Shown here: piece by piece, positions 1-62,327 of the stretch
Numbering within the stretch: position 1 is the stretch's first letter
Layout: the number at the start of each line of letters is the position of its first letter
NCBI GenBank assembly: GCA_946414655.1
Contig: CAMKPL010000005.1
Location: 1-62,327, forward strand
DNA: 62,327 nucleotides
Source: an uncultured Caryophanales bacterium
GTDB taxonomy: Bacteria; Bacillota_I; Bacilli_A; RFN20; CAG-826
Direction of reading: 5' to 3'
Program-made: the position numbers and the translations under genes
Notes under the pieces: model-generated
What the model saw: only the letters and a program-made list of their open reading frames with translations
Databases searched by the model: none
Told to the model about the DNA's origin: nothing

Positions 1-24
1 CGCAAAATAATCAATTCGCATAAT
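1..24 (+). promoter_or_regulatory. TCGCAA-type promoter P1
   Basis: CGCAA at 1-5 and a CATAAT -10 box at 19-24, separated by 13 nt. The T completing TCGCAA would lie across the contig junction. It reads into the 89-residue ORF at 70 and the operon behind it. The sequence to base 55 is identical to 58476-58530 and to the right end of the window. Confidence 0.7.
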
Positions 25-25
25 A

Positions 26-39
26 GAACAGAGATGTTC
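26..39 (+). promoter_or_regulatory. 5'-terminal transcript hairpin
   Basis: GAACA and TGTTC form a 5-bp inverted repeat around a GAGA loop, starting 2 nt after the -10 box. The predicted transcript would begin in or next to this hairpin. Other promoters of the set carry the same hairpin with different but complementary stems, which supports an RNA structure. Confidence 0.5.
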
Positions 40-69
40 AAAATTTATTATTTTTTGGAGGTATTTATT

Positions 70-339
70 ATGAGTTTTATCAACAAAATCACAGGATCGA
101 TCAAAGCTAATGAGGCAATCGGAAACGTAATCGGTCAGGCTGTTGGAGCTGGACTTGTGGGAATTGGATCGCTTGTAATTCAGAAATGGGTTGCAAAATC
201 CCAAATCAAGAATCTTGAGACCCAAACCAAAGTTCTGGAATACGACGCAAGACAGAAATACGGTCCCGATTGGGATAAAGAAGGCTTTAATCCTGAACAT
301 GCAGAAGAGGATTCAAAATCGGAACCTAAAGAAGAATAA
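70..339 (+). CDS. Small single-pass membrane protein
   Basis: This encodes 89 residues. The ATG at 70 is chosen because GGAGG stands 9 nt upstream; an in-frame codon at 34 lies inside the promoter leader. Residues about 10-40 form a Gly/Ala-rich hydrophobic stretch with glycine-zipper spacing, followed by a charged helix and a very acidic tail. It is probably a membrane-anchored small protein. I recognise no family. It has its own promoter (P1) and its own terminator at 363-382, and the same flanking sequences surround the unrelated gene at 58544. Confidence 0.75.
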   Translation: MSFINKITGSIKANEAIGNVIGQAVGAGLVGIGSLVIQKWVAKSQIKNLETQTKVLEYDARQKYGPDWDKEGFNPEHAEEDSKSEPKEE

Positions 340-362
340 TTGAACAAAACTGTTAAAGAATT

Positions 363-396
363 GGAGATCAGAAATGGTCTCCTTTTCTTTTTTTTT
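363..396 (+). terminator. Intrinsic terminator, GAAA tetraloop
   Basis: GGAGATCA and TGGTCTCC form an 8-bp stem (one G-U) closed by a GAAA tetraloop, followed by a T-rich tract. Near-identical copies lie at 6523 and 58898. Confidence 0.8.
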
Positions 397-413
397 AGTG
401 GAGGAGGCTTTAA

Positions 414-1094
414 ATGGCTGAAGTAGATATGGACTTTGGTTCTTCTTTACAAAATCTTCCATCGAATTCAAATAAGTCGAAAATGGAAAAGAAGCAATCA
501 AAACCGCAGGAAAAAAGAATCGAACCCGTAGTTACTGGTGAGGTTCAAATCAAAAAGAAAGGTTTTCTCAAACGATTTAGGGGGTCTATGATATCGGAAG
601 ACGCTCATGGTATTGGAGAATATATAATTAAAGAAATCGTATTGCCAACGGTCAAAGATTTAATTTACAATTCCGCTTGTGGCGCGTTGGATATCGCTTT
701 ATTTGGCAAAACATCTAGACGAAGCGGACGACGAAATACTCCTTATAATTCACTTAATGATGGAGTAAGATACCGATATAATGGGTCGTCAAATTTATTA
801 AAAAGAAATGAAAGACCAAATCAAGCATCAGCACCAGAAGATTGGTTTGATGTCAGAAATATGGGATTTAAAGAACTCAGAGATGCTAAAAAATCTTTAG
901 GAAAACTGATGATAATTCTTGAAGAATATCCAACGGCATCAGTCGCAGATTTCTATAGTACATTAAACAAAACAGCACCATACACAGCGGAAAATTATGG
1001 TTGGTCTGATCTTTCTGAAGTTGACATATATCCAAGTGAAGGCTGGTTCTATATTGATTTTCCAGAGCCAAAACCAATCAAAAACATAAATTAA
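414..1094 (+). CDS. Conserved phage protein of unknown function (226 aa)
   Basis: The start is the ATG after GGAGGAGG. The first 60 residues are Lys/Gln-rich and basic, followed by a mixed hydrophobic segment (about 65-100) and an Arg-rich patch. The C-terminal part has a YGWSDL motif and ends near a short hydrophobic-proline tail (FPEPKPI). From memory, this YGW-then-proline ending marks a widespread family in gut Bacillota phages with no assigned role; I could not check this. It is the first gene of a run of eight closely spaced genes to 3113. The basic N-terminus could bind nucleic acid, but that is a guess. Confidence 0.75.
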   Translation: MAEVDMDFGSSLQNLPSNSNKSKMEKKQSKPQEKRIEPVVTGEVQIKKKGFLKRFRGSMISEDAHGIGEYIIKEIVLPTVKDLIYNSACGALDIALFGKTSRRSGRRNTPYNSLNDGVRYRYNGSSNLLKRNERPNQASAPEDWFDVRNMGFKELRDAKKSLGKLMIILEEYPTASVADFYSTLNKTAPYTAENYGWSDLSEVDIYPSEGWFYIDFPEPKPIKNIN

Positions 1095-1106
1095 GAAGGT
1101 GATAAA

Positions 1107-1421
1107 ATGAAATCTTACAAAAAAATGTATATGTCAAGTTATTCACAAGAAAATTTCTATGTTGAAAAGTTTGAAATGGGCGCTGATGCATATCGAGAAG
1201 GATATGACGGTGTTAACGAGAGGTTAAGAATCGTTTCCATTTTATCAACAAGTAGATTTGGCTATGATATAGAGATTGCAAACAATAATCTTGATGGCTA
1301 TTGCTGTGAGTATGATTATGATGCCGTGTTTAATAATGGAACAGTAACATATACAATTATTTTTGAATCTGATGGCGAAATTGATGAGCTTCCGGAAATT
1401 GATGAAATTATCTATTGCTAA
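1107..1421 (+). CDS. Hypothetical protein (104 aa)
   Basis: It starts 12 nt after the previous gene with AGAAGGTGAT as ribosome site. The protein is acidic and Tyr-rich (many Y, D and E, with a YCCEYDYD patch) and its second half alternates in a beta-like pattern. There is no signal peptide, membrane segment or known motif. Tight spacing on both sides indicates co-transcription with 414-1094 and 1437-1850. Confidence 0.7.
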   Translation: MKSYKKMYMSSYSQENFYVEKFEMGADAYREGYDGVNERLRIVSILSTSRFGYDIEIANNNLDGYCCEYDYDAVFNNGTVTYTIIFESDGEIDELPEIDEIIYC

Positions 1422-1436
1422 AGGGTGTGATATAAA

Positions 1437-1850
1437 ATGTCAAGAGTCGCATATTCCAGGAAAGGGAATTTGATATTTTATATTGATGATATTGAAATCG
1501 GGAGTTATGGGTACGCAATAGATTATACAAAAGGAGATTCATCGCGAGGCGTTTCCTGTCAATGCAGAATAAAAGTTGTAGAATATATGGTATTTGGAAC
1601 CGAATCGAATTCAAAAAAATACTTTATGAATTTATGTTTAAAATATCCAAGTAAACTATATAAAAAATTTGTTTTGCATTATGTCGGTCGTACAATTGTG
1701 GTTTGTGTAAAACAGATTAGCGGATGGGAAACGGATCTCCTTAAACCGGAAGAAATAACTCATATGATTCTATTTGGAGAGGTTAAGTTCAAAAAAGATG
1801 AAGATATGATTACATTTAATAGATATTGGGAAAGAGGGATTTCTAAATGA
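1437..1850 (+). CDS. Hypothetical protein (137 aa)
   Basis: GGGTGTGAT precedes the ATG. The sequence alternates in beta-type patterns with many Lys and aromatic residues, and the C-terminal third is rich in charged residues. No family is recognised. Its stop overlaps the next start (ATGA at 1847-1850), a sign of translational coupling. Confidence 0.7.
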   Translation: MSRVAYSRKGNLIFYIDDIEIGSYGYAIDYTKGDSSRGVSCQCRIKVVEYMVFGTESNSKKYFMNLCLKYPSKLYKKFVLHYVGRTIVVCVKQISGWETDLLKPEEITHMILFGEVKFKKDEDMITFNRYWERGISK

Positions 1851-2149
1851 ACGAAGAAAAAATCGGAACCTATAGCATTGAAGGCAATAAATTTATAAAA
1901 CTCCAGGATAAAATCACAAAACTTTGTAAGAAGTTCAAAATAACTTGTCAGCAAGATATAGCTTATAATGGCGATTTACATTTACAGTTCCGAAGACAAA
2001 GGGGGTATACTCAAAAAAGAAAGTACGATGTCTATGGGATTGAATATGCAGAATGTTATATAAGTAAAGATGATCTTCAATATCGTTGGAACAGAAGCAT
2101 CTTATCCGATTTGAAAGGATTCTTACGGATGTCATTTAAAATAGTATAG
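1847..2149 (+). CDS. Hypothetical basic protein (100 aa)
   Basis: It overlaps the previous gene by 4 nt. A central basic patch (RRQRGYTQKRKYD) could contact nucleic acid, but there is no recognisable domain. It ends with TAG before a strong AAGGGGGGAT ribosome site for the next gene. Confidence 0.65.
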   Translation: MNEEKIGTYSIEGNKFIKLQDKITKLCKKFKITCQQDIAYNGDLHLQFRRQRGYTQKRKYDVYGIEYAECYISKDDLQYRWNRSILSDLKGFLRMSFKIV

Positions 2150-2164
2150 AAGGGGGGATTATAT

Positions 2165-2458
2165 ATGCCATATCTAGATTCAAAAATTATAGAATTTATA
2201 AACTTCTTTTACGATGAGGTTCAAAAACAAAAATTACCTTGGACAGTGGACATTCGCTTACATGATCATCGCGCCCCAGTCCCTAGATGGTTGTATGATG
2301 GTGTGACAATAGAAATACTCGATATAGATTTAGTGCATCCTAAACATTTCACAAGAGAACAATTAACTTGGCCAAAATCGTCTCCGGAACAGCTTGCAAA
2401 ATACGCATTTGAGGAAATCAGAAAGGAGCTTGATCGTTGGAGCTTAGAGAGTCATTAG
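2165..2458 (+). CDS. Hypothetical protein (97 aa)
   Basis: It has a strong upstream G-rich ribosome site. The sequence is mixed helical with a proline-containing centre and a Glu/Lys-rich C-terminal helix. No family is recognised. Its 3' end overlaps the next gene by 22 nt and contains the ribosome site of that gene (AAAGGAG at 2422-2428). Confidence 0.7.
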   Translation: MPYLDSKIIEFINFFYDEVQKQKLPWTVDIRLHDHRAPVPRWLYDGVTIEILDIDLVHPKHFTREQLTWPKSSPEQLAKYAFEEIRKELDRWSLESH

Positions 2459-2736
2459 GTATCGTGGAGTATGCTGCAAGATTGAAGGCTAATTTGTATG
2501 GCTATTCTTGTAGTATTACTCCGCACAGATACACAAAACGTAAAGAAGGAGATTATTCGTTCTGCTTTTTAAGGGATAATGATATAATTGGTTTTACTTT
2601 AAGAAGCATAACTTTGAGTGAAATCGATATTATCAAAATGGCAAAGAGTGAAACGCGTCTTAAAAAGTTTCTTAAAAAGATAGACAAAATATTATCTCCA
2701 AATGCAGTCATGTTAGAAAATAAATCGCAAAAATAA
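2437..2736 (+). CDS. Hypothetical protein, TTG start (99 aa)
   Basis: The TTG at 2437 is chosen because AAAGGAG lies 8 nt upstream and no ATG is suitably placed. The protein is basic and helical, with a Lys-rich C-terminal half. Its last codons (Ser-Gln-Lys-stop) are read from the TCGCAAAAATAA element of promoter P2, so the promoter box of the next unit also ends this gene. Confidence 0.65.
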   Translation: MELRESLGIVEYAARLKANLYGYSCSITPHRYTKRKEGDYSFCFLRDNDIIGFTLRSITLSEIDIIKMAKSETRLKKFLKKIDKILSPNAVMLENKSQK

Positions 2737-2749
2737 CCTTTCGTATAAT
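2725..2749 (+). promoter_or_regulatory. TCGCAA-type promoter P2
   Basis: TCGCAA at 2725-2730 and TATAAT at 2744-2749 with 13 nt between. The upstream box overlaps the end of the preceding reading frame. It drives the gene at 2769. Confidence 0.75.
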
Positions 2750-2768
2750 AGAAAGGATGGTGATTAAT

Positions 2769-3113
2769 GTGTTACGTTTCTTATTACAAGGTTATCGATT
2801 TTTAAATGAAAAAGAAATTCAAGGAGATATTATTAATGACAGTATATTTGATAAATATAACTTTGATCAAATTACTGCAAATGAATACTTGAATCTTTTG
2901 AAAACAGAAAAAGATAACGATGAGAAAATATTACCATTAATTGATTTGAAAGTTAAAGACGAAAAAGGTCATTTATATTTCTGTCCGATATCTGCGGTTT
3001 ATACAGAATTAGGACTTAGTATCGATTCATATAGTGGTAGCTATACTGGATGGATCGTTCGAGAAGTATTTAATCTAAAAGATATTCGGATAGAAATAAC
3101 TAAAGGCGATTGA
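2769..3113 (+). CDS. Hypothetical protein, GTG start (114 aa)
   Basis: I place the start at GTG 2769 because the leader carries GGTGAT followed by exactly 4 nt, the same arrangement as the genes at 19797 and 55653. An in-frame ATG at 2757 would sit at the predicted transcription start and would be leaderless. The protein is acidic with alternating hydrophobic residues; no family is recognised. It is followed directly by a hairpin terminator. Confidence 0.65.
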   Translation: MLRFLLQGYRFLNEKEIQGDIINDSIFDKYNFDQITANEYLNLLKTEKDNDEKILPLIDLKVKDEKGHLYFCPISAVYTELGLSIDSYSGSYTGWIVREVFNLKDIRIEITKGD

Positions 3114-3127
3114 TTTCGCCTTTTTCT
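3102..3127 (+). terminator. Intrinsic terminator overlapping the stop codon
   Basis: AAAGGCGA and TCGCCTTT form an 8-bp stem whose loop contains the TGA stop of the gene ending at 3113. A T-rich tract follows. Confidence 0.75.
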
Positions 3128-3132
3128 TTTTG

Positions 3133-3157
3133 TCGCAAAAATAACATGTTTTATAAT
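3133..3157 (+). promoter_or_regulatory. TCGCAA-type promoter P3
   Basis: TCGCAA at 3133-3138 and TATAAT at 3152-3157, 13 nt apart. The expected transcription start (about 3164) coincides with the 5' base of the tRNA-like element. Confidence 0.75.
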
Positions 3158-3162
3158 AGAAA

Positions 3163-3236
3163 GAGAAGTTAGCTCATGGGAAAGAGCACTAGGAAATAAT
3201 CTTAGGGTTGTGGATGGTTCGAGTCCATCACTTCTC
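3163..3236 (+). tRNA. tRNA-like element, anticodon unclear
   Basis: It folds as a cloverleaf: acceptor GAGAAGT/ACTTCTC (7 bp, perfect), D arm GCTC/GAGC with loop ATGGGAAA, anticodon-like stem CTAGG/CTTAG, and T arm GATGG/CCATC with loop TTCGAGT. It departs from a normal tRNA in three ways. The anticodon loop (AAATAAT) lacks U33, the variable region is 7 nt, and no CCA is encoded. A T-rich tract follows at once. It may be a degenerate tRNA or a tRNA mimic. No amino acid can be assigned with confidence. Confidence 0.55.
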
Positions 3237-3284
3237 TTTTTTCTTTTTATCTTATTATTTTTATTTTTGAAAGGAAGTATTTGT

Positions 3285-4385
3285 ATGTTGAAACAAATCG
3301 GTTTTAGTGCTTTGTCTTTTATTAAGGCTCATAAAGCACAAATTCTTATTGGAGCTGGTATTGTCGGTAATGCGGCAGCTACAGTTATCGCTTGCAAGCA
3401 GACCTTCACAGCTAGTTCTATTATTGAAAATCACAAGTTCCGTAGAGCAGAAGTTGAGGAAGCAAAAAATATTTGTCGTAGAGAGATTGAAGTATTTGAT
3501 ATTGCCGCTGGTGACGATCAAAATGGCAAGGTTTATACAGAGCAGAAGCCTTGTTCTTCCGACGATTATCTGAAGTATACACAATATCTTGAGCATGATT
3601 CAAAAAGGGAGCTTCTCAAGGTATATGCAAAAACTGGTCTGAAGTTTGCTAAGCATTATTGGCTTGCTGCAGTATTGTTCTTGCTTTCTAATGCTGCTAT
3701 CGGATACGGCACTGGCATCATGACAAGAGATATTGCTGGTTTGTCTACTGCTTTGGCCGGTGTTACTACAGCGTTCTCCTCTTATAGAGATAGAATCAAA
3801 AACGTAATCGGCGAAGAAGCCGAAAGAAAAATCTTCAATAATAAGCAGGTTAAAACCGTTACTTATAAAGATATTGCTGAAGATGGCGAAACTGAGGTTG
3901 AAAAAGAGCAAGCGGTAATTACGTATGATGGTAAACATGATCCGTATGCGATTCTAATCGATTATCATTATCATGGCTGGAGCGACAATATTTATACGTT
4001 GCTGAGTAATTTAAAATCTGATGAAAATTGGGCTAACGCTGAACTTAGAAAAAAAGATGCTGTAGACAAGCCATATTTTATGTATAAAGTAACCAGACAA
4101 ATGGGATACGCCGATACCGATGCGAGTAGAGTTGTTGGTTGGTATAAACGTAATAAAGATGGTGATGGATATATTGATTTTGGTCTTTTCGAGCATGTTG
4201 ATCCCAAAAGTGGATATGAATCGGAAGATGCTCTTATGTTGAGACCTGAAATTGATGAAATGATTAAAAGCCGTGCCGGTATGCCGAATCAATATTCAAG
4301 TGATGCTTATGACATTTGGGTGCATTTCAATGTTGATGGCCCTGTTCTTAAGTTTATGAACAAGCAACCCGGCCTTCCGCTTTGA
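3285..4385 (+). CDS. Membrane-anchored phage protein, DUF6353-like
   Basis: This encodes 366 residues from the ATG after GAAAGGAAG; an upstream in-frame start would translate the tRNA-like element and its T tract. Residues about 15-40 form a hydrophobic segment and a second pair lies near 120-165, so it probably has two membrane regions and a long soluble C-terminal domain. It is a distant paralogue of the 301-residue protein at 61366. Both resemble, from memory, the DUF6353 family of gut phages, whose role is unknown. The TGA stop is followed in frame by 24 more open codons. Confidence 0.75.
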   Translation: MLKQIGFSALSFIKAHKAQILIGAGIVGNAAATVIACKQTFTASSIIENHKFRRAEVEEAKNICRREIEVFDIAAGDDQNGKVYTEQKPCSSDDYLKYTQYLEHDSKRELLKVYAKTGLKFAKHYWLAAVLFLLSNAAIGYGTGIMTRDIAGLSTALAGVTTAFSSYRDRIKNVIGEEAERKIFNNKQVKTVTYKDIAEDGETEVEKEQAVITYDGKHDPYAILIDYHYHGWSDNIYTLLSNLKSDENWANAELRKKDAVDKPYFMYKVTRQMGYADTDASRVVGWYKRNKDGDGYIDFGLFEHVDPKSGYESEDALMLRPEIDEMIKSRAGMPNQYSSDAYDIWVHFNVDGPVLKFMNKQPGLPL

Positions 4386-4411
4386 AATCTGAATAAAAAA
4401 GATATTAACGA

Positions 4412-4450
4412 ACTCGTGCGCTGGGATCAATTCTGGTCTCAGTGCCGAGA
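4412..4450 (+). other. Strong intergenic hairpin
   Basis: CTCG/CGAG, GCGCTG/CAGTGC and GGA/TCT stack to about 13 bp with one bulged T and a 10-nt loop. No T tract follows, so it is not a standard terminator. It lies just before the ribosome site of the gene at 4473 and could affect its translation or block decay from the 3' side. Confidence 0.5.
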
Positions 4451-4472
4451 ATTGGATTAGGAGGTATTGTGC

Positions 4473-4733
4473 ATGAAAATTTCAAAAGTTATAGAAACCA
4501 TTGACAACGTTCGCATCGACGAACTGTATGAACTGATTAAAATGGGTTTTATTGATTCGTTTATCAGTGAAGAAGAAATCGTCGGTAAAGATGGGCGTTA
4601 TAAAGGCATTCGTGGTTGCAAGCAATTGGATCCGGAGGCAAATGAAACTGAGGGACTGGATTGGTATTCAAGTCTTTCAAAAGAAGAACGGGTTCAACTC
4701 AAAAAGATGTATAAAGCGCTGATGAAGAAATGA
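4473..4733 (+). CDS. Hypothetical protein (86 aa)
   Basis: The start is ATG 4473 with AGGAGG 9 nt upstream, preferred over TTG 4467. It is an acidic, helical small protein with a Lys-rich C-terminus and no known domain. It is the first of a tight run (4473-6324). Confidence 0.65.
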   Translation: MKISKVIETIDNVRIDELYELIKMGFIDSFISEEEIVGKDGRYKGIRGCKQLDPEANETEGLDWYSSLSKEERVQLKKMYKALMKK

Positions 4734-4754
4734 TTTTGGGAGAAGGAGATTAAA

Positions 4755-4991
4755 ATGGTCTTCGAATATACTTGTCCTTTTTGCGGTGATAAGTTCAAAA
4801 TAGGTTATGATCCTGTTAAAAACATAAATTATCCGGATTATAGTGTTGAACTGCGATACGAGGCTCATGATTCAAATTATAATATAAAAACTGATTATGT
4901 TCAAATTTGTGAGAAATGCTATGACAAAATGGTTGGTGAGATCAAAATCGTAGAGAGGAGAATTAAAAGTGAACAACCCAAGTTTCCTTGA
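4755..4991 (+). CDS. Zinc-ribbon-like protein (78 aa)
   Basis: It has CPFCG near the N-terminus and CEKC about 45 residues later, a split CxxC/CxxC pair typical of a zinc ribbon. It shares architecture with the interrupted ORF at 7142 and the proteins at 7397, 10444, 11822 and 60536, forming a small-protein family within this genome. The likely role is nucleic-acid or protein binding; the target is unknown. It overlaps the next gene by 23 nt. Confidence 0.7.
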   Translation: MVFEYTCPFCGDKFKIGYDPVKNINYPDYSVELRYEAHDSNYNIKTDYVQICEKCYDKMVGEIKIVERRIKSEQPKFP

Positions 4992-5178
4992 TCAGGGTAT
5001 GGATCCAGGTTTTCTTGTGTGGCTTGAAGAATGGTATCCATATTATTATGAATGCGCCGTACAAAAAAAGTATACAATGATCCCTGGAAGCATGTACTCT
5101 GAATATTTAGAAGATATCAACAAAAAGACTGGTATTGAATTATATTCAGAATATCTTGAGAAATTAAGGGCGATGTGA
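4969..5178 (+). CDS. Hypothetical protein, GTG start (69 aa)
   Basis: The GTG at 4969 follows GAGAGGAG inside the end of the previous gene. The protein is rich in Tyr, Trp and Glu, with a repeated YSEYLE segment. No family is recognised. Overlap with its neighbour supports coupled translation. Confidence 0.6.
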   Translation: MNNPSFLDQGMDPGFLVWLEEWYPYYYECAVQKKYTMIPGSMYSEYLEDINKKTGIELYSEYLEKLRAM

Positions 5179-5190
5179 GGTGGACAAAAT

Positions 5191-5286
5191 ATGATGTCAG
5201 TAAGTTTTAGCATTAATTGGAAGACCATTGCTTGCGCTGGGATTACAGCAATTATTCTTACAATTATTAAAAATAAGATGAAATAA
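5191..5286 (+). CDS. Small membrane protein (31 aa)
   Basis: The ATG follows GAGGTGGAC. The predicted peptide has a hydrophobic core of about 18 residues flanked by charged ends (Lys-rich C-terminus), consistent with one membrane helix. It fits exactly between the genes at 4969 and 5307. Confidence 0.5.
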   Translation: MMSVSFSINWKTIACAGITAIILTIIKNKMK

Positions 5287-5306
5287 AAAAAGGAGGTTGC
5301 CTAAAA

Positions 5307-6134
5307 ATGAAAATTGATGACGCATTCAAAAAAGGGATTGATGTGCTTGCTATTGAAAACGAAAAAAAAAGAGCCGAAAAAGAGATTAAAATCTTAAAAG
5401 AAGAACTTGAAAAAAAATACCCAGGAAGTACTTATATTTGGGATACAACTTTAAAAGTTTATAAAACCCTTATTAGTAAGCATCCTTATATATTTACTAG
5501 CGATTTTGGATACAGAAATAGGGTTTTACAAAACATTCAAGAATTATCCGGGGGTTTTCCTTTGACGGCTATCGATAACACTAATGCTGATTGGCAAGAG
5601 ATCCCGAATGGCGCATTAACCAAAATGAGAAAAGCAAATGTTGTTGAAAAGTATCGTAGTAATAGACTTTCTAGTTTATTTAAGGAAGTTTATAAAGATG
5701 GGCACATAGAATTCCATGATAATTACAGAGTTACTACAGAAAACTTTATCACTGGAGCCGAGTACGTTTTTGGTTTGTCAAATCTGATTTATGATGAGAT
5801 GTATCCGATCAAAATGCCATATAATCATAAAAGTGAATGGGGCGCTAAGGTCTATATTCATGATTTTGTGAGTGATCCGGAAGATAAAGAATCTAATTTT
5901 GATACCATTGCTGTATTGTTTGCTAAAAAACCCGATGGCAAAATCATAAGTATTAATCGCTATTTCCGAGTTCCTAAAGATGATGAGGAGCCTACTTATG
6001 GAAATTGGGTTGAGATTAAGTTTAGTGAATTTGCTGATAGAGTTCGTAGAGCTAATAGTAATTTGACGATTGAGGATCTGGATTATAGCTATTTGTTGGA
6101 TAAGGAGGAAGTTGATCAAAATGATATTGACTGA
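5307..6134 (+). CDS. Hypothetical protein (275 aa)
   Basis: It starts after AAGGAGGTTGCCTAAAA, a leader shared with the genes at 55833 and 60012. The first 45 residues are a Lys/Glu-rich coiled-coil-like helix, and the rest is a mixed alpha/beta soluble domain rich in Tyr, Asp and Asn. No signal peptide or known motif is visible. The end of the gene carries the GGAGG ribosome site of the next gene, which it overlaps by 14 nt. Confidence 0.7.
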   Translation: MKIDDAFKKGIDVLAIENEKKRAEKEIKILKEELEKKYPGSTYIWDTTLKVYKTLISKHPYIFTSDFGYRNRVLQNIQELSGGFPLTAIDNTNADWQEIPNGALTKMRKANVVEKYRSNRLSSLFKEVYKDGHIEFHDNYRVTTENFITGAEYVFGLSNLIYDEMYPIKMPYNHKSEWGAKVYIHDFVSDPEDKESNFDTIAVLFAKKPDGKIISINRYFRVPKDDEEPTYGNWVEIKFSEFADRVRRANSNLTIEDLDYSYLLDKEEVDQNDID

Positions 6135-6324
6135 AGATGAAAAACTATTATATGATTCATGTGAAGAATATGCGAAACTTACAATTTTAAAAAAGATGGC
6201 ATCATCGGCATATAATACTTCCGACATTAAGTGCGAAGGTGACAATAACATCCTCGAATTGTGTAATCGTTGCCAGTATTACAATCCTTTAACAAATTAT
6301 GCAGTCGATCCTATCGCAAAATAA
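6121..6324 (+). CDS. Hypothetical Cys-containing small protein (67 aa)
   Basis: The start is the ATG after GAGGAAGTTGAT inside the preceding gene. It has a CNRC pair near the C-terminus and another Cys about 15 residues before it, so metal binding is possible. The final Ala-Lys-stop is encoded by the GCAAAATAA of promoter P4. Confidence 0.6.
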   Translation: MILTEDEKLLYDSCEEYAKLTILKKMASSAYNTSDIKCEGDNNILELCNRCQYYNPLTNYAVDPIAK

Positions 6325-6338
6325 ACACCTCTTATAAT
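6314..6338 (+). promoter_or_regulatory. TCGCAA-type promoter P4
   Basis: TCGCAA at 6314-6319 and TATAAT at 6333-6338, 13 nt apart. The upstream box overlaps the end of the gene before it. Confidence 0.75.
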
Positions 6339-6363
6339 AGAATATATTTAAGGAGGCACGACT

Positions 6364-6507
6364 ATGTGGGATAAAGTATTCAAAATATTAGGTGGTGCTG
6401 GAAGAATGGTATCCAAAGTTATCAAAATATTGGTAACTGGATGCGTAATTCTTGGCGGCATTGCTTTATTGGTATTTTTGATACTGGTTAAAATGCTTAT
6501 CGGATAA
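6364..6507 (+). CDS. Small membrane protein (47 aa)
   Basis: ATG 6364 follows AAGGAGG. Residues about 21-45 are a long hydrophobic run (Ile, Leu, Val, Gly), preceded by a Lys/Val amphipathic segment. It is probably a single-pass membrane peptide with its own promoter and terminator. A holin-like or host-membrane role is possible, but nothing proves it. Confidence 0.6.
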   Translation: MWDKVFKILGGAGRMVSKVIKILVTGCVILGGIALLVFLILVKMLIG

Positions 6508-6522
6508 AATATTCTTGGAATT

Positions 6523-6554
6523 GGAGATCAGAAATGGTCTCCTTTTCTTTTTTC
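6523..6554 (+). terminator. Intrinsic terminator, GAAA tetraloop
   Basis: It has the same 8-bp stem and GAAA loop as the terminator at 363, followed by a T tract that runs into promoter P5. Confidence 0.8.
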
Positions 6555-6577
6555 GCAAAAATTACAACTCCTATAAT
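6553..6577 (+). promoter_or_regulatory. TCGCAA-type promoter P5
   Basis: TCGCAA at 6553-6558 and TATAAT at 6572-6577, spacing 13 nt. It directly abuts the T tract of the previous terminator. Confidence 0.75.
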
Positions 6578-6607
6578 AGAAACATATTATTATAGGAGGT
6601 TTTTATT

Positions 6608-6811
6608 GTGAAAGTAAAAGGCATCATGAAAAAAGTTATTGGAGTTTTCTTTGAAATAGAAGAACCCGAGGTAAAAAGACGGAAAATCCCGTTTGAGGAC
6701 AATCCGAATGTTGATTATAAAGGGTTCTTCTGCTGGGAGAACGAAATGACGCTTGATGAATTACTTGATCAAGAGACATTCGTAAAACAAGTTTGGATAT
6801 ATGAGGGCTAA
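6608..6811 (+). CDS. Hypothetical protein, GTG start (67 aa)
   Basis: GTG 6608 follows AGGAGG by about 9 nt. The protein is acidic, with a basic Lys/Arg patch near residue 22 and several Trp and Phe. No domain is recognised. Its last codons form the left arm of its own terminator. Confidence 0.6.
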   Translation: MKVKGIMKKVIGVFFEIEEPEVKRRKIPFEDNPNVDYKGFFCWENEMTLDELLDQETFVKQVWIYEG

Positions 6812-6830
6812 CAACCCTTATATATTTTTG
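6799..6830 (+). terminator. Terminator with stop codon in the loop
   Basis: ATATGAGGG and CCCTTATAT form a 9-bp stem (one G-U) and the TAA stop of the preceding gene lies in the loop. Five T residues follow, then promoter P6. Confidence 0.65.
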
Positions 6831-6855
6831 TCGCAAAAATAACAGCCCTTATAAT
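6831..6855 (+). promoter_or_regulatory. TCGCAA-type promoter P6
   Basis: TCGCAA at 6831-6836 and TATAAT at 6850-6855, 13 nt apart. Confidence 0.75.
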
Positions 6856-6882
6856 AGAAATAAAATTTAAGGAGTTGTTTTT

Positions 6883-7089
6883 ATGTATACCATTAAAGCG
6901 TTATTATACGGAATCGTTACATTGCCATTAAGCATTGTTTCGTTCGTATCGAGCTTTTTGATGGCACTTACGTTTGTATTAGACAAGCCAATACGTGCTG
7001 CGTTCGGTATGAAGGAGGAATACAATAATGGGCTTGACGGGCTAGTTAACGCGGTTGATATGTTAAAAGACACTTTGGAATTTGATTAA
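6883..7089 (+). CDS. Small membrane protein (68 aa)
   Basis: The ATG follows AAGGAGTTG. Residues about 5-32 are strongly hydrophobic, then a short basic stretch and an acidic amphipathic helix. It is probably one membrane helix with a cytoplasmic C-terminus. It is a single-gene unit with promoter P6 and the terminator at 7096. Confidence 0.6.
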   Translation: MYTIKALLYGIVTLPLSIVSFVSSFLMALTFVLDKPIRAAFGMKEEYNNGLDGLVNAVDMLKDTLEFD

Positions 7090-7095
7090 AAGATT

Positions 7096-7122
7096 AGGAT
7101 CTTCGGATCCTTTTCTTTTTTA
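7096..7122 (+). terminator. Intrinsic terminator, TTCG tetraloop
   Basis: AGGATC and GATCCT form the stem with a TTCG tetraloop, followed by TTTTCTTTTTT. The identical hairpin recurs at 55581. Confidence 0.8.
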
Positions 7123-7141
7123 TGTTAAGGAGGTGCGGTAA

Positions 7142-7393
7142 ATGATTAAAAATGCAAAGTGTATATGGTGTAATAAAGAGATGCAGATTGGATATGAAAT
7201 AAAAAATACAGGAATGAACGGAAACGTTGAGGAAGAAAATCATCCATATTTTTTATTAGAATTTCATGAGATAAATCCTATATAAGAGCATTTTACAGAT
7301 ATTGGGTGGAATAGAACTTTATTTTCTGAAATAATTTGTAAAGATTGTATGGACATATTGATAAAATATTTAAAAATAAATAAGGAGGTATAA
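7142..7393 (+). pseudogene. Zinc-ribbon gene interrupted by TAA
   Basis: ATG 7142 follows AAGGAGG and opens a frame of 47 codons with CIWC near the start, stopped by TAA at 7283-7285. The same frame then stays open for 35 more codons, contains CKDC, and ends at 7393. Together the halves match the CxxC, about 45 residues, CxxC layout of the protein at 4755. The simplest reading is a nonsense mutation in a paralogue. An assembly error or a truncated product is also possible. Confidence 0.6.
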
Positions 7394-7396
7394 TAA

Positions 7397-7597
7397 ATGA
7401 GCCTTGGATACTATTGTTCTAGATGTAACGCAGCGTTAGAACCAACAAAAAGATATCATGTAAAAATTAAGAATGTCGAAAAAGGTCAAATGTGGTTTGA
7501 ATCGGATATATGCCCTCATTGTTATGTCGTGATTTCAAATTCATTAAAAGGAGGAAGCGTAAAACCATATGAATATGAACTCAAAAATAATAATTAG
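7397..7597 (+). CDS. Zinc-ribbon-like protein (66 aa)
   Basis: It starts after AAGGAGG. CSRC near residue 8 and CPHC near residue 40 give a two-knuckle zinc-binding layout, and the N-terminus (YYCSRCNAAL) resembles ribosomal-type ribbons. It overlaps the next gene by 29 nt and carries that gene's AGGAGG site. Confidence 0.65.
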   Translation: MSLGYYCSRCNAALEPTKRYHVKIKNVEKGQMWFESDICPHCYVVISNSLKGGSVKPYEYELKNNN

Positions 7598-8339
7598 TTT
7601 CTTTATTGGCACTGCCGTTGGTATTGGTGGCAGTTTTTATGGTTTTAAAAAGTATTTTGAGACGAAAACGGCAAAAGAAATTAAAGAAATGCGTGATTAT
7701 GCTCATGAGTGTAATAAATATGCACAAGAAATGAAAAAATACGCTGATGAGATGTACGAGCTTGCAACGGGTAAAGAAGCACCTAAAGAAGGCTTTACAA
7801 AAGAGGAAATTGTTGATTATATTTCTTCAAAAGAATTAAAACTTGAAAAAAATGGTCAAAATGTCCAATTTGTGGATAAAATCAACCGAAGAAAAGCTGA
7901 AAATCCGATTATTGACATTGAAAAAGAGTATGATGACCTTCAAGACGCACTTGCCGATGGGGAACATAATGATTATCTTGACTCTTTACATGATTATACA
8001 CAATATTCTAGGGATGCAAGTGCTTACGAACACCCAGAAGAAGAGCCTGGAATTGCAAGAATTGAGCTGATTTCAGCACTTGAATACGACAATTCTAGGC
8101 CTATGAACTCAAAAATCATACTTTCTTATTACGAGGGGGATGATATTTTGTGCTATGAAGAGAGCGATGAGGTCATTATAAATCCCGAAGAATTGATTGG
8201 AGAAGAAGCTTTACACGCTTTTGGTAGTCCAGATTATGACGATCCTGATGAAATTTATGTGAGAAATAACATGCGCAGTGAAGATTATACAATAATTAGG
8301 CATGATATTTCTTATAGAGAGGCCGTTGGAGAGTATTAA
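7569..8339 (+). CDS. Membrane-anchored phage protein (256 aa)
   Basis: Residues about 5-25 form an N-terminal membrane anchor with Gly-rich spacing. Heptad-like helices with repeated Tyr/Ala follow to about residue 70. The C-terminal part has an SYYEGDD stretch, a GEEALHAFG stretch and a YVRNN motif. From memory, this C-terminal pattern recurs in gut Bacillota phage proteins of unknown function. The start is chosen for its AGGAGG site within the previous gene. Confidence 0.7.
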   Translation: MNMNSKIIISFFIGTAVGIGGSFYGFKKYFETKTAKEIKEMRDYAHECNKYAQEMKKYADEMYELATGKEAPKEGFTKEEIVDYISSKELKLEKNGQNVQFVDKINRRKAENPIIDIEKEYDDLQDALADGEHNDYLDSLHDYTQYSRDASAYEHPEEEPGIARIELISALEYDNSRPMNSKIILSYYEGDDILCYEESDEVIINPEELIGEEALHAFGSPDYDDPDEIYVRNNMRSEDYTIIRHDISYREAVGEY

Positions 8340-8363
8340 TTTTTATTTTCTAAAGGAGTACTT

Positions 8364-9005
8364 ATGAAAACTGTTAAAGAATCCATTAATATAAAAGAAA
8401 AATTAATAAAAAATTTTTTTGGCGTAGACAGAACTAGCTCTCTATATATAAAAAAAGGAGAGTTTGTGTATCATATTACGCCTTTAGATTTTAAAAGATT
8501 AGAACCAATGGGGAACCTTTATATTTCAGCAACAGATTATGATAGAAACTTATATAAAGCATATTTATCAATGAGACTTTTTGATAAAGGATATAAAAAT
8601 GTATCAGAAATATGTTTAAAATTAAAACAAGATCTTCATTCTCCAGATAAAAAAACACAAAAAGCAATTTTTGATTCTTGTTATATGAATAATAAATTAA
8701 CATTTTTAAATGACTTATTAAAAGCCGAACCAAATATGGGTTGCCTTGATGTGTCATTAGTATATGAGCTTTTTATGAAATATATAAACAAAATAAAAGG
8801 TGATTCTATTAATGTTTTTAATTTTTATTTACAAAAAGAAGGATACAATGCAATTTTAGACTATCACGATATTGATTTAAGTTGGATACAAGCTAAATCT
8901 CCGTTATATCTATTAAATGCTGAAAATTTTGTTGACATTCATAAAGTGATCAAAATCGGTAAAGATGATATAAAAGCCAGTTTAAAGAAAAACGGTGATC
9001 TTTAA
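8364..9005 (+). CDS. Hypothetical protein, possible ADP-ribosyltransferase-like fold
   Basis: This encodes 213 residues after AAAGGAG. YHITPLDFKRL, then LYISATDYDR, and a late GYNAILDYHDI followed by SPLYLLN recall the order of motifs in small phage proteins with an ART-like or RES-like fold. The catalytic set cannot be confirmed by eye, so this is a weak lead. The gene is more A/T-rich than its neighbours, with almost all A/T third positions, which may indicate separate acquisition. Confidence 0.5.
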   Translation: MKTVKESINIKEKLIKNFFGVDRTSSLYIKKGEFVYHITPLDFKRLEPMGNLYISATDYDRNLYKAYLSMRLFDKGYKNVSEICLKLKQDLHSPDKKTQKAIFDSCYMNNKLTFLNDLLKAEPNMGCLDVSLVYELFMKYINKIKGDSINVFNFYLQKEGYNAILDYHDIDLSWIQAKSPLYLLNAENFVDIHKVIKIGKDDIKASLKKNGDL

Positions 9006-9006
9006 A

Positions 9007-9031
9007 TCGCAAAAAATACAGCTCCTATAAT
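9007..9031 (+). promoter_or_regulatory. TCGCAA-type promoter P7
   Basis: TCGCAA at 9007-9012 and TATAAT at 9026-9031, 13 nt apart. A GAACA/TGTTC hairpin starts at 9033. Confidence 0.75.
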
Positions 9032-9083
9032 AGAACAGAAATGTTCAAAATCTATAATCTATTATTTTTGGAGGTAATTTATT

Positions 9084-9362
9084 ATGATGAAAACAGTTTT
9101 ATTGGAAAACGAGTTGTACAACGGTGCAATGACCGATCTTCTGGAAATGAGAGATGTGATGAAGAGTGAATATATTGACAAAGGTCAAAGTTGGACCGAT
9201 GCCAGATATATTTACAGGTCAATCACAGCTATTCTCAATGAATTCAATGAAGCGGCAAGCATCGCCGGACATTCGGCAATGGAAAACACACAATTCGAAA
9301 TAATGAATTCGGATCCCGAAACGTTTATGGAAATTGAATATGGAGATGAATTGGAGTCTTAA
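9084..9362 (+). CDS. Hypothetical protein, paralogue of 9453 (92 aa)
   Basis: It starts with ATG ATG after TTGGAGG. The protein is acidic and helical. It shares an N-terminal pattern (VLL-EN-N-AM-DL) and a C-terminal pattern (QFEI..N.....FMELG/E..ELES) with the next gene. The last four residues, Glu-Leu-Glu-Ser, are read from the left arm of the terminator. No family is recognised. Confidence 0.65.
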   Translation: MMKTVLLENELYNGAMTDLLEMRDVMKSEYIDKGQSWTDARYIYRSITAILNEFNEAASIAGHSAMENTQFEIMNSDPETFMEIEYGDELES

Positions 9363-9385
9363 CGGGCTCCTTTTCTTTTTTTTGT
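9353..9385 (+). terminator. Terminator with stop codon in the loop
   Basis: GGAGT and GCTCC flank a loop that contains the TAA stop; TTTTCTTTTTTTTT follows. Confidence 0.75.
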
Positions 9386-9409
9386 CGCAACATTTACACT
9401 CCATATAAT
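9385..9409 (+). promoter_or_regulatory. TCGCAA-type promoter P8
   Basis: TCGCAA at 9385-9390 and TATAAT at 9404-9409, 13 nt apart, with a GAACA/TGTTC hairpin just downstream. Confidence 0.75.
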
Positions 9410-9452
9410 AGAACAGAAATGTTCATAAATATTATTTTTGGAGGTATTTATT

Positions 9453-9698
9453 ATGAAAAAAGTGATTTTACTGGACAATGAAAAGTTTAACTGGGCGATG
9501 GCCGATTTGGTGGAGCTTAAGGGACGGATTCAAGATTTACTCAACGAAGAGGCCATCAAAGCAATCGAAAATATTCTTAAGGCCGTTGATGAGGCGATGT
9601 CCATTGCTGAACTTGCCGAAGACGGTGAACAGTTTGAAATTGTAAATGCAGAAGAAGGAACATTTATGGAACTTGGTTCAGAGGAATTGGAGTCTTAA
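9453..9698 (+). CDS. Hypothetical protein, paralogue of 9084 (81 aa)
   Basis: ATG 9453 has GGAGG 9 nt upstream. It is clearly related to the 92-residue protein just before it, including the ELES ending within the terminator. Two tandem copies of promoter, gene and terminator indicate a local duplication of a whole expression unit. Confidence 0.65.
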   Translation: MKKVILLDNEKFNWAMADLVELKGRIQDLLNEEAIKAIENILKAVDEAMSIAELAEDGEQFEIVNAEEGTFMELGSEELES

Positions 9699-9720
9699 CA
9701 GGCTCCTTTTCTTTTTATTT
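9689..9720 (+). terminator. Terminator with stop codon in the loop
   Basis: GGAG at 9689 and GGCTCC at 9701-9706 surround a loop with the TAA stop, followed by TTTTCTTTTT. Confidence 0.75.
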
Positions 9721-9763
9721 TTTCTTTAAACGAATTATAATGATTAAAATGGGAGTGATTTTG

Positions 9764-10066
9764 ATGGATGAGGCATTGGCAATTGACATGTTTAAGCATT
9801 TTAGTGAAGATTTAGATCCAAAAATTAGAAAAATGATGAAAACTGATTATCATAACGCCTATTATTTGGTTGTGGTATCCAATTCGTGGGCGAAAAGAAG
9901 ACCGATGTTTTATAGAGAAAAAGACGTTCAAAAATATTCTTTTAAAGAATTATATGAACAAATGTGTGATATTTTTTATCGTTTTGATGAAGGAGATACT
10001 ACTGCTTTGATTGATATTTTTCGTTTAAAGAATTTTATTAATTACAAGATGGATAAATGTGCTTAA
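9764..10066 (+). CDS. Hypothetical protein (100 aa)
   Basis: ATG 9764 is chosen because GGGAGTGAT precedes it by 4 nt; an in-frame ATG at 9740 has no ribosome site. The protein is rich in aromatic residues (Phe, Tyr), Lys and Asp. No motif is recognised. It begins a run of nine close genes reaching 12173. Confidence 0.6.
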   Translation: MDEALAIDMFKHFSEDLDPKIRKMMKTDYHNAYYLVVVSNSWAKRRPMFYREKDVQKYSFKELYEQMCDIFYRFDEGDTTALIDIFRLKNFINYKMDKCA

Positions 10067-10081
10067 AAATGGAGGAAAATG

Positions 10082-10294
10082 ATGATAACACTTGATATTT
10101 TGATGAAAGTTGCTATTTTAGAGCTTCTTGAGATGAATGGAATGCTCAAAATACCTGAAATTATGTACTTTTTGTTCATTTTTTGGGCAATTATAGCTTG
10201 TACAATTGATGTTTTTGCTGTAAAAAAGGTAATTTCATGTGTAAAATCGTTGAAAAAGATTGCTGAGAGGAGTGAAGAGGATGAAGAAGAATAA
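10082..10294 (+). CDS. Small membrane protein (70 aa)
   Basis: ATG 10082 follows TGGAGG. A hydrophobic region of about 25 residues (about 26-50) is followed by a basic helix and a run of acidic residues at the C-terminus. It is probably a single-pass membrane protein. It overlaps the next gene by 14 nt. Confidence 0.55.
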   Translation: MITLDILMKVAILELLEMNGMLKIPEIMYFLFIFWAIIACTIDVFAVKKVISCVKSLKKIAERSEEDEEE

Positions 10295-10457
10295 AAAGAA
10301 ACGATTGCCTTCTTGTATAATATGCGGGAGAATTGATAGATCTAGACTTGTAACACGTTATAAATTGATGGATTGGCCGCCATACGTTATTTGTTTAGAA
10401 TGTGCTGGCGAAGCGGCCAACAAATATAAAAAGGAGATACAAAATGAAAATCGATAA
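10281..10457 (+). CDS. Zinc-ribbon-like protein (58 aa)
   Basis: ATG 10281 follows GAGAGGAG. A basic N-terminus (KKNKKKR) precedes CIICG, and CLEC follows about 30 residues later, giving a treble-clef or ribbon type zinc site. The basic start suggests nucleic-acid contact. It overlaps the next gene by 14 nt. Confidence 0.65.
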   Translation: MKKNKKKRLPSCIICGRIDRSRLVTRYKLMDWPPYVICLECAGEAANKYKKEIQNENR

Positions 10458-10761
10458 AATTCAATGTGATATTTGTGGAAAAATTGTAGATTATAACGAT
10501 AAAAAGATAGGCGATATGCTTTCAAGTAGGTCATTCGCGCACGATCAACCATGTATAGATAGAGGTTTTTATGACCGGTTTAAAGTTAATCGGCTTACAA
10601 TGTACGGAATAACAAAAATAAAAAATGTAGATGAAAACATAAATCCTAATTGTGAAAATAATGCAGATATAACGATAAAAATGGATTTTGATTTATGTGA
10701 AGATTGCCTTGTTGAATTGTATAAAATGATCAATGAATATATAAAGGAGGCGGAAGAATGA
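10444..10761 (+). CDS. Zinc-ribbon-like protein (105 aa)
   Basis: ATG 10444 follows AAGGAGAT. CDICG at about residue 8 and CEDC near residue 86 bracket a long polar insert, the same plan as the other CxxC pairs in this genome. The function is unknown. The stop overlaps the next start by 4 nt. Confidence 0.65.
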   Translation: MKIDKIQCDICGKIVDYNDKKIGDMLSSRSFAHDQPCIDRGFYDRFKVNRLTMYGITKIKNVDENINPNCENNADITIKMDFDLCEDCLVELYKMINEYIKEAEE

Positions 10762-11324
10762 GTTTTCTAGTTGATAATTATGTTTGTCGTTTGTATAATT
10801 TGGTTCAAAATGGTGGTGAAAACCATAGAAAATTGTGTGTGGAATTGTTCAAAAATCGCTTTTTTATTACTCGGTCGGCACCAAAAAGGGACGTTGATCG
10901 GGAAAAAGATGGTCTTGAACTGAGAAAAACATGTGATTTTTGTTATGATAATGATTTTGACAGTGAAATGTGTCCAGTTCCTTGCACAATGCTTGAAATG
11001 ATTATTGGGATTTCTAAAAGAATGAGCGAACAACTTATGGATGAGGACGGTGAGGATAAAACTGCTCAATATTTTTGGGAAATCATGGAAAATCTTGGTT
11101 TAGATTGCTGGGATGATGATAATTTTGGCTGGGATACGGGTCTCGCACAGAAAAAAATAGAAAAAACTTGTGAAATTTTATGTAAAAGACAGTATAATCC
11201 CGATGGAACTGGTGGTGGAATGTTCCCGATGCCTGGACTTTTGGGTATAAATCAGAAAAAAATGGAGATTTGGTACCAGATGCAGGAGTATATTAACTGG
11301 AAATACAGGATTGAGTGGGTGTGA
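10758..11324 (+). CDS. Conserved phage protein of unknown function (188 aa)
   Basis: It overlaps the previous gene (ATGA). The sequence has a central Cys cluster (CDFC and CPVPC), a helical EMIIGISKRM segment, an aspartate-rich WDDDNFGWD loop and an EIWYQMQEYI ending. From memory, the EMLxxLSxR, Asp-rich and EIWYQM sequence is typical of a widespread gut Bacillota phage family without a known role. Confidence 0.75.
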   Translation: MSFLVDNYVCRLYNLVQNGGENHRKLCVELFKNRFFITRSAPKRDVDREKDGLELRKTCDFCYDNDFDSEMCPVPCTMLEMIIGISKRMSEQLMDEDGEDKTAQYFWEIMENLGLDCWDDDNFGWDTGLAQKKIEKTCEILCKRQYNPDGTGGGMFPMPGLLGINQKKMEIWYQMQEYINWKYRIEWV

Positions 11325-11327
11325 GTG

Positions 11328-11822
11328 ATGAAAAAGTTATCTATTAATACTAAAAATGGGGTAAAAACTATAAAATGCTTTGAATTTGATGGTCTATACG
11401 AGTCTTTTAAAACTATATGGAATGTAATTCATAATCAAATGGCGTTAATTGCACTAAGACATAAAAAGAAATATGAATTAAATACGGAATTTGTTGAAAT
11501 ATCACCCGATTTCACTGTGGATGCAGTACGTATACTTGAAATGTGGTTGTGCAAGGATGTTGATGCTGCATGGGAACAAGCATTACTTATTGACGGATGG
11601 ACTAAAGAAGCAATAAATAGACATAATAAAAAAGAAGACCTTTGTATTGATAGTTTATCCATTTTAACTGAAGACATTATAAATGAAACAATAATTTTTA
11701 AACGGCTGTCTATTAATGATGGTTCATACTTATTAATAGATCCGGACAACTTTATTGATGGGTTGTATATATCGGAAATGGATTTTATTGATGACTTCTT
11801 TTTAAGTGAGGGGGATATGTAA
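11328..11822 (+). CDS. Hypothetical protein (164 aa)
   Basis: ATG 11328 follows GAGTGGGTGTGAGTG. The protein is mixed alpha/beta and rich in Ile, Asp and Asn. No family is recognised. Its TAA shares one base with the next ATG. Confidence 0.65.
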   Translation: MKKLSINTKNGVKTIKCFEFDGLYESFKTIWNVIHNQMALIALRHKKKYELNTEFVEISPDFTVDAVRILEMWLCKDVDAAWEQALLIDGWTKEAINRHNKKEDLCIDSLSILTEDIINETIIFKRLSINDGSYLLIDPDNFIDGLYISEMDFIDDFFLSEGDM

Positions 11823-12028
11823 TGAAAGTAAAATGTTCTAAATGCGGTAATATTTTTGATTTTTTTAAATCCAGATATAAAGCTCATGATGAAATTTATG
11901 GGGAACCCCAATATTATTATTGCGATGATTGTGTTGATAAATATGTAGATAATATCCTTGAAAATATGGTTAACAGAGTTGTTGATGCTATGCAAGAAGA
12001 TGGCATTGAAGCCGAAAGAATTTGTTAG
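11822..12028 (+). CDS. Zinc-ribbon-like protein (68 aa)
   Basis: CSKCG at residue 4 and CDDC near residue 38 give a CxxC/CxxC zinc site, followed by an acidic amphipathic helix. It belongs to the same in-genome group as 4755 and 60536. Confidence 0.7.
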   Translation: MKVKCSKCGNIFDFFKSRYKAHDEIYGEPQYYYCDDCVDKYVDNILENMVNRVVDAMQEDGIEAERIC

Positions 12029-12050
12029 ATTTTTGTGGAGGTGCGTGCAA

Positions 12051-12173
12051 ATGGCAGGAATGTTGACGGTATTTTTGGGGATTTTTTGTGGCATTTTAAG
12101 CGTTGGTTTTGCCGGTTTTATGCTGTTGTTGATTGCAAAATTGTATGGAAAATGGTTCGGAAGGAGGAAGTAA
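12051..12173 (+). CDS. Small membrane protein (40 aa)
   Basis: ATG 12051 follows GGAGGTGCG. Almost the whole peptide is hydrophobic (one helix of about 28 residues) with a basic GRRK tail, so it is a single-pass membrane peptide. It is the last gene before the repeat block. Confidence 0.55.
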   Translation: MAGMLTVFLGIFCGILSVGFAGFMLLLIAKLYGKWFGRRK

Positions 12174-12601
12174 ATGGGTGATTAGAGCATTCTTTTTCTC
12201 ATTAATTTTGTGGGTTTTGAGGGTAAAAAGTGACGAATTTGAAGAATTTTTTGGTTAAAAAGTGTGACAAAACTGATTTTCAAAAACGTCACAGTGTGAC
12301 AAAAAAGTGTCACAAAATGCAAAAAATTTTGTGAAAAATTTGAAAAAATGAAAAAGTGTGACAAAAAAGTGTCACAGTGTGACACTTTTGTGACGTTTTT
12401 GAAAGTGCGAAAAACCGCATAGGTAAGCCATTTTTTGGACTTTTGTGACAAAAATGCAAAAATTTTTACTATTTATTATAAAGAAAAAATAAAATATTAT
12501 AAAGAATAAGAAAAAATTTGCAAAAGTGTCACAAACGTAACAATTAGCAAAATTTTAATAAAATTCTACAAATCTATTTTTAGGGTGAAGGGAGTAAAAA
12601 A
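12174..12601. repeat. Candidate replication origin, TGTGAC/GTCACA repeat block
   Basis: This is a gene-free block of 428 bp. It holds about a dozen copies of TGTGAC or its complement. Two are head-to-head palindromes: GTCACAGTGTGAC at 12288-12300, and a 12-bp perfect pair (AAAAGTGTCACA and its complement around a central G) at 12365-12389. A 16-bp inverted pair ending in GTCACA lies at 12278-12293 and 12389-12404. An A/T-rich stretch follows (about 12440-12580). Iterons plus an A/T-rich segment next to the replication genes is the classical origin layout. A transcription-control role is the alternative. Confidence 0.65.
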
Positions 12602-13012
12602 ATGAATTTAAAAGAAGATATATGCTTAAAAGATTTATGTGGAATCCACAAGTTTCAAGGGATTGAGCTTTCAACACGAACAATTACGGATTATTTTAAC
12701 CATGAGTACAAATGTGATGTTGTTAAATTTATGCTTGATAACATAACATATGAAGCAATAGAAGACCCTGATGATGGGTATAGAAGCTATTGTAGTGAAA
12801 TTAAAATTTCTTATGAAAAACCAAAATACACGTTTCCAGATTATAAAATATTATGTAAAATGAAGCCGCGTGATGAAGACGGTGAGCATGATGTGCTGGT
12901 TGGTGTGGATTTAGATACTGGCGATACTATATTTGAAATAGGGACTTTATATGTTGACGACTATTATCCTTGTTGCCATTTTGAATATCATCCCGAAAAC
13001 ATGCATTTTTAG
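12602..13012 (+). CDS. Conserved phage protein of unknown function (136 aa)
   Basis: It starts after GAAGGGAG at the end of the repeat block. GIHKFQGIEL near the start, EDPDDGYRSYCSE in the middle and YYPCCHFEYHPE at the end form a pattern I recall from many gut Bacillota phages, always annotated hypothetical. The conserved Cys and His could bind a metal. Its place between origin and replisome hints at a replication-linked role, which is inference only. Confidence 0.75.
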   Translation: MNLKEDICLKDLCGIHKFQGIELSTRTITDYFNHEYKCDVVKFMLDNITYEAIEDPDDGYRSYCSEIKISYEKPKYTFPDYKILCKMKPRDEDGEHDVLVGVDLDTGDTIFEIGTLYVDDYYPCCHFEYHPENMHF

Positions 13013-13026
13013 AAAGGACGGATAAA

Positions 13027-13182
13027 ATGAGTGTGTTAATGCATATATGTTTATCTATTATTGGCTTATGTACAGTAGCAATAATTATTAGTTCAATTCA
13101 TACATTATTTATTTATCATAAAGTCGATAAGGAATATGAGGAACTTAGTAAAAAACATGAAGAAAGGATGGACAAAAAATGA
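13027..13182 (+). CDS. Small membrane protein (51 aa)
   Basis: ATG 13027 follows AAAGGACGG. Hydrophobic residues about 4-28 form one membrane helix, then a charged coiled-coil-like tail. It overlaps the next gene by 4 nt (ATGA). Confidence 0.6.
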   Translation: MSVLMHICLSIIGLCTVAIIISSIHTLFIYHKVDKEYEELSKKHEERMDKK

Positions 13183-13469
13183 AATGCGCAACACCAGGGA
13201 TGTATGGACGGAAAGCTCCAATTGAGTCCTCAACAATAAGAGATGACTTTATTGATAAAAATGTTCTTAATGATGATGACAATAATTTAACTCCCAAAGA
13301 AATTGCTAAAGAGCTTCAAGAGCATTGGGATCAAATTTGTGAAGATCGAGAAAAGTTATATATCTTATACGGACGTGGTTCTGGTAAAACTAAATTTCAA
13401 GATCAACTGTTTAAAGAGTATATGGAACAATTACTTCAAAAAGATAAGGAGGAACATGAAAATGCTTAA
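13179..13469 (+). CDS. Small protein with isolated P-loop-like motif (96 aa)
   Basis: GRGSGKT near residue 66 is preceded by a beta-like YILY run and fits a Walker A loop, but the protein ends about 25 residues later with a helix, leaving no room for a full ATPase core. It may bind nucleotide or phosphate only as part of a complex. AAGGATG provides the ribosome site inside the preceding gene. Confidence 0.6.
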   Translation: MKCATPGMYGRKAPIESSTIRDDFIDKNVLNDDDNNLTPKEIAKELQEHWDQICEDREKLYILYGRGSGKTKFQDQLFKEYMEQLLQKDKEEHENA

Positions 13470-13644
13470 CGTTATTGGAGCTATAATTTGTGGAATATTT
13501 ATTGCGTCTTTTATTGTGTTTATTATATTAACATTCGACAAGATCTTAACATCTTTTGAAAAATTAGAAAAAGCTGAAAAAGAAAGGCATGACATAATTA
13601 TTAAATTAATAGAAAATTTGGGTAACATTCATTCGCAAAAATAA
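13462..13644 (+). CDS. Small membrane protein (60 aa)
   Basis: ATG 13462 lies 9 nt after AAGGAGG, better placed than ATG 13456. A hydrophobic N-terminal helix (about residues 4-25) is followed by a Lys/Glu coiled-coil-like helix. The last codons (Ser-Gln-Lys-stop) lie in promoter P9. Confidence 0.6.
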   Translation: MLNVIGAIICGIFIASFIVFIILTFDKILTSFEKLEKAEKERHDIIIKLIENLGNIHSQK

Positions 13645-13657
13645 CCTTTTGTATAAT
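13633..13657 (+). promoter_or_regulatory. TCGCAA-type promoter P9
   Basis: TCGCAA at 13633-13638 and TATAAT at 13652-13657, 13 nt apart. It reads into a small coiled-coil gene and possibly on into the replisome gene. Confidence 0.75.
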
Positions 13658-13676
13658 AGAAAGGATGGTGATTAAA

Positions 13677-13871
13677 ACGATAGAAATAGAAGAATATGTT
13701 GATAATCTTGAAAAAAGTAATGAAATTAGCGATCTTATAATTTCAAAACAAAAAGAATTGATTTCTATTTTGAAAGAAGATCTGAATCATTGTGAACGAA
13801 TTATCAATTTATTACAAAATAGATTATCAAAATATGAACCAGATATTTCTAAAGAATTGGCGGAACAATAA
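13677..13871 (+). CDS. Coiled-coil small protein, probable ACG start (64 aa)
   Basis: The leader has GGTGAT and 4 nt, then ACG at 13677, where comparable units (19797, 55653, 2769) have ATG or GTG. ATG 13665 and GTG 13668 are in frame but lie at the predicted transcription start or within the ribosome site. The protein is one long Leu/Ile/Lys/Glu helix likely to form a coiled coil. It ends inside a terminator hairpin. Confidence 0.5.
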   Translation, partial: TIEIEEYVDNLEKSNEISDLIISKQKELISILKEDLNHCERIINLLQNRLSKYEPDISKELAEQ

Positions 13872-13890
13872 CTGCCTTTTCTTTTTTTTT
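13859..13890 (+). terminator. Terminator with stop codon in the loop
   Basis: GGCGG at 13859-13863 pairs with CTGCC at 13872-13876 (one G-U); the TAA stop is in the loop and a T tract follows. Confidence 0.7.
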
Positions 13891-13909
13891 CTAAAGGAGG
13901 GATTTCTGT

Positions 13910-16900
13910 GTGGATTTCTATCAGATAAAAGAACGATGCCTTAAAAATGGAGTAATTGAAATTTATCCTGACTTTAAGATTTGTCGTTCGAGAGATTTGA
14001 TGGTTCGAGGAAAAGCGTTTTATGCAATATGGGATAAGGAGGCTGGATTATGGAGTACTGATGAATACGACGTACAGCGGCTTGTAGACGAAGAACTTAC
14101 CAAATATTATGAAGAAAGAAAAGATAATATTGATGGCAAGATCAAAATAAAGCTTCTTGGAAACTATTCATCAAAATCGTGGATTGATTTTAAAAATTAT
14201 GTTTCACACTTATCGGATAATGCAAGAGATCTTGATTGCTCTGTATTATTCTCAAATTCAAAAGTGAGGAAAACTGATTATGCAAGCAGACGACTGGATT
14301 ATCCATTACAACAAGGCGATTGCGCAGCTTACGAAGAACTTATCTCAACTTTGTACGACCCCGAAGATAGAGATAAACTTGAATGGGCTATTGGATCAAT
14401 TATTGCAGGAGATTCTAGAACCATTCAAAAATTTATTGTGCTCTATGGCGAACAAGGCTCTGGAAAGTCTACAATCCTTAATATCATCCAGCAACTTTTT
14501 AATGGATATTACACTACTTTCGAAGCAAAAGCATTGGCGTCAAATTCAAATGCTTTTTCAACAGAAGTGTTTAAAGCAAATCCACTTGTGGCAATACAAC
14601 ATGATGGAGATCTCAGCAAGATTGAAGATAATACAAAAATCAATTCAATCGTCTCGCATGAAGAAATGGTGATTAATGAGAAGTTCAAATCTTCATATAC
14701 TTCCAAAATCAATGCCTTTCTTTTTATGGGAACTAATAAACCGGTCAAAATAACAGATGCAAAATCCGGTATTATTCGACGATTGATAGATGTGAGGCCT
14801 AGTGGTAGAAAAATACCTCCTAAAAAGTATGATGCCTTATATTCTCAAGTTTCTTTTGAATTAGGTGCGATTGCTTATCATTGTCTTGAAGTTTATAGAA
14901 AACTTGGTAAAAATTATTATCAATCTTATAAACCTTTGGAAATGATGTTTCAAACGGATGTATTTTTCAATTTTGTTGAGAGCTGTTATGATATCTTTAA
15001 AGATCAAAATGGATGTACATTATCTCAAGCTTATGATCTATACAAAAAGTATTGTGATGATTCTTTAGTTGATTTTAAATTAGCAAGATACAAATTCAGA
15101 GAAGAACTTAAAAACTATTTTAAAAACTTTGATCTTATTGCTCGGGTTGATGGTAAACAGGTCCGAAGTTATTATTCAGAGTTCCTAACTGATAAATTTG
15201 TAAATGTTAAAACTGAATCTGAAGAAAAACATAATACTTTAGTTCTTGATCAAAATGTTTCTTTATTTGATGAAATATGTAAGGATTGTTTGGCACAATA
15301 TGCAAGTCGTAAAGAAATTCCTCTTGAAAAATGGGATGATGTCGATACCGTTCTTGAAGATCTTAACACTAAAAAGCTTCATTATGTTAAACTTCCAGAG
15401 AATCATATTGTAATTGATTTTGATCTTAAAGATTCAGATGGTAAAAAATCTGCAGAATTAAATTTGGCTGCTGCTAGTCAATGGCCTGCAACATATGCTG
15501 AATATAGCAAAGGCGGTAAAGGGATACATCTTCATTATTTTTATAACGGAGATGTAACAAAATTAAAAAGGCTTTATTCTGAAAATATTGAGATAAAAGT
15601 CTTTACTGGAAAGGGGGCTCTCAGACGGAGGCTAACGAAATGCAATAATATCCCCATAGCAACTCTTAATGGGGGCCTTCCACTAAGGGAGGAAAAGAAT
15701 GTGATAAATTATGACGTAATCAAAAGCGAGAAAAAGTTACGCGACATGATTGAAGCCAATCTTCGAAAAGAGTATCACCCATCAACAGCGTCAAGTATAT
15801 CTTTTATTCACAAGTTGTTGGAGGACGCTTATAATTCTGGAATGAAATATGATTTGTCAACTATGCGGCCAACTGTTACATACTTTGCTGCAAATAGTAC
15901 AAATCAATCCGGAAATTGTTTGAAGCTTGTTGCTGATATGAAATTTAAATCCGATGAGCCATCTGAAAATTCTGAAAAAAACTATACCGAAGATATATTT
16001 GCATTTTTCGATATAGAAGATTATCCAAATTATTTTCTTGTTTGTTGGAAATATCGTGGAGACAACGTTGTTCATTCAATGGAAAACCCAAAACCACATG
16101 AAATTGATGAACTATTCAAAAAGAAGCTTATTGGATTTAATAATCGTAAATATGATAATCACATTCTTTATGCTGCTCATTTGGGATATAATAATGGACA
16201 ACTTTACAATCTTTCATCGAGTATAGTTAATAAAAAACCAGATTGTTATTTTGGAGAAGCATATAATCTTTCATATACTGACATTTATGATTTTTGTCAG
16301 AAAAAGCAAAGTCTTAAAAAATGGGAGATTGAACTTGGAATCCATCATATGGAAATGGGTATTCCTTGGGATCAGCCTCTTCCTGACGATATGAAAGAGA
16401 AAGTTAAGCGGTATTGTTGTAATGATGTTATTGCTACTGAAGCGGTATTCGAACATAATATTGCAGACTTTAATGCTCGATTAATATTGGCTGACTTATC
16501 TGGTTTGACTGCTAATGATACTACAAATTCGCATTCCAAAAGATTTATATTTGGCAAGGAACGCCATCCTCAGAGTGAATTTATTTATACGGACTTGTCG
16601 ACTATATTTCCTGGTTATGAATATAATCCATATGGAATTGATAAAAGTCAATATAATCCAGATGCAAAGATTGTAAATGGAAAATCTATTTATAAAGGAC
16701 AAGATCCAAGTGAAGGAGGTTTTGTTTATGCGGAGCCCGGGGTGTATGGTAATGTGGGCCTGTACGATATTGCTTCTATGCATCCTACTAGTATTGAGTG
16801 TCTTAATCTCTTTGGGGATAAGTATACTGCTAAGTTTTCTGCCATAAAGAATGCTCGATTAGCCATTAAGCATTTGTCTATTGCTTATGAAAATAATGAT

Positions 16901-17932
16901 CAAAATGCTATTGAAAGATTATCGGATGAACTGGCTGGAATGTTTGATGGAAAGCTCGTAAAATATATTGGCAATCCTGAACAGTTAAAGCCTTTGTCTG
17001 GAGCATTAAAGATCGTTATTAATTCGGTTTATGGCTTGACATCAGCGAAGTTTGAAAATGAATTTAAAGATCCTCGAAATGTTGATAATATTGTTGCCAA
17101 ACGAGGAGCTTTGTTTATGATTGAACTTAAAGACGCTTGTGAAAAAGCTGGATATAAAGTTGTTCATATTAAAACAGATTCTATCAAAATTGCAAATGCT
17201 AATGATGAGATTAGAGACTTTGTAATGAACTTTGGAAAGAAATATGGATATGCTTTTGAACATGAAGCAACTTATGACAAAATGTGTTTGGTTAATGATG
17301 CTGTCTATATTGCAAAGTATTCTGATGATGAAGTTAATCCTGAAAAGAAGCGTGGAACTTGGACCGCGACTGGTGCTCAATTTGCTCATCCTTATGTGTT
17401 CAAAACGTTATTTTCTCACGATCCGATTACATTCCAAGATAAATGTGAAACAAAATCTGTTACTTCAAAATTATATTTGGATATGAATGAGGATTGCGAT
17501 GATGTAACACTTGAGGAAAAAGAACTTGAGAAACGCCGTAAAATGAAACGAACTGGTAAAAATGCTAGATTGAATCCAGATTTTAAAGATTATTCTGATG
17601 AGTGGCTTGAAGAACGGATTGCTTCTGGGCATAGATACGAATTCATTGGCCGTGTTGGATTATTTTGTCCTATTAAATCCGGATATGGTGGCGGCGTATT
17701 ATATCGTGAGCAAGACGGAAAATATTACGCTGTTACTGGCACTTCTGGATTTAGGTGGCTTGAAGCAGAAACTGTTATGAATTTGTACAAAGAGGATGCA
17801 ATTGATTTGCGATACTTTGATAAACTTGTTCAGGATGCTGCAAGTCAAATTTTATTATATGCTGATTTGGATTGGTTCTGCTCTGATGAGAAATATACTG
17901 GAACTGATGCAGATCCTATTTGGCCATTTTAA
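13910..17932 (+). CDS. Helicase-primase-DNA polymerase fusion protein (1340 aa)
   Basis: GTG 13910 follows AAAGGAGG by 9 nt. An SF3/D5-type helicase region comes first, with Walker A GEQGSGKST at about 180-188. An archaeo-eukaryotic primase-type region follows, with IDFDLKD at about 500 and GGKGIHLHY at about 535. Next is a family-B 3'-5' exonuclease (FFDIED about 700, FNNRKYDN about 743, YCCNDV about 834). The polymerase palm has motif A DIASMHPTS (about 952), motif B KIVINSVYG (about 1034) and motif C KTDS (about 1088). It could unwind, prime, copy and proofread from one chain. The helicase-before-primase order is unusual; PrimPol-helicase proteins usually have the primase first. No stop or frameshift interrupts it. 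Confidence 0.9.
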   Translation: MDFYQIKERCLKNGVIEIYPDFKICRSRDLMVRGKAFYAIWDKEAGLWSTDEYDVQRLVDEELTKYYEERKDNIDGKIKIKLLGNYSSKSWIDFKNYVSHLSDNARDLDCSVLFSNSKVRKTDYASRRLDYPLQQGDCAAYEELISTLYDPEDRDKLEWAIGSIIAGDSRTIQKFIVLYGEQGSGKSTILNIIQQLFNGYYTTFEAKALASNSNAFSTEVFKANPLVAIQHDGDLSKIEDNTKINSIVSHEEMVINEKFKSSYTSKINAFLFMGTNKPVKITDAKSGIIRRLIDVRPSGRKIPPKKYDALYSQVSFELGAIAYHCLEVYRKLGKNYYQSYKPLEMMFQTDVFFNFVESCYDIFKDQNGCTLSQAYDLYKKYCDDSLVDFKLARYKFREELKNYFKNFDLIARVDGKQVRSYYSEFLTDKFVNVKTESEEKHNTLVLDQNVSLFDEICKDCLAQYASRKEIPLEKWDDVDTVLEDLNTKKLHYVKLPENHIVIDFDLKDSDGKKSAELNLAAASQWPATYAEYSKGGKGIHLHYFYNGDVTKLKRLYSENIEIKVFTGKGALRRRLTKCNNIPIATLNGGLPLREEKNVINYDVIKSEKKLRDMIEANLRKEYHPSTASSISFIHKLLEDAYNSGMKYDLSTMRPTVTYFAANSTNQSGNCLKLVADMKFKSDEPSENSEKNYTEDIFAFFDIEDYPNYFLVCWKYRGDNVVHSMENPKPHEIDELFKKKLIGFNNRKYDNHILYAAHLGYNNGQLYNLSSSIVNKKPDCYFGEAYNLSYTDIYDFCQKKQSLKKWEIELGIHHMEMGIPWDQPLPDDMKEKVKRYCCNDVIATEAVFEHNIADFNARLILADLSGLTANDTTNSHSKRFIFGKERHPQSEFIYTDLSTIFPGYEYNPYGIDKSQYNPDAKIVNGKSIYKGQDPSEGGFVYAEPGVYGNVGLYDIASMHPTSIECLNLFGDKYTAKFSAIKNARLAIKHLSIAYENNDQNAIERLSDELAGMFDGKLVKYIGNPEQLKPLSGALKIVINSVYGLTSAKFENEFKDPRNVDNIVAKRGALFMIELKDACEKAGYKVVHIKTDSIKIANANDEIRDFVMNFGKKYGYAFEHEATYDKMCLVNDAVYIAKYSDDEVNPEKKRGTWTATGAQFAHPYVFKTLFSHDPITFQDKCETKSVTSKLYLDMNEDCDDVTLEEKELEKRRKMKRTGKNARLNPDFKDYSDEWLEERIASGHRYEFIGRVGLFCPIKSGYGGGVLYREQDGKYYAVTGTSGFRWLEAETVMNLYKEDAIDLRYFDKLVQDAASQILLYADLDWFCSDEKYTGTDADPIWPF

Positions 17933-17972
17933 AAAAACATTAAAATATATTTACAGAAAGGGATTTTTAATT

Positions 17973-18539
17973 ATGAGAGACAATTCTAGAAAAGTATCAC
18001 CGCTTGAAATTAATGGAGCCAAAATCGTTTTAAGAAGAAACTTTTCAGGTGACGTAATCGTTACCAAAAGTGGATCTTGGAATCAAGAGGGTAAAAGAAC
18101 GTTTAACATTGAGTTGGATCAAGAACTTGCAGATATGTTGGTAACTGATTTGTGGAGTGTTAAACAATATGAGAACCAGGACGGCGAAGTAACACTGTTT
18201 CTCCCCATTGAGATTAAATTTAATACGTATGACAAATACGACAAAGCGACTGCTGAAGAACTTAAAGAGAAGTTTAATCCTAAAGTTTACATTGTAACTG
18301 ATCAGCATAAGGTTCTTCTTGATGAATATAGTCTTCAGCTCCTTGACAAAGCTCGAATTAAATACGTAAATTTGAGAATCAATCCTTATCCTTGGGTCAT
18401 TGGCTCTAAGGTGGGAACTAAAGCTTATCTTGACAAAATGTATGTTGTTATTGAGCCTGGTGATGATACTGTTGTTAAAGAAGATCCGTTGGATGCTGAA
18501 TTTGCAAATGTTCCTCTGGGCGAACTTGATGAATTTTAA
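17973..18539 (+). CDS. Single-stranded DNA-binding-like protein (188 aa)
   Basis: ATG 17973 follows AGAAAGGG. The first 100 residues are beta-rich (EINGAKIVLRRNFSG, then FNIELDQELA), as in phage SSB-like OB-fold proteins. The C-terminus is acidic and ends in Glu-Leu-Asp-Glu-Phe, like an SSB tail that recruits partners. Its place between the fused polymerase and the SF2 helicase fits. It shares one base with the next start codon. Confidence 0.65.
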   Translation: MRDNSRKVSPLEINGAKIVLRRNFSGDVIVTKSGSWNQEGKRTFNIELDQELADMLVTDLWSVKQYENQDGEVTLFLPIEIKFNTYDKYDKATAEELKEKFNPKVYIVTDQHKVLLDEYSLQLLDKARIKYVNLRINPYPWVIGSKVGTKAYLDKMYVVIEPGDDTVVKEDPLDAEFANVPLGELDEF

Positions 18540-19747
18540 TGGTTACTTTCTTTCCGCATCAAGAGAAAGCGATTAGACAACTCCGTTCCGGCTCCATCCT
18601 TTGCGGTGGGGTCGGTTCCGGAAAGTCAAGAACTTCATTGGGTTATTTTTTAATAAAAGAATGTAATGGAGATTTGGGATGTGAACATGTTGACAACCCA
18701 AAAAACCTTTTAATAATAACCACTGCTAAGAAAAGGGATGAAAAAGAATGGGATTCTGAATGCGAGGTATTTGGGCTGAGTCAAAATAAAGATGAATCCT
18801 TTTGTGGAATCAAAGTAATAATCGATTCATGGAACAATATAAAGAAATGCGTAGAATTTCAAAATGGATTTGTTATATTTGATGAACAAAAAGTTGTTGG
18901 CTCTGGAGCTTGGGTTAAAGCTTTTTACAAGATAGCTTCTAAGAATCATTGGATATTATTAACTGCCACACCCGGGGATAGCTGGATGGATTATATACCC
19001 GTTTTTGTCGCAAATGGGCATTATAAGAATAGATCGTCATTTTTATTTGAACATGCTATTTATGATAGATATTCAAAATATCCAAGAATAAGTAGATGGC
19101 TTGGAAACGATAAGCTTGAACGAATCCGAAATGATATTCTTGTTGAGATGCCATTTGAAAAGAAAACAAATAGACATGAAATTATTGTTTCTGTAGATTA
19201 TAATAAAATGCTATATAAAACAGTTGTTCGAGATCGATGGAACCCATACGATAATAAACCAATTGAGAATTCGTCCGAGCTATATGCTTTAATGCGTAGA
19301 GTTACGAATAGTGATGAGAGTAGGCTTGAAGCGATTGTAAATATATTTTCAAAACATAAACGACTTATAATTTTTTATAGCTTTGATTATGAATTGGAAA
19401 TATTAAAAAGTTTGGATAAGGTGTTGAGTAATGTTAAGATTGCTGAATGGAATGGGCATAAACACGAACAAGTTCCCGAAACAGATAACTGGATATATTT
19501 AGTAAATTATATGTCTGGAGCTGAAGGATGGGAATGCATAAAAACAAATACAATTGTATTTTATTCTCAACAATATTCTTATCGTATATCTGAACAATCA
19601 ATGGGACGAATTGATAGACTCAATACTCCTTATATTGATTTATATTATTATTGTCTAAGATCTAAAGCTTGGATTGATGTTGCCATTGGACGAGCTATGA
19701 TCCAGAAGAAAGACTTTAATGAACGGCGGCATGCATTTAAGTTTTGA
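18539..19747 (+). CDS. SF2 DNA/RNA helicase (402 aa)
   Basis: Walker A GGVGSGKS is near residue 23, motif II FDEQ near 114, motif III LTATPGD near 141 and motif VI QSMGRIDRLN near 353. Spacing and order fit a compact SNF2-like SF2 helicase. DEQ instead of DEAH/DEAD is common in phage members of this type. TAATG overlap with the SSB-like gene indicates coupled synthesis. It probably remodels replication or recombination intermediates; the substrate is not visible from the sequence. Confidence 0.85.
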   Translation: MVTFFPHQEKAIRQLRSGSILCGGVGSGKSRTSLGYFLIKECNGDLGCEHVDNPKNLLIITTAKKRDEKEWDSECEVFGLSQNKDESFCGIKVIIDSWNNIKKCVEFQNGFVIFDEQKVVGSGAWVKAFYKIASKNHWILLTATPGDSWMDYIPVFVANGHYKNRSSFLFEHAIYDRYSKYPRISRWLGNDKLERIRNDILVEMPFEKKTNRHEIIVSVDYNKMLYKTVVRDRWNPYDNKPIENSSELYALMRRVTNSDESRLEAIVNIFSKHKRLIIFYSFDYELEILKSLDKVLSNVKIAEWNGHKHEQVPETDNWIYLVNYMSGAEGWECIKTNTIVFYSQQYSYRISEQSMGRIDRLNTPYIDLYYYCLRSKAWIDVAIGRAMIQKKDFNERRHAFKF

Positions 19748-19752
19748 TCGGG

Positions 19753-19777
19753 TCGCAAAATTTTCCTTCCTTATAAT
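19753..19777 (+). promoter_or_regulatory. TCGCAA-type promoter P10
   Basis: TCGCAA at 19753-19758 and TATAAT at 19772-19777, 13 nt apart. Confidence 0.75.
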
Positions 19778-19796
19778 AGAAAGGATGGTGATATAA

Positions 19797-20126
19797 ATGA
19801 AAATTATAGATACCAATTATGAAAAAAATAGTATATATCAAGATAATATGAAAATTCTTAATTGTTTGAAGTTTCTTCAACATGAATTTAATATTGAATA
19901 TAAAAAAGCTATTTTAAATAATGATGGAAAAAAAGCTGCATTATGCATATTAAAACAAGCAGAATTCATCGAATGCCAAAATATGGTTGAACGTGCAATT
20001 GATGCATTCTTATTGTTGGATGAAAATGATGATGTATCAAAGTTTGAAAGAGCGTTATTCAATGTAAAAAATAGTGAAGAACTTAAAGGTATTTGGGAAT
20101 CTTGTGGTATACATTGGTGCAAATAA
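19797..20126 (+). CDS. Hypothetical helical protein (109 aa)
   Basis: It starts 4 nt after GGTGAT. It is helical and rich in Lys, Asn and Glu, with three Cys scattered through it. No motif is recognised. It is a single-gene unit between P10 and the terminator at 20151. Confidence 0.6.
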   Translation: MKIIDTNYEKNSIYQDNMKILNCLKFLQHEFNIEYKKAILNNDGKKAALCILKQAEFIECQNMVERAIDAFLLLDENDDVSKFERALFNVKNSEELKGIWESCGIHWCK

Positions 20127-20150
20127 TTAAAAAAGTATCACAAAAGAATT

Positions 20151-20181
20151 GGCAGAATAATCTCTGCCTTTTCTTTTTTTA
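20151..20181 (+). terminator. Intrinsic terminator
   Basis: GGCAGA and TCTGCC form a 6-bp stem around AATAAT, followed by TTTTCTTTTTTT. It is the same family as the terminators at 13859, 55783 and 61040. Confidence 0.75.
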
Positions 20182-20183
20182 CC

Positions 20184-20208
20184 TCGCAAAAAAAACATGG
20201 ACTATAAT
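20184..20208 (+). promoter_or_regulatory. TCGCAA-type promoter P11
   Basis: TCGCAA at 20184-20189 and TATAAT at 20203-20208, 13 nt apart. It is the last promoter of this type before a 34-kb gap, and it opens onto the structured leader at 20215-20413. Confidence 0.75.
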
Positions 20209-20214
20209 AGAAGG

Positions 20215-20413
20215 AATAGAATACGCCTTTTTTGACGTATATTTGTTTGTTTTCGATTGTAAAATCGATGCAAATACATTCCTTCCTATTTTTTTCATTT
20301 TTAGGGAACGTCTTTTCTCGCGAGTACGTTCTTTTAGAAATCCCTTTAACCCCGGCTAAGAGCTCAGGCGGCTCTTGGGCTCTTAGCATCTTATTAAAAA
20401 GGATTTGATTAAA
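20215..20413 (+). ncRNA. Structured leader or small RNA ahead of nuclease/RNAP genes
   Basis: This is about 200 nt without a credible gene, starting at the predicted transcription start of P11. Visible hairpins are ATACG/CGTAT (20221-20240); TCGATT/AATCGA with a GTAA loop (20253-20268), enclosed by ATTTG/CAAAT; GAACGT/ACGTTC around CTCGCGAG (20306-20331); and GCTAAGAGC/GCTCTTAGC, 9 bp (20355-20387). The last lies just before the ribosome site of the gene at 20414 and lacks a T tract. A regulatory leader or a stable RNA are both possible. Confidence 0.5.
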
Positions 20414-20713
20414 ATGGGAAAACTTGAAAAAGATTTTCAAAGAAATCTTATTAAGGAACTTGAACAAATTTATAACAATCCTGATTCGGATGTTATAACA
20501 AAGTTTGAAGACATTCAAGGCTATCCCGATATATTAATTCTTCATCATGATCAATGGGCTATGCTGGAATGCAAAAAATCTAAAGACGCTCCACATAGAC
20601 CTAATCAAGACTTTTATGTTAATCGTTTGAACAAAATGTCATTTGCAAGATTTATATATCCAGAAAATAAGGAGGAAGTGCTGAATGATCTTCAATCCAC
20701 ATTACAACCTTAG
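20414..20713 (+). CDS. PD-(D/E)xK nuclease, VRR-NUC-like (99 aa)
   Basis: ATG 20414 lies downstream of AAAAAGGATTTGAT. GYPDILIL near residue 36 and LECKKS near residue 52 supply the Asp and Glu-x-Lys of a PD-(D/E)xK active site, and the size matches stand-alone phage VRR-NUC nucleases, which act on branched DNA. It precedes a RecB-like nuclease and overlaps it by 29 nt, suggesting joint work in DNA processing. Confidence 0.65.
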   Translation: MGKLEKDFQRNLIKELEQIYNNPDSDVITKFEDIQGYPDILILHHDQWAMLECKKSKDAPHRPNQDFYVNRLNKMSFARFIYPENKEEVLNDLQSTLQP

Positions 20714-21248
20714 AGACAAACATGCTTTTCTTGGGGCAAGTAATTATCATTGGCTCAATTATACTGATGACAAATTAAAAGATACTTACCTCAACAATAG
20801 AGCAAAAGAGCTTGGAACTAAGAAGCATAAGTTTGCAAAAGATGCTATTGAACTAAAAATCAAGCTTCCAAAAACATCTAAAACTTTGGATCATTATGTT
20901 AATGACGCCATCGGTTTTAATATGATTCCTGAGCAACCGTTATATGTTAATGACGTTTGTTTTGGAACTGCCGATGCAATTCATTTTAATGAGAAAACTA
21001 TGGTGTTGAGGATTCATGATTTGAAAACTGGTAAAATTCCAGCATCAATGGCACAGCTTCGAATTTATGCAGCAATGTTCTGTTTGGAATATAAATATAG
21101 TCCGAACGATCTTAAAAAGATTATATTGAGAATTTATCAAAATGATGATGTTGTTGAAGAAATTGCAGAACCGACAACTATCATGTATATTATGGATCAA
21201 ATAAAATATAAAAGTGAATATATTACAAATCTTGAACTGGAGGGCTAA
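20685..21248 (+). CDS. RecB/Cas4-like PD-(D/E)xK nuclease (187 aa)
   Basis: GTADAIHF (about residue 92), HDLKTGK (about 111) and QLRIYAAMF (about 124) match motifs II, III and QhXXY of the RecB nuclease family. An N-terminal His (about residue 48) in KKHKFAKDAI could complete the site. There is no obvious Fe-S cysteine cluster, unlike Cas4 itself. It likely processes DNA ends in replication or recombination. Confidence 0.7.
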   Translation: MIFNPHYNLRDKHAFLGASNYHWLNYTDDKLKDTYLNNRAKELGTKKHKFAKDAIELKIKLPKTSKTLDHYVNDAIGFNMIPEQPLYVNDVCFGTADAIHFNEKTMVLRIHDLKTGKIPASMAQLRIYAAMFCLEYKYSPNDLKKIILRIYQNDDVVEEIAEPTTIMYIMDQIKYKSEYITNLELEG

Positions 21249-21251
21249 TCA

Positions 21252-24014
21252 ATGAATGAAGCTTTTGAGCGATATATGGAATTAGTGCACAGCGGTGTTG
21301 CTCATGACGAAAACCCTCCTGGTCGAGGCTCTGGACGATACGCCTGGGGTTCCGGTGAGCATTCATATCAGCATCTTAAAACGTTTCAAGATGCAGTTCG
21401 ATCAATGAGAAAGAATGGCCTCGATGGTGAACCGATGACTGATAAACAAATTGCTGAAGTCATGAACATGACAACCACGCAGCTTCGCGCAAGATTGTCT
21501 GTTGCTGACAATGAAGTTAGAAAAGCTGATATCGCTACAGTAAGAAGAATGAAAGCCGATGAACCCGGCATTTCAAATGTTGAAATTGGTAGAAGACTTG
21601 GGCTTCCAGAATCGACCATTAGAAACTATTTGAAATATGATGTCGAGCATCTTACTGAAACTTCTGGTGTTCATAACGCTAACGTTCTTGCTGAGCAATT
21701 GGAAAAGCGCGGCTATTTAGACGTTGGTAGTGGTGTTGAACGTCATATGGGAATATCAAAAGATAAGCTTAATACTGCCCTTGAAGTTCTTAGAGATCGA
21801 GGATATGCAATTCACAACCTTCAAGTAGAACAACTTGGAACGGGAAACTATACAACTGTAAAGGTTCTTGCTCCTCCTGGAACTGACTTTGCTACTGTTT
21901 CTAGAAATAGAGATAAGATCCAAATTCCAAATGTTTATACTGATGACGGTGGGCAAACCATTAAAGCTCTTGAACCTCCAAGAAGCGTTAGTTCAAAACG
22001 CGTTCAAATTAGATATGCTGAGGATAAAGGTGTTGAACGTGACGGTCTTATTGAGTTGAGGCGTGGAGTTGATGATATTTCGCTTGGCAAAGCAATGTAT
22101 GCTCAGGTTCGTATTGCTGTTGATGGAACCCATTATCTTAAAGGCATGGCGGTTTATGCCGATGATCTACCTGAGGGGGTCGACATTCGTTTTAATACCA
22201 ATAAACATAAAGGTACCCCCATGCTTGGCGAAAAAGATAACAGTGTCTTAAAACCAATGAAAATGGTTAATGGCAAGCTTGATCTTGAAAATCCATTTGG
22301 CGCTTCTATTAAACGGGATGACGAGCTTATGCTTGCTCAACGTCATTATGTTGATAAAAATGGAAAAACACAACTATCTGCAATAAATATTGTTAATGAG
22401 CAAGGTGAATGGGCAACTTGGTCTAAGAATCTTCCTTCTCAATTCTTATCAAAGCAATATCCTTTTCTTGCACAAAGACAATTGGGTTTAACCTTTGCTC
22501 AAAAGAATGATGAGTACAAAGAAATTATGTCGCTTACGAATCCAGTAATTAAGAAGAAACTATTGGATTCTTTTGCTGATGAATGTGACTCTGCAGCAAC
22601 ACATTTGAAAGCAGCAGCCTTACCGAGGCAACAAACTCATGTCATTCTTCCTTTTCCGGATATACCTGACAATGAAATCTATGCTCCCAACTATAAGAAT
22701 GGCGAAACAGTTGCATTGATTAGATATCCACATGGTGGTATATTTGAGATTCCGCAATTGAAAGTTAACAACAATATCAAAAGCGCTAATAAGATTATTA
22801 AGAACGCTCCTGATGCTGTTGGCATTAATGCTCATGTAGCAGCAATTCTTTCTGGTGCGGACTATGACGGCGACAGTGTTGTGGTTTTGCCTTTAAAGAA
22901 TCAAAAGATTAGGCGTAAAGATCCTTTAAAAGATCTTGAAGGGTTTGATCCTAAAGAGGCTTATCCAGGGTATGAAGGCATGCCTCGAATGACAGCCCGA
23001 GCTAAAGCAACTCAAATGGGCAAGGTAACAAATCTTATTACCGATATGACTTTGCGCGGAGCTGGCGATGAGGATCTTGTTAAAGCTATTAAGCATTCAA
23101 TGGTAATCATCGATGCCGAAAAACATAACCTTAATTGGAGAAAGTCTGCAATTGATAATGATATTGCCGCTTTAAAGCGTAAGTATCAAGGTGGCCCCAA
23201 CGCTGGTGCATCGACTCTGATTTCAAGAGCTTCATCTGAGATTAATGTCCCGGCTTTTAAAAAGAAAATCAATCCTGATGGTAGCATGGTTAGAGAACTT
23301 ACTGGCAAAACTAGAAAGGATAAAGCCGGCAATATTAAGGTGGCGACTGTCAAATCAACAAGGATGATGGACACCTTCTATAGAGAAGGAGCTCCTAAGG
23401 ATGCAAGAGCTCTTTCATCTGGCACTAGGATTGAAGAGATATACGCCTCCCATGCAAATAAACTAATGGCCCTGGCTCAAGAAACTAGGAAGGCGTCCAT
23501 AAACATTAAGCCCTATAAGATGTCTGCCTCTGCAAAACAAGCATACCCCAAAGAAGTAGCATCCCTCAATGAGAAACTTGATAGGGCTCTTAAGAATGCG
23601 CCACTAGAAAGAAAGGCACAGCTCATTGCGAATAAGAAAGTATCTTTAAGAATCCAGCAAGATCCAGACATGGATGCTGATAAGAAGAAGAAGATACGTG
23701 GTCAAGAACTGAACCGTGCTCGAAATTTAGTAGGGGCTAAGAAAGATCTTGTGAATATTACTGATTCTGAATGGGAAGCTATTCAAGCTCATGCTGTATC
23801 ATCCAATGTTCTCACACAGATCATGAACAACACTGATATGGATAAGCTCAAACAAAGGGCTACTCCTAGAACAACTGTTGGCATGCCTGCTGCAAAGATA
23901 GCTAGAGCCAAGCTTTTGGCTCGTGCTGGTTTTAATCAAGCAGAAATAGCAGAACAATTACATGTTTCTGTAACAACACTTCGTAACAATGTTGATTTAA
24001 CTGTTTACAATTAA
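21252..24014 (+). CDS. Putative phage RNA polymerase, DxDGD (YonO/QDE-1-like) type
   Basis: This encodes 920 residues. The catalytic signature DYDGD is at 537-541, in GADYDGDSVVVLPL. It is preceded by RYPHGGIFEIPQ (about 490) and GINAHVAAI, an arrangement matching the beta-prime-type barrel of cellular RNA polymerase and its single-chain relatives. Two helix-turn-helix segments lie near 62-82 and 107-126 and one at about 895-914; they could recognise promoters. A GRGSGRYAWGSG tag sits at about 24-35 and resembles tags in virion-region proteins at 30673 and 31235. It begins 4 nt after the RecB-like gene. The second barrel and the bridge helix could not be placed by eye, so activity is unproven. 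Confidence 0.75.
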   Translation: MNEAFERYMELVHSGVAHDENPPGRGSGRYAWGSGEHSYQHLKTFQDAVRSMRKNGLDGEPMTDKQIAEVMNMTTTQLRARLSVADNEVRKADIATVRRMKADEPGISNVEIGRRLGLPESTIRNYLKYDVEHLTETSGVHNANVLAEQLEKRGYLDVGSGVERHMGISKDKLNTALEVLRDRGYAIHNLQVEQLGTGNYTTVKVLAPPGTDFATVSRNRDKIQIPNVYTDDGGQTIKALEPPRSVSSKRVQIRYAEDKGVERDGLIELRRGVDDISLGKAMYAQVRIAVDGTHYLKGMAVYADDLPEGVDIRFNTNKHKGTPMLGEKDNSVLKPMKMVNGKLDLENPFGASIKRDDELMLAQRHYVDKNGKTQLSAINIVNEQGEWATWSKNLPSQFLSKQYPFLAQRQLGLTFAQKNDEYKEIMSLTNPVIKKKLLDSFADECDSAATHLKAAALPRQQTHVILPFPDIPDNEIYAPNYKNGETVALIRYPHGGIFEIPQLKVNNNIKSANKIIKNAPDAVGINAHVAAILSGADYDGDSVVVLPLKNQKIRRKDPLKDLEGFDPKEAYPGYEGMPRMTARAKATQMGKVTNLITDMTLRGAGDEDLVKAIKHSMVIIDAEKHNLNWRKSAIDNDIAALKRKYQGGPNAGASTLISRASSEINVPAFKKKINPDGSMVRELTGKTRKDKAGNIKVATVKSTRMMDTFYREGAPKDARALSSGTRIEEIYASHANKLMALAQETRKASINIKPYKMSASAKQAYPKEVASLNEKLDRALKNAPLERKAQLIANKKVSLRIQQDPDMDADKKKKIRGQELNRARNLVGAKKDLVNITDSEWEAIQAHAVSSNVLTQIMNNTDMDKLKQRATPRTTVGMPAAKIARAKLLARAGFNQAEIAEQLHVSVTTLRNNVDLTVYN

Positions 24015-24029
24015 TGACTATCAAAAGAG

Positions 24030-24344
24030 GTGATTCTTATCACAGATGATGTAATGCTTACAACTATAGACAATCCTTGGAATCCATTCACTAACTTTGA
24101 TGAATGGTTAGCGTATGATCATGAAATGGGTTACGATACAGTTTGTTATCTTGATAGAGTTGCTAATGCTAGTGAAGAATTGAGTGATAACGATTACGAT
24201 GAAGCAATTCTTGAAGCAATGAAAGAAATTTGTGAGTTAAATGTTTTAGGAATTTACAAATTGATTCACAAAGATGACGTTATTGATCCAAACAAAGTTC
24301 AAACTAATTTGGCATCGATCTTGAATGCTCAAGCTCAAGGCTAA
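24030..24344 (+). CDS. Conserved phage protein of unknown function (up to 104 aa)
   Basis: GTG 24030 lies within the AGAGGTGAT ribosome site and is a poor start. At GGTGAT plus 4 nt, where comparable genes have ATG, the codon is ATC (24039). The first ATG (24054) is too far. A non-standard ATC start is therefore possible. The protein is acidic, with TTIDNPWNPFTNFDEW near the N-terminus and ICELNVLGIYK later, a pattern I recall from many gut Bacillota phages, always hypothetical. Confidence 0.7.
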   Translation: MILITDDVMLTTIDNPWNPFTNFDEWLAYDHEMGYDTVCYLDRVANASEELSDNDYDEAILEAMKEICELNVLGIYKLIHKDDVIDPNKVQTNLASILNAQAQG

Positions 24345-24828
24345 TAAGTTTGTAGTTGAATAATTATTTTGTAAAACGAATAAGTTTATACATTTCATTT
24401 GGTTTAAAAGAATATTCTAAATACTTTTCAGCGTTCTTTCAATCGATTGCAACAAAAGTTAACTAAAAATTTTAATTCAGAAATGGAGGAATCTCCACTT
24501 TTCCTCAGTTTACATAATTACAAAAGCTTTTGTTGTTGAATTCTTGAAAGACCTGAGGGCATTTAGAATTCTTTTAACATAGGGGGGGGTCCGCAGTATT
24601 ATACCCCCCTCTCTTTTCGCCGCCCTCTTCAAAAAAACCCCGGAGGGACATTTTTAGGAAACTTTTTATGGGCATAGAGATTCCGTCTGCATGATTTGTC
24701 GCATTTCTTACCCAAAAATCAATTGTACACTACACCTTCTTTCATTTATATATATTCTCCTGTCTCTATGCCTTTAAAAAGTCTCCTAAAAGTACTACAA
24801 AACTATAAAACATTGAGGTGAAAGTCCA
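24345..24828. promoter_or_regulatory. Structured gene-free block, candidate cos/pac and late control site
   Basis: These 484 bp contain no supported gene. The block holds a G8 run (24582-24589) facing a C6 run (24604-24609) across CCGCAGTATTATA. It also holds a 29-bp imperfect inverted repeat (about 26 of 29 matching) at 24652-24680 and 24763-24791. Smaller dyads are CAACAAAAG/CTTTTGTTG and GTTGAATTCT/AGAATTC. It separates the early side from the virion genes and precedes the packaging module. TTGTAC near 24724 with TATATA downstream could be a late promoter. A cohesive-end or packaging site is favoured because an HNH gene and TerS/TerL follow; this is inference. Confidence 0.5.
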
Positions 24829-25212
24829 ATGGCATTCGTATATTTCAACCCAAATCCTAATGGAAAGTCTGTTGGGGATTGCACTATTAGGGCTATATCC
24901 TTATTAATGGATCAAGATTGGCGCAAAACGTATATTGGATTGGCCGCAATGGGCTTTTCAGAATGCGATATGCCATCGTCAAATGCAGTTTGGGGTAAGT
25001 ATTTGGCTAGCAATGGATATGACAGAGGCATAATCCCTGATACATGCCCATATTGTTATACTGTAGATGACTTTTGTAAAGATAATCCTGTCGGAAAGTT
25101 CATGCTTGCAGCTGACAGACATGTTGTGACAATCATCGATGGCAATTATTACGATACATGGGATTCGGGCAACTTAATCCCGCTATATTATTGGTTTAAA
25201 AGGGAGGACTAA
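24829..25212 (+). CDS. Papain/C39-like cysteine peptidase-like protein (127 aa)
   Basis: GDCTIRAISLL (Cys about 18), DRHVVTIIDG (His about 98) and YDTWDSG (Asp about 108-111) give the Cys, His, Asp order of papain-fold peptidases. The small size and ending (YYWFKRED) match, from memory, a family encoded at the start of structural modules in gut Bacillota phages. It might process the neighbouring Gly/Gln-rich proteins. The start follows TGAGGTGAAAG. Confidence 0.65.
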   Translation: MAFVYFNPNPNGKSVGDCTIRAISLLMDQDWRKTYIGLAAMGFSECDMPSSNAVWGKYLASNGYDRGIIPDTCPYCYTVDDFCKDNPVGKFMLAADRHVVTIIDGNYYDTWDSGNLIPLYYWFKRED

Positions 25213-25213
25213 A

Positions 25214-25645
25214 ATGAATTACGGATATTATCCACAATATGGAGCTCAAACAGTATATCCATATATGCAGCCAAATATGCAAAATACTGCAGTTCCAATG
25301 CAAACTACTATGCAACAACCTCAGATCCAAAATCAGCAGCAATCCGCAATGAACACGCCAATACAAAATGAGCTTATGCTTGTTCTTGTAAAGGATGACA
25401 ATGCAGTTCAAAACTATCCTGTAGCAAATGGAAATTCAGTAATGCTGATGAACTACGACAGCGGCAAATTCTGGATAAAATCCATGACAAATGGTGTTAC
25501 ACCTACAATCACCGAGCATAAGTTTGAAGTCGTAAATGGAAACCAAAATACTTCAGCTTCTAACTTCGTTTCTCAAGAGGAGTTCAAAGCGTTATCTGCA
25601 AATGTAGATAGAATCCAAAAAATCATTGAAGATCTTAACTCTTAA
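25214..25645 (+). CDS. Gln/Tyr-rich virion-region protein (143 aa)
   Basis: The first 55 residues are low complexity (Gln, Tyr, Pro, Met). A beta-rich middle contains YPVANGNSVMLMN, with FWIK about 7 residues later, and a short helical coiled-coil-like end follows. From memory, similar proteins sit beside the C39-like peptidase in related phages. It is probably a structural or virion-associated component. Confidence 0.65.
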   Translation: MNYGYYPQYGAQTVYPYMQPNMQNTAVPMQTTMQQPQIQNQQQSAMNTPIQNELMLVLVKDDNAVQNYPVANGNSVMLMNYDSGKFWIKSMTNGVTPTITEHKFEVVNGNQNTSASNFVSQEEFKALSANVDRIQKIIEDLNS

Positions 25646-25658
25646 GGAGGCTTGAACT

Positions 25659-25877
25659 ATGTTTCCGTTTCAGCAACCGCAAAATCCAATCTTCTCAATG
25701 TTTGGCTCAATGCAGAACTTCAACAATCAGTTTAACAACTTTAAACAAAACTTTTCTCAACAAGGATTTGGAAATCCTCAAGCTTTAGTACAAAACATGC
25801 TTAACACCGGCCAAATGTCTCAAAGCCAATTCAATCAATTGAGCGCAATGGCTGATGCTATCATGGGTCACAAATGA
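25659..25877 (+). CDS. Small Gln/Asn/Phe-rich protein (72 aa)
   Basis: It starts after AAGGAGG. It is low complexity (Gln, Asn, Phe, Met) and ends in a regular helix. No catalytic motif is present. It is part of the 24829-27686 gene set and likely a virion accessory component. Confidence 0.6.
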   Translation: MFPFQQPQNPIFSMFGSMQNFNNQFNNFKQNFSQQGFGNPQALVQNMLNTGQMSQSQFNQLSAMADAIMGHK

Positions 25878-25934
25878 GATGTAGAATCTTGTCGTAAGCA
25901 AGTATCTATAAATTTCTTTTAAGGAGGCCTATTA

Positions 25935-26726
25935 ATGGCTTTATCGAATGAAAATGGCAACAACGGTATGGTGATGCCTGTAGCTCCCATGTATGGTGGC
26001 TATGGTAATGGCAACAACAGCGGTTGGGGCAACTTTGGTGGCGATGGCGCTTGGTGGCTGCTAGTATTGTTCCTCTTTGCTTTCAATGGTAACGGCTGGG
26101 GCAATGGCTTTGGCGGTGGCGGTGCTATGCCGTACATCATGAACAACACTACAAACAATGATGTTCAGAGAGGCTTTGATCAGCAGGCTGTAATGAACGG
26201 CATTAATGGTCTTACATCTGCAGTTACTACTGGTTTCTCAAATGCCGAAGTAAGCAGATGTAACGCTCAGGCGAATCTCCTTCAGACTCTGAACAACAAT
26301 CAAAACGCCACTACTGCAGGCATGAACACTTTGGCAATGGCGCTTCAGAATTGCTGCTGTGAGAATCGTGCAAACATTGCCGATCTCAAATACACGGTCG
26401 CTACTGAGAATTGCGCTGACAGAACCGCTGCTGCTGATAACACTCGTGACATTATTGCTGCTGTTACAAATGGTGTTCAGTCTATCAAAGACCAGCTTTG
26501 TCAGCAGGAGATCGATGCTCTTAAGACTCAGAATGCTAACCTCCAGACTCAGGTTAATCTTCAGGCTCTTAATGCTTCTCAGACCGCTCAGACGGCAAGA
26601 ATTCTTCAGGACAATCTGGCTCAGACTCAGGCGCTTGAGCAGTATCTTAACCCCGCTCCGGTTCCCGCATATGTTGTCCAGAATCCCAATTGCTGTGGCA
26701 TGAATTACAACTGCGGCTGCAACTGA
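25935..26726 (+). CDS. Gly-rich, coiled-coil virion-associated protein (263 aa)
   Basis: Residues 1-70 are Gly/Asn/Trp-rich with a hydrophobic run (WWLLVLFLFAF). The middle is a long Gln/Asn/Ala helix predicted to form a coiled coil, with a CCCENR motif and several single Cys. The tail is Pro/Cys-rich. Its codon use is richer in C/G than that of the small genes. From memory, this Gly-rich plus coiled-coil type is common near the terminase of gut phages. The role is unknown. Confidence 0.65.
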   Translation: MALSNENGNNGMVMPVAPMYGGYGNGNNSGWGNFGGDGAWWLLVLFLFAFNGNGWGNGFGGGGAMPYIMNNTTNNDVQRGFDQQAVMNGINGLTSAVTTGFSNAEVSRCNAQANLLQTLNNNQNATTAGMNTLAMALQNCCCENRANIADLKYTVATENCADRTAAADNTRDIIAAVTNGVQSIKDQLCQQEIDALKTQNANLQTQVNLQALNASQTAQTARILQDNLAQTQALEQYLNPAPVPAYVVQNPNCCGMNYNCGCN

Positions 26727-26741
26727 TTGGAGGTGGCATAA

Positions 26742-27185
26742 ATGGCTGAATATTCAGCAAATGCTGTCCAGACAGTAAACCCTGGCGAATCTATTATTTT
26801 TACAGATGCTCCGGTTCCTTGCACAAGAGGCTTGGTCCGTCATAGAGATGAAACAGGAAGCTTTCTTCTTAGAGGCGATGTTACTCAGTGTGCATGCTGC
26901 GGACGTAGAAACCGGTTTTCAAATTATCTCGTAGACTTTGGCGCGAACATTGCAATCCCTGAAGGCGGAACCGTTGAAGCCATTTCTGTTGCAATCACAA
27001 TTGATAGCGCTACAATTCCGGCAAGTGATATGATTGTTACTCCTGCTGCGGTAGAGCAGTATTTCAATGTAAGCAGAGCCGTTAATGCTCAGATTTGGTC
27101 TGGTTGCTGTGAAACGGTTACTATCCGCAATACGAGTTCTCAGCCGATTCTCGTTCAGAATGCAAATGTAATTTTTAGCCGATAA
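26742..27185 (+). CDS. Beta-sandwich (BclA/TNF-like) decoration or head-fibre protein (147 aa)
   Basis: The sequence is almost wholly beta-patterned, with VNPGESIIFTD near the start, a paired-Cys loop (CACCGRR), YFNVSRAVNA and VTIRNTSS with VLVQNANVIF-like strands at the end. This is the pattern of trimeric jelly-roll domains found in surface fibres. From memory, close relatives occur in clostridial prophages. It is probably a capsid surface or head-fibre protein. Confidence 0.6.
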   Translation: MAEYSANAVQTVNPGESIIFTDAPVPCTRGLVRHRDETGSFLLRGDVTQCACCGRRNRFSNYLVDFGANIAIPEGGTVEAISVAITIDSATIPASDMIVTPAAVEQYFNVSRAVNAQIWSGCCETVTIRNTSSQPILVQNANVIFSR

Positions 27186-27203
27186 CGAGAGGAGGATTAA
27201 CGT

Positions 27204-27686
27204 ATGAAAGACATGGAACTTCTTCATAAGCTTGAAGATATTGTTACAGAAGAACTCAAGAGGGTTGCAAAAAAGGGCGATGTACAGCCTGCAGAATGGG
27301 TCAATTTCAAAGCTGCAGTTTGCATCATGAAAGAGGTCAAAGAACTTGAACGAATGCTTTCGGAACCGGATATGGATGAAGGCTATTCTTCAAGGAGTTA
27401 TAGCACGCCCTTCATGCCTCATATGACTTATGATGGCAATAGAACTTATCGAGTAGAAGGTTCTTACGATAATCAAAATGGTGGTATGTCTCGTGCTAGA
27501 GGACGTTCTAGGACCACGGGAAGATACATGAGTAGAGATTCTGCTTATGACATGGGCCGAAGCAATCATAGTATTAAAGACCGGATGGTAGATTCTTTGG
27601 AACGTATGTATGACGAAGCTGTTACTGAGCATGAAAAAGCTACCATCGATGACTGGATTCATAAAATTGAATCTTCTGAAAGATAA
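27204..27686 (+). CDS. Virion-region helical/Arg-rich protein (160 aa)
   Basis: The N-terminal 50 residues are helical. The centre is a Ser/Arg/Tyr/Gly-rich disordered stretch, and the C-terminal 45 residues are a helical hairpin (HSIKDRMVDSLERM). From memory, this ending recurs in small proteins just upstream of phage terminases. A structural or scaffolding role is possible. Confidence 0.6.
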   Translation: MKDMELLHKLEDIVTEELKRVAKKGDVQPAEWVNFKAAVCIMKEVKELERMLSEPDMDEGYSSRSYSTPFMPHMTYDGNRTYRVEGSYDNQNGGMSRARGRSRTTGRYMSRDSAYDMGRSNHSIKDRMVDSLERMYDEAVTEHEKATIDDWIHKIESSER

Positions 27687-27704
27687 CTTATAAAATCGTG
27701 CGCC

Positions 27705-27740
27705 AAGGGGTCTGGATTATTCTGGGCCCCTTATTTATAT
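27705..27740 (+). terminator. Intrinsic terminator
   Basis: AAGGGG and CCCCTT (27727-27732) form the stem with extra pairing inside, followed by an A/T-rich tract. It separates the fibre cluster from the packaging genes. Confidence 0.6.
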
Positions 27741-27784
27741 GATAGGACAAGGTCCTCAGTACGAACAAAATTTGGGGAGTTTTT

Positions 27785-27806
27785 CCTATTATATAAATGA
27801 TATAAT
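27785..27806 (+). promoter_or_regulatory. Possible late promoter (weak)
   Basis: The A/T-rich stretch between the terminator and the TerS gene contains TATAAA and a TATAAT just before AAGGAGG. It has no TCGCAA box at the 13-nt distance, so it is not part of the repeated promoter set. A -35 box is not clear. Confidence 0.3.
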
Positions 27807-27821
27807 AAGGAGGAATTGGGA

Positions 27822-28121
27822 ATGCCTGATAATGTAAATAGGCATGCTCCTGCTAAAACCCCTAAAGGTCGTGAAAATCAACTAATAAGTTTGGCTGTTG
27901 ATTTGGCCGAAAAACAGCTTCAGGAAGGAACTGCTAGTTCTCAAGTGATCACGCATTTCTTGAAACTTGGAACTGAACGAGAACGCCTTGAACGGGAAAA
28001 ACTGGAGCAAGAAAATCTCTTAATACGAGAAAAAGTAAATGCTATTAGGGCTGCGGAAAGGGTTGAAGAACTCTACGCGAATGCTATTGCCGCTATGAAA
28101 GCTTATGGTGGTAATGAATGA
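27822..28121 (+). CDS. terS: Terminase small subunit-like protein (99 aa)
   Basis: ATG 27822 follows AGGAGG by 8 nt. The N-terminus is Pro/Lys-rich, then ENQLISLAVDLAEKQL and a long Glu/Arg/Leu helix. Size, helical layout and position before HNH, connector and TerL fit a DNA-recognising small terminase. The helix-turn-helix is not obvious, so the assignment rests partly on context. It overlaps the HNH gene by 4 nt. Confidence 0.6.
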   Translation: MPDNVNRHAPAKTPKGRENQLISLAVDLAEKQLQEGTASSQVITHFLKLGTERERLEREKLEQENLLIREKVNAIRAAERVEELYANAIAAMKAYGGNE

Positions 28122-28528
28122 GAACATATTCGGAATTAATTACAATACCAGATTATTACGATCGATTTGAATACCTCAAACTTGGGGGTCGAGTAGGTGC
28201 TGAAACTTTTGGTTATGATCGATGGCTAAACCAAATCTTTTATACAAGTAAAGAGTGGCTTAACTTTAGATGGAAAATCATAGAACGAGATAACGCTTGT
28301 GATCTTGCGTTTAAAGGCTATGATATCTATAAAGGTTTGGTTGTTCACCACATATCACCAATAACAAAAGAGGACATCATAAATCGAGCTCCAAAGCTTT
28401 TCGATCCTGAGAATCTGGTATGTGTCGCCGTTTTAACGCACAAAGCAATCCATTATGGAGATCGAAAACTCTTACCAAAGCCTTTAATTATTCGTACCAA
28501 AAATGATACTTGTCCTTGGAAATCATAA
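28118..28528 (+). CDS. HNH endonuclease (136 aa)
   Basis: VVHHISPITKEDI (about 75-87), DPENLVCV and a late LTHKAIHYG supply the His, Asn and His of an HNH nuclease. HNH proteins next to terminase genes assist cohesive-end cleavage during packaging in several phages. This supports a cos-type strategy here. Confidence 0.8.
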   Translation: MRTYSELITIPDYYDRFEYLKLGGRVGAETFGYDRWLNQIFYTSKEWLNFRWKIIERDNACDLAFKGYDIYKGLVVHHISPITKEDIINRAPKLFDPENLVCVAVLTHKAIHYGDRKLLPKPLIIRTKNDTCPWKS

Positions 28529-28540
28529 GGAGGAATATCA

Positions 28541-28900
28541 TTGTATTCAGACATGTCAATAATTGACACCATTAAGAAGATGCTCGGTCTTTCTCCAGAT
28601 TATACAGCATTTGATACTGATATTTTATTCTTTATCAATTCTGCAATAATGGATCTAAGTCAACTTGGCGTATGTTCTCCGAATTTTCAAATTACTGAAG
28701 ATGGTAATGAAAAATGGGATGATTTGTTATCTGAATCGTCAAGTAATGGTCTTCTGAATGGTGCTCAAAAATTTATTTATATAAAAACTCGGCTTGTATT
28801 CGATCCTCCAAATAGTGGTTATGTAACATCGGCTCTTCAAAAAGAACTTGACGAAACTACATGGAGGCTTCGAGTTCAAGTAGATGGTGAAAGCAAGTAA
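28541..28900 (+). CDS. Head-tail connector, gp6-like (119 aa)
   Basis: TTG 28541 follows AAGGAGG. IDTIKKMLGL, then FDTDILFFINSAIMDLSQLGV, and a Leu-rich C-terminal region ending in a charged tail match the HK97 gp6-type connector helices. It normally forms a ring under the portal. Its place before TerL is unusual but seen in gut phages. Confidence 0.75.
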   Translation: MYSDMSIIDTIKKMLGLSPDYTAFDTDILFFINSAIMDLSQLGVCSPNFQITEDGNEKWDDLLSESSSNGLLNGAQKFIYIKTRLVFDPPNSGYVTSALQKELDETTWRLRVQVDGESK

Positions 28901-28916
28901 AACGAGGTGAAATCCT

Positions 28917-30659
28917 TTGGCTTTATCTAATACTGCGGTTCCAAAGTATTACGGTGAGTTTAGAGAAAAAGTTATACGAGGGGAAATTCCTGTAAATGAA
29001 AAGATCTCTCTTCAAATGAATCGTATCGACAGACTTATAGAACATAGCGGTGTTTACTATGATGAAGCAAAAGTGGAAGGATTCATTGAATTTTGTGAAA
29101 ATGAACTCACACTAACTGATGGCTCAGACTTATTTGTTCTTGATTATTTCAAGCTTTGGGCCGAAGACCTTTTAGGCTGGTATTACTTTGTTGAACGAAG
29201 TGTATATGTTCCAGAGCCGGGCGGCAAAGGACATTACGAACGAAAACTTATAAAAAAGCGTCTTATAAATAAACAGTTTCTCATTGTTGGACGAGGCGCT
29301 GCAAAATCTATGTATGCATCATGTATACAAAGTTATTTCTTAAATGTTGATACGTCAACAACTGACCAGATTGTAACTTCACCAACGATGAGACAATCGG
29401 AAGAAGTATTATCGCCAATACGAACAGCTATAGCAAGAGCAAGAGGACCACTGTTTAAATTCTTAACTGAAGGCTCTCTTCAAAATACTACGGGTTCTCG
29501 TGCAAATCGATTAAAACTTGCTGCAACCAAAAAAGGAATCGAGAATTTCTTAACTGGTTCTCTCATTCGTATAATTCCGATGACCGTTGATCGTCTTCAA
29601 AGTATGAGATGTAAGATTGTTACTATAGACGAATGGCTTTCTGGCGATACAAGAGAAGATGTAACTACAGCGGCGGAGCAAAGTGCTAAGAAAGCTAAAG
29701 ACTGGATCATGCTTGCCATTAGCTCTGAAGGTACAGTCCGAAATGGTGTCGGCGATACAATCAAAATGGAGCTACTTAGCATCCTTAAAGGTGAGTATCA
29801 AGACATTCATACTTCTATTTGGTGGTATTGTCTTGATAACATAAAAGAAGTTGGTGACCCATCGAAATGGATTAAGGCGAATCCAGGCCTTGGACAAACA
29901 GTTTCGTATGAAGACTATCAGCAAGAAGTTCTAAGGGCCGAAAAAGCCCCCGCCACACGAAATGACATCCTTGCAAAACGTTTCGGACTACCGATGGAAG
30001 GATACACATATTTCTTTACTTATGAAGAAACAATTCCGCATCGACATAGAACGTTTTGGGAAATGCCTTGTGCGATGGGCGCCGACTTATCTCAAGGTGA
30101 TGACTTCTGTGCGTTTACTTTCTTATTTCCGTTATCGACCGCTGAATTTGGCGTAAAGACTCGATGCTATATTTCGGAGAGAACCCTTATGAATCTTCCG
30201 GCTGCAACAAGAGAAAAATACGAGGATTTCATCAAAGAAGGAACTCTCATGATCATGCCTGGAACTGTTCTTGATATGATGACTATCTATGATGACATCG
30301 ATCGATTTATTATAGATCAGCATTACGAGGTTCGTTGTTTTGGTTACGACCCATATAATGCAAGAGAATTTGTTGAACGCTGGACTCAAGAAAATGGACC
30401 ATTCGGCATTGTAAAAGTTATTCAGGGACGCAAAACAGAATCGGTTCCTCTTGGCGAACTTAAGAAATTTGCTGAAGATCGCGCTTTGTTATTTGACGAA
30501 GACATGATGCAATTTACGATGGGCAACAGTGTAGTTCTTGAAGATAATAATGGAAATAGACAATTATATAAGAATAGACATGATCGTAAAATTGATAGCG
30601 TCGCTGCTATGATGGATGCTTATGTTGCCTATAAAGCAAATTACGACATGTTCTTTTAG
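28917..30659 (+). CDS. terL: Terminase large subunit (580 aa)
   Basis: TTG 28917 follows CGAGGTGAAAT. The ATPase has Walker A GRGAAKS at about 125-131 and Walker B IVTIDEW at about 234. The RuvC-like nuclease has Asp in GADLSQGDD (about 389), FGYDPYNA (about 478) and KIDSVAAMMDA (about 562). The length is normal for this family. It drives DNA into the prohead and cuts it. Confidence 0.9.
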   Translation: MALSNTAVPKYYGEFREKVIRGEIPVNEKISLQMNRIDRLIEHSGVYYDEAKVEGFIEFCENELTLTDGSDLFVLDYFKLWAEDLLGWYYFVERSVYVPEPGGKGHYERKLIKKRLINKQFLIVGRGAAKSMYASCIQSYFLNVDTSTTDQIVTSPTMRQSEEVLSPIRTAIARARGPLFKFLTEGSLQNTTGSRANRLKLAATKKGIENFLTGSLIRIIPMTVDRLQSMRCKIVTIDEWLSGDTREDVTTAAEQSAKKAKDWIMLAISSEGTVRNGVGDTIKMELLSILKGEYQDIHTSIWWYCLDNIKEVGDPSKWIKANPGLGQTVSYEDYQQEVLRAEKAPATRNDILAKRFGLPMEGYTYFFTYEETIPHRHRTFWEMPCAMGADLSQGDDFCAFTFLFPLSTAEFGVKTRCYISERTLMNLPAATREKYEDFIKEGTLMIMPGTVLDMMTIYDDIDRFIIDQHYEVRCFGYDPYNAREFVERWTQENGPFGIVKVIQGRKTESVPLGELKKFAEDRALLFDEDMMQFTMGNSVVLEDNNGNRQLYKNRHDRKIDSVAAMMDAYVAYKANYDMFF

Positions 30660-30672
30660 GTAGGTGATATAG

Positions 30673-31233
30673 ATGAATGAAATAACATGGCTTTCTCATG
30701 CATGGTTTGGCCCGCCAAAAGGTACTCATGGACCTGGTTCTCAAGGCGGAAAGCTAAGTGCATGGCGAGAGCGTTCTCGTTTGAAAAAGAATGCTCGAAA
30801 ATATGAAAAAAAAGGGTATTCACCATACGCTCCTGCAAAAAAGAAAGACCGAATCGATTTTTCCACTTATCTTGAACGTACAGAAAAAGTCGGAAAAGAT
30901 AAGCCGAAGCAGTCAAAAGCCGAGCTGTTAGCAAAAGATGTCGATAAAACAACGAAAGAACTGACAAATGGTATTAAGAACTATGCTCGATATATAAATG
31001 ACAAAAAAGATAGAAGCGTTGATACGAGTAACTTATCAGACAGAGATCTTCAAGATGCTATAAAAAGAATTGAGCTAGAACGAAAATATAGTTCATTAGT
31101 TAATTCTAATCGAAGCTCTGGATATGAGCGTACCATGATGATTCTTGAATCTGTTGGATCCGTGGTAGGCATTGCTAGCGGAATTGTTGGAACTGCTGCC
31201 GGAATTTACACTTTAAAGAAAGGACTCTCGTGA
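30673..31233 (+). CDS. Tag-bearing protein next to portal (186 aa)
   Basis: It begins MNEITWLSH, almost the same as the next gene, followed by a Gly/Pro tag (GPPKGTHGPGSQGGK). The middle is Lys-rich and basic. A helical SDRDLQDAIKRIELERKY motif and a C-terminal hydrophobic Gly/Ala segment (possible membrane anchor) follow. From memory, the DLQDxIxRLxLE motif occurs in minor virion proteins of gut phages. It is likely packaged or head-associated. Confidence 0.65.
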   Translation: MNEITWLSHAWFGPPKGTHGPGSQGGKLSAWRERSRLKKNARKYEKKGYSPYAPAKKKDRIDFSTYLERTEKVGKDKPKQSKAELLAKDVDKTTKELTNGIKNYARYINDKKDRSVDTSNLSDRDLQDAIKRIELERKYSSLVNSNRSSGYERTMMILESVGSVVGIASGIVGTAAGIYTLKKGLS

Positions 31234-31234
31234 T

Positions 31235-31852
31235 ATGAATGAAATAGTTTGGCTTTCTCATGGTGGACCTGGCTCTGGCAGGTATCCTAAAGGAAGCGGT
31301 AAGAAAAATGAGATTCGAAAAAAATATTTGGGTCTTCATGCTTCTGGATCTAAAGAATTAGAAAATATTGGTGTGTATACAAAACGCCAGGCTAAATATG
31401 CAGCAAAAGTTGAGAGTAAATATGGTAAGTCATTACTTGGAAAAAAAGGAATAAATATTGAAGAAACTTTAAGGGACTCTCCTTTTAAACACAGGCCTCG
31501 TGCATATGGAAAAAATTTGAAAGTCTGGGACACTGTTGAAGAAAAGAATGACGAACTTAGACGTTTGAATAAGATTTCTAAAGGGCAGATGGTTTATAAA
31601 CCAGGCTTGTATCGAGATGTAAAAAGCATTCAATCGAAAATTGAAACCGTGCGTGGAAGAGGACATGTTTTAAACGAAAATTGGGTAACTATAACACCAA
31701 AGGATGCCATTAAAATTGCAAATAGAGCTCTTAAGTCTGATAAGCCTTATAAGCAAATTGGCGAAAAATATGTTCATAATAAGAAAATAAAAGCTTCAAT
31801 TAAAAACGCTTTAATACGCGCTTCCTATCGTACAATGCGTTCTATTTCTTAA
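31235..31852 (+). CDS. Tag-bearing protein next to portal (205 aa)
   Basis: It starts MNEIVWLSH and then GGPGSGRYPKGSG, the clearest copy of the GSGRY tag that also occurs in the putative RNA polymerase. The remainder is basic (Lys/Arg-rich) and helical, without known motifs. It starts 1 nt after the previous gene. Position and tag suggest a minor head or internal virion protein. Confidence 0.65.
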   Translation: MNEIVWLSHGGPGSGRYPKGSGKKNEIRKKYLGLHASGSKELENIGVYTKRQAKYAAKVESKYGKSLLGKKGINIEETLRDSPFKHRPRAYGKNLKVWDTVEEKNDELRRLNKISKGQMVYKPGLYRDVKSIQSKIETVRGRGHVLNENWVTITPKDAIKIANRALKSDKPYKQIGEKYVHNKKIKASIKNALIRASYRTMRSIS

Positions 31853-31873
31853 ATTAAAAAGGGTTGATAAAAA

Positions 31874-33175
31874 TTGAATCGCAAAACAATGAGTCATTCA
31901 GCTTTGCTTTCCAATCGAAGAAGTAAAAACCGTTTTGCAGAGTTTCAGCCTAGAGGATATTCTCCTCCAAAATCGTATATAGGATTGAATGGTTATCCTT
32001 CGAACAAAGTTGGATATCATATAGACTATCGTAAACCTGATAGAGATAACATCGATCCTAGAACGAATGAAACCATCTTATCGGCTATTTATAACCGTTT
32101 TGCCGTTGATGTTGCGCTTTTAAATTTCATGCATGCTCAATTGGATGATGACGATCGGTTTAAAGAAGCAAAAGATTCGGATTTGAACAAATGCTTTAGC
32201 TTGTCTGCAAATCTCGATCAAGTACCTTTTGATTTCTTTAAAAATTTAGTTATCAATATGCTCGATAAAGGCGATATTGCTGTGGTCCCAGTTGATACGA
32301 GTGAAGATCCAACTTTTACTGACGCTTATGACGTGAGTTCTTTACGTTATGGTGAAATTGTACAATGGGAACCAGCTAGAGTAAAAGTTCGATTGTATAA
32401 CGAACAAACTGGTATTTACGAAGAAATCTTTTGTGATAAACGATGGACTGCGATTCTTGAGAATCCTTTCTATCTTATCATGAATGAACCAAACTCCGTT
32501 GGCATCAGGCTTAAGCAAAAACTTGCAATGCTTGATAAACTCGACAAAGAGCAAACCTCTGGCAAACTTGACTTAATCATTCAGCTCCCTTATGTAATTA
32601 AGACAAAATTACAAAAGAAGCAAGCCGAAGACCGTAAGAAAGCTATTGAAATGCAGCTTACGGATTCAAAATACGGTATTGCTTACACTGATGGAACTGA
32701 AAGAATCACGCAGTTAAATCGTGCCGTCGAGAATAATCTTCCAGAGCAAGTTGCAGATCTTCGTAAAGAACTTATCAATCGATTGGGAATTACCGAAGCT
32801 ATTGTCGATGGTTCTGCTAAAGAAGATGAGCTTCTGAATTATTACAATCGTATTATTGAACCAATTTGTACAGTTATTTGTATGGAGTTTAAAAGAAAAT
32901 TCCTAAGCAAAACGGCTATTTCTCAGCATCAGTCAATTACGTACTTTAGAGATCCGTTCAAGTTAGTTCCGGTTTCTCAGATTGCTGAAATTGCTGATAA
33001 ATTTACAAGAAACGAGATAATGACTTCTAATGAATTTAGAGGTATTATTGGAATGAAGCCTTCGAGCGATCCGGCTGCTGATGAACTTCGTAATAAAAAC
33101 CTTAATCGAAATTCTGAAGATTCTTTGCCGGTTAAGAAGGAAGAAAATCCAAATACAATAAATGAAGATGAGTGA
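31874..33175 (+). CDS. Portal protein (433 aa)
   Basis: TTG 31874 lies after AGGGTTGAT. Order and content fit an HK97-type portal: an N-terminal polar arm, a wing region, a long central helix (LRKELINRLGITEAIVDGSA) and a C-terminal EFRGIIGMKPSSDPAADELRN clip-to-crown segment. It follows TerL and precedes the protease/capsid gene. The last 4 nt overlap the in-frame upstream codon of the next ORF. Confidence 0.85.
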   Translation: MNRKTMSHSALLSNRRSKNRFAEFQPRGYSPPKSYIGLNGYPSNKVGYHIDYRKPDRDNIDPRTNETILSAIYNRFAVDVALLNFMHAQLDDDDRFKEAKDSDLNKCFSLSANLDQVPFDFFKNLVINMLDKGDIAVVPVDTSEDPTFTDAYDVSSLRYGEIVQWEPARVKVRLYNEQTGIYEEIFCDKRWTAILENPFYLIMNEPNSVGIRLKQKLAMLDKLDKEQTSGKLDLIIQLPYVIKTKLQKKQAEDRKKAIEMQLTDSKYGIAYTDGTERITQLNRAVENNLPEQVADLRKELINRLGITEAIVDGSAKEDELLNYYNRIIEPICTVICMEFKRKFLSKTAISQHQSITYFRDPFKLVPVSQIAEIADKFTRNEIMTSNEFRGIIGMKPSSDPAADELRNKNLNRNSEDSLPVKKEENPNTINEDE

Positions 33176-33186
33176 GGAAAATCAAA

Positions 33187-35049
33187 ATGGCAACACAAAG
33201 TGTAAATTTTAAAGAACTTCGCCATACTTGTGATTTTTCAGGTTGGGCAACCAGAAACGATTATCCTTGTTCTGACGGTAGAACCATTAAGAAGAACGCT
33301 TTTATCAAAGACCATGGTAAAAAAGTTCCTCTTGTATGGAACCATCGTCATGAATCTCCGGATAATGTTCTTGGCCATGCTTATCTTGAAAATAGAGAGG
33401 ACGGCGTATATGCATATTGTTACTTGAATGATACTGATCAGGGACAAAATGCAAGAGAATATGTAAGACATGGTGATTTGACTGCGCTTAGTATCTGGGC
33501 AAATCAACTCAAACAAAATCGTGGTGATGTTCTCCATGGCTGCATAAGAGAATTGAGCCTTGTTCTCGCTGGAGCAAATCCCGGCGCTTATATAGACAAT
33601 CCAATTGCGCATAATGGTGATGATGATACATCCGAGGCGCGTATTTATTTTGCAATTCCTGATGAGGCACCGAAAATGAACCTTAAGCATTCTGATGAAG
33701 ATCTTGAGACAGAAAGCCAAGAGACTGATTCTGAAACTGAAGATTCAGAAGTTGTTGCTCATGCGGATGATGATAAAACCGTTAAAGATGTATTCGACTC
33801 TATGAGCGAAGAACAAAAAAATGTTGTATATTATTTAATCGCAGAGGCCGTTGATGAAGCCGTAAATGGCGGAGAAAATGTAGAGCATTCTATGGATATG
33901 GCCGACGAATTTCAAAATAACCAAGGAGATGAAGAAGTAATGGCACATAATGTATTCTCGGCGACTACTGATAACCTTGAGGGTATTCTTCAGCACTCTG
34001 CCGAAGAGATTACAAATGTTTTCGAAAGCGCTAGACTGAATCGAGCTGGTTCTCTTAAGGACCATTTCCTTCAGCATGGCATTACCGAAATTGAGGATCT
34101 GTTCCCCGATTATAAGACCCTCGACAATCCGCCCGCATTTATCAAGAGACCTGATGGCTGGGTATCCAAAGTCATGAATGGTGTAAAGCATACTCCGTTC
34201 TCAAGAATTAGATCTCGTTTCGCCGATATTACTGGCGACGAAGCGCGTGCAAGAGGTTACGTTAAGGGTAAGAGAAAGGTCGAGGAAGTATTTGGCTTGC
34301 TTGCAAGAACCACTGATCCTCAGACTATTTACAAGAAACAGCAGCTTCATCGTGATGACATCATTGATATTACTGACTTCGATGTTGTCGCATGGCTTAA
34401 GCTCGAAATGCGCCAGATGCTTGAGGAGGAAATTGCTCGTGCAATTCTGATTGGTGATGGCCGTAGCACTCTTAGCGATGACAAGATTAAGGAAGAGCAT
34501 ATTCGTCCGATTTGGACCGATGACGAAGCTCTCTTTACCATCAGCGCTGAAATTGTGATTGGCTCTGATGATACCCCAAACACAAGAGCCGACAAGTTTA
34601 TTGATAAGGCTGTCCGTGCTCAGGCTGATTATAGAGGTGCTGGTAGCCCGACGTTGTTTGTTGAACCCAATGTATTTGCTGATATGCTTCTGCAGAAGGA
34701 TCTCAACGGTCGTCGCATTTATACCAGCGCTAGTGATCTTGCTACTGCTCTTCTGGTCAAGGAAATTGTTCCCGTTGAGGTAATGAAGAACAAGACCAGA
34801 ACTGTTACTAGAAGCGAAGTTGGATCTACAACAAGTTCAATTGTTTCAACTACTAACACTCTGCTCGGCATTATTGTAAATCTTACCGACTATACTGTTG
34901 GCGCAGATAAAGGCGGTGCTGTAGCGCTGTTTGATGATTTCGATATCGACTACAATACTTACAAATATTTGATCGAGACCAGAATGTCTGGTGCTCTTAC
35001 CACTCCGTTCTCCGCAATTATCATAGAGAGCGTTCCTGCTTCTGAATAA
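33187..35049 (+). CDS. Prohead protease-scaffold-major capsid fusion (620 aa)
   Basis: ATG 33187 follows TGAGGAAAATC. Residues 1-150 form an S78-type prohead protease (NHRHES about 52 with the catalytic His, TALSIWANQ about 98 with the catalytic Ser, ELSLVLAGANPGA about 122). Residues about 160-250 are acidic and helical like a scaffold delta domain. From about 252 the sequence is an HK97-fold capsid (GSLKDHFLQHG, ending VGADKGGAVALFDDFDIDY). An internal ATG at 33940 with AAGGAG upstream could give a 369-residue capsid protein alone. Confidence 0.88.
   Translation: MATQSVNFKELRHTCDFSGWATRNDYPCSDGRTIKKNAFIKDHGKKVPLVWNHRHESPDNVLGHAYLENREDGVYAYCYLNDTDQGQNAREYVRHGDLTALSIWANQLKQNRGDVLHGCIRELSLVLAGANPGAYIDNPIAHNGDDDTSEARIYFAIPDEAPKMNLKHSDEDLETESQETDSETEDSEVVAHADDDKTVKDVFDSMSEEQKNVVYYLIAEAVDEAVNGGENVEHSMDMADEFQNNQGDEEVMAHNVFSATTDNLEGILQHSAEEITNVFESARLNRAGSLKDHFLQHGITEIEDLFPDYKTLDNPPAFIKRPDGWVSKVMNGVKHTPFSRIRSRFADITGDEARARGYVKGKRKVEEVFGLLARTTDPQTIYKKQQLHRDDIIDITDFDVVAWLKLEMRQMLEEEIARAILIGDGRSTLSDDKIKEEHIRPIWTDDEALFTISAEIVIGSDDTPNTRADKFIDKAVRAQADYRGAGSPTLFVEPNVFADMLLQKDLNGRRIYTSASDLATALLVKEIVPVEVMKNKTRTVTRSEVGSTTSSIVSTTNTLLGIIVNLTDYTVGADKGGAVALFDDFDIDYNTYKYLIETRMSGALTTPFSAIIIESVPASE
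33923..33942 (+). promoter_or_regulatory. Internal ribosome site and ATG for separate capsid protein
   Basis: AAGGAG at 33923-33928 lies 11 nt before an in-frame ATG at 33940, exactly where the acidic scaffold ends and the capsid domain starts. The product would be 369 residues, a normal HK97-type capsid length. Confidence 0.55.
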
Positions 35050-35076
35050 AAATCAAAATGGAGGTGTTTTTAGTTA

Positions 35077-35424
35077 ATGGCTAGGTTTTGCGGTAAAGTC
35101 GGGTATGTAACAACAGTCGAAACAAGTCCTGGTGTTCATGAAAACATACCCGAAGAATACGTCTATTATGGCGATGTTACTAACGTTAGCAAAAGATGGC
35201 AAACTAATGAAAACCTCAATGATGATATTCGATTAGAACAAAATGTTAGTATAGTGGCAGATTCGTATGCGTGGGCAAATTACTACAAAATACGATATGT
35301 CATTATCGATGGGATCGCATGGCGGGTTACAAATGTTCAAGTAGCTCGCCCGCGATTACTTTTGTATATAGGGGGTATTTATAATGGGGAAACTGTCTCG
35401 GCTCAAACTTCAGGAGACTCTTGA
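35077..35424 (+). CDS. Head closure / connector protein, DUF7253-like (115 aa)
   Basis: It starts after GGAGGTG. The beta-patterned sequence has VGYVTTVETSPGVHE at the N-terminus, ENLNDDIRLEQNVSIVAD in the middle and RPRLLLYIGGIYNGE near the end. This matches, from memory, the DUF7253 family encoded after the capsid gene and thought to close the head. It overlaps the next gene by 41 nt. Confidence 0.7.
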   Translation: MARFCGKVGYVTTVETSPGVHENIPEEYVYYGDVTNVSKRWQTNENLNDDIRLEQNVSIVADSYAWANYYKIRYVIIDGIAWRVTNVQVARPRLLLYIGGIYNGETVSAQTSGDS

Positions 35425-35695
35425 GCAAGTTTTGGGTTCAAAAAATGTTTATTTCCAACCTCCAGAATCAATGAGGCTTAAATATCCCTGTATCGTTTAT
35501 GGTATTTCAAGCGGAGATACCATATTTGCAAATAATGTTCCTTATAAATTTGATATTTCTTATCAAGTTACTTTAATAAGTCGTGATCCAGATGAAGAAA
35601 CTCGTGACAAAATTGCCATGCTGCCAATGTGTAGATATGAACGACAATTTAAAACTGAAGATATGAATCACGACATATTTCGAATCTATATTTAG
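35384..35695 (+). CDS. Tail terminator / completion protein (103 aa)
   Basis: ATG 35384 follows AGGGGGTAT within the previous gene. LKLQETLEQVLGS, then YPCIVYGISSGD and YQVTLISRDPD are typical of gp17/tail-completion proteins that end the tail tube. The position just before the tail tube gene fits. Confidence 0.65.
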   Translation: MGKLSRLKLQETLEQVLGSKNVYFQPPESMRLKYPCIVYGISSGDTIFANNVPYKFDISYQVTLISRDPDEETRDKIAMLPMCRYERQFKTEDMNHDIFRIYI

Positions 35696-35714
35696 AAAGT
35701 GAGATGTTTTTCAC

Positions 35715-36476
35715 ATGGCAAAAATTTTGTGGGACCAGGCTGGCGACAAAAAGTATGAAACTGGTGTCGACCATGGTGTTCTTTACGTAAAAAAAGATAC
35801 AACGGTTGACGTCCCTCTTGGTAATAATAAAACAAGTGTAAAAACTCCTTTCCATGGCGGTGTCGCATGGAATGGTTTGACCTCTGTGAGTAAGTCCCCC
35901 TCTGGTGCAGAAGCAAACGATATTTATGCTGATAACATTAAGTACGCATCGCTTCGTTCTGCTGAGACTTTTGGCGGTACCATTGAGGCTTATACTTATC
36001 CTGATGAATTTGCAGAGTGCGATGGCTCTAAAGCTATTGCGACTGGCGTTGGTGTATATCTTGGTCAGCAGACTCGTAAGCCTTTTGGTTTCTGCTTCAG
36101 AACTGATATGGGTGATGATAATGATGGCAGCGTAAACGTGAATAATAAGTATAAAATTCATTTGATTTACAATGCTACTGCTTCTCCCTCAGAGTCTTCA
36201 TATAGCACAATCAACGATAGCCCCGAAGCAATCACCTTTAGCTGGGAGCTTACCACCATTCCTGTAAGTGCTGGTACTGATAATCTCCCGACAGCGACTA
36301 TTACGATTGATTCTACAAAGTTTACAGACATTGATCAAACCACTGGCAAAAGTACGAAGCTTGCAGTCTTTGAAGAGATTCTCTATGGTAAGGATCCCAC
36401 AACCGAAGGTGGAAACGATGGCAGAGATCCCATGCTTCCCATGCCTGAAGATGTTATTAAATTCTTTACAACTTAA
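35715..36476 (+). CDS. Major tail tube protein (253 aa)
   Basis: The sequence is almost entirely beta-patterned, with WDQAGDKKYETGVDHGVLY at the start, AWNGLTSVS, then an ETFGGTIEAYTYPDEF segment. These are hallmarks of siphovirus tube proteins. A strong hairpin terminator follows, as expected for a highly expressed gene. Confidence 0.8.
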   Translation: MAKILWDQAGDKKYETGVDHGVLYVKKDTTVDVPLGNNKTSVKTPFHGGVAWNGLTSVSKSPSGAEANDIYADNIKYASLRSAETFGGTIEAYTYPDEFAECDGSKAIATGVGVYLGQQTRKPFGFCFRTDMGDDNDGSVNVNNKYKIHLIYNATASPSESSYSTINDSPEAITFSWELTTIPVSAGTDNLPTATITIDSTKFTDIDQTTGKSTKLAVFEEILYGKDPTTEGGNDGRDPMLPMPEDVIKFFTT

Positions 36477-36483
36477 TCATAAT

Positions 36484-36532
36484 GTAGGGGCTGCCTAATC
36501 GCGGCCCTTACATCTTGTATATTTTTTAATTA
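36484..36532 (+). terminator. Terminator or processing hairpin
   Basis: GTA-GGGGCTGC pairs with GCGGCCC-TTAC (36484-36511) around a short loop. The T-rich tract begins about 10 nt later, so partial termination after the tail tube gene is likely. Confidence 0.55.
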
Positions 36533-36549
36533 AAGGAGATTTTTAAATT

Positions 36550-36975
36550 ATGCTGAAAAAGACAATTACCTATGAAGATTACAATGGAATTACTAGAAAA
36601 GAAGACTTCTTGTTCAATCTTACAAAGACTGAGCTTATGAAATGGGACCTTAAAACTCCTGGCGGTCTCGCTGCAAAGCTTGAGCGCATTACTCAGAAGT
36701 TTGATGTTCCCGAACTTACAAGTTTCATCGAAGCCTTGATCGACAATGCTTATGGCGTTAAGTCCGATGACGGTGTAAGATTTATTAAAGATGAGAAGCT
36801 TTCCGCAATGTTCAGACAGACGGCAGCTTATGACCAGTTGTTTGTAGAGCTTCTTTCTGATGAAAAGAAAACAGCGGCATTTATTAACGGCATTCTTCCT
36901 AAAGAATTGATGGAGGAAGTTGCTAAGCAGAATAAAGATGCTAACCGTCCGACTTTGCTGAATGAAACTAACTAA
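36550..36975 (+). CDS. Tail assembly chaperone, first (141 aa)
   Basis: It starts after AAAGGAG. ITYEDYNGITRKEDFLFN with a short beta-then-helix layout and position between the tube and tape measure fit a gpG-like chaperone. No slippery heptamer giving a fusion with the next gene was seen; the second gene has its own ribosome site (AGAGGTG). Confidence 0.65.
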   Translation: MLKKTITYEDYNGITRKEDFLFNLTKTELMKWDLKTPGGLAAKLERITQKFDVPELTSFIEALIDNAYGVKSDDGVRFIKDEKLSAMFRQTAAYDQLFVELLSDEKKTAAFINGILPKELMEEVAKQNKDANRPTLLNETN

Positions 36976-36998
36976 GATTACAAATAGAGGTGTAACAA

Positions 36999-37556
36999 AT
37001 GTTAAAATTAGTTTTACCACCTCGTGAATATACAATTGAAACGCCAGAAGGAGACTTGGAATTCCGAACTACCCCGGAAGCAACTCTTCTTCTGGAGCAT
37101 TCTTTGATTTCAATTTCAAAATGGGAGGCAAAATACAAGAAACCATTTCTTAGTAGCCTTGAACAAAAAACGCGAGAAGAATCTTTGTACTATGTTAAAT
37201 GTATGACTTTAAATAAAACACTTTCCGATGATATTTATGAGATGTTAACGGATGAAGACATTGCCAAAATTAATGAGTACATTGAAGATCCTCGAAGTGC
37301 TACGTGGTTTTCTGATGATGCTGGTTCAAAAAGAAGAAATCGTGACATCGTAACATCTGAATTAATATATTATTGGATGGTTGCTTTACAAATTCCGGTT
37401 GAATTCGAGAAATGGCATCTGAATCGTTTAATCACACTAATCAAAATCTGTGAAATCAAACAGCGTGACCCCAAGAAAATGAAAAAGAATGAGATACTTG
37501 CAAGAAATAGAAAACTAAATGAAGCCAGAAGAAAACGTTCTGGATCGAAAGGGTGA
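36999..37556 (+). CDS. Tail assembly chaperone, second (185 aa)
   Basis: ISKWEAKYKKPFL near residue 40, a central helical domain and a Lys/Arg-rich C-terminus (KKMKKNEILARNRKLNEARR) match the second chaperone of gut Bacillota siphophages. It helps load the tape measure. It overlaps the next frame by 4 nt. Confidence 0.7.
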   Translation: MLKLVLPPREYTIETPEGDLEFRTTPEATLLLEHSLISISKWEAKYKKPFLSSLEQKTREESLYYVKCMTLNKTLSDDIYEMLTDEDIAKINEYIEDPRSATWFSDDAGSKRRNRDIVTSELIYYWMVALQIPVEFEKWHLNRLITLIKICEIKQRDPKKMKKNEILARNRKLNEARRKRSGSKG

Positions 37557-37561
37557 GAAAT

Positions 37562-38659
37562 ATGAGCGCTATTAAAGTTAGAGGTGTGGATGTAAGCTCT
37601 TGGAATGGAGACATAGACTTCGAATCTTTGAAACGAAATGGTATTTGTTTTATCATGATTCGTTGTGGATTCGGTAATAATTCTGAGTACAATGATGATT
37701 CGCGATTTGAAGAATATGTAAGAGGCGCTGAAAATGCGGGAATGCCTTGGGGCGCGTATTTCTACACATATTCAGCAAGCGCTGAGGACGATAAGAGCGA
37801 ACTTGATCATATTCTCAGATTGCTTAAAGGTAAAAAACCCACTTACCCAATAGCTCTTGATGTTGAAGATGCTGATGGAGCAAAATCCCGAAAAGGCGCA
37901 TGGAACTATAATAACGTAAATCGTAATACAAAATACATTCTTGAAGGTCTCGAAAAGAATGGATATTATCCAATGCTGTATTGCGGATATGAAGAAATCG
38001 AGAACTATATTTCTAAGGATGTCTGGTCCAAATATGATATGTGGTGGGCTCAATGGAACTCTACTTGTGGCTATAAGTATGATAATTTAGGTATGTGGCA
38101 ATACGGTGGAGAAACAAACTTCATTGACAATCCGTATATTGATGGCGAAATATTTGATCAAGATTACGCATACAAAGACTACCCAACAATTATTAAAGAA
38201 GGTGGCTGGAATGGATGGGATAAAGAATCTCCTAAGCCTAAGCCGTCTCCTTCTGCCAAAAAACCTGTTGAGATGCTTGCTTTTGAAGTTCTCGATGGCT
38301 ATTGGGGTGCTGGTGAAGAGCGTAAAAAACTTTTGACAGAAGCCGGCTATGATTATAAAGCAGTTCAGAGTCGAGTAAATGAAATTTGTGCTTCATGGAA
38401 GAATCCGACCCTTGATGAAACTGGTTATAAGCTTGGCGAGTCCAATATTGCAATTCTTGCTATCAAAGAACTCTTGTCAATTTCCAAAAAACTTGGAATC
38501 ATTACTCAAGGTGTTTCTGAGAATAAAGTATTTGGTGATGGAACGCTCATTGCTGTAAATCAAATTCTCAAACTTGGAAATTACAATCAAAATGGCGTCA
38601 TGGGAGAGAACTTCGTAAAGTATCTTTCAACATTAATTAAAGAAAAGAATCATAAGTAG
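37562..38659 (+). CDS. GH25 lysozyme with Cpl-7-like domain (365 aa)
   Basis: ATG 37562 follows AAAGGGTGAG. Residues about 5-200 form a GH25 barrel: GVDVSSWNGDIDF, IMIRCGFG, then LDVEDADG and DMWWAQWN. After a Pro/Lys linker, EVLDGYWGAGEERKKLL with a following repeat matches a Cpl-7/CW_7 cell-wall binding unit, and a helical tail ends the protein. It cleaves the glycan of Gram-positive walls. It lies inside the tail module rather than beside the holin, so it may be a tail-borne lysozyme as well as, or instead of, the endolysin. Confidence 0.85.
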   Translation: MSAIKVRGVDVSSWNGDIDFESLKRNGICFIMIRCGFGNNSEYNDDSRFEEYVRGAENAGMPWGAYFYTYSASAEDDKSELDHILRLLKGKKPTYPIALDVEDADGAKSRKGAWNYNNVNRNTKYILEGLEKNGYYPMLYCGYEEIENYISKDVWSKYDMWWAQWNSTCGYKYDNLGMWQYGGETNFIDNPYIDGEIFDQDYAYKDYPTIIKEGGWNGWDKESPKPKPSPSAKKPVEMLAFEVLDGYWGAGEERKKLLTEAGYDYKAVQSRVNEICASWKNPTLDETGYKLGESNIAILAIKELLSISKKLGIITQGVSENKVFGDGTLIAVNQILKLGNYNQNGVMGENFVKYLSTLIKEKNHK

Positions 38660-38667
38660 GTTACTAT

Positions 38668-39048
38668 ATGATCTCCATAAAGAAAAAAGGGGATTTCAAA
38701 AATTTTAATAAATTTGTAAAATACTTTTCGAATAAAAAATACGAAAGTATATTAATCAAATACGCTAAAATTGGTGTTGAAAAACTTGCTTCTGAAACGC
38801 CAGTTGACAGCGGCGAGACGTCTAAATCTTGGAGCTATGATATTATACATACTAAAGATGGCGTTCAAATAGTATGGACTAATTCTAATGTAACACCACA
38901 AGGCGTTCCTATAGTTATCCTTTTACAATATGGTCATTCAACAAAAAATGGGTCGTTTGTTCAAGGAACTGATTTTATAAATCCTGTTATAAAGGACATA
39001 TTTGAAAAAATAGCAAAAGAAATATGGACGGAGGTGACTTCCATTTGA
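38668..39048 (+). CDS. HK97 gp10-like tail component (126 aa)
   Basis: ETPVDSGETSKSWSY in the middle and LQYGHSTKNGSFVQG, then DFINPVI, are the signature of gp10-like head-tail or tail-completion proteins, usually coded just after the head closure gene. Here it sits after the lysozyme and before the tape measure, a displaced position. The TTG start of the next gene overlaps its end. Confidence 0.75.
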   Translation: MISIKKKGDFKNFNKFVKYFSNKKYESILIKYAKIGVEKLASETPVDSGETSKSWSYDIIHTKDGVQIVWTNSNVTPQGVPIVILLQYGHSTKNGSFVQGTDFINPVIKDIFEKIAKEIWTEVTSI

Positions 39049-42000
39049 GTAATATTGATAGAAGAGTCGTTGAAATGGCCTTCGATAACGCGCAATTTGA
39101 ACGCGATATGAAGACCACTGTAAAGTCTCTTTTTAACTTTGAAAAACAACTAAACTCAATTGAAAGTTCTGATAAAACTTTTAGTGGCTTAACAAAAGGC
39201 CTTGAAACTTTAAAAAATAATGTTAAAAGTTTTAGTCTTGATACAGTTTCAAACGCTTTTGAGAAAACAAAAGTTACAATATCCAATTGGGAAGTCGCCT
39301 CGATGGCTGCCATATCAAATGTCGTTAATTCTGCGGTAAATGCAACTAGAAGTATGATTCGTTCATTAACTTCCGAGCCTGTAAAGCAGGGTTTTGAAGA
39401 ATACGAGCTTAAAATGAACTCGATTCAGACTATGCTTCTTGGTGCACAAGCAATCGATCCATCTGTAAACCTTGAGAAAGTTAATAAAACCCTTGAAGAG
39501 CTTAATGATTATGCTGATAAAACAATTTATAGTTTTTCAGATATGACTGAAAATGTCAGTAAATTTGTAAATGCCGGCATTGAGCTTGATGACGCCGAGG
39601 CAGCAATTAAAGGTATTTCTAACTGGGCTGCTGTTGCTGGAGCTAATAGCCAACAAGCATCGCATGCAATGTACAATTTGGCTCAAGCCCTATCTACCGG
39701 TTATGTTCAATTAATTGACTGGAGATCGCTTCGTAATGCTCAAATGGATAACCTTGAGTTTATGAGAGAAGCGTTAGCTACTGCAGAAAAAGTCGGTACA
39801 GTTGCAAAAAAAGATAATAAATATATAGCTCTTACTCAAAATACTCAAGGCGCCAATATGAAAGAAGCTGTCAATGTGCAGCAAATGTTTAATCAGGGCC
39901 TTCAGTATCAATGGCTAACAACCGAAGTCCTTACAAAAACTCTTCAAAAATATTCAGACGAAACAACCGAACTTGGTAAAAGAGCATATGCTGCCGCTCA
40001 AAATATAAAAACTTTTAGTCAGTTGATGAGCACCTTAAAAGAATCGGTTGGCTCTGGATGGGCGCAAACATGGGAGATTATATTTGGTAATTTCGAGCAA
40101 TCAAAATCCTTATGGACGAGCCTTAATAATGTCGTTGGTGGCTTTCTAAATGAGCAAGCTCAAGCAAGAAACGAAATGCTCAAAGAATGGGCTAAAATGG
40201 GCGGTAGAGGCGCTCTGCTTGAAAGTTTAAAAAATGGTTTTGAAAATATTTTAAAAGTAATAAGGCCAATAAAAGAAGTCTTTCATGAGTTATTCCCGCC
40301 AATGACTGCGAATAAATTATTATCGATTACAAGATCGATGAGCTCTTTCATGAGCAAACTCGATATCGGTAATGAAAGAATTGAAAAAATAAAAACCGGT
40401 TTTAAAGGCTTATTTTCTATATTAAGCATTCTAAAAAATGCTATTACTTCGTTTGTAAGAACTTTTGGAAGCTCTGGCGGAAGAATTATAGATGCATTTC
40501 TATGGTTTTTTAGTGCTATAGGAAAGATTATAATTAGAATTGATGAATGGATAAAAAAGAATGATGCATTTGCAAAAGCATTTTCTGTTGTAAAGAATGT
40601 AATTGATTCTTTTATAACATTTTGCATCAATGGCTTTAGAAAACTACGAGATTCTATATATAATACAAAAATACCAGATTTAATAAATCAGATAAAAGAT
40701 TCTTTAAAATCGTTAAAAACGGACGACGCAAAGCCTGTTGTAAATTTTGCAAAGATTCTTGAATTCGCGTTTATGCCAATAAGGATTTTACTGGAATTTA
40801 CGAAAAAAATAATAAATGGACTCGCTGCTGGACTTTCACAAATATGGCCAACTATTAAAAAAGTCGGAGTAACTATAGCTCAGCTTTTTGGAAAAATGTT
40901 TGAAAATACTTACAAAGAGCTCCGAAACATGACTTTTGTAGATATTTTTAAAACATTATTTAAAGCTTTGATAAGCGGAAAACTTATACAATATCTTGCT
41001 CAAGTTGCTAATAGCTTTAAAAAAGTATCGGATACTGTTGAATCATTTGGAAATATATTTAAAACATTTTCAAAAATACCAGAAGCTATTGGAAATATTG
41101 GAGAAGCATTTAAGAAACTGGCTGGTGGTTTATTAACAGTAGCCCAAGCAACTGCATTACAAAAGTCGGCCGTATCTATTGCTATTCTTGCAGGTGCGAT
41201 TTTAGTATTGTCTACGATTCCTTCAGACGATATGTGGAACGTGGTTGGTGCAATTGGCGCTTTAATGGGCGAACTTGTGGCAACTGTAAAACTTCTTGGA
41301 GGTATAACTCTTTCCGGTAAAGAATCGCTTCGCCTTCGTAGACTATCTACAGCTTTTATCTTAATATCGGCAGCTTTATTGCTAATGTCATTCGCGGTTA
41401 AAAAATTATCATCTCTTTCATACGAAGAGCTTACTCGTGGATTAATCGGTGTTGGAGCACTTCTTGGAGCATTTATTGGAACTTCAAGAGGATTAAATCG
41501 AGAAGCTGGCAAAATGAAAAAGACTGCAAAAGCCATGGTAATTTTATCTATTGCGACTCTTATTATGGCTTCTGCAGCAAAAAAAGTTTCAAGCTTGTCT
41601 TGGGAAGAACTTGGAAAAGCTGGAACTGCAATAGCTGGTATAACTGGCATTTTTGTAGGCATGTCACATAGCCTTAATAAAAATTCTAGAAAATTGATAT
41701 CTTCTGCAATATCTATGGCAATATTTGCAAAAGCAGTTGGAATACTGGCGGTAGCAAGCAAACCTTTTGGTGATTTAGATTGGTGGAGTCTTGCTAAAGT
41801 TGGTTCTGCTATTGCTGGTTTTGCAGGAATAATGGCTGCTTTTAGTCATCTCGTTAAGCCTGTAAAATTATTAGCAGCCGTTGTGGCACTCAGAATATTC
41901 TCTAGCGCATTTAACGATATTTCACAAACATTTAAGCCTATAGGGGACATGGACTGGATGTCTCTACTTAAAGTTGGTTCTGCTATTGCAGGTTTCGCAG

Positions 42001-45000
42001 GAATAATGGCTGCTTTTAGCCATCTCGTTAAGCCCGTAAAACTATTAGCAGCCGTTGTGGCACTTAGAATATTCTCTAGCGCATTTAATGACATTTCACA
42101 AACATTTAAGCCTATAGGAGACATGGACTGGATGTCTCTACTTAAAGTTGGTTCTGCTATTGCAGGTTTTGCAGGAATAATGACTGCTTTTAGCCATCTT
42201 GTTAAGCCTGTAAAATTACTAGCAGCCATTGTGGCACTTAGAATATTTGCTGCCTCATTCAAAATCCTTGGTGGAATAGCAAAAGAGGTTTCCGTTGGTG
42301 TATTTGGTGCCATTGTCGGCATTCTTTTGGCTGCAGTTTCAGCATTGGCATTGATATTTGATAAAATTAAAGATTCATCTAAGGCTGGTTTTAAATTTGC
42401 TAAATCTGTTGCGTTAATTGGTGCTGCATTTCTTGCAGCCGGACTGGGTGTTGCACTTTTTGCAACTGCCATAGCTGGATTGGGTGTATCTTTTTCAACT
42501 ATTGTTGACTTTATTAAAGATGTACTATCATTAATCCCAGAGTTCTTTAAACAAATTGGGCTTGGTATTGGTGAGTTTCTATTAATTTTCAAAACACAGA
42601 TTCCAAATTTCATTTCGGCTATTGTGGAATTTATTAAGAGTGTCTTATCAGCTATAGGAACTCTTATTCCAAGCATAATCGATACATTTGAGAAAATTGT
42701 AGATGCCTTAATACCTCTTCTTGTTGAATATGCTCCAAAAATAGCTCAAGCTATTATTGACGTTATTATTGCGGTAATTAACAAAATAGCTGATAATATT
42801 CAGCCATTGATGCAGGCAATTGCAAATTTGTTCAATAAAATAACAAAAGCATCTGCAGAGTTTGCAAAATCTAATGGTTTCAATATGGAAGACTTTATGG
42901 GAATGATATCAATATTGTTGATCATTGCTGTTACTATATATATTATAAAGTCATTAACCAAAGATATTAAAAGTTGTTTGAAAGGCGTCGCTATAATAAG
43001 TCTTGTTCTAGGTGCGCTGGTTGGAGCAATACTTGTTATAAGTAACTTTTCAGATCCTGCGAAAGCTATTGATATACTAAAAGGTATTGCCAGTGTTTTC
43101 TTAACTTTTGCCGCATTGTTTGCGATTATAGGCGGTATAACTTTAGCATTTGACAAAATACCTGGCGGAAGTAATTCGGTTCCTTTGGCTGGAATATTTA
43201 AAGCCGTAGTTGCATTTGGTCTTGTTATACTAGTTATGGTTGCAGTAGTAGCTATTATATCAGCGCTAGTTGCTCTTCTTGAAGATACTTTCAAAGAGCT
43301 GAATATACTAACCATGATATATAGAGGCTCAAAAATAATGTCTGCTGTTGGCGAAGCTATTGGAAGTTTCTTTGCGGGTATAATTGAACCTCTTTCAAAA
43401 ATCATGACCAATAATGGTGTTAACGTTGGAACCATATTGGCACTCGTGCCTCTAATTTTAGCGTTAGAGCCTTTATTATTAGTTCTTCCTATTTTGGCAT
43501 TATTTGTCGGTGCAATAGGAGCGCTTGCAACGTTGATTGACGAACATACCAATTGGGATACTTTAACTGTAATTCAAAATGGTGCCAAAATCATGGGTGG
43601 TATAGGTGAGGCCATTGGACAATTTGTTGGCGGGTTTATCAATGGAGCCATGGAACAACTGTCGAAAGGCTTTATGAGTACTATGATCGGTTTCGCTGAT
43701 GGCCTTGCAGAGTTTATGGACCATTTAACGGTATTTATTAACGCACTGTCTATTATCAATGGATCTGTTTTGGAAAAAGCTGGTCAATTAACATTGATTA
43801 TTTTAGAAATGTGCGCAGCCGATTTGATTACAACTATCACCAGCTTCTTTACATGGATGACTGGCGGAAATTCGCTAACAAAATTTGCAAAAGAATTAGA
43901 AGCGATGGCCCCGTATCTTGTTAGATTCAGTAACAAGCTTAAAAACGGAAACTTTGATGGTGCTACAGTTAATTCTGCAGCGAATGCCGCGCTATTGATG
44001 ACTGAAGTCGCAAATAATCTTCCTAGAGATGGCGGTCTTTGGCAAAATATTATTGGACACTCGCAAAGTTTAAAAGATTTCGGAAAAACTTTTGATGAAC
44101 TCGGAAAAGGTTTAGTAACCTTCGCACAATATACTAACAAAATATCAAAGGGCAACACTGAAAAAATGAAAACCGCTGCGAAAACAGTAAGGACCCTAGC
44201 ATCTGTTGCTAATGAGATGCCGAAACATGGCGGCTGGTGGCAAAATATTATTGGCGAGTTAACAGACGTTGATGACTTTAGCGAGCAATTAGGAGCTTTA
44301 GGCGATGGCTTAGTCGCTTTTGCTACAGCAGTTGTTGGAATGCCAGCCGGAAGTAAAGGCGCTATCGATGCTGCAATACCGATATTGGAAAAACTCGTTT
44401 CAGTAGCAAATTCACTTCCGAATGAATCTGGAGATATCTGGGGTACGCTGTTTGGCAACCAAATGAATATAAAAACATTTGGCGATCAATTAAAAACTCT
44501 TGGAGAAGGTCTTGCAAACTTCGCAGTAGCTACAAATAAAATAAGCCCTGGAAATGTGACGCATGCAACAAGTGCAGTTGGCGTTGCAGAAAAACTTGTT
44601 AGTCTAGCATCAACATTAAATTCAGAAAAAGACGGCGGTTTTGTTGGTTTGTTTGCTGGAACTGCAAAAGAAGATCTGGAGAGCTTTTCTGAGAAAATAC
44701 CAAAACTTGGTGAAGCTTTAGCATCATTTGCTGAAAAAACAAATGATATCGGTGAAGTTAAAAATGTTTCAGATACTATAACTGCCGTACAGAATTTAGT
44801 TATAGCGTTCAAATCCGCAAAAGATATTGGAAACTTTAACAAGAACTTCTTAGTGCATCTTCACGATCTCGTATATGGCGAGGGCAGCGATTATACTGGC
44901 GATGAGCTTCAAAAAGCTGGAGACCTTTTAGGCGATCATCCTCAAGATGTATTGTGGAATTTAAATTATGTTACTGACGCTATCTCCAAAATGGCAGCGG

Positions 45001-46691
45001 CATTTAAAAACACTAATGATATTCCAGATTTAAGTACTTCTTTGTTGAAGAATTTGCATCTATTGACAAACGGAAGCGCGACTACTGGTTATACAGGGGA
45101 TGAATTCCAAAAAGCTGGAAATCTTCTTGGAGATCATCCTCAAGATGTTGTCTGGAATTTAACGTACGTAAAAGACGCTATTGTCAAATTATCAGAAGCT
45201 TTCGGAAGCGCAAAAGATCTTGGAGATTTTAATAAGAATTTCTTAGTTTATCTTCATGATCTTGTTTATGGCGAAAGCAGTGATTACGTTGGAGACGAAT
45301 TTGAAAAAGTTGGTTCTATAATGGGCGACCATCCTCAAGATGTGTTGTGGAATTTAAATTATATAAAAGATGCCATTATTAAGTTGTCAAAAACCTTTTC
45401 CGACGAATCTATAAAGAATATTGGCGACTTTAATAAAAACTTCTTAGTGCATCTTCACGATCTCGTATATGGCGAAGGCAGCGATTATAAAGGCGATGAG
45501 CTATTAAAAGCATCGAGGCTTTTGGGTAATAATCCGGCAAATGCTGAGGCTGCAAAGGGCCAGTTAGCTGTGGTTTGTGAAGCCATTTCCACATTGGCTA
45601 AATGCTTATCGGGTATAACTGGGCTTGACTCGGAATCTTTGAATGCATTCTTTGATTCCGTATCAAAAATTTCAACGTTATCTATTGATACAATGAAAGC
45701 GGATTTCGCGAAAAGAACATCGGAAGTAGTTCAAGAAGTGGAACGTTTAATATTTAGTATTGGAACGGCTTTTCTTAATAAACAAATTCCTTTGGAAGGC
45801 AACGTAAAAACTTTATTATCAGCCATTCCAAATTCTTTTTCCAATAATATGGGCGAAATCAAAAAGAATGCACTTTCTTACATATCTGGTGAAACAGGAG
45901 TAATTTATGCAATCGGAAAAGCATTTATTGACGGGCAAAAGCCTCTTCAAGGAAACGTTAAAGATTTTATACTTTCAGCTTTGAATGCTATTTCGCCCTT
46001 TAACAGCGTAGATCCATATATGCCTGGTACATTTTATATGGCTGGATCAAACTCTGCTTGGGGGTATATAAGAGGTATAAATGACCACTTGAACGAAGTC
46101 CTAAAGGCTGGCCGGTCTATTGGTGAAAAAGCACTTGAAGGTGCCAATAAAGCCGTAGACAATCGTTCACCTTCTCATAAGTTTGAGGATTATGTTGCTT
46201 ATAACTCTGTAATGGGCTTTGTAAGAGGCTTTAGAAAACGTGCTCATATGGCTCTCGAAGCTGGAGAATACTTAGGCCAAAATGCATTGAATGGAACCCA
46301 AGGCATTGTATCCAGAATCGACAATATTCTTAATTCTGATATGAATCTTCAGCCGGTTATTACTCCCGTATTGGATTTGTCACAAATGTCGATCCAATCT
46401 GGTAGAATCGGTGGTATTCTTAATGCAAATAACTCTGTAATCGCTGCTGGTAGAGCTTCTAGCTTGATTGAGCAAGGAAGAATGCTTCGTCTTGATGCTC
46501 GTATAAATCAAAATGGAAGCCCCGACGTTGTCGCTGCTGTGGAGAATCTTACAAATCGTATGGATTCCATGGAAGAAGCAATCATTAATCGTCCTATTGA
46601 ACTTGATGGTGATCGTGTAACCAAAAAATTGACTCCGAGAGTAGACAAAGCCCTCGGACAAAGAGCTTACTATTCTAGGAGGGGAAATTAA
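39045..46691 (+). CDS. Tape measure protein (2548 aa)
   Basis: TTG 39045 follows GGAGGTGAC; an in-frame ATG at 39024 lies upstream of that site. The N-terminal part is a typical tape-measure start (MAFDNAQFERDM and a coiled helix). Long hydrophobic Ala/Gly/Ile segments follow in the middle (about residues 690-1500), and a soluble repeat region near 1930-2160 has four related units around LHDLVYG. A 58-residue unit repeats in tandem near 41799-42258. At about 7.6 kb it predicts a tail of roughly 380 nm, using the usual 0.15 nm per residue. Confidence 0.92.
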   Translation: MSNIDRRVVEMAFDNAQFERDMKTTVKSLFNFEKQLNSIESSDKTFSGLTKGLETLKNNVKSFSLDTVSNAFEKTKVTISNWEVASMAAISNVVNSAVNATRSMIRSLTSEPVKQGFEEYELKMNSIQTMLLGAQAIDPSVNLEKVNKTLEELNDYADKTIYSFSDMTENVSKFVNAGIELDDAEAAIKGISNWAAVAGANSQQASHAMYNLAQALSTGYVQLIDWRSLRNAQMDNLEFMREALATAEKVGTVAKKDNKYIALTQNTQGANMKEAVNVQQMFNQGLQYQWLTTEVLTKTLQKYSDETTELGKRAYAAAQNIKTFSQLMSTLKESVGSGWAQTWEIIFGNFEQSKSLWTSLNNVVGGFLNEQAQARNEMLKEWAKMGGRGALLESLKNGFENILKVIRPIKEVFHELFPPMTANKLLSITRSMSSFMSKLDIGNERIEKIKTGFKGLFSILSILKNAITSFVRTFGSSGGRIIDAFLWFFSAIGKIIIRIDEWIKKNDAFAKAFSVVKNVIDSFITFCINGFRKLRDSIYNTKIPDLINQIKDSLKSLKTDDAKPVVNFAKILEFAFMPIRILLEFTKKIINGLAAGLSQIWPTIKKVGVTIAQLFGKMFENTYKELRNMTFVDIFKTLFKALISGKLIQYLAQVANSFKKVSDTVESFGNIFKTFSKIPEAIGNIGEAFKKLAGGLLTVAQATALQKSAVSIAILAGAILVLSTIPSDDMWNVVGAIGALMGELVATVKLLGGITLSGKESLRLRRLSTAFILISAALLLMSFAVKKLSSLSYEELTRGLIGVGALLGAFIGTSRGLNREAGKMKKTAKAMVILSIATLIMASAAKKVSSLSWEELGKAGTAIAGITGIFVGMSHSLNKNSRKLISSAISMAIFAKAVGILAVASKPFGDLDWWSLAKVGSAIAGFAGIMAAFSHLVKPVKLLAAVVALRIFSSAFNDISQTFKPIGDMDWMSLLKVGSAIAGFAGIMAAFSHLVKPVKLLAAVVALRIFSSAFNDISQTFKPIGDMDWMSLLKVGSAIAGFAGIMTAFSHLVKPVKLLAAIVALRIFAASFKILGGIAKEVSVGVFGAIVGILLAAVSALALIFDKIKDSSKAGFKFAKSVALIGAAFLAAGLGVALFATAIAGLGVSFSTIVDFIKDVLSLIPEFFKQIGLGIGEFLLIFKTQIPNFISAIVEFIKSVLSAIGTLIPSIIDTFEKIVDALIPLLVEYAPKIAQAIIDVIIAVINKIADNIQPLMQAIANLFNKITKASAEFAKSNGFNMEDFMGMISILLIIAVTIYIIKSLTKDIKSCLKGVAIISLVLGALVGAILVISNFSDPAKAIDILKGIASVFLTFAALFAIIGGITLAFDKIPGGSNSVPLAGIFKAVVAFGLVILVMVAVVAIISALVALLEDTFKELNILTMIYRGSKIMSAVGEAIGSFFAGIIEPLSKIMTNNGVNVGTILALVPLILALEPLLLVLPILALFVGAIGALATLIDEHTNWDTLTVIQNGAKIMGGIGEAIGQFVGGFINGAMEQLSKGFMSTMIGFADGLAEFMDHLTVFINALSIINGSVLEKAGQLTLIILEMCAADLITTITSFFTWMTGGNSLTKFAKELEAMAPYLVRFSNKLKNGNFDGATVNSAANAALLMTEVANNLPRDGGLWQNIIGHSQSLKDFGKTFDELGKGLVTFAQYTNKISKGNTEKMKTAAKTVRTLASVANEMPKHGGWWQNIIGELTDVDDFSEQLGALGDGLVAFATAVVGMPAGSKGAIDAAIPILEKLVSVANSLPNESGDIWGTLFGNQMNIKTFGDQLKTLGEGLANFAVATNKISPGNVTHATSAVGVAEKLVSLASTLNSEKDGGFVGLFAGTAKEDLESFSEKIPKLGEALASFAEKTNDIGEVKNVSDTITAVQNLVIAFKSAKDIGNFNKNFLVHLHDLVYGEGSDYTGDELQKAGDLLGDHPQDVLWNLNYVTDAISKMAAAFKNTNDIPDLSTSLLKNLHLLTNGSATTGYTGDEFQKAGNLLGDHPQDVVWNLTYVKDAIVKLSEAFGSAKDLGDFNKNFLVYLHDLVYGESSDYVGDEFEKVGSIMGDHPQDVLWNLNYIKDAIIKLSKTFSDESIKNIGDFNKNFLVHLHDLVYGEGSDYKGDELLKASRLLGNNPANAEAAKGQLAVVCEAISTLAKCLSGITGLDSESLNAFFDSVSKISTLSIDTMKADFAKRTSEVVQEVERLIFSIGTAFLNKQIPLEGNVKTLLSAIPNSFSNNMGEIKKNALSYISGETGVIYAIGKAFIDGQKPLQGNVKDFILSALNAISPFNSVDPYMPGTFYMAGSNSAWGYIRGINDHLNEVLKAGRSIGEKALEGANKAVDNRSPSHKFEDYVAYNSVMGFVRGFRKRAHMALEAGEYLGQNALNGTQGIVSRIDNILNSDMNLQPVITPVLDLSQMSIQSGRIGGILNANNSVIAAGRASSLIEQGRMLRLDARINQNGSPDVVAAVENLTNRMDSMEEAIINRPIELDGDRVTKKLTPRVDKALGQRAYYSRRGN
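41799..42258 (+). repeat. 174-bp tandem repeat inside tape measure
   Basis: Two full units (41799-41972 and 41973-42146) and a partial third (42147-42258) encode 58-residue blocks starting VGSAIAGFAGIM and ending before the next copy. DNA identity is high, with most differences at third positions, so the duplication looks recent and can change tail length in fixed steps. Confidence 0.8.
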
Positions 46692-46692
46692 A

Positions 46693-47820
46693 ATGAAACA
46701 TACTGCATTTGGTCATTCCATAACTTTTATTTCCCAAGACTGGGAGGAGCATCCAGAGTTTACGCATCGGGAATTTTCCCAAATCGGAGATTATAATTCT
46801 GATTCGGCTATTTCTGAAGATACACGCTTACACATTGACAAAAACACATGGGAAGATTGGGGGTTGGTCCCGGATTCGAGGCCGACCCTTTCTTCTCCAT
46901 CTCCAAAAACGAATACGGTTGATAATAATAGCATTAATGGTGTTCTCGATTTAACATTTAAACGAATGAGATACCCATTATTTGGAAATAGAGAGGGTAG
47001 TTTTACTTTCATTTATAATCCTTTGTTTCAAACAGTTAATGGAAAATCGAAACCGTGGCTTGTTCTATATACAGAACTGCATAATTTCTTACATGGGCGA
47101 CGATTAAGAATGGTTCTTGAAGATGATCCTGAATTTTATTATGATGGAGTATTCAAAATCGAGAACTGGACCTCCAATAATGATGGAACTGGATCAACAG
47201 TAACAATTGGATATTCTGTAGAACCATACAAAATGTCTATATTATCTTCTCTTAATAACTGGTTGTGGGATCCATTTAACTTTTATGATGGCGTTATTAT
47301 GCAGGATTCCTTTACAATTAATGTTACTACAAACGGTAATAAAATACGCTCAAAAGAGACATATTATGACCTCGTTCATCCCGATTCAAATGATTTACCA
47401 AGCCCTGATTGGTGTGGCAAAACTGGTGTAAATAGTAAACTTGACTTATTGGGCTTAATGGGTACGAAACCACAAATCCCGATTATACATTGGAATCCAA
47501 CAACCTATTCAGAAGGCTCCGGCCAAAATGCAAAAAATCGCAGTGTAATTGTTAATTTTGTAAGCTTTGGTTATGGAATACATTATGGCAAATCGGGCAT
47601 TCGGTATAAATATCTCGATCCTCTTGGAAGCTATGGACAAGGCACAAGTATATCCTCAAAAGGCATAATAAGACTATCAGACGTTCGAGATGATGATGGG
47701 TTCTTTCAATTTAAAGATATGGACATGATATTTGCTGATAATTACGTTGGTGAATACCAGTTTATACAATTTATTGGCAATGGAACTGTCAAAATAGAGT
47801 TTCATAGAGGTAGCCTATAA
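46693..47820 (+). CDS. Distal tail protein, Dit-like (375 aa)
   Basis: It starts after TAGGAGGGG. The N-terminal beta domain has GHSITFISQDW, and further on FGNREGSFTFIYNP and LHNFLHGRRLRMVLEDD, as in Dit proteins of gut siphophages. The C-terminal third is probably a jelly-roll or carbohydrate-binding domain. It abuts the tail-tip gene at 47820 (TAATG). Confidence 0.75.
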   Translation: MKHTAFGHSITFISQDWEEHPEFTHREFSQIGDYNSDSAISEDTRLHIDKNTWEDWGLVPDSRPTLSSPSPKTNTVDNNSINGVLDLTFKRMRYPLFGNREGSFTFIYNPLFQTVNGKSKPWLVLYTELHNFLHGRRLRMVLEDDPEFYYDGVFKIENWTSNNDGTGSTVTIGYSVEPYKMSILSSLNNWLWDPFNFYDGVIMQDSFTINVTTNGNKIRSKETYYDLVHPDSNDLPSPDWCGKTGVNSKLDLLGLMGTKPQIPIIHWNPTTYSEGSGQNAKNRSVIVNFVSFGYGIHYGKSGIRYKYLDPLGSYGQGTSISSKGIIRLSDVRDDDGFFQFKDMDMIFADNYVGEYQFIQFIGNGTVKIEFHRGSL

Positions 47821-49799
47821 TGAATTATCGAGTTTATATTAAAAGAGCAAAAGATAATATTATTGGCGATGTCGTACGAGGAAGCATAAATAGCCAAGGT
47901 GTTGCTACGGAATATCCAACTGGAACACACTGGTATATAACAAAAAGTTTTTTATCAGTCGATTCTAGCCATACTTACGAACTTGTCAAAATATTTGACT
48001 CTAATGTATCTTATGTGGTTTATGAGTATAATTCTGATAAAACATATCTTAATAGCCAGTCTTTACAAGATCGTAATGGAGATGACAGCACTAAGAGCAA
48101 AATATACGTTCCATCTTCGCTCAGCGTTTCTTATGTAAAGCTCGCAATCTGGGATACTACAAATTATCCTGATGCCGGTTATTTTCCAACTATGTTTTTG
48201 CGTTCTGCCGATCCGTTCTTGATTCATGATAGCAATTCTCCAGAAAAGGAATACCATTTAATTGATCCAAACCTACAACTTGGAGATTGCACAGCTGGTT
48301 CTTTTGAGTTTGTTATTTATCCGGGTCATGCCTATTATCAAAATAAGATAAATTTGTTTACCGATACGTTCTATATTACTCGAACTTACAAAAATGGATC
48401 TGAGAGAATCATATGGGATGGAAGGGCTATAACTGAAGAGATTGATGCTGATGGCAATAAAGTTTATCACTGTGAAGGCGCTTTAAGTTATTTGAATGAT
48501 ATTCGCGTTGCTGGATCGCAACGTGGTTCTATTAATGCTACCGTATACGAATTTATCAATAACTATATTGTAGCTCAGCAGTCTGACAAATCGCAACGCA
48601 GCAATCGAATGGACCGCAGCTTCTATTCTTACAAAGAAAACGGAGAATATGTTGATACTTCCAGCATATTTTGCGATCAAGGTACACGGTACGCCTGGAA
48701 TATCAATTACGAGTCCGGTTTGAAATGGCTTAATGACATACAACAAACTTTTGGTGGGCATATGAAAATCCGTTATCGCGCTGATGATAGTGTAAAAGAT
48801 GACATAATTTGTAGGTCTTTCACATACATACAAGACTTCGATCGTACGTTTACAATTCCAGATTTTCAAAATATTAAAATCGATACACGCATTAAACGCG
48901 GTTCGGTATTCTCTTATAAACAAAACCTGAGTGCTACTCGAACAGTTTACATTGCACAAACAGATTTTACAGTTGTGTCTGGAAAAACGACTAGAGATTA
49001 TATTAAGGGCAGATATATTACTCCGGTAGATTCGAAACTTGTTGGTAACGTCACTAGCGAAGGCCAAATAGATAATACCAAACAATACTGGGTTGTCAAT
49101 AACGCTTATGCCGTATACAAACCAGAAGCACTTAGATTTTCAGTTCTATATGCAAACTTTGGTACAGATATATTTGAAGCAAAAAAGACTTCTGAAATTA
49201 ATGACTTTGCTACTTATGTTATACCAAGAGGCATGAGCATTGAATCTTCAAGCGGAACCGAAAGCCATATTTATTTATCAACCAGAAAAGCTTATATCGA
49301 TGGGAAAGAATATTTGTATAACCCGCCAAAGGATAAGCAAGGTGTAGAATACGCTTCAGATGCTCTACTAGATATAAGTTTAACAAAACAATATGGCAAT
49401 GTTGAAGCTATTGTAGACTTTGAAAGCGCTAATACGCCACAATTGCTATATGATCAAGCTTATTCGTGGTTTAAAGACATCAAAAAGAAGATTGTCAGAA
49501 ATAATATTGAAATTTCTTTGGTAGAACTTTGCAAAACGATTCAAAATAGTAGCTCGGATCCGTTTTCAGACCCAGAATACGTCGATATTTGGACTCAAGT
49601 TTATGCCGAAATCCCCGCTTTTGGAATTACAAGCGATTCTCCAGAGAAATATTACGTTTCTGAGATGAGTATACCTTTGGATGACTATTTAAACACCCAA
49701 GTGACCCTTGTAAATAAAGCAAGCCTTATAAGCGATAGTAATATAGGGGCTAACAATATGCAGGGAAGCACAAAAGGTATTATAGATACGGCGTCATAA
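47820..49799 (+). CDS. Tail-tip protein, Tal/gp27-like (659 aa)
   Basis: It shares one base with the Dit-like gene. It is beta-rich with a central region (ITRTYKNGSERIIWDGRAI, then CEGALSYLNDIRVAG) typical of prophage tail endopeptidase or gp18-type hub proteins. No catalytic site is clear. It closes the tail tube and is likely to hold the receptor-binding proteins. Confidence 0.75.
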   Translation: MNYRVYIKRAKDNIIGDVVRGSINSQGVATEYPTGTHWYITKSFLSVDSSHTYELVKIFDSNVSYVVYEYNSDKTYLNSQSLQDRNGDDSTKSKIYVPSSLSVSYVKLAIWDTTNYPDAGYFPTMFLRSADPFLIHDSNSPEKEYHLIDPNLQLGDCTAGSFEFVIYPGHAYYQNKINLFTDTFYITRTYKNGSERIIWDGRAITEEIDADGNKVYHCEGALSYLNDIRVAGSQRGSINATVYEFINNYIVAQQSDKSQRSNRMDRSFYSYKENGEYVDTSSIFCDQGTRYAWNINYESGLKWLNDIQQTFGGHMKIRYRADDSVKDDIICRSFTYIQDFDRTFTIPDFQNIKIDTRIKRGSVFSYKQNLSATRTVYIAQTDFTVVSGKTTRDYIKGRYITPVDSKLVGNVTSEGQIDNTKQYWVVNNAYAVYKPEALRFSVLYANFGTDIFEAKKTSEINDFATYVIPRGMSIESSSGTESHIYLSTRKAYIDGKEYLYNPPKDKQGVEYASDALLDISLTKQYGNVEAIVDFESANTPQLLYDQAYSWFKDIKKKIVRNNIEISLVELCKTIQNSSSDPFSDPEYVDIWTQVYAEIPAFGITSDSPEKYYVSEMSIPLDDYLNTQVTLVNKASLISDSNIGANNMQGSTKGIIDTAS

Positions 49800-49813
49800 A
49801 GGTGGTGATACCA

Positions 49814-50098
49814 ATGAGCGAAGCAATCATTCAAACAATAATCATGTCTCTTGTTACTTTATTCGGAACATTTGGAGGCATTCTTACAGCAAATAAGTTG
49901 AGTAACTACCGCATTGAACAGCTTGAGAAAAAAGTTGATAAACATAATAGCGTTATTGAAAAAACTTATGGGCTTGAAAAAGACGTTCAGGAAATGCGTA
50001 AAGATGTTGACAGAATCGATGGCGAAGGACAAAAAACAAAAGAAAAAGTTCAGGAAATTGATAAACGTGTAACATTGCTCGAAAAAGAAAGGGGCTGA
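49814..50098 (+). CDS. XhlA-like lysis accessory protein (94 aa)
   Basis: ATG 49814 follows GGTGGTGAT. One N-terminal membrane helix (about residues 4-25) is followed by a long coiled coil with hydrophobic heptads (LEKKVDKHN, then VDRIDGEG). This layout is typical of XhlA-type proteins encoded next to holins. Confidence 0.6.
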   Translation: MSEAIIQTIIMSLVTLFGTFGGILTANKLSNYRIEQLEKKVDKHNSVIEKTYGLEKDVQEMRKDVDRIDGEGQKTKEKVQEIDKRVTLLEKERG

Positions 50099-50103
50099 TA
50101 GCC

Positions 50104-50454
50104 ATGAAGATCACAAATAAATCATATGATGTAATTAAATGGATTGTTGTAATTGTAATCCCGGCAGTAATTACATTATATTCTACACTTGGCGGTATTT
50201 GGGATTTTCCATACGTTCAGGAAATTACTGCTTCATTAGCAGCTATTGATGTATTTCTTGGTGTAATTATGAAGATTAGTTCTGTTTCATACAATAAGGA
50301 ATGCGATGGCGTTCTTCATGTTGATACCGTAAATGATGAAGCTACAGACAAGTACCTATTTGAGGTTGATGATTTAGATCAGCTTGCAAATAAAGATAGA
50401 ATTACGCTCAAAATTGATGCCGTTAGTGAAGCAGATTCACCGGTTGAAGATTAA
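50104..50454 (+). CDS. Holin, LL-H-like (116 aa)
   Basis: Two hydrophobic helices (about 13-33 and 45-60) around a short loop with GGIWDFPYV, then an acidic soluble tail, match LL-H/phi-type holins that open the membrane at lysis. It stands 5 nt after the XhlA-like gene. The acidic tail is longer than usual. Confidence 0.7.
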   Translation: MKITNKSYDVIKWIVVIVIPAVITLYSTLGGIWDFPYVQEITASLAAIDVFLGVIMKISSVSYNKECDGVLHVDTVNDEATDKYLFEVDDLDQLANKDRITLKIDAVSEADSPVED

Positions 50455-50471
50455 GAAAGGATTGATTTAAA

Positions 50472-50933
50472 ATGCCTACAAAAGAAGAGATTATGGCCCA
50501 GATTCAGATTTTCAAAAATGCTAAAGGTACTCTTGTACAGGATTCTTTGGTAAAAATTCTTGAGATGCTCTGTAATGGCGCAGCAGGAGCAGACGGCTAT
50601 TCGCCCACTGTATCAACTACCAACTTGGACGCACAGACTCTTGTGACGGTCACTGATAAGAACGGAGCGCACAATTTCTACGTTAAAGACGGTTCCAGCA
50701 TCACAAATGCGGTTGTCGATGAAAACGGCGATCTAATCATATCCATTCAGCAAAAGCCCACAAGCAGCGTCAACCCGATGATCCATACGCTGGAGGTCAA
50801 TGCCGGGCACGTCGTAGGCGCAGCAGGATATGTTTTGACCGAGCAGGACAAAACTGACATTGCAAACATCGTTTCGCAGTCCTTCGCCAATTCCACTTCC
50901 ACCGATGAAGAAGTAGTTCCTGAAACTCCTTAA
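50472..50933 (+). CDS. Tail/fibre accessory protein (153 aa)
   Basis: It starts after AAAGGATTGAT. A helical N-terminus is followed by GAAGADGYSP, a short beta domain, and YVLTEQDKTDIANIV near the end, a linker motif that recurs in the gene at 51261. Its G/C-rich third positions differ from most of the genome, pointing to exchange with other phages. Confidence 0.6.
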   Translation: MPTKEEIMAQIQIFKNAKGTLVQDSLVKILEMLCNGAAGADGYSPTVSTTNLDAQTLVTVTDKNGAHNFYVKDGSSITNAVVDENGDLIISIQQKPTSSVNPMIHTLEVNAGHVVGAAGYVLTEQDKTDIANIVSQSFANSTSTDEEVVPETP

Positions 50934-50961
50934 AATCTATTAAATAAAATCAAAATAAAGG

Positions 50962-51005
50962 TATGAGGCTGTGCAAAATAAACATGGCCTCATATTTTTG
51001 TTTCT
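50962..51005 (+). terminator. Intrinsic terminator
   Basis: TATGAGGC at 50962-50969 pairs with GCCTCATA at 50987-50994; TTTTTGTTTCT follows. Confidence 0.7.
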
Positions 51006-51021
51006 AGAAAGGATGATTACT

Positions 51022-51249
51022 ATGGCAAAACCTAAACTTGTAAAAGAAGTTACAGAGATTGCTGGTGTTAAAATGGCACCGATTTCTACATGGTTTTGTG
51101 AAGCTTCCGCAAAAACTTCGGCGGCTCTTTCTACAGCTGTATCCGAAATTCCTGAAAATGTATCTGCCGGTTCTGTTGCGGAAATTCTTACTCCAGATGG
51201 ACTTGTCGTTATGATGAAAGCTTCTTCTGGGGATTGGTTTGAACTTTAG
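51022..51249 (+). CDS. Small tail-region protein (75 aa)
   Basis: ATG 51022 follows AAAGGATGAT; the upstream in-frame start lies in the terminator hairpin. The protein is Ala/Ser/Val-rich with short beta runs. No family is recognised. It is part of the fibre gene cluster. Confidence 0.6.
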   Translation: MAKPKLVKEVTEIAGVKMAPISTWFCEASAKTSAALSTAVSEIPENVSAGSVAEILTPDGLVVMMKASSGDWFEL

Positions 51250-51260
51250 GAGGTGAGTAT

Positions 51261-51623
51261 ATGGATGGACTTATTGCATATGCACTTTCAAAAAAATATG
51301 CCGATTCGGAAATTCAGAAAATCATTAATGCCGGTTTTAGGGTCCAAGTAGAGCAAGATAGAAGCATTCTAAGTGGAACTGGCGAAGAAATGGTTCTATA
51401 TTTTATTCCTAAAGAACAATTTCTTGCATCTGATAATTATGATGAATATGTTTATAACAATAATCAATGGGAGAAAATCGGAACAACTGGAGAGCGAGGT
51501 CCTCAAGGTCCTCCCGGCGACGATTATGTTTTAACCGCGCAGGACAAGGCAGACATTGCCAACATCGTATTGCAGGAGCTGCCGACGACTCAGGGGGTAT
51601 TATATGGCAACACGAGTAATTGA
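51261..51623 (+). CDS. Collagen-like tail fibre adaptor (120 aa)
   Basis: After a helical and beta N-terminal part there is a short collagen-like run (GERGPQGPPGDD), followed by YVLTAQDKADIANIV. This is the standard linker set of gut phage fibre proteins. Third positions turn C/G-rich from the collagen run onward. It overlaps the next gene by 20 nt. Confidence 0.65.
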   Translation: MDGLIAYALSKKYADSEIQKIINAGFRVQVEQDRSILSGTGEEMVLYFIPKEQFLASDNYDEYVYNNNQWEKIGTTGERGPQGPPGDDYVLTAQDKADIANIVLQELPTTQGVLYGNTSN

Positions 51624-52677
51624 TGACACTAAGCTGAATAATATTGCCGTTGCTATTCAGGCAAAGGACAACGGCGGTCGGATGACTGTTGACGAAATGG
51701 CTGGGAGGATTGAGGCGATTCCGATAGGTTCTCCTACGGTTTTAAACCCCGCTCTTGTTCTGTGGGACTGGGAAGGAACAAAACTTTCCGAATACTCGCG
51801 TGAAGATGCCTTGGCACTTATAGCTTTACCATCTCCATCCTCACTTCCAATGTACACTGCTGTTGACCATGAGCTACTGGTTTTTCAAGAATGGAATTGG
51901 AATTTAGCGGATATAAAAACATGGATAAATGAGCATAAGAACATTGCTCTTGATGTCGGAGCAATTTACACAACAACTGACGGACATAATCATAATTATT
52001 GGGCAAATCCAAGATTGTCTGATATACAAAAAGTATCCGCGATAAAATCGGCAGAAACTACTGTGACTGGAAACAAGTTTTATTTATTTCATAATTTAAA
52101 AAAAATAAATATTCCAGTCGGTGTTAATACAATAGGGAACGAAGCATTTCAAGGCAATTATAATTTAGACTGTATAATTTTGCCAAATGGTATAATAGAA
52201 ATAGGAGTAAATTCTTTTAGAAATTGCCATTCTTTAAACAAACTAATTTTTAATCAATGCAGTCTGAAATCAATAAGAAGCAGAGCGTTTTATAATTGTT
52301 ATGCTCTTAGTGATTTTGTTATTCCGGAGGGTGTTGAACATATTTATGTTGAAACATTTCTTTCCTGCGTATCTTTGTTAAAAATTAACCTACCGACCAG
52401 CCTTTTGGATATTGGAGCCTCCGCATTCGCCAATTGCACATCATTATGCGACATTTTATGTACTGGAAAACCAAATTTATCTGATGTTAATGCTTTGTCA
52501 GGGCTGCCATCAAATTACCGCATTTATGTGCCACGCTCAAATCTGTCGTGGTTTGAAACCGAGACCAACTGGTCAACGATCTACGCGCAGGGTCACATCG
52601 TGGCGATTGAGGAGTATATTGAATATCTTGAATCCCTCGGTTTTGACGTTGATAAATATAAAGAGGTAACGGTATGA
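51604..52677 (+). CDS. BspA-type leucine-rich repeat tail protein (357 aa)
   Basis: ATG 51604 follows AGGGGGTAT. After a fibre N-terminus there are BspA/LRR_5 repeats: INTIGNEAF-like and IPEGVEHI, with a repeated A-F-C-L core about every 23 residues from about 170 to 310. BspA-type repeats bind host surfaces, so this is a likely receptor-binding protein. The two ends are C/G-rich while the middle (about 51796-52490) is A/T-rich, so the repeat domain looks exchanged. Confidence 0.75.
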   Translation: MATRVIDDTKLNNIAVAIQAKDNGGRMTVDEMAGRIEAIPIGSPTVLNPALVLWDWEGTKLSEYSREDALALIALPSPSSLPMYTAVDHELLVFQEWNWNLADIKTWINEHKNIALDVGAIYTTTDGHNHNYWANPRLSDIQKVSAIKSAETTVTGNKFYLFHNLKKINIPVGVNTIGNEAFQGNYNLDCIILPNGIIEIGVNSFRNCHSLNKLIFNQCSLKSIRSRAFYNCYALSDFVIPEGVEHIYVETFLSCVSLLKINLPTSLLDIGASAFANCTSLCDILCTGKPNLSDVNALSGLPSNYRIYVPRSNLSWFETETNWSTIYAQGHIVAIEEYIEYLESLGFDVDKYKEVTV

Positions 52678-52913
52678 TTGTAAAAGAAAACATGGAAATC
52701 GGCGGCAAGGACTTTGTAAAGCAATATTCTGATGGCGGCTTTTACATCGAGCGAGACGCTGAGAAGTATTCCGAGGCGATCGATCCGGCGGATATTCCGC
52801 GCGAATACACCGAGACCGACGAGCCGATTTCTCCCACCGAAGAATCGGACGAAATCAAACTGAAATCCTATGCCTACGACTATCTGACAGGAAGGAGCGC
52901 CGCCGATGATTAA
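52674..52913 (+). CDS. Small fibre-cluster protein (79 aa)
   Basis: It overlaps the LRR gene by 4 nt. An acidic protein with GGFYIERDAEKYSEAIDP, then REYTETDEPI, it is an XkdX-like/gut-phage small tail protein type I recall as hypothetical. The coding is C/G-rich. It overlaps the next gene by 8 nt. Confidence 0.6.
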   Translation: MIVKENMEIGGKDFVKQYSDGGFYIERDAEKYSEAIDPADIPREYTETDEPISPTEESDEIKLKSYAYDYLTGRSAADD

Positions 52914-53301
52914 TCCCTACATGCAGGAAGCAAAAGAAATCCGCAAGGCGATTGATACCTTTGCAGGAAACCAGACAGACGAAACGCTGATTGACAACAA
53001 AGCGGCGTTTTCATTATGGCGGGCCGGAGTACAAGTTGTACGAAAACAAATATTAAGATTTAATAATGACCTTTATCGAGTAAATCAAGACCATACAACA
53101 CAAGAAGACTGGACGCCAGACATAATACCTGCATTATACACCAAAATTAGTCTTGAGGAATATCCTGAATGGGTACAGCCTACCGGTGCACAAGATGCTT
53201 ATAATTATGGAGATAAATGTAGCCATAATGGCAAGCATTGGATGTCAAACCTTGATGGTAACGTTTGGAAGCCTGGTATTTATGGATGGAGCGAGGTGTA
53301 A
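52906..53301 (+). CDS. Carbohydrate-binding-module tail protein (131 aa)
   Basis: The helical N-terminus is followed by EYPEWVQPTGAQDAYNYGD, then NGKHWMSNLDGNVWKPG and a closing W, the layout of a CBM5/12 chitin-binding-like fold with aligned Trp. It probably binds surface glycans. Base composition switches sharply from C/G-rich to A/T-rich near 53030, inside the gene. Confidence 0.7.
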   Translation: MINPYMQEAKEIRKAIDTFAGNQTDETLIDNKAAFSLWRAGVQVVRKQILRFNNDLYRVNQDHTTQEDWTPDIIPALYTKISLEEYPEWVQPTGAQDAYNYGDKCSHNGKHWMSNLDGNVWKPGIYGWSEV

Positions 53302-53304
53302 AAT

Positions 53305-54618
53305 ATGCCCAATAATATAGAAGATTTAGACCAAGAAATTCAGGAGTGCCTTGATACATTTCAAAATGCAGTATTTGGTGAAGACGTTCGTTCAGCGTTA
53401 ATCCAAGCTATTGAAATCTGTTATGAAAAAGTTGTTGAACTCGCAGTAACACATATTCTTTCTGGAAAATCTGCATACCAGCTTGCTCAGGAAAATGGAT
53501 TCTCTGGAACTTTACAAGAATGGCTCGATTCTCTCAAGGGAGATCCGGGTCCTACTGGTCCGCAAGGTCCTGAAGGTCCTCCCGGAAGAATTGAAGGCGA
53601 TGGATTTGACGTAGATAATGTCATCGATGCGAATAGCACAAATCCTGTTCAAAATAGGGTCATTAAAGCTGCTTTAGATGAGAAACTTGATGCTTACCGT
53701 ATTGATGTCCCGACAGGTCATAATCGAGAATTTTTATATGCAAATGCCGCTGGAATAATAAAAACATCAAATATTAGAACTGGAGGCACCACGATTAGCA
53801 ATAGCCAAGGATCAAGCTTGTTAGCTAGAGAAGAAGCTGTAAAAAATTATACATATTCCAAAGCAGAATCAGACGCACGGTATTTACAAGAGCATCAAGA
53901 CGTTTCGGGCAAAGCAAATATAAGTGACATTTATACAAAAGCACAATCTGATAGCCGTTATGTTAAATTTTCAAATGTTGATGCATTTATAAACCCGAAT
54001 AGTACCAACCCTGTTCGGAATATGGCTATAGCAGAAGCACTTGCTAATCTTCCACAACCAACGATAACAATTGACGATCAACTTTCTCCGAGTAGTACAA
54101 ATCCCGTTCAAAATAAAGTAATCGCAGAAGCTTTACAAGATGTTGTAACCGACAATATAATCTGGGAAGATATTGATGCTTCTTTATCTTTTGAAAATCC
54201 AGATAACGATTTTAGTGGATATGATTGGTTCCCATATAGTGGGCTGTTTGTTGAACGCTATTATGATTCTTCTTATAACGATTCTGGAGATGCGGATTCG
54301 ACAAAATATCGTTATTTCTTATCTTATATTGATTCAAATGTGCCTTCAGATAACATCGATCCGACAAGTTCACATTGGCATAGAATTATTGAATTAACAG
54401 GTTTGTTTGAATCTAATCAGTGGAAGTGTCAAAATGTCCACAATATACCAGTCATAGGCGATAAAGAAACATATTATCCATCAGTAAGCTGTATGGAATC
54501 CTACGTTTTGGAGAAATTGAATGACAGACTTGGCAATTTTACCAGGTCTAGCCTTGAACTCCTGGCACAAGGCTATGATGATCTTAATAATAGAGTTGCA
54601 ACACTTGAAAATCAGTAA
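53305..54618 (+). CDS. Collagen-like tail fibre (437 aa)
   Basis: It starts after GCGAGGTG. A BppU-like helical start (VFGEDVRSALIQAIEI) precedes a collagen-like stretch (GDPGPTGPQGPEGPPG). Three copies of a STNPVQNxxIxxAL unit follow (about 53629, 53996 and 54093), which are trimer-stabilising helices. A beta-rich C-terminal part ends in a coiled coil. It is probably the distal fibre. Confidence 0.75.
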   Translation: MPNNIEDLDQEIQECLDTFQNAVFGEDVRSALIQAIEICYEKVVELAVTHILSGKSAYQLAQENGFSGTLQEWLDSLKGDPGPTGPQGPEGPPGRIEGDGFDVDNVIDANSTNPVQNRVIKAALDEKLDAYRIDVPTGHNREFLYANAAGIIKTSNIRTGGTTISNSQGSSLLAREEAVKNYTYSKAESDARYLQEHQDVSGKANISDIYTKAQSDSRYVKFSNVDAFINPNSTNPVRNMAIAEALANLPQPTITIDDQLSPSSTNPVQNKVIAEALQDVVTDNIIWEDIDASLSFENPDNDFSGYDWFPYSGLFVERYYDSSYNDSGDADSTKYRYFLSYIDSNVPSDNIDPTSSHWHRIIELTGLFESNQWKCQNVHNIPVIGDKETYYPSVSCMESYVLEKLNDRLGNFTRSSLELLAQGYDDLNNRVATLENQ

Positions 54619-54619
54619 T

Positions 54620-54644
54620 TCGCAACAAAATCAGAGCCTATAAT
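54620..54644 (+). promoter_or_regulatory. TCGCAA-type promoter P12
   Basis: TCGCAA at 54620-54625 and TATAAT at 54639-54644, 13 nt apart. It is the first of this type after the 34-kb late region. Confidence 0.75.
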
Positions 54645-54670
54645 GGAACTTATATTTAAGGAGGATTTCT

Positions 54671-55057
54671 ATGAGAGAAGAATGTATTAACCGATTAACG
54701 GTGTTTACTGAAGAAGCGGCTGACAAAGCTGACAAATTGGAATCTGGTAGCGAAGAACGAGAGCGAGAATCCCGTTCTATGGCCAATCTTGCCAAAGAGA
54801 TTAATTCACAATGTAAAATTGAGTACGAGCGAGAAATCGAAATGGAGCGAATTCAAAATGATTATGAAATAAGAATCAAAGAATTACGGCTCAAAGAGAT
54901 GGAGCTCGCAGATGCTAAAAAGAAAAACATTGCTGAATTGATTGTCAAAGGCGGGCTTGGCTTGGTTGGCGGATTATTTGTTCCGATATTTATCGCTATC
55001 GCAGAACCTAAAGGTCTTTTTGTAAGGCCAACGAATTGGAAGATGCCAAAAATCTAG
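54671..55057 (+). CDS. Coiled-coil protein with C-terminal membrane segment (128 aa)
   Basis: It starts after AAGGAGG. A long Glu/Arg-rich coiled coil (about 10-90) is followed by a Gly-rich hydrophobic segment (about 90-112). It is probably anchored in the membrane by its C-terminal part. No family is recognised. Confidence 0.65.
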   Translation: MREECINRLTVFTEEAADKADKLESGSEERERESRSMANLAKEINSQCKIEYEREIEMERIQNDYEIRIKELRLKEMELADAKKKNIAELIVKGGLGLVGGLFVPIFIAIAEPKGLFVRPTNWKMPKI

Positions 55058-55114
55058 GTATCACTCATCAAAAATAGAAAACATTAACAAAATATAAGTA
55101 AGTTCCAAAGGGAG

Positions 55115-55147
55115 AGGTCGTGTTAAAAACATGGCCTTTCTTTTTTG
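55115..55147 (+). terminator. Intrinsic terminator
   Basis: AGGTCGTG and CATGGCCT form an 8-bp stem with two wobble pairs and a 7-nt A-rich loop, followed by TTCTTTTTT. A sister copy lies at 56491. Confidence 0.65.
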
Positions 55148-55172
55148 TCGCAAAATTTTCTGCTCCTATAAT
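55148..55172 (+). promoter_or_regulatory. TCGCAA-type promoter P13
   Basis: TCGCAA at 55148-55153 and TATAAT at 55167-55172, 13 nt apart. It belongs to a sub-type with GAAA directly after the -10 box, shared with P15, P16 and P20. Confidence 0.75.
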
Positions 55173-55198
55173 GAAATAAATTTTAGGAGGTTTCTATT

Positions 55199-55576
55199 AT
55201 GGGAATGAAGACTGTTTTGATGAAATGCGTTTTCAATTTCACAAAAGAAGGAACATCGCAACGTAAGCGAAATAAAATGATTGACGATTTTGTATACTTA
55301 CGTGGTATATTTGTGGATTTTACTAATCCATTATTGGAAACTTGGAATAATGAATATACAGAACCAATGAATCCTTTAGAAGACGGACTTGATCCGAATT
55401 ATGAAAGATTCATGATTAGTAAGTTTCAACCAGTTGCCGATATGGTAAATGCGCTATATGGTAAGTGCAAAAGTGTACGACTCGGATTTGATTCGGCCTG
55501 TTGTGATGTCATAGGAATTGATAAACAAGATGAAGAACGAAAGATAACATTAACATTGGAACCCTATATTAACTAA
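55199..55576 (+). CDS. Hypothetical protein (125 aa)
   Basis: It starts after AGGAGG. It is mixed alpha/beta with a Cys pair near the C-terminal third (SACCDVIG). No family is recognised. It is a single-gene unit (P13, TTCG terminator at 55581). Confidence 0.65.
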   Translation: MGMKTVLMKCVFNFTKEGTSQRKRNKMIDDFVYLRGIFVDFTNPLLETWNNEYTEPMNPLEDGLDPNYERFMISKFQPVADMVNALYGKCKSVRLGFDSACCDVIGIDKQDEERKITLTLEPYIN

Positions 55577-55580
55577 GATT

Positions 55581-55608
55581 AGGATCTTCGGATCCTTTTC
55601 TTTTTTTG
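55581..55608 (+). terminator. Intrinsic terminator, TTCG tetraloop
   Basis: It is identical in stem and loop to the terminator at 7096 (AGGATC/GATCCT with TTCG), followed by TTTTCTTTTTTT. Confidence 0.8.
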
Positions 55609-55633
55609 TCGCAAAATTTACAGCCCTTATAAT
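55609..55633 (+). promoter_or_regulatory. TCGCAA-type promoter P14
   Basis: TCGCAA at 55609-55614 and TATAAT at 55628-55633, 13 nt apart. Confidence 0.75.
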
Positions 55634-55652
55634 AGAAAGGATGGTGATTTAT

Positions 55653-55772
55653 ATGTTAAATAAACTTAAGAAAATAGCTGATTATGCTCTTGCTGGTGCT
55701 ACTCCTTTAGTAGTATTGGCTTGGGTATATAAGCTTATGGGGGTTTATTATACATGGGAAGATAATCGTTAA
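55653..55772 (+). CDS. Small membrane protein (39 aa)
   Basis: The ATG lies 4 nt after GGTGAT. A short basic start (LNKLKK) is followed by a hydrophobic helix with a Pro, and an acidic end. It is a complete promoter-gene-terminator unit although only 39 codons long, which supports it as real. Confidence 0.6.
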   Translation: MLNKLKKIADYALAGATPLVVLAWVYKLMGVYYTWEDNR

Positions 55773-55782
55773 TAACAGAATT

Positions 55783-55813
55783 GGCAGAGTAACATCTGCC
55801 TTTTCTTTTTTTC
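55783..55813 (+). terminator. Intrinsic terminator
   Basis: GGCAGA and TCTGCC around a 6-nt loop, then TTTTCTTTTTTT. Confidence 0.75.
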
Positions 55814-55832
55814 TAAAGGAGGTTGCCTAAAA

Positions 55833-56207
55833 ATGAAAATAAAATTCCCAAAATTAGATATGCCGAATTTGAAATTACCAAAGGTTTCAAGTTCTCAAAA
55901 TAAATTAACAAGCCTTTTCAAAGACAAAAAAGGTTTTAATACCGATGGGCTTATCAAGGAAGCACAAAGTAGAATCCCCGAACCAATCAAAAAGTTTATT
56001 CCAAATATGAAAGGTTCTACTGGAAAAGATATTGATATACCCAAAATCACAAAAGGTTCTGCATTTGACATTGATGGAATGTTGTCAAAAAATGCAAATG
56101 TGGATGATATAATGAAAACTTTCAATTCAGGTATGACTTTGGATATCGATTCTAGTAGTGCTGGTGTTCCATCGGATGTAATAAAAGAATTTACAAAATT
56201 AATGTAA
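55833..56207 (+). CDS. Hypothetical Lys/Pro/Leu-rich protein (124 aa)
   Basis: It uses the GTTGCCTAAAA leader shared with 5307 and 60012. The first 25 residues repeat a Lys-Phe/Leu-Pro-Lys-Leu pattern, then a Gly/Ser/Asp-rich middle. No family is recognised. The N-terminal amphipathic repeat could contact membrane or nucleic acid. Confidence 0.6.
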   Translation: MKIKFPKLDMPNLKLPKVSSSQNKLTSLFKDKKGFNTDGLIKEAQSRIPEPIKKFIPNMKGSTGKDIDIPKITKGSAFDIDGMLSKNANVDDIMKTFNSGMTLDIDSSSAGVPSDVIKEFTKLM

Positions 56208-56208
56208 A

Positions 56209-56233
56209 ACGCAAAATTTTCTGCTCCTATAAT
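56209..56233 (+). promoter_or_regulatory. TCGCAA-type promoter P15 (ACGCAA variant)
   Basis: ACGCAA at 56209-56214 and TATAAT at 56228-56233, 13 nt apart. It belongs to the same GAAA sub-type as P13. Confidence 0.7.
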
Positions 56234-56260
56234 GAAATATTTAGTGAAAGGAGGCTTTAT

Positions 56261-56476
56261 ATGAATCAATTAAAAGGTATTGCATATATTGCTGAAATTA
56301 CTTTGGACGAATGGAGTTACAAAATTTTACGTTTTTTGCGACGAATATCAGATTATTTCGATGAAGATCTTCGTAAAGAACGAGAATTGGAGCAACAACG
56401 ACGCCATCAAGAATTCGAGGCGTATATGAAGAAATACTTAGAATGTGTTGAGAAAGCTAGGGCTGAGGACGACTAA
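56261..56476 (+). CDS. Hypothetical helical protein (71 aa)
   Basis: It starts after AAAGGAGG. It is a charged helix rich in Arg, Glu and Gln (ELEQQRRHQEFEAYM), likely coiled coil or nucleic-acid binding. No family is recognised. Confidence 0.6.
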   Translation: MNQLKGIAYIAEITLDEWSYKILRFLRRISDYFDEDLRKERELEQQRRHQEFEAYMKKYLECVEKARAEDD

Positions 56477-56490
56477 TATTTCAGAAATAG

Positions 56491-56528
56491 GGTCGTGTTA
56501 AAAACATGGCCTTATTTTTTTTCTTTTT
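56491..56528 (+). terminator. Intrinsic terminator
   Basis: GGTCGTG (56491-56497) pairs with CATGGCC (56505-56511), two wobble pairs, followed by a long T tract. Confidence 0.65.
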
Positions 56529-56530
56529 TG

Positions 56531-56555
56531 TCGCAAGATTTTCTTTGCCTATAAT
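56531..56555 (+). promoter_or_regulatory. TCGCAA-type promoter P16
   Basis: TCGCAA at 56531-56536 and TATAAT at 56550-56555, 13 nt apart; GAAA sub-type. Confidence 0.75.
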
Positions 56556-56580
56556 GAAAACTATTTAGGAGGTTGTGTTT

Positions 56581-56925
56581 ATGACAAAAAGTAATCAACA
56601 AATTACTACTCATTCTATTGTAACTTATGTGGAAGGAGGAGTTGACAATCAGACTTTTGTGGTTCGTATTTATGATCGTTATCATCATTACGACAACAGT
56701 CAAGTGATTAAAGACTTTTTACAAGTATTGGAGTCTATTAAAACAAAAAACTTGTTCACAGTCTCAATCGAGACTAAGGAGTACGATGATGCGTACGAAG
56801 GAGCCGCGTACATCGGAAATCTGATTGACGCTACCTTCAAAATTCAACTTAAGAATTTAGGAATGATTGAACGTTTGAAGCTTGTCAAAAAATGCAACAA
56901 GTTTGTAAAGGAATCGGAGTCTTAA
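56581..56925 (+). CDS. Hypothetical protein (114 aa)
   Basis: ATG 56581 follows AGGAGG. The beta-patterned first half (IVTYVEGGVDN, then VVRIYDRYHHYDN) and a helical second half end in Glu-Ser-Glu-Ser within the terminator. No family is recognised. Confidence 0.65.
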   Translation: MTKSNQQITTHSIVTYVEGGVDNQTFVVRIYDRYHHYDNSQVIKDFLQVLESIKTKNLFTVSIETKEYDDAYEGAAYIGNLIDATFKIQLKNLGMIERLKLVKKCNKFVKESES

Positions 56926-56946
56926 CAGGCTCCTTTTCTTTTTATT
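56916..56946 (+). terminator. Terminator with stop codon in the loop
   Basis: GGAG at 56916 and GGCTCC at 56928-56933 flank a loop with the TAA stop, then TTTTCTTTTT. Confidence 0.75.
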
Positions 56947-56952
56947 TACAAA

Positions 56953-56977
56953 TCGCAAAATAATCAATTCACATAAT
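56953..56977 (+). promoter_or_regulatory. TCGCAA-type promoter P17
   Basis: TCGCAA at 56953-56958 and CATAAT at 56972-56977, 13 nt apart. A GAACA/TGTTC hairpin follows. It is nearly identical to P1 and P21. Confidence 0.75.
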
Positions 56978-57020
56978 AGAACAGAGATGTTCAAAATCTA
57001 TTATTTTTGGAGGTATTTCT

Positions 57021-57290
57021 ATGACAAAGAAAAATAAAAAACAGACTAGGTTTGAGATTGGTCTGATGAGTCTTGGTACTTGGGCAAAAATGTTAAAGGA
57101 TAATGAGGAAGAAGAATTTAATGAACCAGAGCGGCTCAAATTTGATCTTCATGTTCTCTACTATAAGCTTAAAGAACTGATTAACTCATATGGAGAGATA
57201 AGAAGGCGCACACTTAGCCCTGTTGTAGAGCTTACGTGGAAAGATATCCAAAATGAAATTAAACGGCTGTATAAGGAGCAAGAGGAGTAA
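57021..57290 (+). CDS. Hypothetical helical protein, paralogue of 59333 (89 aa)
   Basis: It starts after GGAGG. It is a helical protein. EEEEFNEPERLK and a later RRRTLSPVVELTW line up with DEEFNDLERLK and RRKTHNAIIESNW in the gene at 59333, so the two are paralogues. The function is unknown. The end codes for the left arm of its terminator. Confidence 0.65.
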   Translation: MTKKNKKQTRFEIGLMSLGTWAKMLKDNEEEEFNEPERLKFDLHVLYYKLKELINSYGEIRRRTLSPVVELTWKDIQNEIKRLYKEQEE

Positions 57291-57310
57291 CATCCTCTTT
57301 TCCTTTTTAT
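57281..57310 (+). terminator. Terminator with stop codon in the loop
   Basis: AGAGG (57281-57285) and CCTCT (57294-57298) with the TAA stop in between; TTTCCTTTTTA follows. Confidence 0.7.
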
Positions 57311-57311
57311 C

Positions 57312-57336
57312 TCGCAACAAAAACACTTCTTATAAT
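57312..57336 (+). promoter_or_regulatory. TCGCAA-type promoter P18
   Basis: TCGCAA at 57312-57317 and TATAAT at 57331-57336, 13 nt apart. Its downstream hairpin is GAAAC/GTTTC (57338-57351), a compensated version of the GAACA/TGTTC form. Confidence 0.75.
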
Positions 57337-57376
57337 AGAAACATTGGTTTCAAAATAATTTTAATGAGGTGTTTTT

Positions 57377-57667
57377 ATGTCAAAAATTATTGAAAAGAAA
57401 AAAGTTACAGTTGTTGACTATGTCGATTACCAATGTTCTTTGGACGATATAGAGGCTCTTATGGGCTATATGAACTCGATTAGCGAGACGTCTATTAACG
57501 ATGATGTCCGCAAGAAGATTTCAGAAATTCTTGTAAGAGCTTACGCCGGCTTTAAAGAAGGTTTTATTGAAAATCGGATTGAGACAGCTGTAAAACCGAA
57601 AAACATTGCAAAAAGCATTGCAGACAAAATTCCGATTGAAATCAAATGGAAAGGGAAAGAGGCTTAA
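57377..57667 (+). CDS. Hypothetical helical protein (96 aa)
   Basis: It starts after TGAGGTG. It is a mainly helical protein with a basic C-terminus. The last residues (Lys-Gly-Lys-Glu-Ala) are read from the terminator arm. No family is recognised. Confidence 0.65.
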   Translation: MSKIIEKKKVTVVDYVDYQCSLDDIEALMGYMNSISETSINDDVRKKISEILVRAYAGFKEGFIENRIETAVKPKNIAKSIADKIPIEIKWKGKEA

Positions 57668-57690
57668 CGGCTTCTTTTCTTTTTTCTTTA
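57657..57690 (+). terminator. Terminator with stop codon in the loop
   Basis: AAGAGGC (57657-57663) and GCTTCTT (57670-57676), 7 bp with one G-U, TAA stop in the loop, then a T-rich tract. Confidence 0.7.
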
Positions 57691-57694
57691 CAAA

Positions 57695-57719
57695 TCGCAA
57701 AATTTACACTCCTTATAAT
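57695..57719 (+). promoter_or_regulatory. TCGCAA-type promoter P19
   Basis: TCGCAA at 57695-57700 and TATAAT at 57714-57719, 13 nt apart. Confidence 0.75.
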
Positions 57720-57749
57720 AGAAATAAAATTCTTAAAGGAGTGTTTATT

Positions 57750-58034
57750 ATGACAAACGAACAACTTGCTAAGAAACTTGGGGTTTCTATTGAAAAAATC
57801 AATGCAATTATTGAAGCGGGAATGGTTACCGTTTTGAAGAAGGAAAAGAAGTATTTTCTTACTCGCGACGGTTTAATGGAAAGCAAATTATATGCTGAAT
57901 TAAACGGCGGAGAGGCAGAAAATATCGAGAACTTCTACAAGATGGGTGCTGCCGATCGAAAGAGAATTGCAGAGGAATTCAATGAGGTTCAAGAGATGTT
58001 TGGCAAGAGATGTATGCCGTTGGCATTCTGCTAA
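57750..58034 (+). CDS. Helix-turn-helix DNA-binding-like protein (94 aa)
   Basis: ATG 57750 follows AAAGGAG. NEQLAKKLGVSIEKINAIIEAGM at residues 3-25 has the helix-turn-helix pattern of DNA-binding regulators, followed by a beta hairpin (VTVLKKEKKYFLTRDG) like a winged helix. It is a candidate early transcription regulator; its sites are unknown. Confidence 0.6.
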   Translation: MTNEQLAKKLGVSIEKINAIIEAGMVTVLKKEKKYFLTRDGLMESKLYAELNGGEAENIENFYKMGAADRKRIAEEFNEVQEMFGKRCMPLAFC

Positions 58035-58047
58035 GAGGTTTAAGATC

Positions 58048-58083
58048 AGAGGTCTAATCAAGGCCTCTTTTCTTTTTTTTCTT
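58048..58083 (+). terminator. Intrinsic terminator
   Basis: AGAGGT (58048-58053) and GCCTCT (58063-58068) form the stem; a long T/C tract follows. Confidence 0.7.
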
Positions 58084-58108
58084 TCGCAAGATTTTCTGCT
58101 CCTATAAT
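58084..58108 (+). promoter_or_regulatory. TCGCAA-type promoter P20
   Basis: TCGCAA at 58084-58089 and TATAAT at 58103-58108, 13 nt apart; GAAA sub-type. Confidence 0.75.
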
Positions 58109-58134
58109 GAAATAAATTTTTAGGAGGTATTCTT

Positions 58135-58446
58135 ATGAAATTTGCAGAAAAAGATAAAATGTGGTATGATCCTTATTTTACTTTAGAACATTTGCAAGCC
58201 CAATTTGATGAAATTTATAGACGTATTTACATTCATGATCATAATCAAAACAATAATATTAAGGACATTGATGTTGGTTTTGGTTCTATGAATGAATTTT
58301 TCTATAAAAAAGATATGGAAGCTTGCACTAGGATTTTAAGAATTATATGGAGACACCATGTTATTGAACCAGAAGATTTTCGCGAATTTATACATGAATA
58401 TTTACATGAAAAAAATAAGGAACTTGAAAAGGAATTGGGGTCTTAA
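58135..58446 (+). CDS. Hypothetical protein (103 aa)
   Basis: It starts after AGGAGG. It is helical, rich in Phe, Tyr, His and Glu. EPEDFREFIHEYLHEK near the end is a regular amphipathic helix. No family is recognised. The end merges with a terminator. Confidence 0.65.
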   Translation: MKFAEKDKMWYDPYFTLEHLQAQFDEIYRRIYIHDHNQNNNIKDIDVGFGSMNEFFYKKDMEACTRILRIIWRHHVIEPEDFREFIHEYLHEKNKELEKELGS

Positions 58447-58468
58447 CAGGCTCTTTTTCTTTTTTCTT
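58436..58468 (+). terminator. Weaker terminator with stop codon in the loop
   Basis: A degenerate copy of the GGAGT/GGCTCC class (GGGGTC and GGCTCT) spanning the TAA stop, followed by TTTTCTTTTTTC. Confidence 0.55.
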
Positions 58469-58474
58469 TGCAAT

Positions 58475-58499
58475 TCGCAAAATAATCAATTCGCATAAT
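58475..58499 (+). promoter_or_regulatory. TCGCAA-type promoter P21
   Basis: TCGCAA at 58475-58480 and CATAAT at 58494-58499, 13 nt apart. The 55 bp from 58476 are identical to both ends of the window. Confidence 0.75.
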
Positions 58500-58543
58500 A
58501 GAACAGAGATGTTCAAAATTTATTATTTTTGGAGGTAAAAAGT

Positions 58544-58879
58544 ATGAAAAACATTATTAAGAAAGCGGCTTCAAAGGTGAAAACTGGAGCTAAGTTAATT
58601 AAACGTGGCTTTGTGGAGGACCCTATGAATGCGTATCTTACCGGCTTGTTTACCGCATCGGCACTTGCTATGGCGGTCACAATCGTAGGGGTTATTATTG
58701 ACCAGAAAACGATTGGCAACGCTCAGAACGTATACAAAAGCGGTATGCAAGTTGGATGCGAGCTCGGGGAGAAACAAACAATTATGGCAACGGTTAATTA
58801 TCTGATTGGCCAAGGTAAAACCCAAGAGGAAGCTTTTAATATTGTTAACAGCTTAGTAAACAACATAAAACATAATTGA
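58544..58879 (+). CDS. Membrane protein (111 aa)
   Basis: ATG 58544 follows GGAGG. A basic N-terminus (KNIIKKAASKVK) precedes a hydrophobic helix at about 30-55 and a soluble helical C-terminus. The promoter leader and terminator are nearly the same as those around the gene at 70, yet the proteins differ. Confidence 0.65.
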   Translation: MKNIIKKAASKVKTGAKLIKRGFVEDPMNAYLTGLFTASALAMAVTIVGVIIDQKTIGNAQNVYKSGMQVGCELGEKQTIMATVNYLIGQGKTQEEAFNIVNSLVNNIKHN

Positions 58880-58897
58880 ACAAACTGTTAAAGAACG

Positions 58898-58928
58898 GGA
58901 GATCAGAAATGGTCTCCTTTTCTTTTTC
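58898..58928 (+). terminator. Intrinsic terminator, GAAA tetraloop
   Basis: GGAGATCA/TGGTCTCC with GAAA loop, as at 363 and 6523; followed by TTTTCTTTTT. Confidence 0.8.
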
Positions 58929-58951
58929 GCAAAAATAACGTCTCCTATGAT
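58927..58951 (+). promoter_or_regulatory. TCGCAA-type promoter P22 (TATGAT variant)
   Basis: TCGCAA at 58927-58932 and TATGAT at 58946-58951, 13 nt apart. The downstream hairpin is GAAGC/GCTTC (58953-58967), another compensated version. Confidence 0.7.
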
Positions 58952-58993
58952 AGAAGCTATTTGCTTCGAAAATATGTTTAATGAGGTGTTTAT

Positions 58994-59278
58994 ATGCAAC
59001 GTATACGCATGAAAAACAAAACAGACGAAAAAACATGGAGCGAAAAAGAATATCAACACACAATCGGTCTTGCAACCAAGGCAGTTAAAGCTCTTTTTAA
59101 CCTAAATGTAGAGCTTACTCCGAAGATTGATGAATTGAGACTTTTAACTGATGGTGCGCTTGATGATACCGTTCGTGTAATCTGGATACTTCATGAGTGT
59201 AAAAAAGAATACTGGGTGTTTAAACGAGAATTTTTGGAAGCAATAGAAGTAAAAACGAAAGAGGAATTGGAGTCTTAA
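58994..59278 (+). CDS. Hypothetical protein (94 aa)
   Basis: It starts after TGAGGTG. It is a basic N-terminus then helical protein ending with ELES from the terminator. No family is recognised. Confidence 0.65.
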   Translation: MQRIRMKNKTDEKTWSEKEYQHTIGLATKAVKALFNLNVELTPKIDELRLLTDGALDDTVRVIWILHECKKEYWVFKREFLEAIEVKTKEELES

Positions 59279-59302
59279 CAGGCTCCTTTTCTTTTTTTTA
59301 TT
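59269..59302 (+). terminator. Terminator with stop codon in the loop
   Basis: GGAG at 59269 and GGCTCC at 59281-59286 with the TAA stop in the loop; T tract follows. Confidence 0.75.
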
Positions 59303-59332
59303 TATATTTTTATTTTTTCGGAGGTTGTATTT

Positions 59333-59590
59333 ATGAAAAAACACGAACAATTAAATTTCGAGAACCATCTTCATGCTATGGCTTTGTGGTCAGATGTTAT
59401 TATGAAAAATCATACAGATGAAGAATTCAACGATTTGGAACGATTAAAAACCAATTTTAAAGTTCTTCAAGATATGATCGGGTCAACAGTTAAAAAATAT
59501 TCATCAATCCGAAGAAAAACACATAACGCTATTATAGAAAGCAACTGGAAGCGCATTGAATGGGATTTGGGGGAAATTTATGGAAAATAA
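59333..59590 (+). CDS. Hypothetical helical protein, paralogue of 57021 (85 aa)
   Basis: It starts after GGAGG. It lacks a TCGCAA promoter directly upstream, unlike its paralogue at 57021, so it may rely on readthrough from 58927. It is helical, with the shared DEEFNDLERLK motif. It overlaps the next gene by 11 nt. Confidence 0.65.
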   Translation: MKKHEQLNFENHLHAMALWSDVIMKNHTDEEFNDLERLKTNFKVLQDMIGSTVKKYSSIRRKTHNAIIESNWKRIEWDLGEIYGK

Positions 59591-59870
59591 TGAAAATATA
59601 AAGGCAAAAGCAGCAGTATTGTTGGATGCATTGCAAGCCAAACAAAATCTTATTAATACTCGCGAATATGTTAAATGGGTTGAAAGCACCTTACCAACTT
59701 ATAGATTAGCAATTAAACCATATGACTTGACAGCAAAAAACTTTGCTCTCGATGCTCTTTTAACAGTGGTTCCAGATTTGTTAACCATTATTAAAGTACA
59801 ATCCGAAGCGTTGGATGAGATTATCAATATAATGGCCGAACTTTATGGAGATTTGTCGAATTATGATTAA
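59580..59870 (+). CDS. Hypothetical helical protein (96 aa)
   Basis: ATG 59580 is preceded by GGGGGAAAT within the previous gene. The protein is mostly helical, Ala/Leu-rich. No family is recognised. Confidence 0.6.
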   Translation: MENNENIKAKAAVLLDALQAKQNLINTREYVKWVESTLPTYRLAIKPYDLTAKNFALDALLTVVPDLLTIIKVQSEALDEIINIMAELYGDLSNYD

Positions 59871-59885
59871 AAAGGAGGAACTCTT

Positions 59886-59993
59886 ATGAGAAAAATTGAA
59901 TTTCCGCTCGGTAAGAGAAAAGAGATCATTGCAATGTACTCCGACAAAAGTATTCCAGTTTCGGAAATACTTGAGACTTATCGCATTAGTTAA
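59886..59993 (+). CDS. HTH-like microprotein (35 aa)
   Basis: ATG 59886 follows AAAGGAGG. GKRKEIIAMYSDKSIPVSEI is like the first helices of a homeodomain-type HTH (Hin/transposase class), ending at LETYRIS where the recognition helix would begin. It is either a truncated DNA-binding protein or a tiny regulator. Confidence 0.5.
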   Translation: MRKIEFPLGKRKEIIAMYSDKSIPVSEILETYRIS

Positions 59994-60011
59994 AAAAGGA
60001 GTTGCCTAAAA

Positions 60012-60539
60012 ATGAAAACTTTTACTAAAATCTTACTTGCCGCCGGTATTATTGGAGCTATTGGAAAGTTTGTTAATGACCACATTGTGATTTCGGTCAA
60101 AAAGAAGGAGGTGGAAGAAAAGAAACCAGATCCTAAGATTGAGATTCTTTATGATGCTGCACTTGACGGGTTAACAGATTTCGACGATCTAACGGAACCA
60201 GATCATGTTTATTATGATAACAAATATAATGTATGCAAAATCTATAAGGATGATAATGGTTGCCCATGGCTTTTTGAATTTATTCATCCAGGTGATGCCG
60301 AATGTGCATTGTACAAAATCGCTGACGATCTTCTTGATACTCCAGACAGTAAAGGCGTTTGTTTCTCACTAAAAAATATATTTGATTTTTGGGGACTAAT
60401 CATTGACGATTACCAGCAATTTGCAGATTGGAAAGTTTATTGGGAACATGATGAATTTATAAATGCAAATTATGAAAATGCCGACCCAAAAGTTGTAAGC
60501 TTCGGTGAATTTGAAAGTCCTAAGGAGGAACTAAAATGA
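60012..60539 (+). CDS. Membrane-anchored hypothetical protein (175 aa)
   Basis: It starts after AAGGAGTTGCCTAAAA. Residues about 5-22 are a hydrophobic anchor (LLAAGIIGAIGKFV). The rest is acidic and soluble with many Asp, Tyr and Trp. No family is recognised. It overlaps the next gene by 4 nt. Confidence 0.65.
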   Translation: MKTFTKILLAAGIIGAIGKFVNDHIVISVKKKEVEEKKPDPKIEILYDAALDGLTDFDDLTEPDHVYYDNKYNVCKIYKDDNGCPWLFEFIHPGDAECALYKIADDLLDTPDSKGVCFSLKNIFDFWGLIIDDYQQFADWKVYWEHDEFINANYENADPKVVSFGEFESPKEELK

Positions 60540-60781
60540 GAATATTTAGATGCGATATTTGTGCAATGGCATTTGATCCTCGCGATTTTGTCCCGAACAA
60601 AATAATATTTTTAGAAGACTCAAGCGATCCAAGGTTTAGAGACGGAGAAATATCAATGTGGGAGAAAGCTAAAATGCCTCAGCCGCTTACACCAGGACAA
60701 TATAGAACCGAATATCATATTTGTCCAAATTGTTTTGAGAACATTAGAGACCTTCTAAATAAACTTGAAGATTCAAAATAA
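60536..60781 (+). CDS. Zinc-ribbon-like protein (81 aa)
   Basis: CDIC near residue 6 and CPNC near residue 64 give the same split CxxC/CxxC plan as 4755, 10444 and 11822. GGAGG lies in the end of the preceding gene. The function is unknown. Confidence 0.7.
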   Translation: MRIFRCDICAMAFDPRDFVPNKIIFLEDSSDPRFRDGEISMWEKAKMPQPLTPGQYRTEYHICPNCFENIRDLLNKLEDSK

Positions 60782-60782
60782 T

Positions 60783-60807
60783 TCGCAGGAATAACATCGC
60801 TTATAAT
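60783..60807 (+). promoter_or_regulatory. TCGCAA-type promoter P23 (TCGCAG variant)
   Basis: TCGCAG at 60783-60788 and TATAAT at 60802-60807, 13 nt apart. Confidence 0.7.
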
Positions 60808-60828
60808 AGAAAGGAGCTGAAGTTTATT

Positions 60829-61032
60829 ATGAAATCAAAAACTGACTATGAGTGCCGTCGTTTGATGGAACAGGCGATCGAAAAAGCTAATATATATCAT
60901 AAAATGATGCGGCCAATAATTGATCCGAAATCTGAATGTGATATCTATGAGTATTATGAGCGTTTGGAGGCAATCACAATTACGGGGGTCTTAGGTCGTA
61001 AAGATAAAATTATGAAAATAAACAGAAACTAA
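60829..61032 (+). CDS. Hypothetical protein (67 aa)
   Basis: It starts after AAAGGAGCTGA, like the gene at 61119. It is helical, charged, Met/Tyr-rich. No family is recognised. Confidence 0.6.
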   Translation: MKSKTDYECRRLMEQAIEKANIYHKMMRPIIDPKSECDIYEYYERLEAITITGVLGRKDKIMKINRN

Positions 61033-61039
61033 AAGAATT

Positions 61040-61072
61040 GGCGGAACAATAATCCGCCTTTTCTTTTTTTTT
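61040..61072 (+). terminator. Intrinsic terminator
   Basis: GGCGG (61040-61044) and CCGCC (61054-61058), then TTTTCTTTTTTTT. Confidence 0.75.
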
Positions 61073-61075
61073 GAT

Positions 61076-61100
61076 TCGCAACAAAAACCTTTCACATAAT
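61076..61100 (+). promoter_or_regulatory. TCGCAA-type promoter P24
   Basis: TCGCAA at 61076-61081 and CATAAT at 61095-61100, 13 nt apart. Confidence 0.75.
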
Positions 61101-61118
61101 AGAAAGGAGCTGATCTTT

Positions 61119-61319
61119 ATGGAAGAAAAGCAATGTAAAGATATTTTAGACAATCTAAAACAAATGGACATCGGTCTTAACTGTATTGTGGTAGAGCTTG
61201 ATAGCGATCGCATTATAGGCCGAAAGACTAGTTTTGAGTATTTAGATTTTCAGATTGATTCTCTTCGCGAACTCATACAAGAAACAGCGGAAATTGCAAA
61301 CAAGGAATTGGAGTCTTAA
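61119..61319 (+). CDS. Hypothetical protein (66 aa)
   Basis: ATG 61119 follows AAAGGAGCTGAT. It is helical, acidic, ending in Lys-Glu-Leu-Glu-Ser read from the terminator. No family is recognised. Confidence 0.6.
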   Translation: MEEKQCKDILDNLKQMDIGLNCIVVELDSDRIIGRKTSFEYLDFQIDSLRELIQETAEIANKELES

Positions 61320-61342
61320 CAGGCTCCTTTTCTTTTTTTTAT
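61310..61342 (+). terminator. Terminator with stop codon in the loop
   Basis: GGAG at 61310 and GGCTCC at 61322-61327 with the TAA stop between; T tract follows. Confidence 0.75.
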
Positions 61343-61365
61343 ATTTTAATGAAAGGAAGTATTAA

Positions 61366-62271
61366 ATGAAATTTATTAGTAAACAAATGTTTCAAAATGG
61401 ATTTAATGCAACGATGAACTTTGTTAAAAAGAATTCGCCACATATCCTGACTGGAACAGCTGTAGTCGGCGTTGGTTTAACATCATACTTTGCAGTCAAA
61501 GGAGTAACCAGAGCAAAGGATATTATTAAGGAAGAGCAGCTACGAAGAAAAGAGAAACTTCTTAGAGATTGCTTAGAATCTGATATGTATCCAGAAAATG
61601 AAAATATGCCGCCAAAAGAACTTATCGAACAACAGATGAAAATTCCGTTCAAAGATAAAGTCAAACTTGTGTGGAAACCATTACTGCCAATGGGCGTTGC
61701 TGGTGCTACAACAATCGCTTGTATTATTGGCTCTGATGTTATCAATACCGGAAGAAACGCTGTATTGTTGGCAAGTGCAACAGCTCTTAGTCAAGGTTTT
61801 GAAGAGTATCAAAAAAAGAATATAGAACTTTTTGGAGAGAAAAATCATCAAAAAATCATTGATGAACAAGCAAAAGAAGCTGTTCAAAATAATGAATCGC
61901 TCAAGGAAGGCTACATAATAGATACCGGAACTGGCGATACAATTATTCTGGACATCGAAAATGCAAGACCGATTAAAGGCTCGATTGAAAACGTTGAACG
62001 AGCTGTAAACGAAATCAATAAACAAATCTTTGCGGATACCAATGCATTCTACCATGGTTTCAGGAGCGAAAATGATTTCTATGAAGAACTCGGTATCTGG
62101 CAGAAGGTTTTCTTACCAAAAAAAGGTGATGAAATTGGCTGGGACAAAAATCATCCAATAGAAATCGAACATAGTAGTGTATTGCTTGACGACAAAACGC
62201 CCGTATATGCTTTTAGGTTTAAAAATAGACCTTTAGCCCATTGGCAGCTTGAAGAAATGCATGGGTATTAA
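61366..62271 (+). CDS. Membrane-anchored phage protein, DUF6353-like (301 aa)
   Basis: It starts after GAAAGGAAG, the same leader as the paralogue at 3285. SPHILTGTAVVGVGLTSYFA at about 24-43 is a membrane segment, followed by a charged helix and a second hydrophobic pair near 105-140. The C-terminal soluble part has HPIEIEHSSVLLDD. From memory this fits DUF6353 of gut phages (role unknown). The stop is immediately followed by promoter P25 at the end of the window. Confidence 0.75.
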   Translation: MKFISKQMFQNGFNATMNFVKKNSPHILTGTAVVGVGLTSYFAVKGVTRAKDIIKEEQLRRKEKLLRDCLESDMYPENENMPPKELIEQQMKIPFKDKVKLVWKPLLPMGVAGATTIACIIGSDVINTGRNAVLLASATALSQGFEEYQKKNIELFGEKNHQKIIDEQAKEAVQNNESLKEGYIIDTGTGDTIILDIENARPIKGSIENVERAVNEINKQIFADTNAFYHGFRSENDFYEELGIWQKVFLPKKGDEIGWDKNHPIEIEHSSVLLDDKTPVYAFRFKNRPLAHWQLEEMHGY

Positions 62272-62296
62272 TCGCAAAATAATCAATTCGCATAAT
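62272..62296 (+). promoter_or_regulatory. TCGCAA-type promoter P25 (copy of P1 at right end)
   Basis: TCGCAA at 62272-62277 and CATAAT at 62291-62296, 13 nt apart. If the molecule is circular this is the same promoter as P1, seen twice because the contig ends overlap. Confidence 0.7.
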
Positions 62297-62327
62297 AGAA
62301 CAGAGATGTTCAAAATTTATTATTTTT
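62273..62327. repeat. 55-bp terminal direct repeat
   Basis: These 55 bp equal bases 1-55 and also 58476-58530. The overlap length fits a circular contig from a k=55 assembly, but the internal third copy means that contig ends could simply have stopped at a repeat. Confidence 0.85.

Follow-up and report, generated by a model that had tools for sequence, protein, structure and literature searches.

A single-chain two-barrel RNA polymerase in a probable lineage of cos-type siphophages, its candidate promoter and a putative head-sorting tag

What does a single-chain polymerase-like protein transcribe, and from which promoters, when its gene lies between the replication and virion modules of a phage and its core is flanked by DNA-binding segments? 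This question is raised by a locus on contig CAMKPL010000005.1 of an uncultured Caryophanales bacterium, of which the whole stretch of 62,327 nucleotides that was analysed is called the window below. A 55-bp closing repeat marks the contig as circular. The original prediction had singled out an open reading frame with a DYDGD motif at residues 537-541, within GADYDGDSVVVLPL and after RYPHGGIFEIPQ, and both the frame and the motif are confirmed:

21252..24014, plus strand: single-chain two-barrel RNA polymerase of the PHROG 4291 family, 920 aa (ORF, PHROG match, conservation, model and fold match)

The PHROG 4291 profile, annotated as "RNA-dependent RNA polymerase", matches the protein over its full length (1112.6 bits, E=0; residues 25-913 against profile positions 19-904 of 909). 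Relatives from this family, namely Lactococcus phage 1706 orf75, the ReqiPepy6 protein and the FP_oengus 'putative RNA polymerase', display full-length homology to it at 35-51% identity. There is no essential difference between the window protein and these relatives, its peculiarities being an N-terminal tag of variant form, in which GRGSGRYAWGSG follows an insert, and DYDGD replacing DFDGD. Viral contig L001 holds a 96% identical copy, which, together with the intact frame and the circular contig, rules out a chimera, a pseudogene or an assembly artefact. The same bacterial genome carries two more such phages, C6 and C7, with polymerases that are 45% and 43% identical. The family thus has an existing PHROG entry, and its superfamily of polymerases is likewise established.

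In an alignment of 52 homologues D537, D539, G540 and D541 are invariant, as are the upstream R491 and H494 and, in the first barrel, Q285, K297 and K318. Residue 538 is Y in the window protein only, with F in all other aligned homologues. The spacing of the three first-barrel residues resembles that of Q736, K743 and K767 in QDE-1, but is not identical to it. An AlphaFold2 model (mean pLDDT 82.9, residues 1-40 disordered) yielded five matches at E<=0.001 in a Foldseek search of the PDB, every one of them a double-psi-barrel RNA polymerase. Among these, 8f72 (P23-45-type gp64, the type of the best match), 8f5m (P74-26 gp62) and 7eu1 (plant RDR2) were recovered with E-values of 2e-5 to 1.5e-4 and a probability of 1.00, at modest TM-scores of 0.2-0.4. 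A search of predicted viral structures was headed by two fold matches, one a phage protein named 'RNA dependent RNA polymerase', the other a 616-residue P23-45 protein. Searches of the PDB by sequence were unproductive, the single query giving no match and the profile retrieving mainly HTH regions and a weak match to the beta-prime subunit of a DNA-directed RNA polymerase (E=2.4); hence the homology is argued from fold and motifs. The elements of the core are as follows:

22038..22400, plus strand: first double-psi-barrel region (beta-like), residues ~263-383, with Q285, K297 and K318 (conservation and fold match; exact boundaries inferred)
22614..22901, plus strand: second double-psi-barrel region (beta-prime-like), residues ~455-550 (motif, conservation and fold match; exact boundaries inferred)
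22860-22874, plus strand: DYDGD, residues 537-541, within the second barrel region
22995..23126, plus strand: two long helices, 582-601 and 606-625, that follow the DxDGD barrel where a bridge helix would be expected (model; putative assignment)

Membership of the double-psi-barrel RNA polymerase superfamily is therefore well supported and, judging from these motifs and the model, very likely. The expectation of a single-chain polymerase-family protein is borne out by the invariant DxDGD, the first-barrel K297 and K318 and the fold matches to solved polymerases, the structure prediction that had been proposed as a check having led to gp64-type, gp62 and RDR2 enzymes. Such a protein may be catalytically active.

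The nearest structural relatives differ from it in instructive ways. Thermus phage P23-45 has a non-virion polymerase, gp64, and a virion polymerase, gp96, with a similar single-chain two-barrel fold; they show no sequence match to the window protein, which has DNA-binding segments at both ends and is a separate protein with an N-terminal tag in place of a tape-measure fusion. A survey of 23 two-barrel families (PMC10770324) may include the PHROG 4291 family. The eukaryotic RNA-dependent enzymes QDE-1 and RDR2 likewise combine two barrels in one chain with DxDGD and an invariant first-barrel Gln and Lys (PMC1750930), all of which the window protein shares, but they use an RNA template and have no flanking HTH. 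The PHROG and RefSeq names would make the protein a genuine RNA-dependent RNA polymerase, a reading that finds some favour in weak matches to the Pfam RdRP family (PF05183), made by 27 of the 52 family members at E<=0.01. The window protein itself scores 14.7 bits (E=0.013) against a gathering score of 23.8 bits, and the sequence-specific DNA-binding segments and the dsDNA phage context also argue against this reading, which we consider very improbable.

The DNA-binding segments lie on either side of the core:

21432..21872, plus strand: residues 61-207, with HTH and winged-HTH segments (Pfam HTH_24 passes its cut-off at 103-128; model helices and strands)
23889..23990, plus strand: C-terminal HTH, residues 880-913 (Pfam HTH_23 at 884-912 above cut-off)

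Two HTH segments had been expected before the core and one after it. The latter stands, with an HTH_23 match in all 52 family members, but ahead of the core there are probably three segments: the HTH_24 match and, in the model only, HTH-like helices (~61-103) and a fold resembling a winged helix (139-207).

The original placement of the gene between replication and virion modules proved right, the exact spot being adjacent to the cos site. The window reads, in order, DNA polymerase, annealing protein, helicase, endonuclease, exonuclease, RNA polymerase, small ORF and cos. This order matches that of the linear relatives, in which the RNA polymerase is the second last gene and a conserved operon (helicase, optionally HNH, VRR-Nuc, Cas4-like exonuclease, RNA polymerase, small ORF) lies at the cos end; both operon and cos-adjacent position are alike in most PHROG 4291 relatives. 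The genes and sites concerned are:

13910-17932: DNA polymerase, 1340 aa, with primase matches
20411..20713, plus strand: endonuclease (phrog_93), at the position of VRR-Nuc in relatives, in the RNA polymerase operon (PHROG; conserved order)
20685..21248, plus strand: Cas4-like exonuclease (phrog_3953), in the same operon (PHROG; conserved order)
24030..24344, plus strand: small conserved ORF directly 3' of the RNA polymerase (phrog_4303), which follows it in the linear relatives shown
24578..24627, plus strand: cos region, GGGGGGGGTCCGCA...TACCCCCC...TCGCCGCCCT (with matches at the right ends of linear relatives and where sister contig C7 ends)
28917-30659: terminase

Most linear relatives share a right end of the form ...GGGGGG-TCTCGCAAAA-...CCCCCC...GCATCGCCGCCCT, to which the window is alike at ~24578-24627, and sister contig C7 ends exactly at the window's cos point; hence the non-coding block 24345-24828 is the cos region. 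It is not obviously a promoter block.

The two nucleases in the operon, its conserved order and the adjoining cos site, at which an TCGCAAAA-like sequence also occurs, would suit an enzyme engaged not in transcription but in the priming or processing of DNA during recombination, replication or packaging. We regard this as quite improbable, given that the phage already has a DNA polymerase of 1340 aa, for which there are primase matches, that DNA-binding segments lie on both sides of the core and that the protein is associated with a promoter, as detailed below.

A role in transcription leads to the promoters. A pattern scan for TCGCAA-N13-TATAAT with at most one mismatch recovered 24 sites on the plus strand, against 0.82 expected on both strands, and of the spacings from 5 to 24 only 13 occurs. 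The TCGCAA promoters noted originally are therefore real, with the window consensus TCGCAA-N13-TATAATRRRA, and they are the best candidates for cognate promoters of this polymerase:

2725..2753, plus strand: promoter
3133..3161, plus strand: promoter, directly 5' of a tRNA gene
6314..6342, plus strand: promoter
6553..6581, plus strand: promoter
6831..6859, plus strand: promoter
9007..9035, plus strand: promoter
9385..9413, plus strand: promoter
13633..13661, plus strand: promoter
19753..19781, plus strand: promoter
20184..20212, plus strand: promoter, TCGCAA-N13-TATAATAGAA, 5' of the endonuclease-exonuclease-RNA polymerase operon
54620..54648, plus strand: promoter
55148..55176, plus strand: promoter
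55609..55637, plus strand: promoter
56209..56237, plus strand: promoter, 1 mismatch
56531..56559, plus strand: promoter
56953..56981, plus strand: promoter, 1 mismatch
57312..57340, plus strand: promoter
57695..57723, plus strand: promoter
58084..58112, plus strand: promoter
58475..58503, plus strand: promoter, 1 mismatch
58927..58955, plus strand: promoter, 1 mismatch
60783..60811, plus strand: promoter, 1 mismatch
61076..61104, plus strand: promoter, 1 mismatch
62272..62300, plus strand: promoter, 1 mismatch, located at the contig's closing repeat

An argument on the start site that drew on the tRNA gene was abandoned, as the end of the tRNA is uncertain. The sites are confined to 54620-62300 and 2725-20212, and none with at most one mismatch falls in the virion module (24829-54600). 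This distribution bears on the original suggestion that the enzyme switches phage transcription, taken as a switch to the virion genes, and on a reading as a non-virion enzyme like YonO that transcribes the virion (late) genes from a promoter near 24345-24828. YonO of Bacillus phage SPbeta is a single-chain DNA-dependent polymerase, as is predicted for the window protein; it is homologous to multi-subunit RNA polymerases and transcribes late genes (PMC5467207). The window gene does lie just 5' of the virion module. However, the candidate promoters of the window are on non-virion genes, the supposed promoter block is the cos region, the polymerase operon itself has an early-type promoter and the 1706 homologue is labelled structural. 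A late-gene enzyme of this kind is accordingly improbable, and the proposed switch is not borne out.

Aligned sites from several phages share a core, ACA-N5-TATARTRRR, which recurs in relatives with Lactococcus, Rhodococcus, Gordonia, Arthrobacter and Streptomyces hosts; the gap from ACA to TATA is 5 bases, and a pattern allowing 4 was unsuccessful. The pattern WCA-N5-TATARTRRR was found 124 times in sense and once in antisense orientation in 16 phages with the polymerase (0.93 Mb), against 13 sense and 14 antisense occurrences in 17 control records (~2 Mb). In ReqiPepy6 the promoter takes the form TCGCA-N14-TATAATGAGA, with a total spacing equal to that of the window. Camille, negative with the strict pattern, shows TATGGTGAG, TATGATGAG or TATTATGAG at seven sites in sense orientation, and at viral loci encoding the polymerase the motif often lies ~900 bp 5' of its start, usually as TATAATAGA. 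The TCGCA element is absent from sister phages C6 and C7. FP_oengus and Siphovirus contig89 have the polymerase and no clear promoter array, a Gibbs motif search being unconvincing; a single site in FP_oengus, ACATGCCCTTTTATG ahead of the nuclease-RNA polymerase operon, fits only loosely.

The promoter and the polymerase travel together. Of the viral contigs of at least 35 kb that were fetched by the promoter pattern alone, 27/35 encode the polymerase with E below 1e-160 (GAGA, 25/31; multi-hit AGAA, 2/4), a count that leaves out one more weak match (12.5 bits). For the TCGCAA...TATAATAGAA scan only multi-hit contigs were used, as single-hit ones may be chance. Among control contigs, obtained by lengthening the spacer by a base or by searching for a sigma-70 consensus with the same -10 flank, 1/31 encodes it. 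The shifted spacing occurs in 37 stretches with one hit each, the correct one in at least 120 stretches with up to 9 hits each. This association alone does not prove that the polymerase reads the promoter, since the phages with the polymerase probably form one lineage: they look as if they share a backbone, on which promoter, tag and polymerase could travel together without touching.

The main rival is that host RNA polymerase with sigma-70 reads ACA-N5-TATAAT with the help of a phage activator bound at -20 to -35, in the manner of T4 MotA, the phage polymerase doing something else. The -10 box is near the sigma-70 consensus (TATAAT), rigid spacing between an upstream box and TATAAT also occurs with activators like T4 MotA, and some phages with the polymerase have small HTH proteins, such as 1706 orf64. 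Against this, the -10 boxes of some phages are poor sigma-70 sites throughout, with TATAGT in 11 of the 12 listed sites of 1706 and TATGGT or TATGAT in Camille, and the RRRA flank belongs to the element. Moreover, the element is common to phages across host phyla, yet is not the same in two phages that share a host: the -10 regions of the L. lactis phages differ systematically (TATAGTAGA in 1706, TATAATGA in P092), whereas P092 shares TATAATGAG with Rhodococcus phage ReqiPepy6, which points to a phage-encoded reader. We hold the activator reading to be possible but rather unlikely, and think it likely that this polymerase recognises this candidate promoter.

Three elements bear on a possible virion location:

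21282..21356, plus strand: N-terminal tag, residues 11-35 (LVHSG...GRGSGRYAWGSG; conservation in 52, predicted disordered)
31235..31852, plus strand: companion protein encoded between terminase and portal, whose N-terminus carries a similar tag, WLSHGGPGSGRYPKGSGKK (tag comparison; no PHROG match)
33172..35049, plus strand: head maturation protease-major capsid fusion, with 7 [LIMVF]xH motifs in linker residues 143-309

Across the family the polymerase begins with the pattern [LI]xHYG...SGRYPWGSG, of which H13, G15, S27-G28-R29, G33 and G35 are invariant in the 52 homologues. The ReqiPepy6 polymerase starts DEDDYLAHYGILRRSGRYPWGSG, and six terminase-to-portal proteins of that phage start with DDFLAHYGVKGMKWGV or close variants, a seventh having the tag internally. 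C6, C7 and further relatives likewise encode tagged proteins between terminase and portal, and the window has one. The protease-capsid linkers of 8 phages contain 60 [LIMVF]xH motifs, where 2000 shuffles gave 16.9 with a maximum of 29; in most of the motifs the next residue is A, S or G. From this resemblance we infer that the head maturation protease may recognise or cleave [LI]xH, and that the tag may direct cargo into the head. The 1706 homologue orf75 is a 'structural protein' in the original deposit EU081845, a label that is a database note, and orf7 of that phage, with two tags, is so named in the RefSeq copy. In the original deposit orf62 and orf71, outside the virion module, are also 'structural proteins', which suggests that the label came from virion proteomics. 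Since the tag and this label together suggest a virion location, a possibility absent from the original prediction, we lean towards the polymerase being packaged, an estimate that is not independent of that for promoter recognition.

A siphophage precedent exists in P23-45 gp96, a virion RNA polymerase fused to the tape measure, with its own promoter motif (PMC10770324). Text searches of mainly open-access literature found no paper on GMKWGV as such a tag and no description of the promoter or of its association with the polymerase. If packaged, the window enzyme would work like crAss-like phage gp66 and the virion polymerase of phage N4, of which the latter has a T7 fold and the former belongs to a different two-barrel family. 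It would enter the head through its disordered tag, whose [LI]xH core is common to other cargo proteins and resembles the repeats of the capsid protease-scaffold linker, might be trimmed there after the tag His, and would be ejected along with the DNA, upon which transcription could start. Its flanking DNA-binding segments would then find TCGCAA-N13-TATAATRRRA (core ACA-N5-TATARTRRR), and it would transcribe the non-virion genes, possibly early ones, and its own operon, leaving the virion genes to another polymerase. Against ejection, a 100-kDa enzyme would need to unfold for passage through a siphophage tail. On balance, a DNA-dependent polymerase of non-virion genes that is probably carried in the virion is the preferred reading, with about even odds for the whole chain of steps. 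More tentatively, a widespread lineage of cos-type siphophages may inject a self-sufficient polymerase with promoter-recognition domains of its own, which reads ACA-N5-TATARTRRR and is sorted to the head with other effectors by an [LI]xH-G tag, the tag being a protease site cleaved after His by analogy with the L/I-x-E sites of T4.

If true, this would provide a single-chain model of sigma-independent promoter finding by a two-barrel polymerase, along with a possible tag to load proteins into phage heads and a cleavage rule predicted for a capsid protease, and the 100-kDa polymerase with a defined promoter could give a small expression tool. The enzyme would also be one that is common among phages and for which a promoter is predicted. 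A tblastn search with the window protein found the family in 250 of 50,697 phage records, nearly all matches having at least 80% query coverage and less than 60% identity, mostly from Arthrobacter (95), Gordonia (55) and Streptomyces (54) phages, with Lactococcus (13) and others; among the matches listed, most records name it 'helix-turn-helix DNA-binding domain protein'. Relatives are encoded on at least 519 viral-contig and 136 prokaryote-genome stretches, the latter from a contig scan with an alignment, the same scan with the single sequence giving no matches. The GMKWGV tag occurs in 246 of the 50,697 phage records, with organism counts nearly equal to those of the polymerase.

The non-coding block at 24345-24828 of the window is the cos region: it has in common with the right ends of the linear relatives a G-run/C-run hairpin and a TCGCCGCCCT end. 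The loop of this hairpin in many relatives contains the word CGCAAA, mostly as TCGCAAAA (right ends of L009, L010, L014, L017, L019 and L021), a word shared with the upstream promoter element. This loop copy could be a second binding site for the protein that would bind the promoter element.

Two promoter sub-types were recognized across related phages (L013, L018, L021 and L026-L103), with TATAATGAG occurring on most non-virion genes and TATAATAGA lying ahead of the endonuclease-exonuclease-RNAP operon. Some terminator-like hairpins of the window are situated immediately 5' of promoters, and positions 1-20000 contain 21 terminator-like sites, against 7.6 expected. The start of a tRNA gene in the window lies within 5 bases of a TATAAT element, an arrangement that would limit where transcription can begin.

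363-382: repeated terminator-like hairpin, then TTTTCTTTTT
3162-3238: tRNA gene, anticodon ATA, called Tyr
6523-6542: repeated terminator-like hairpin, then TTTTCTTTTT
9353-9370: repeated terminator-like hairpin, then TTTTCTTTTT
9689-9706: repeated terminator-like hairpin, then TTTTCTTTTT
24030-24344: small ORF, phrog_4303, immediately 3' of the RNAP

The phrog_4303 ORF is kept together with the RNAP in linear relatives, and its product is a possible polymerase partner. Batteries of GMKWGV-tagged proteins, candidate ejected effectors, are encoded between terminase and portal in related phages L013 (14155-19280), L022 and L025 and in the sister contigs C6 and C7; some are annotated as amidases or acetyltransferases, and some carry two tags within one chain. 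A single 1.2-Mb bacterial assembly (G000) holds three different phages of the RNAP-carrying group (contigs C5, C6 and C7), with the RNAPs of the other two being 43-45% identical to that of the window.
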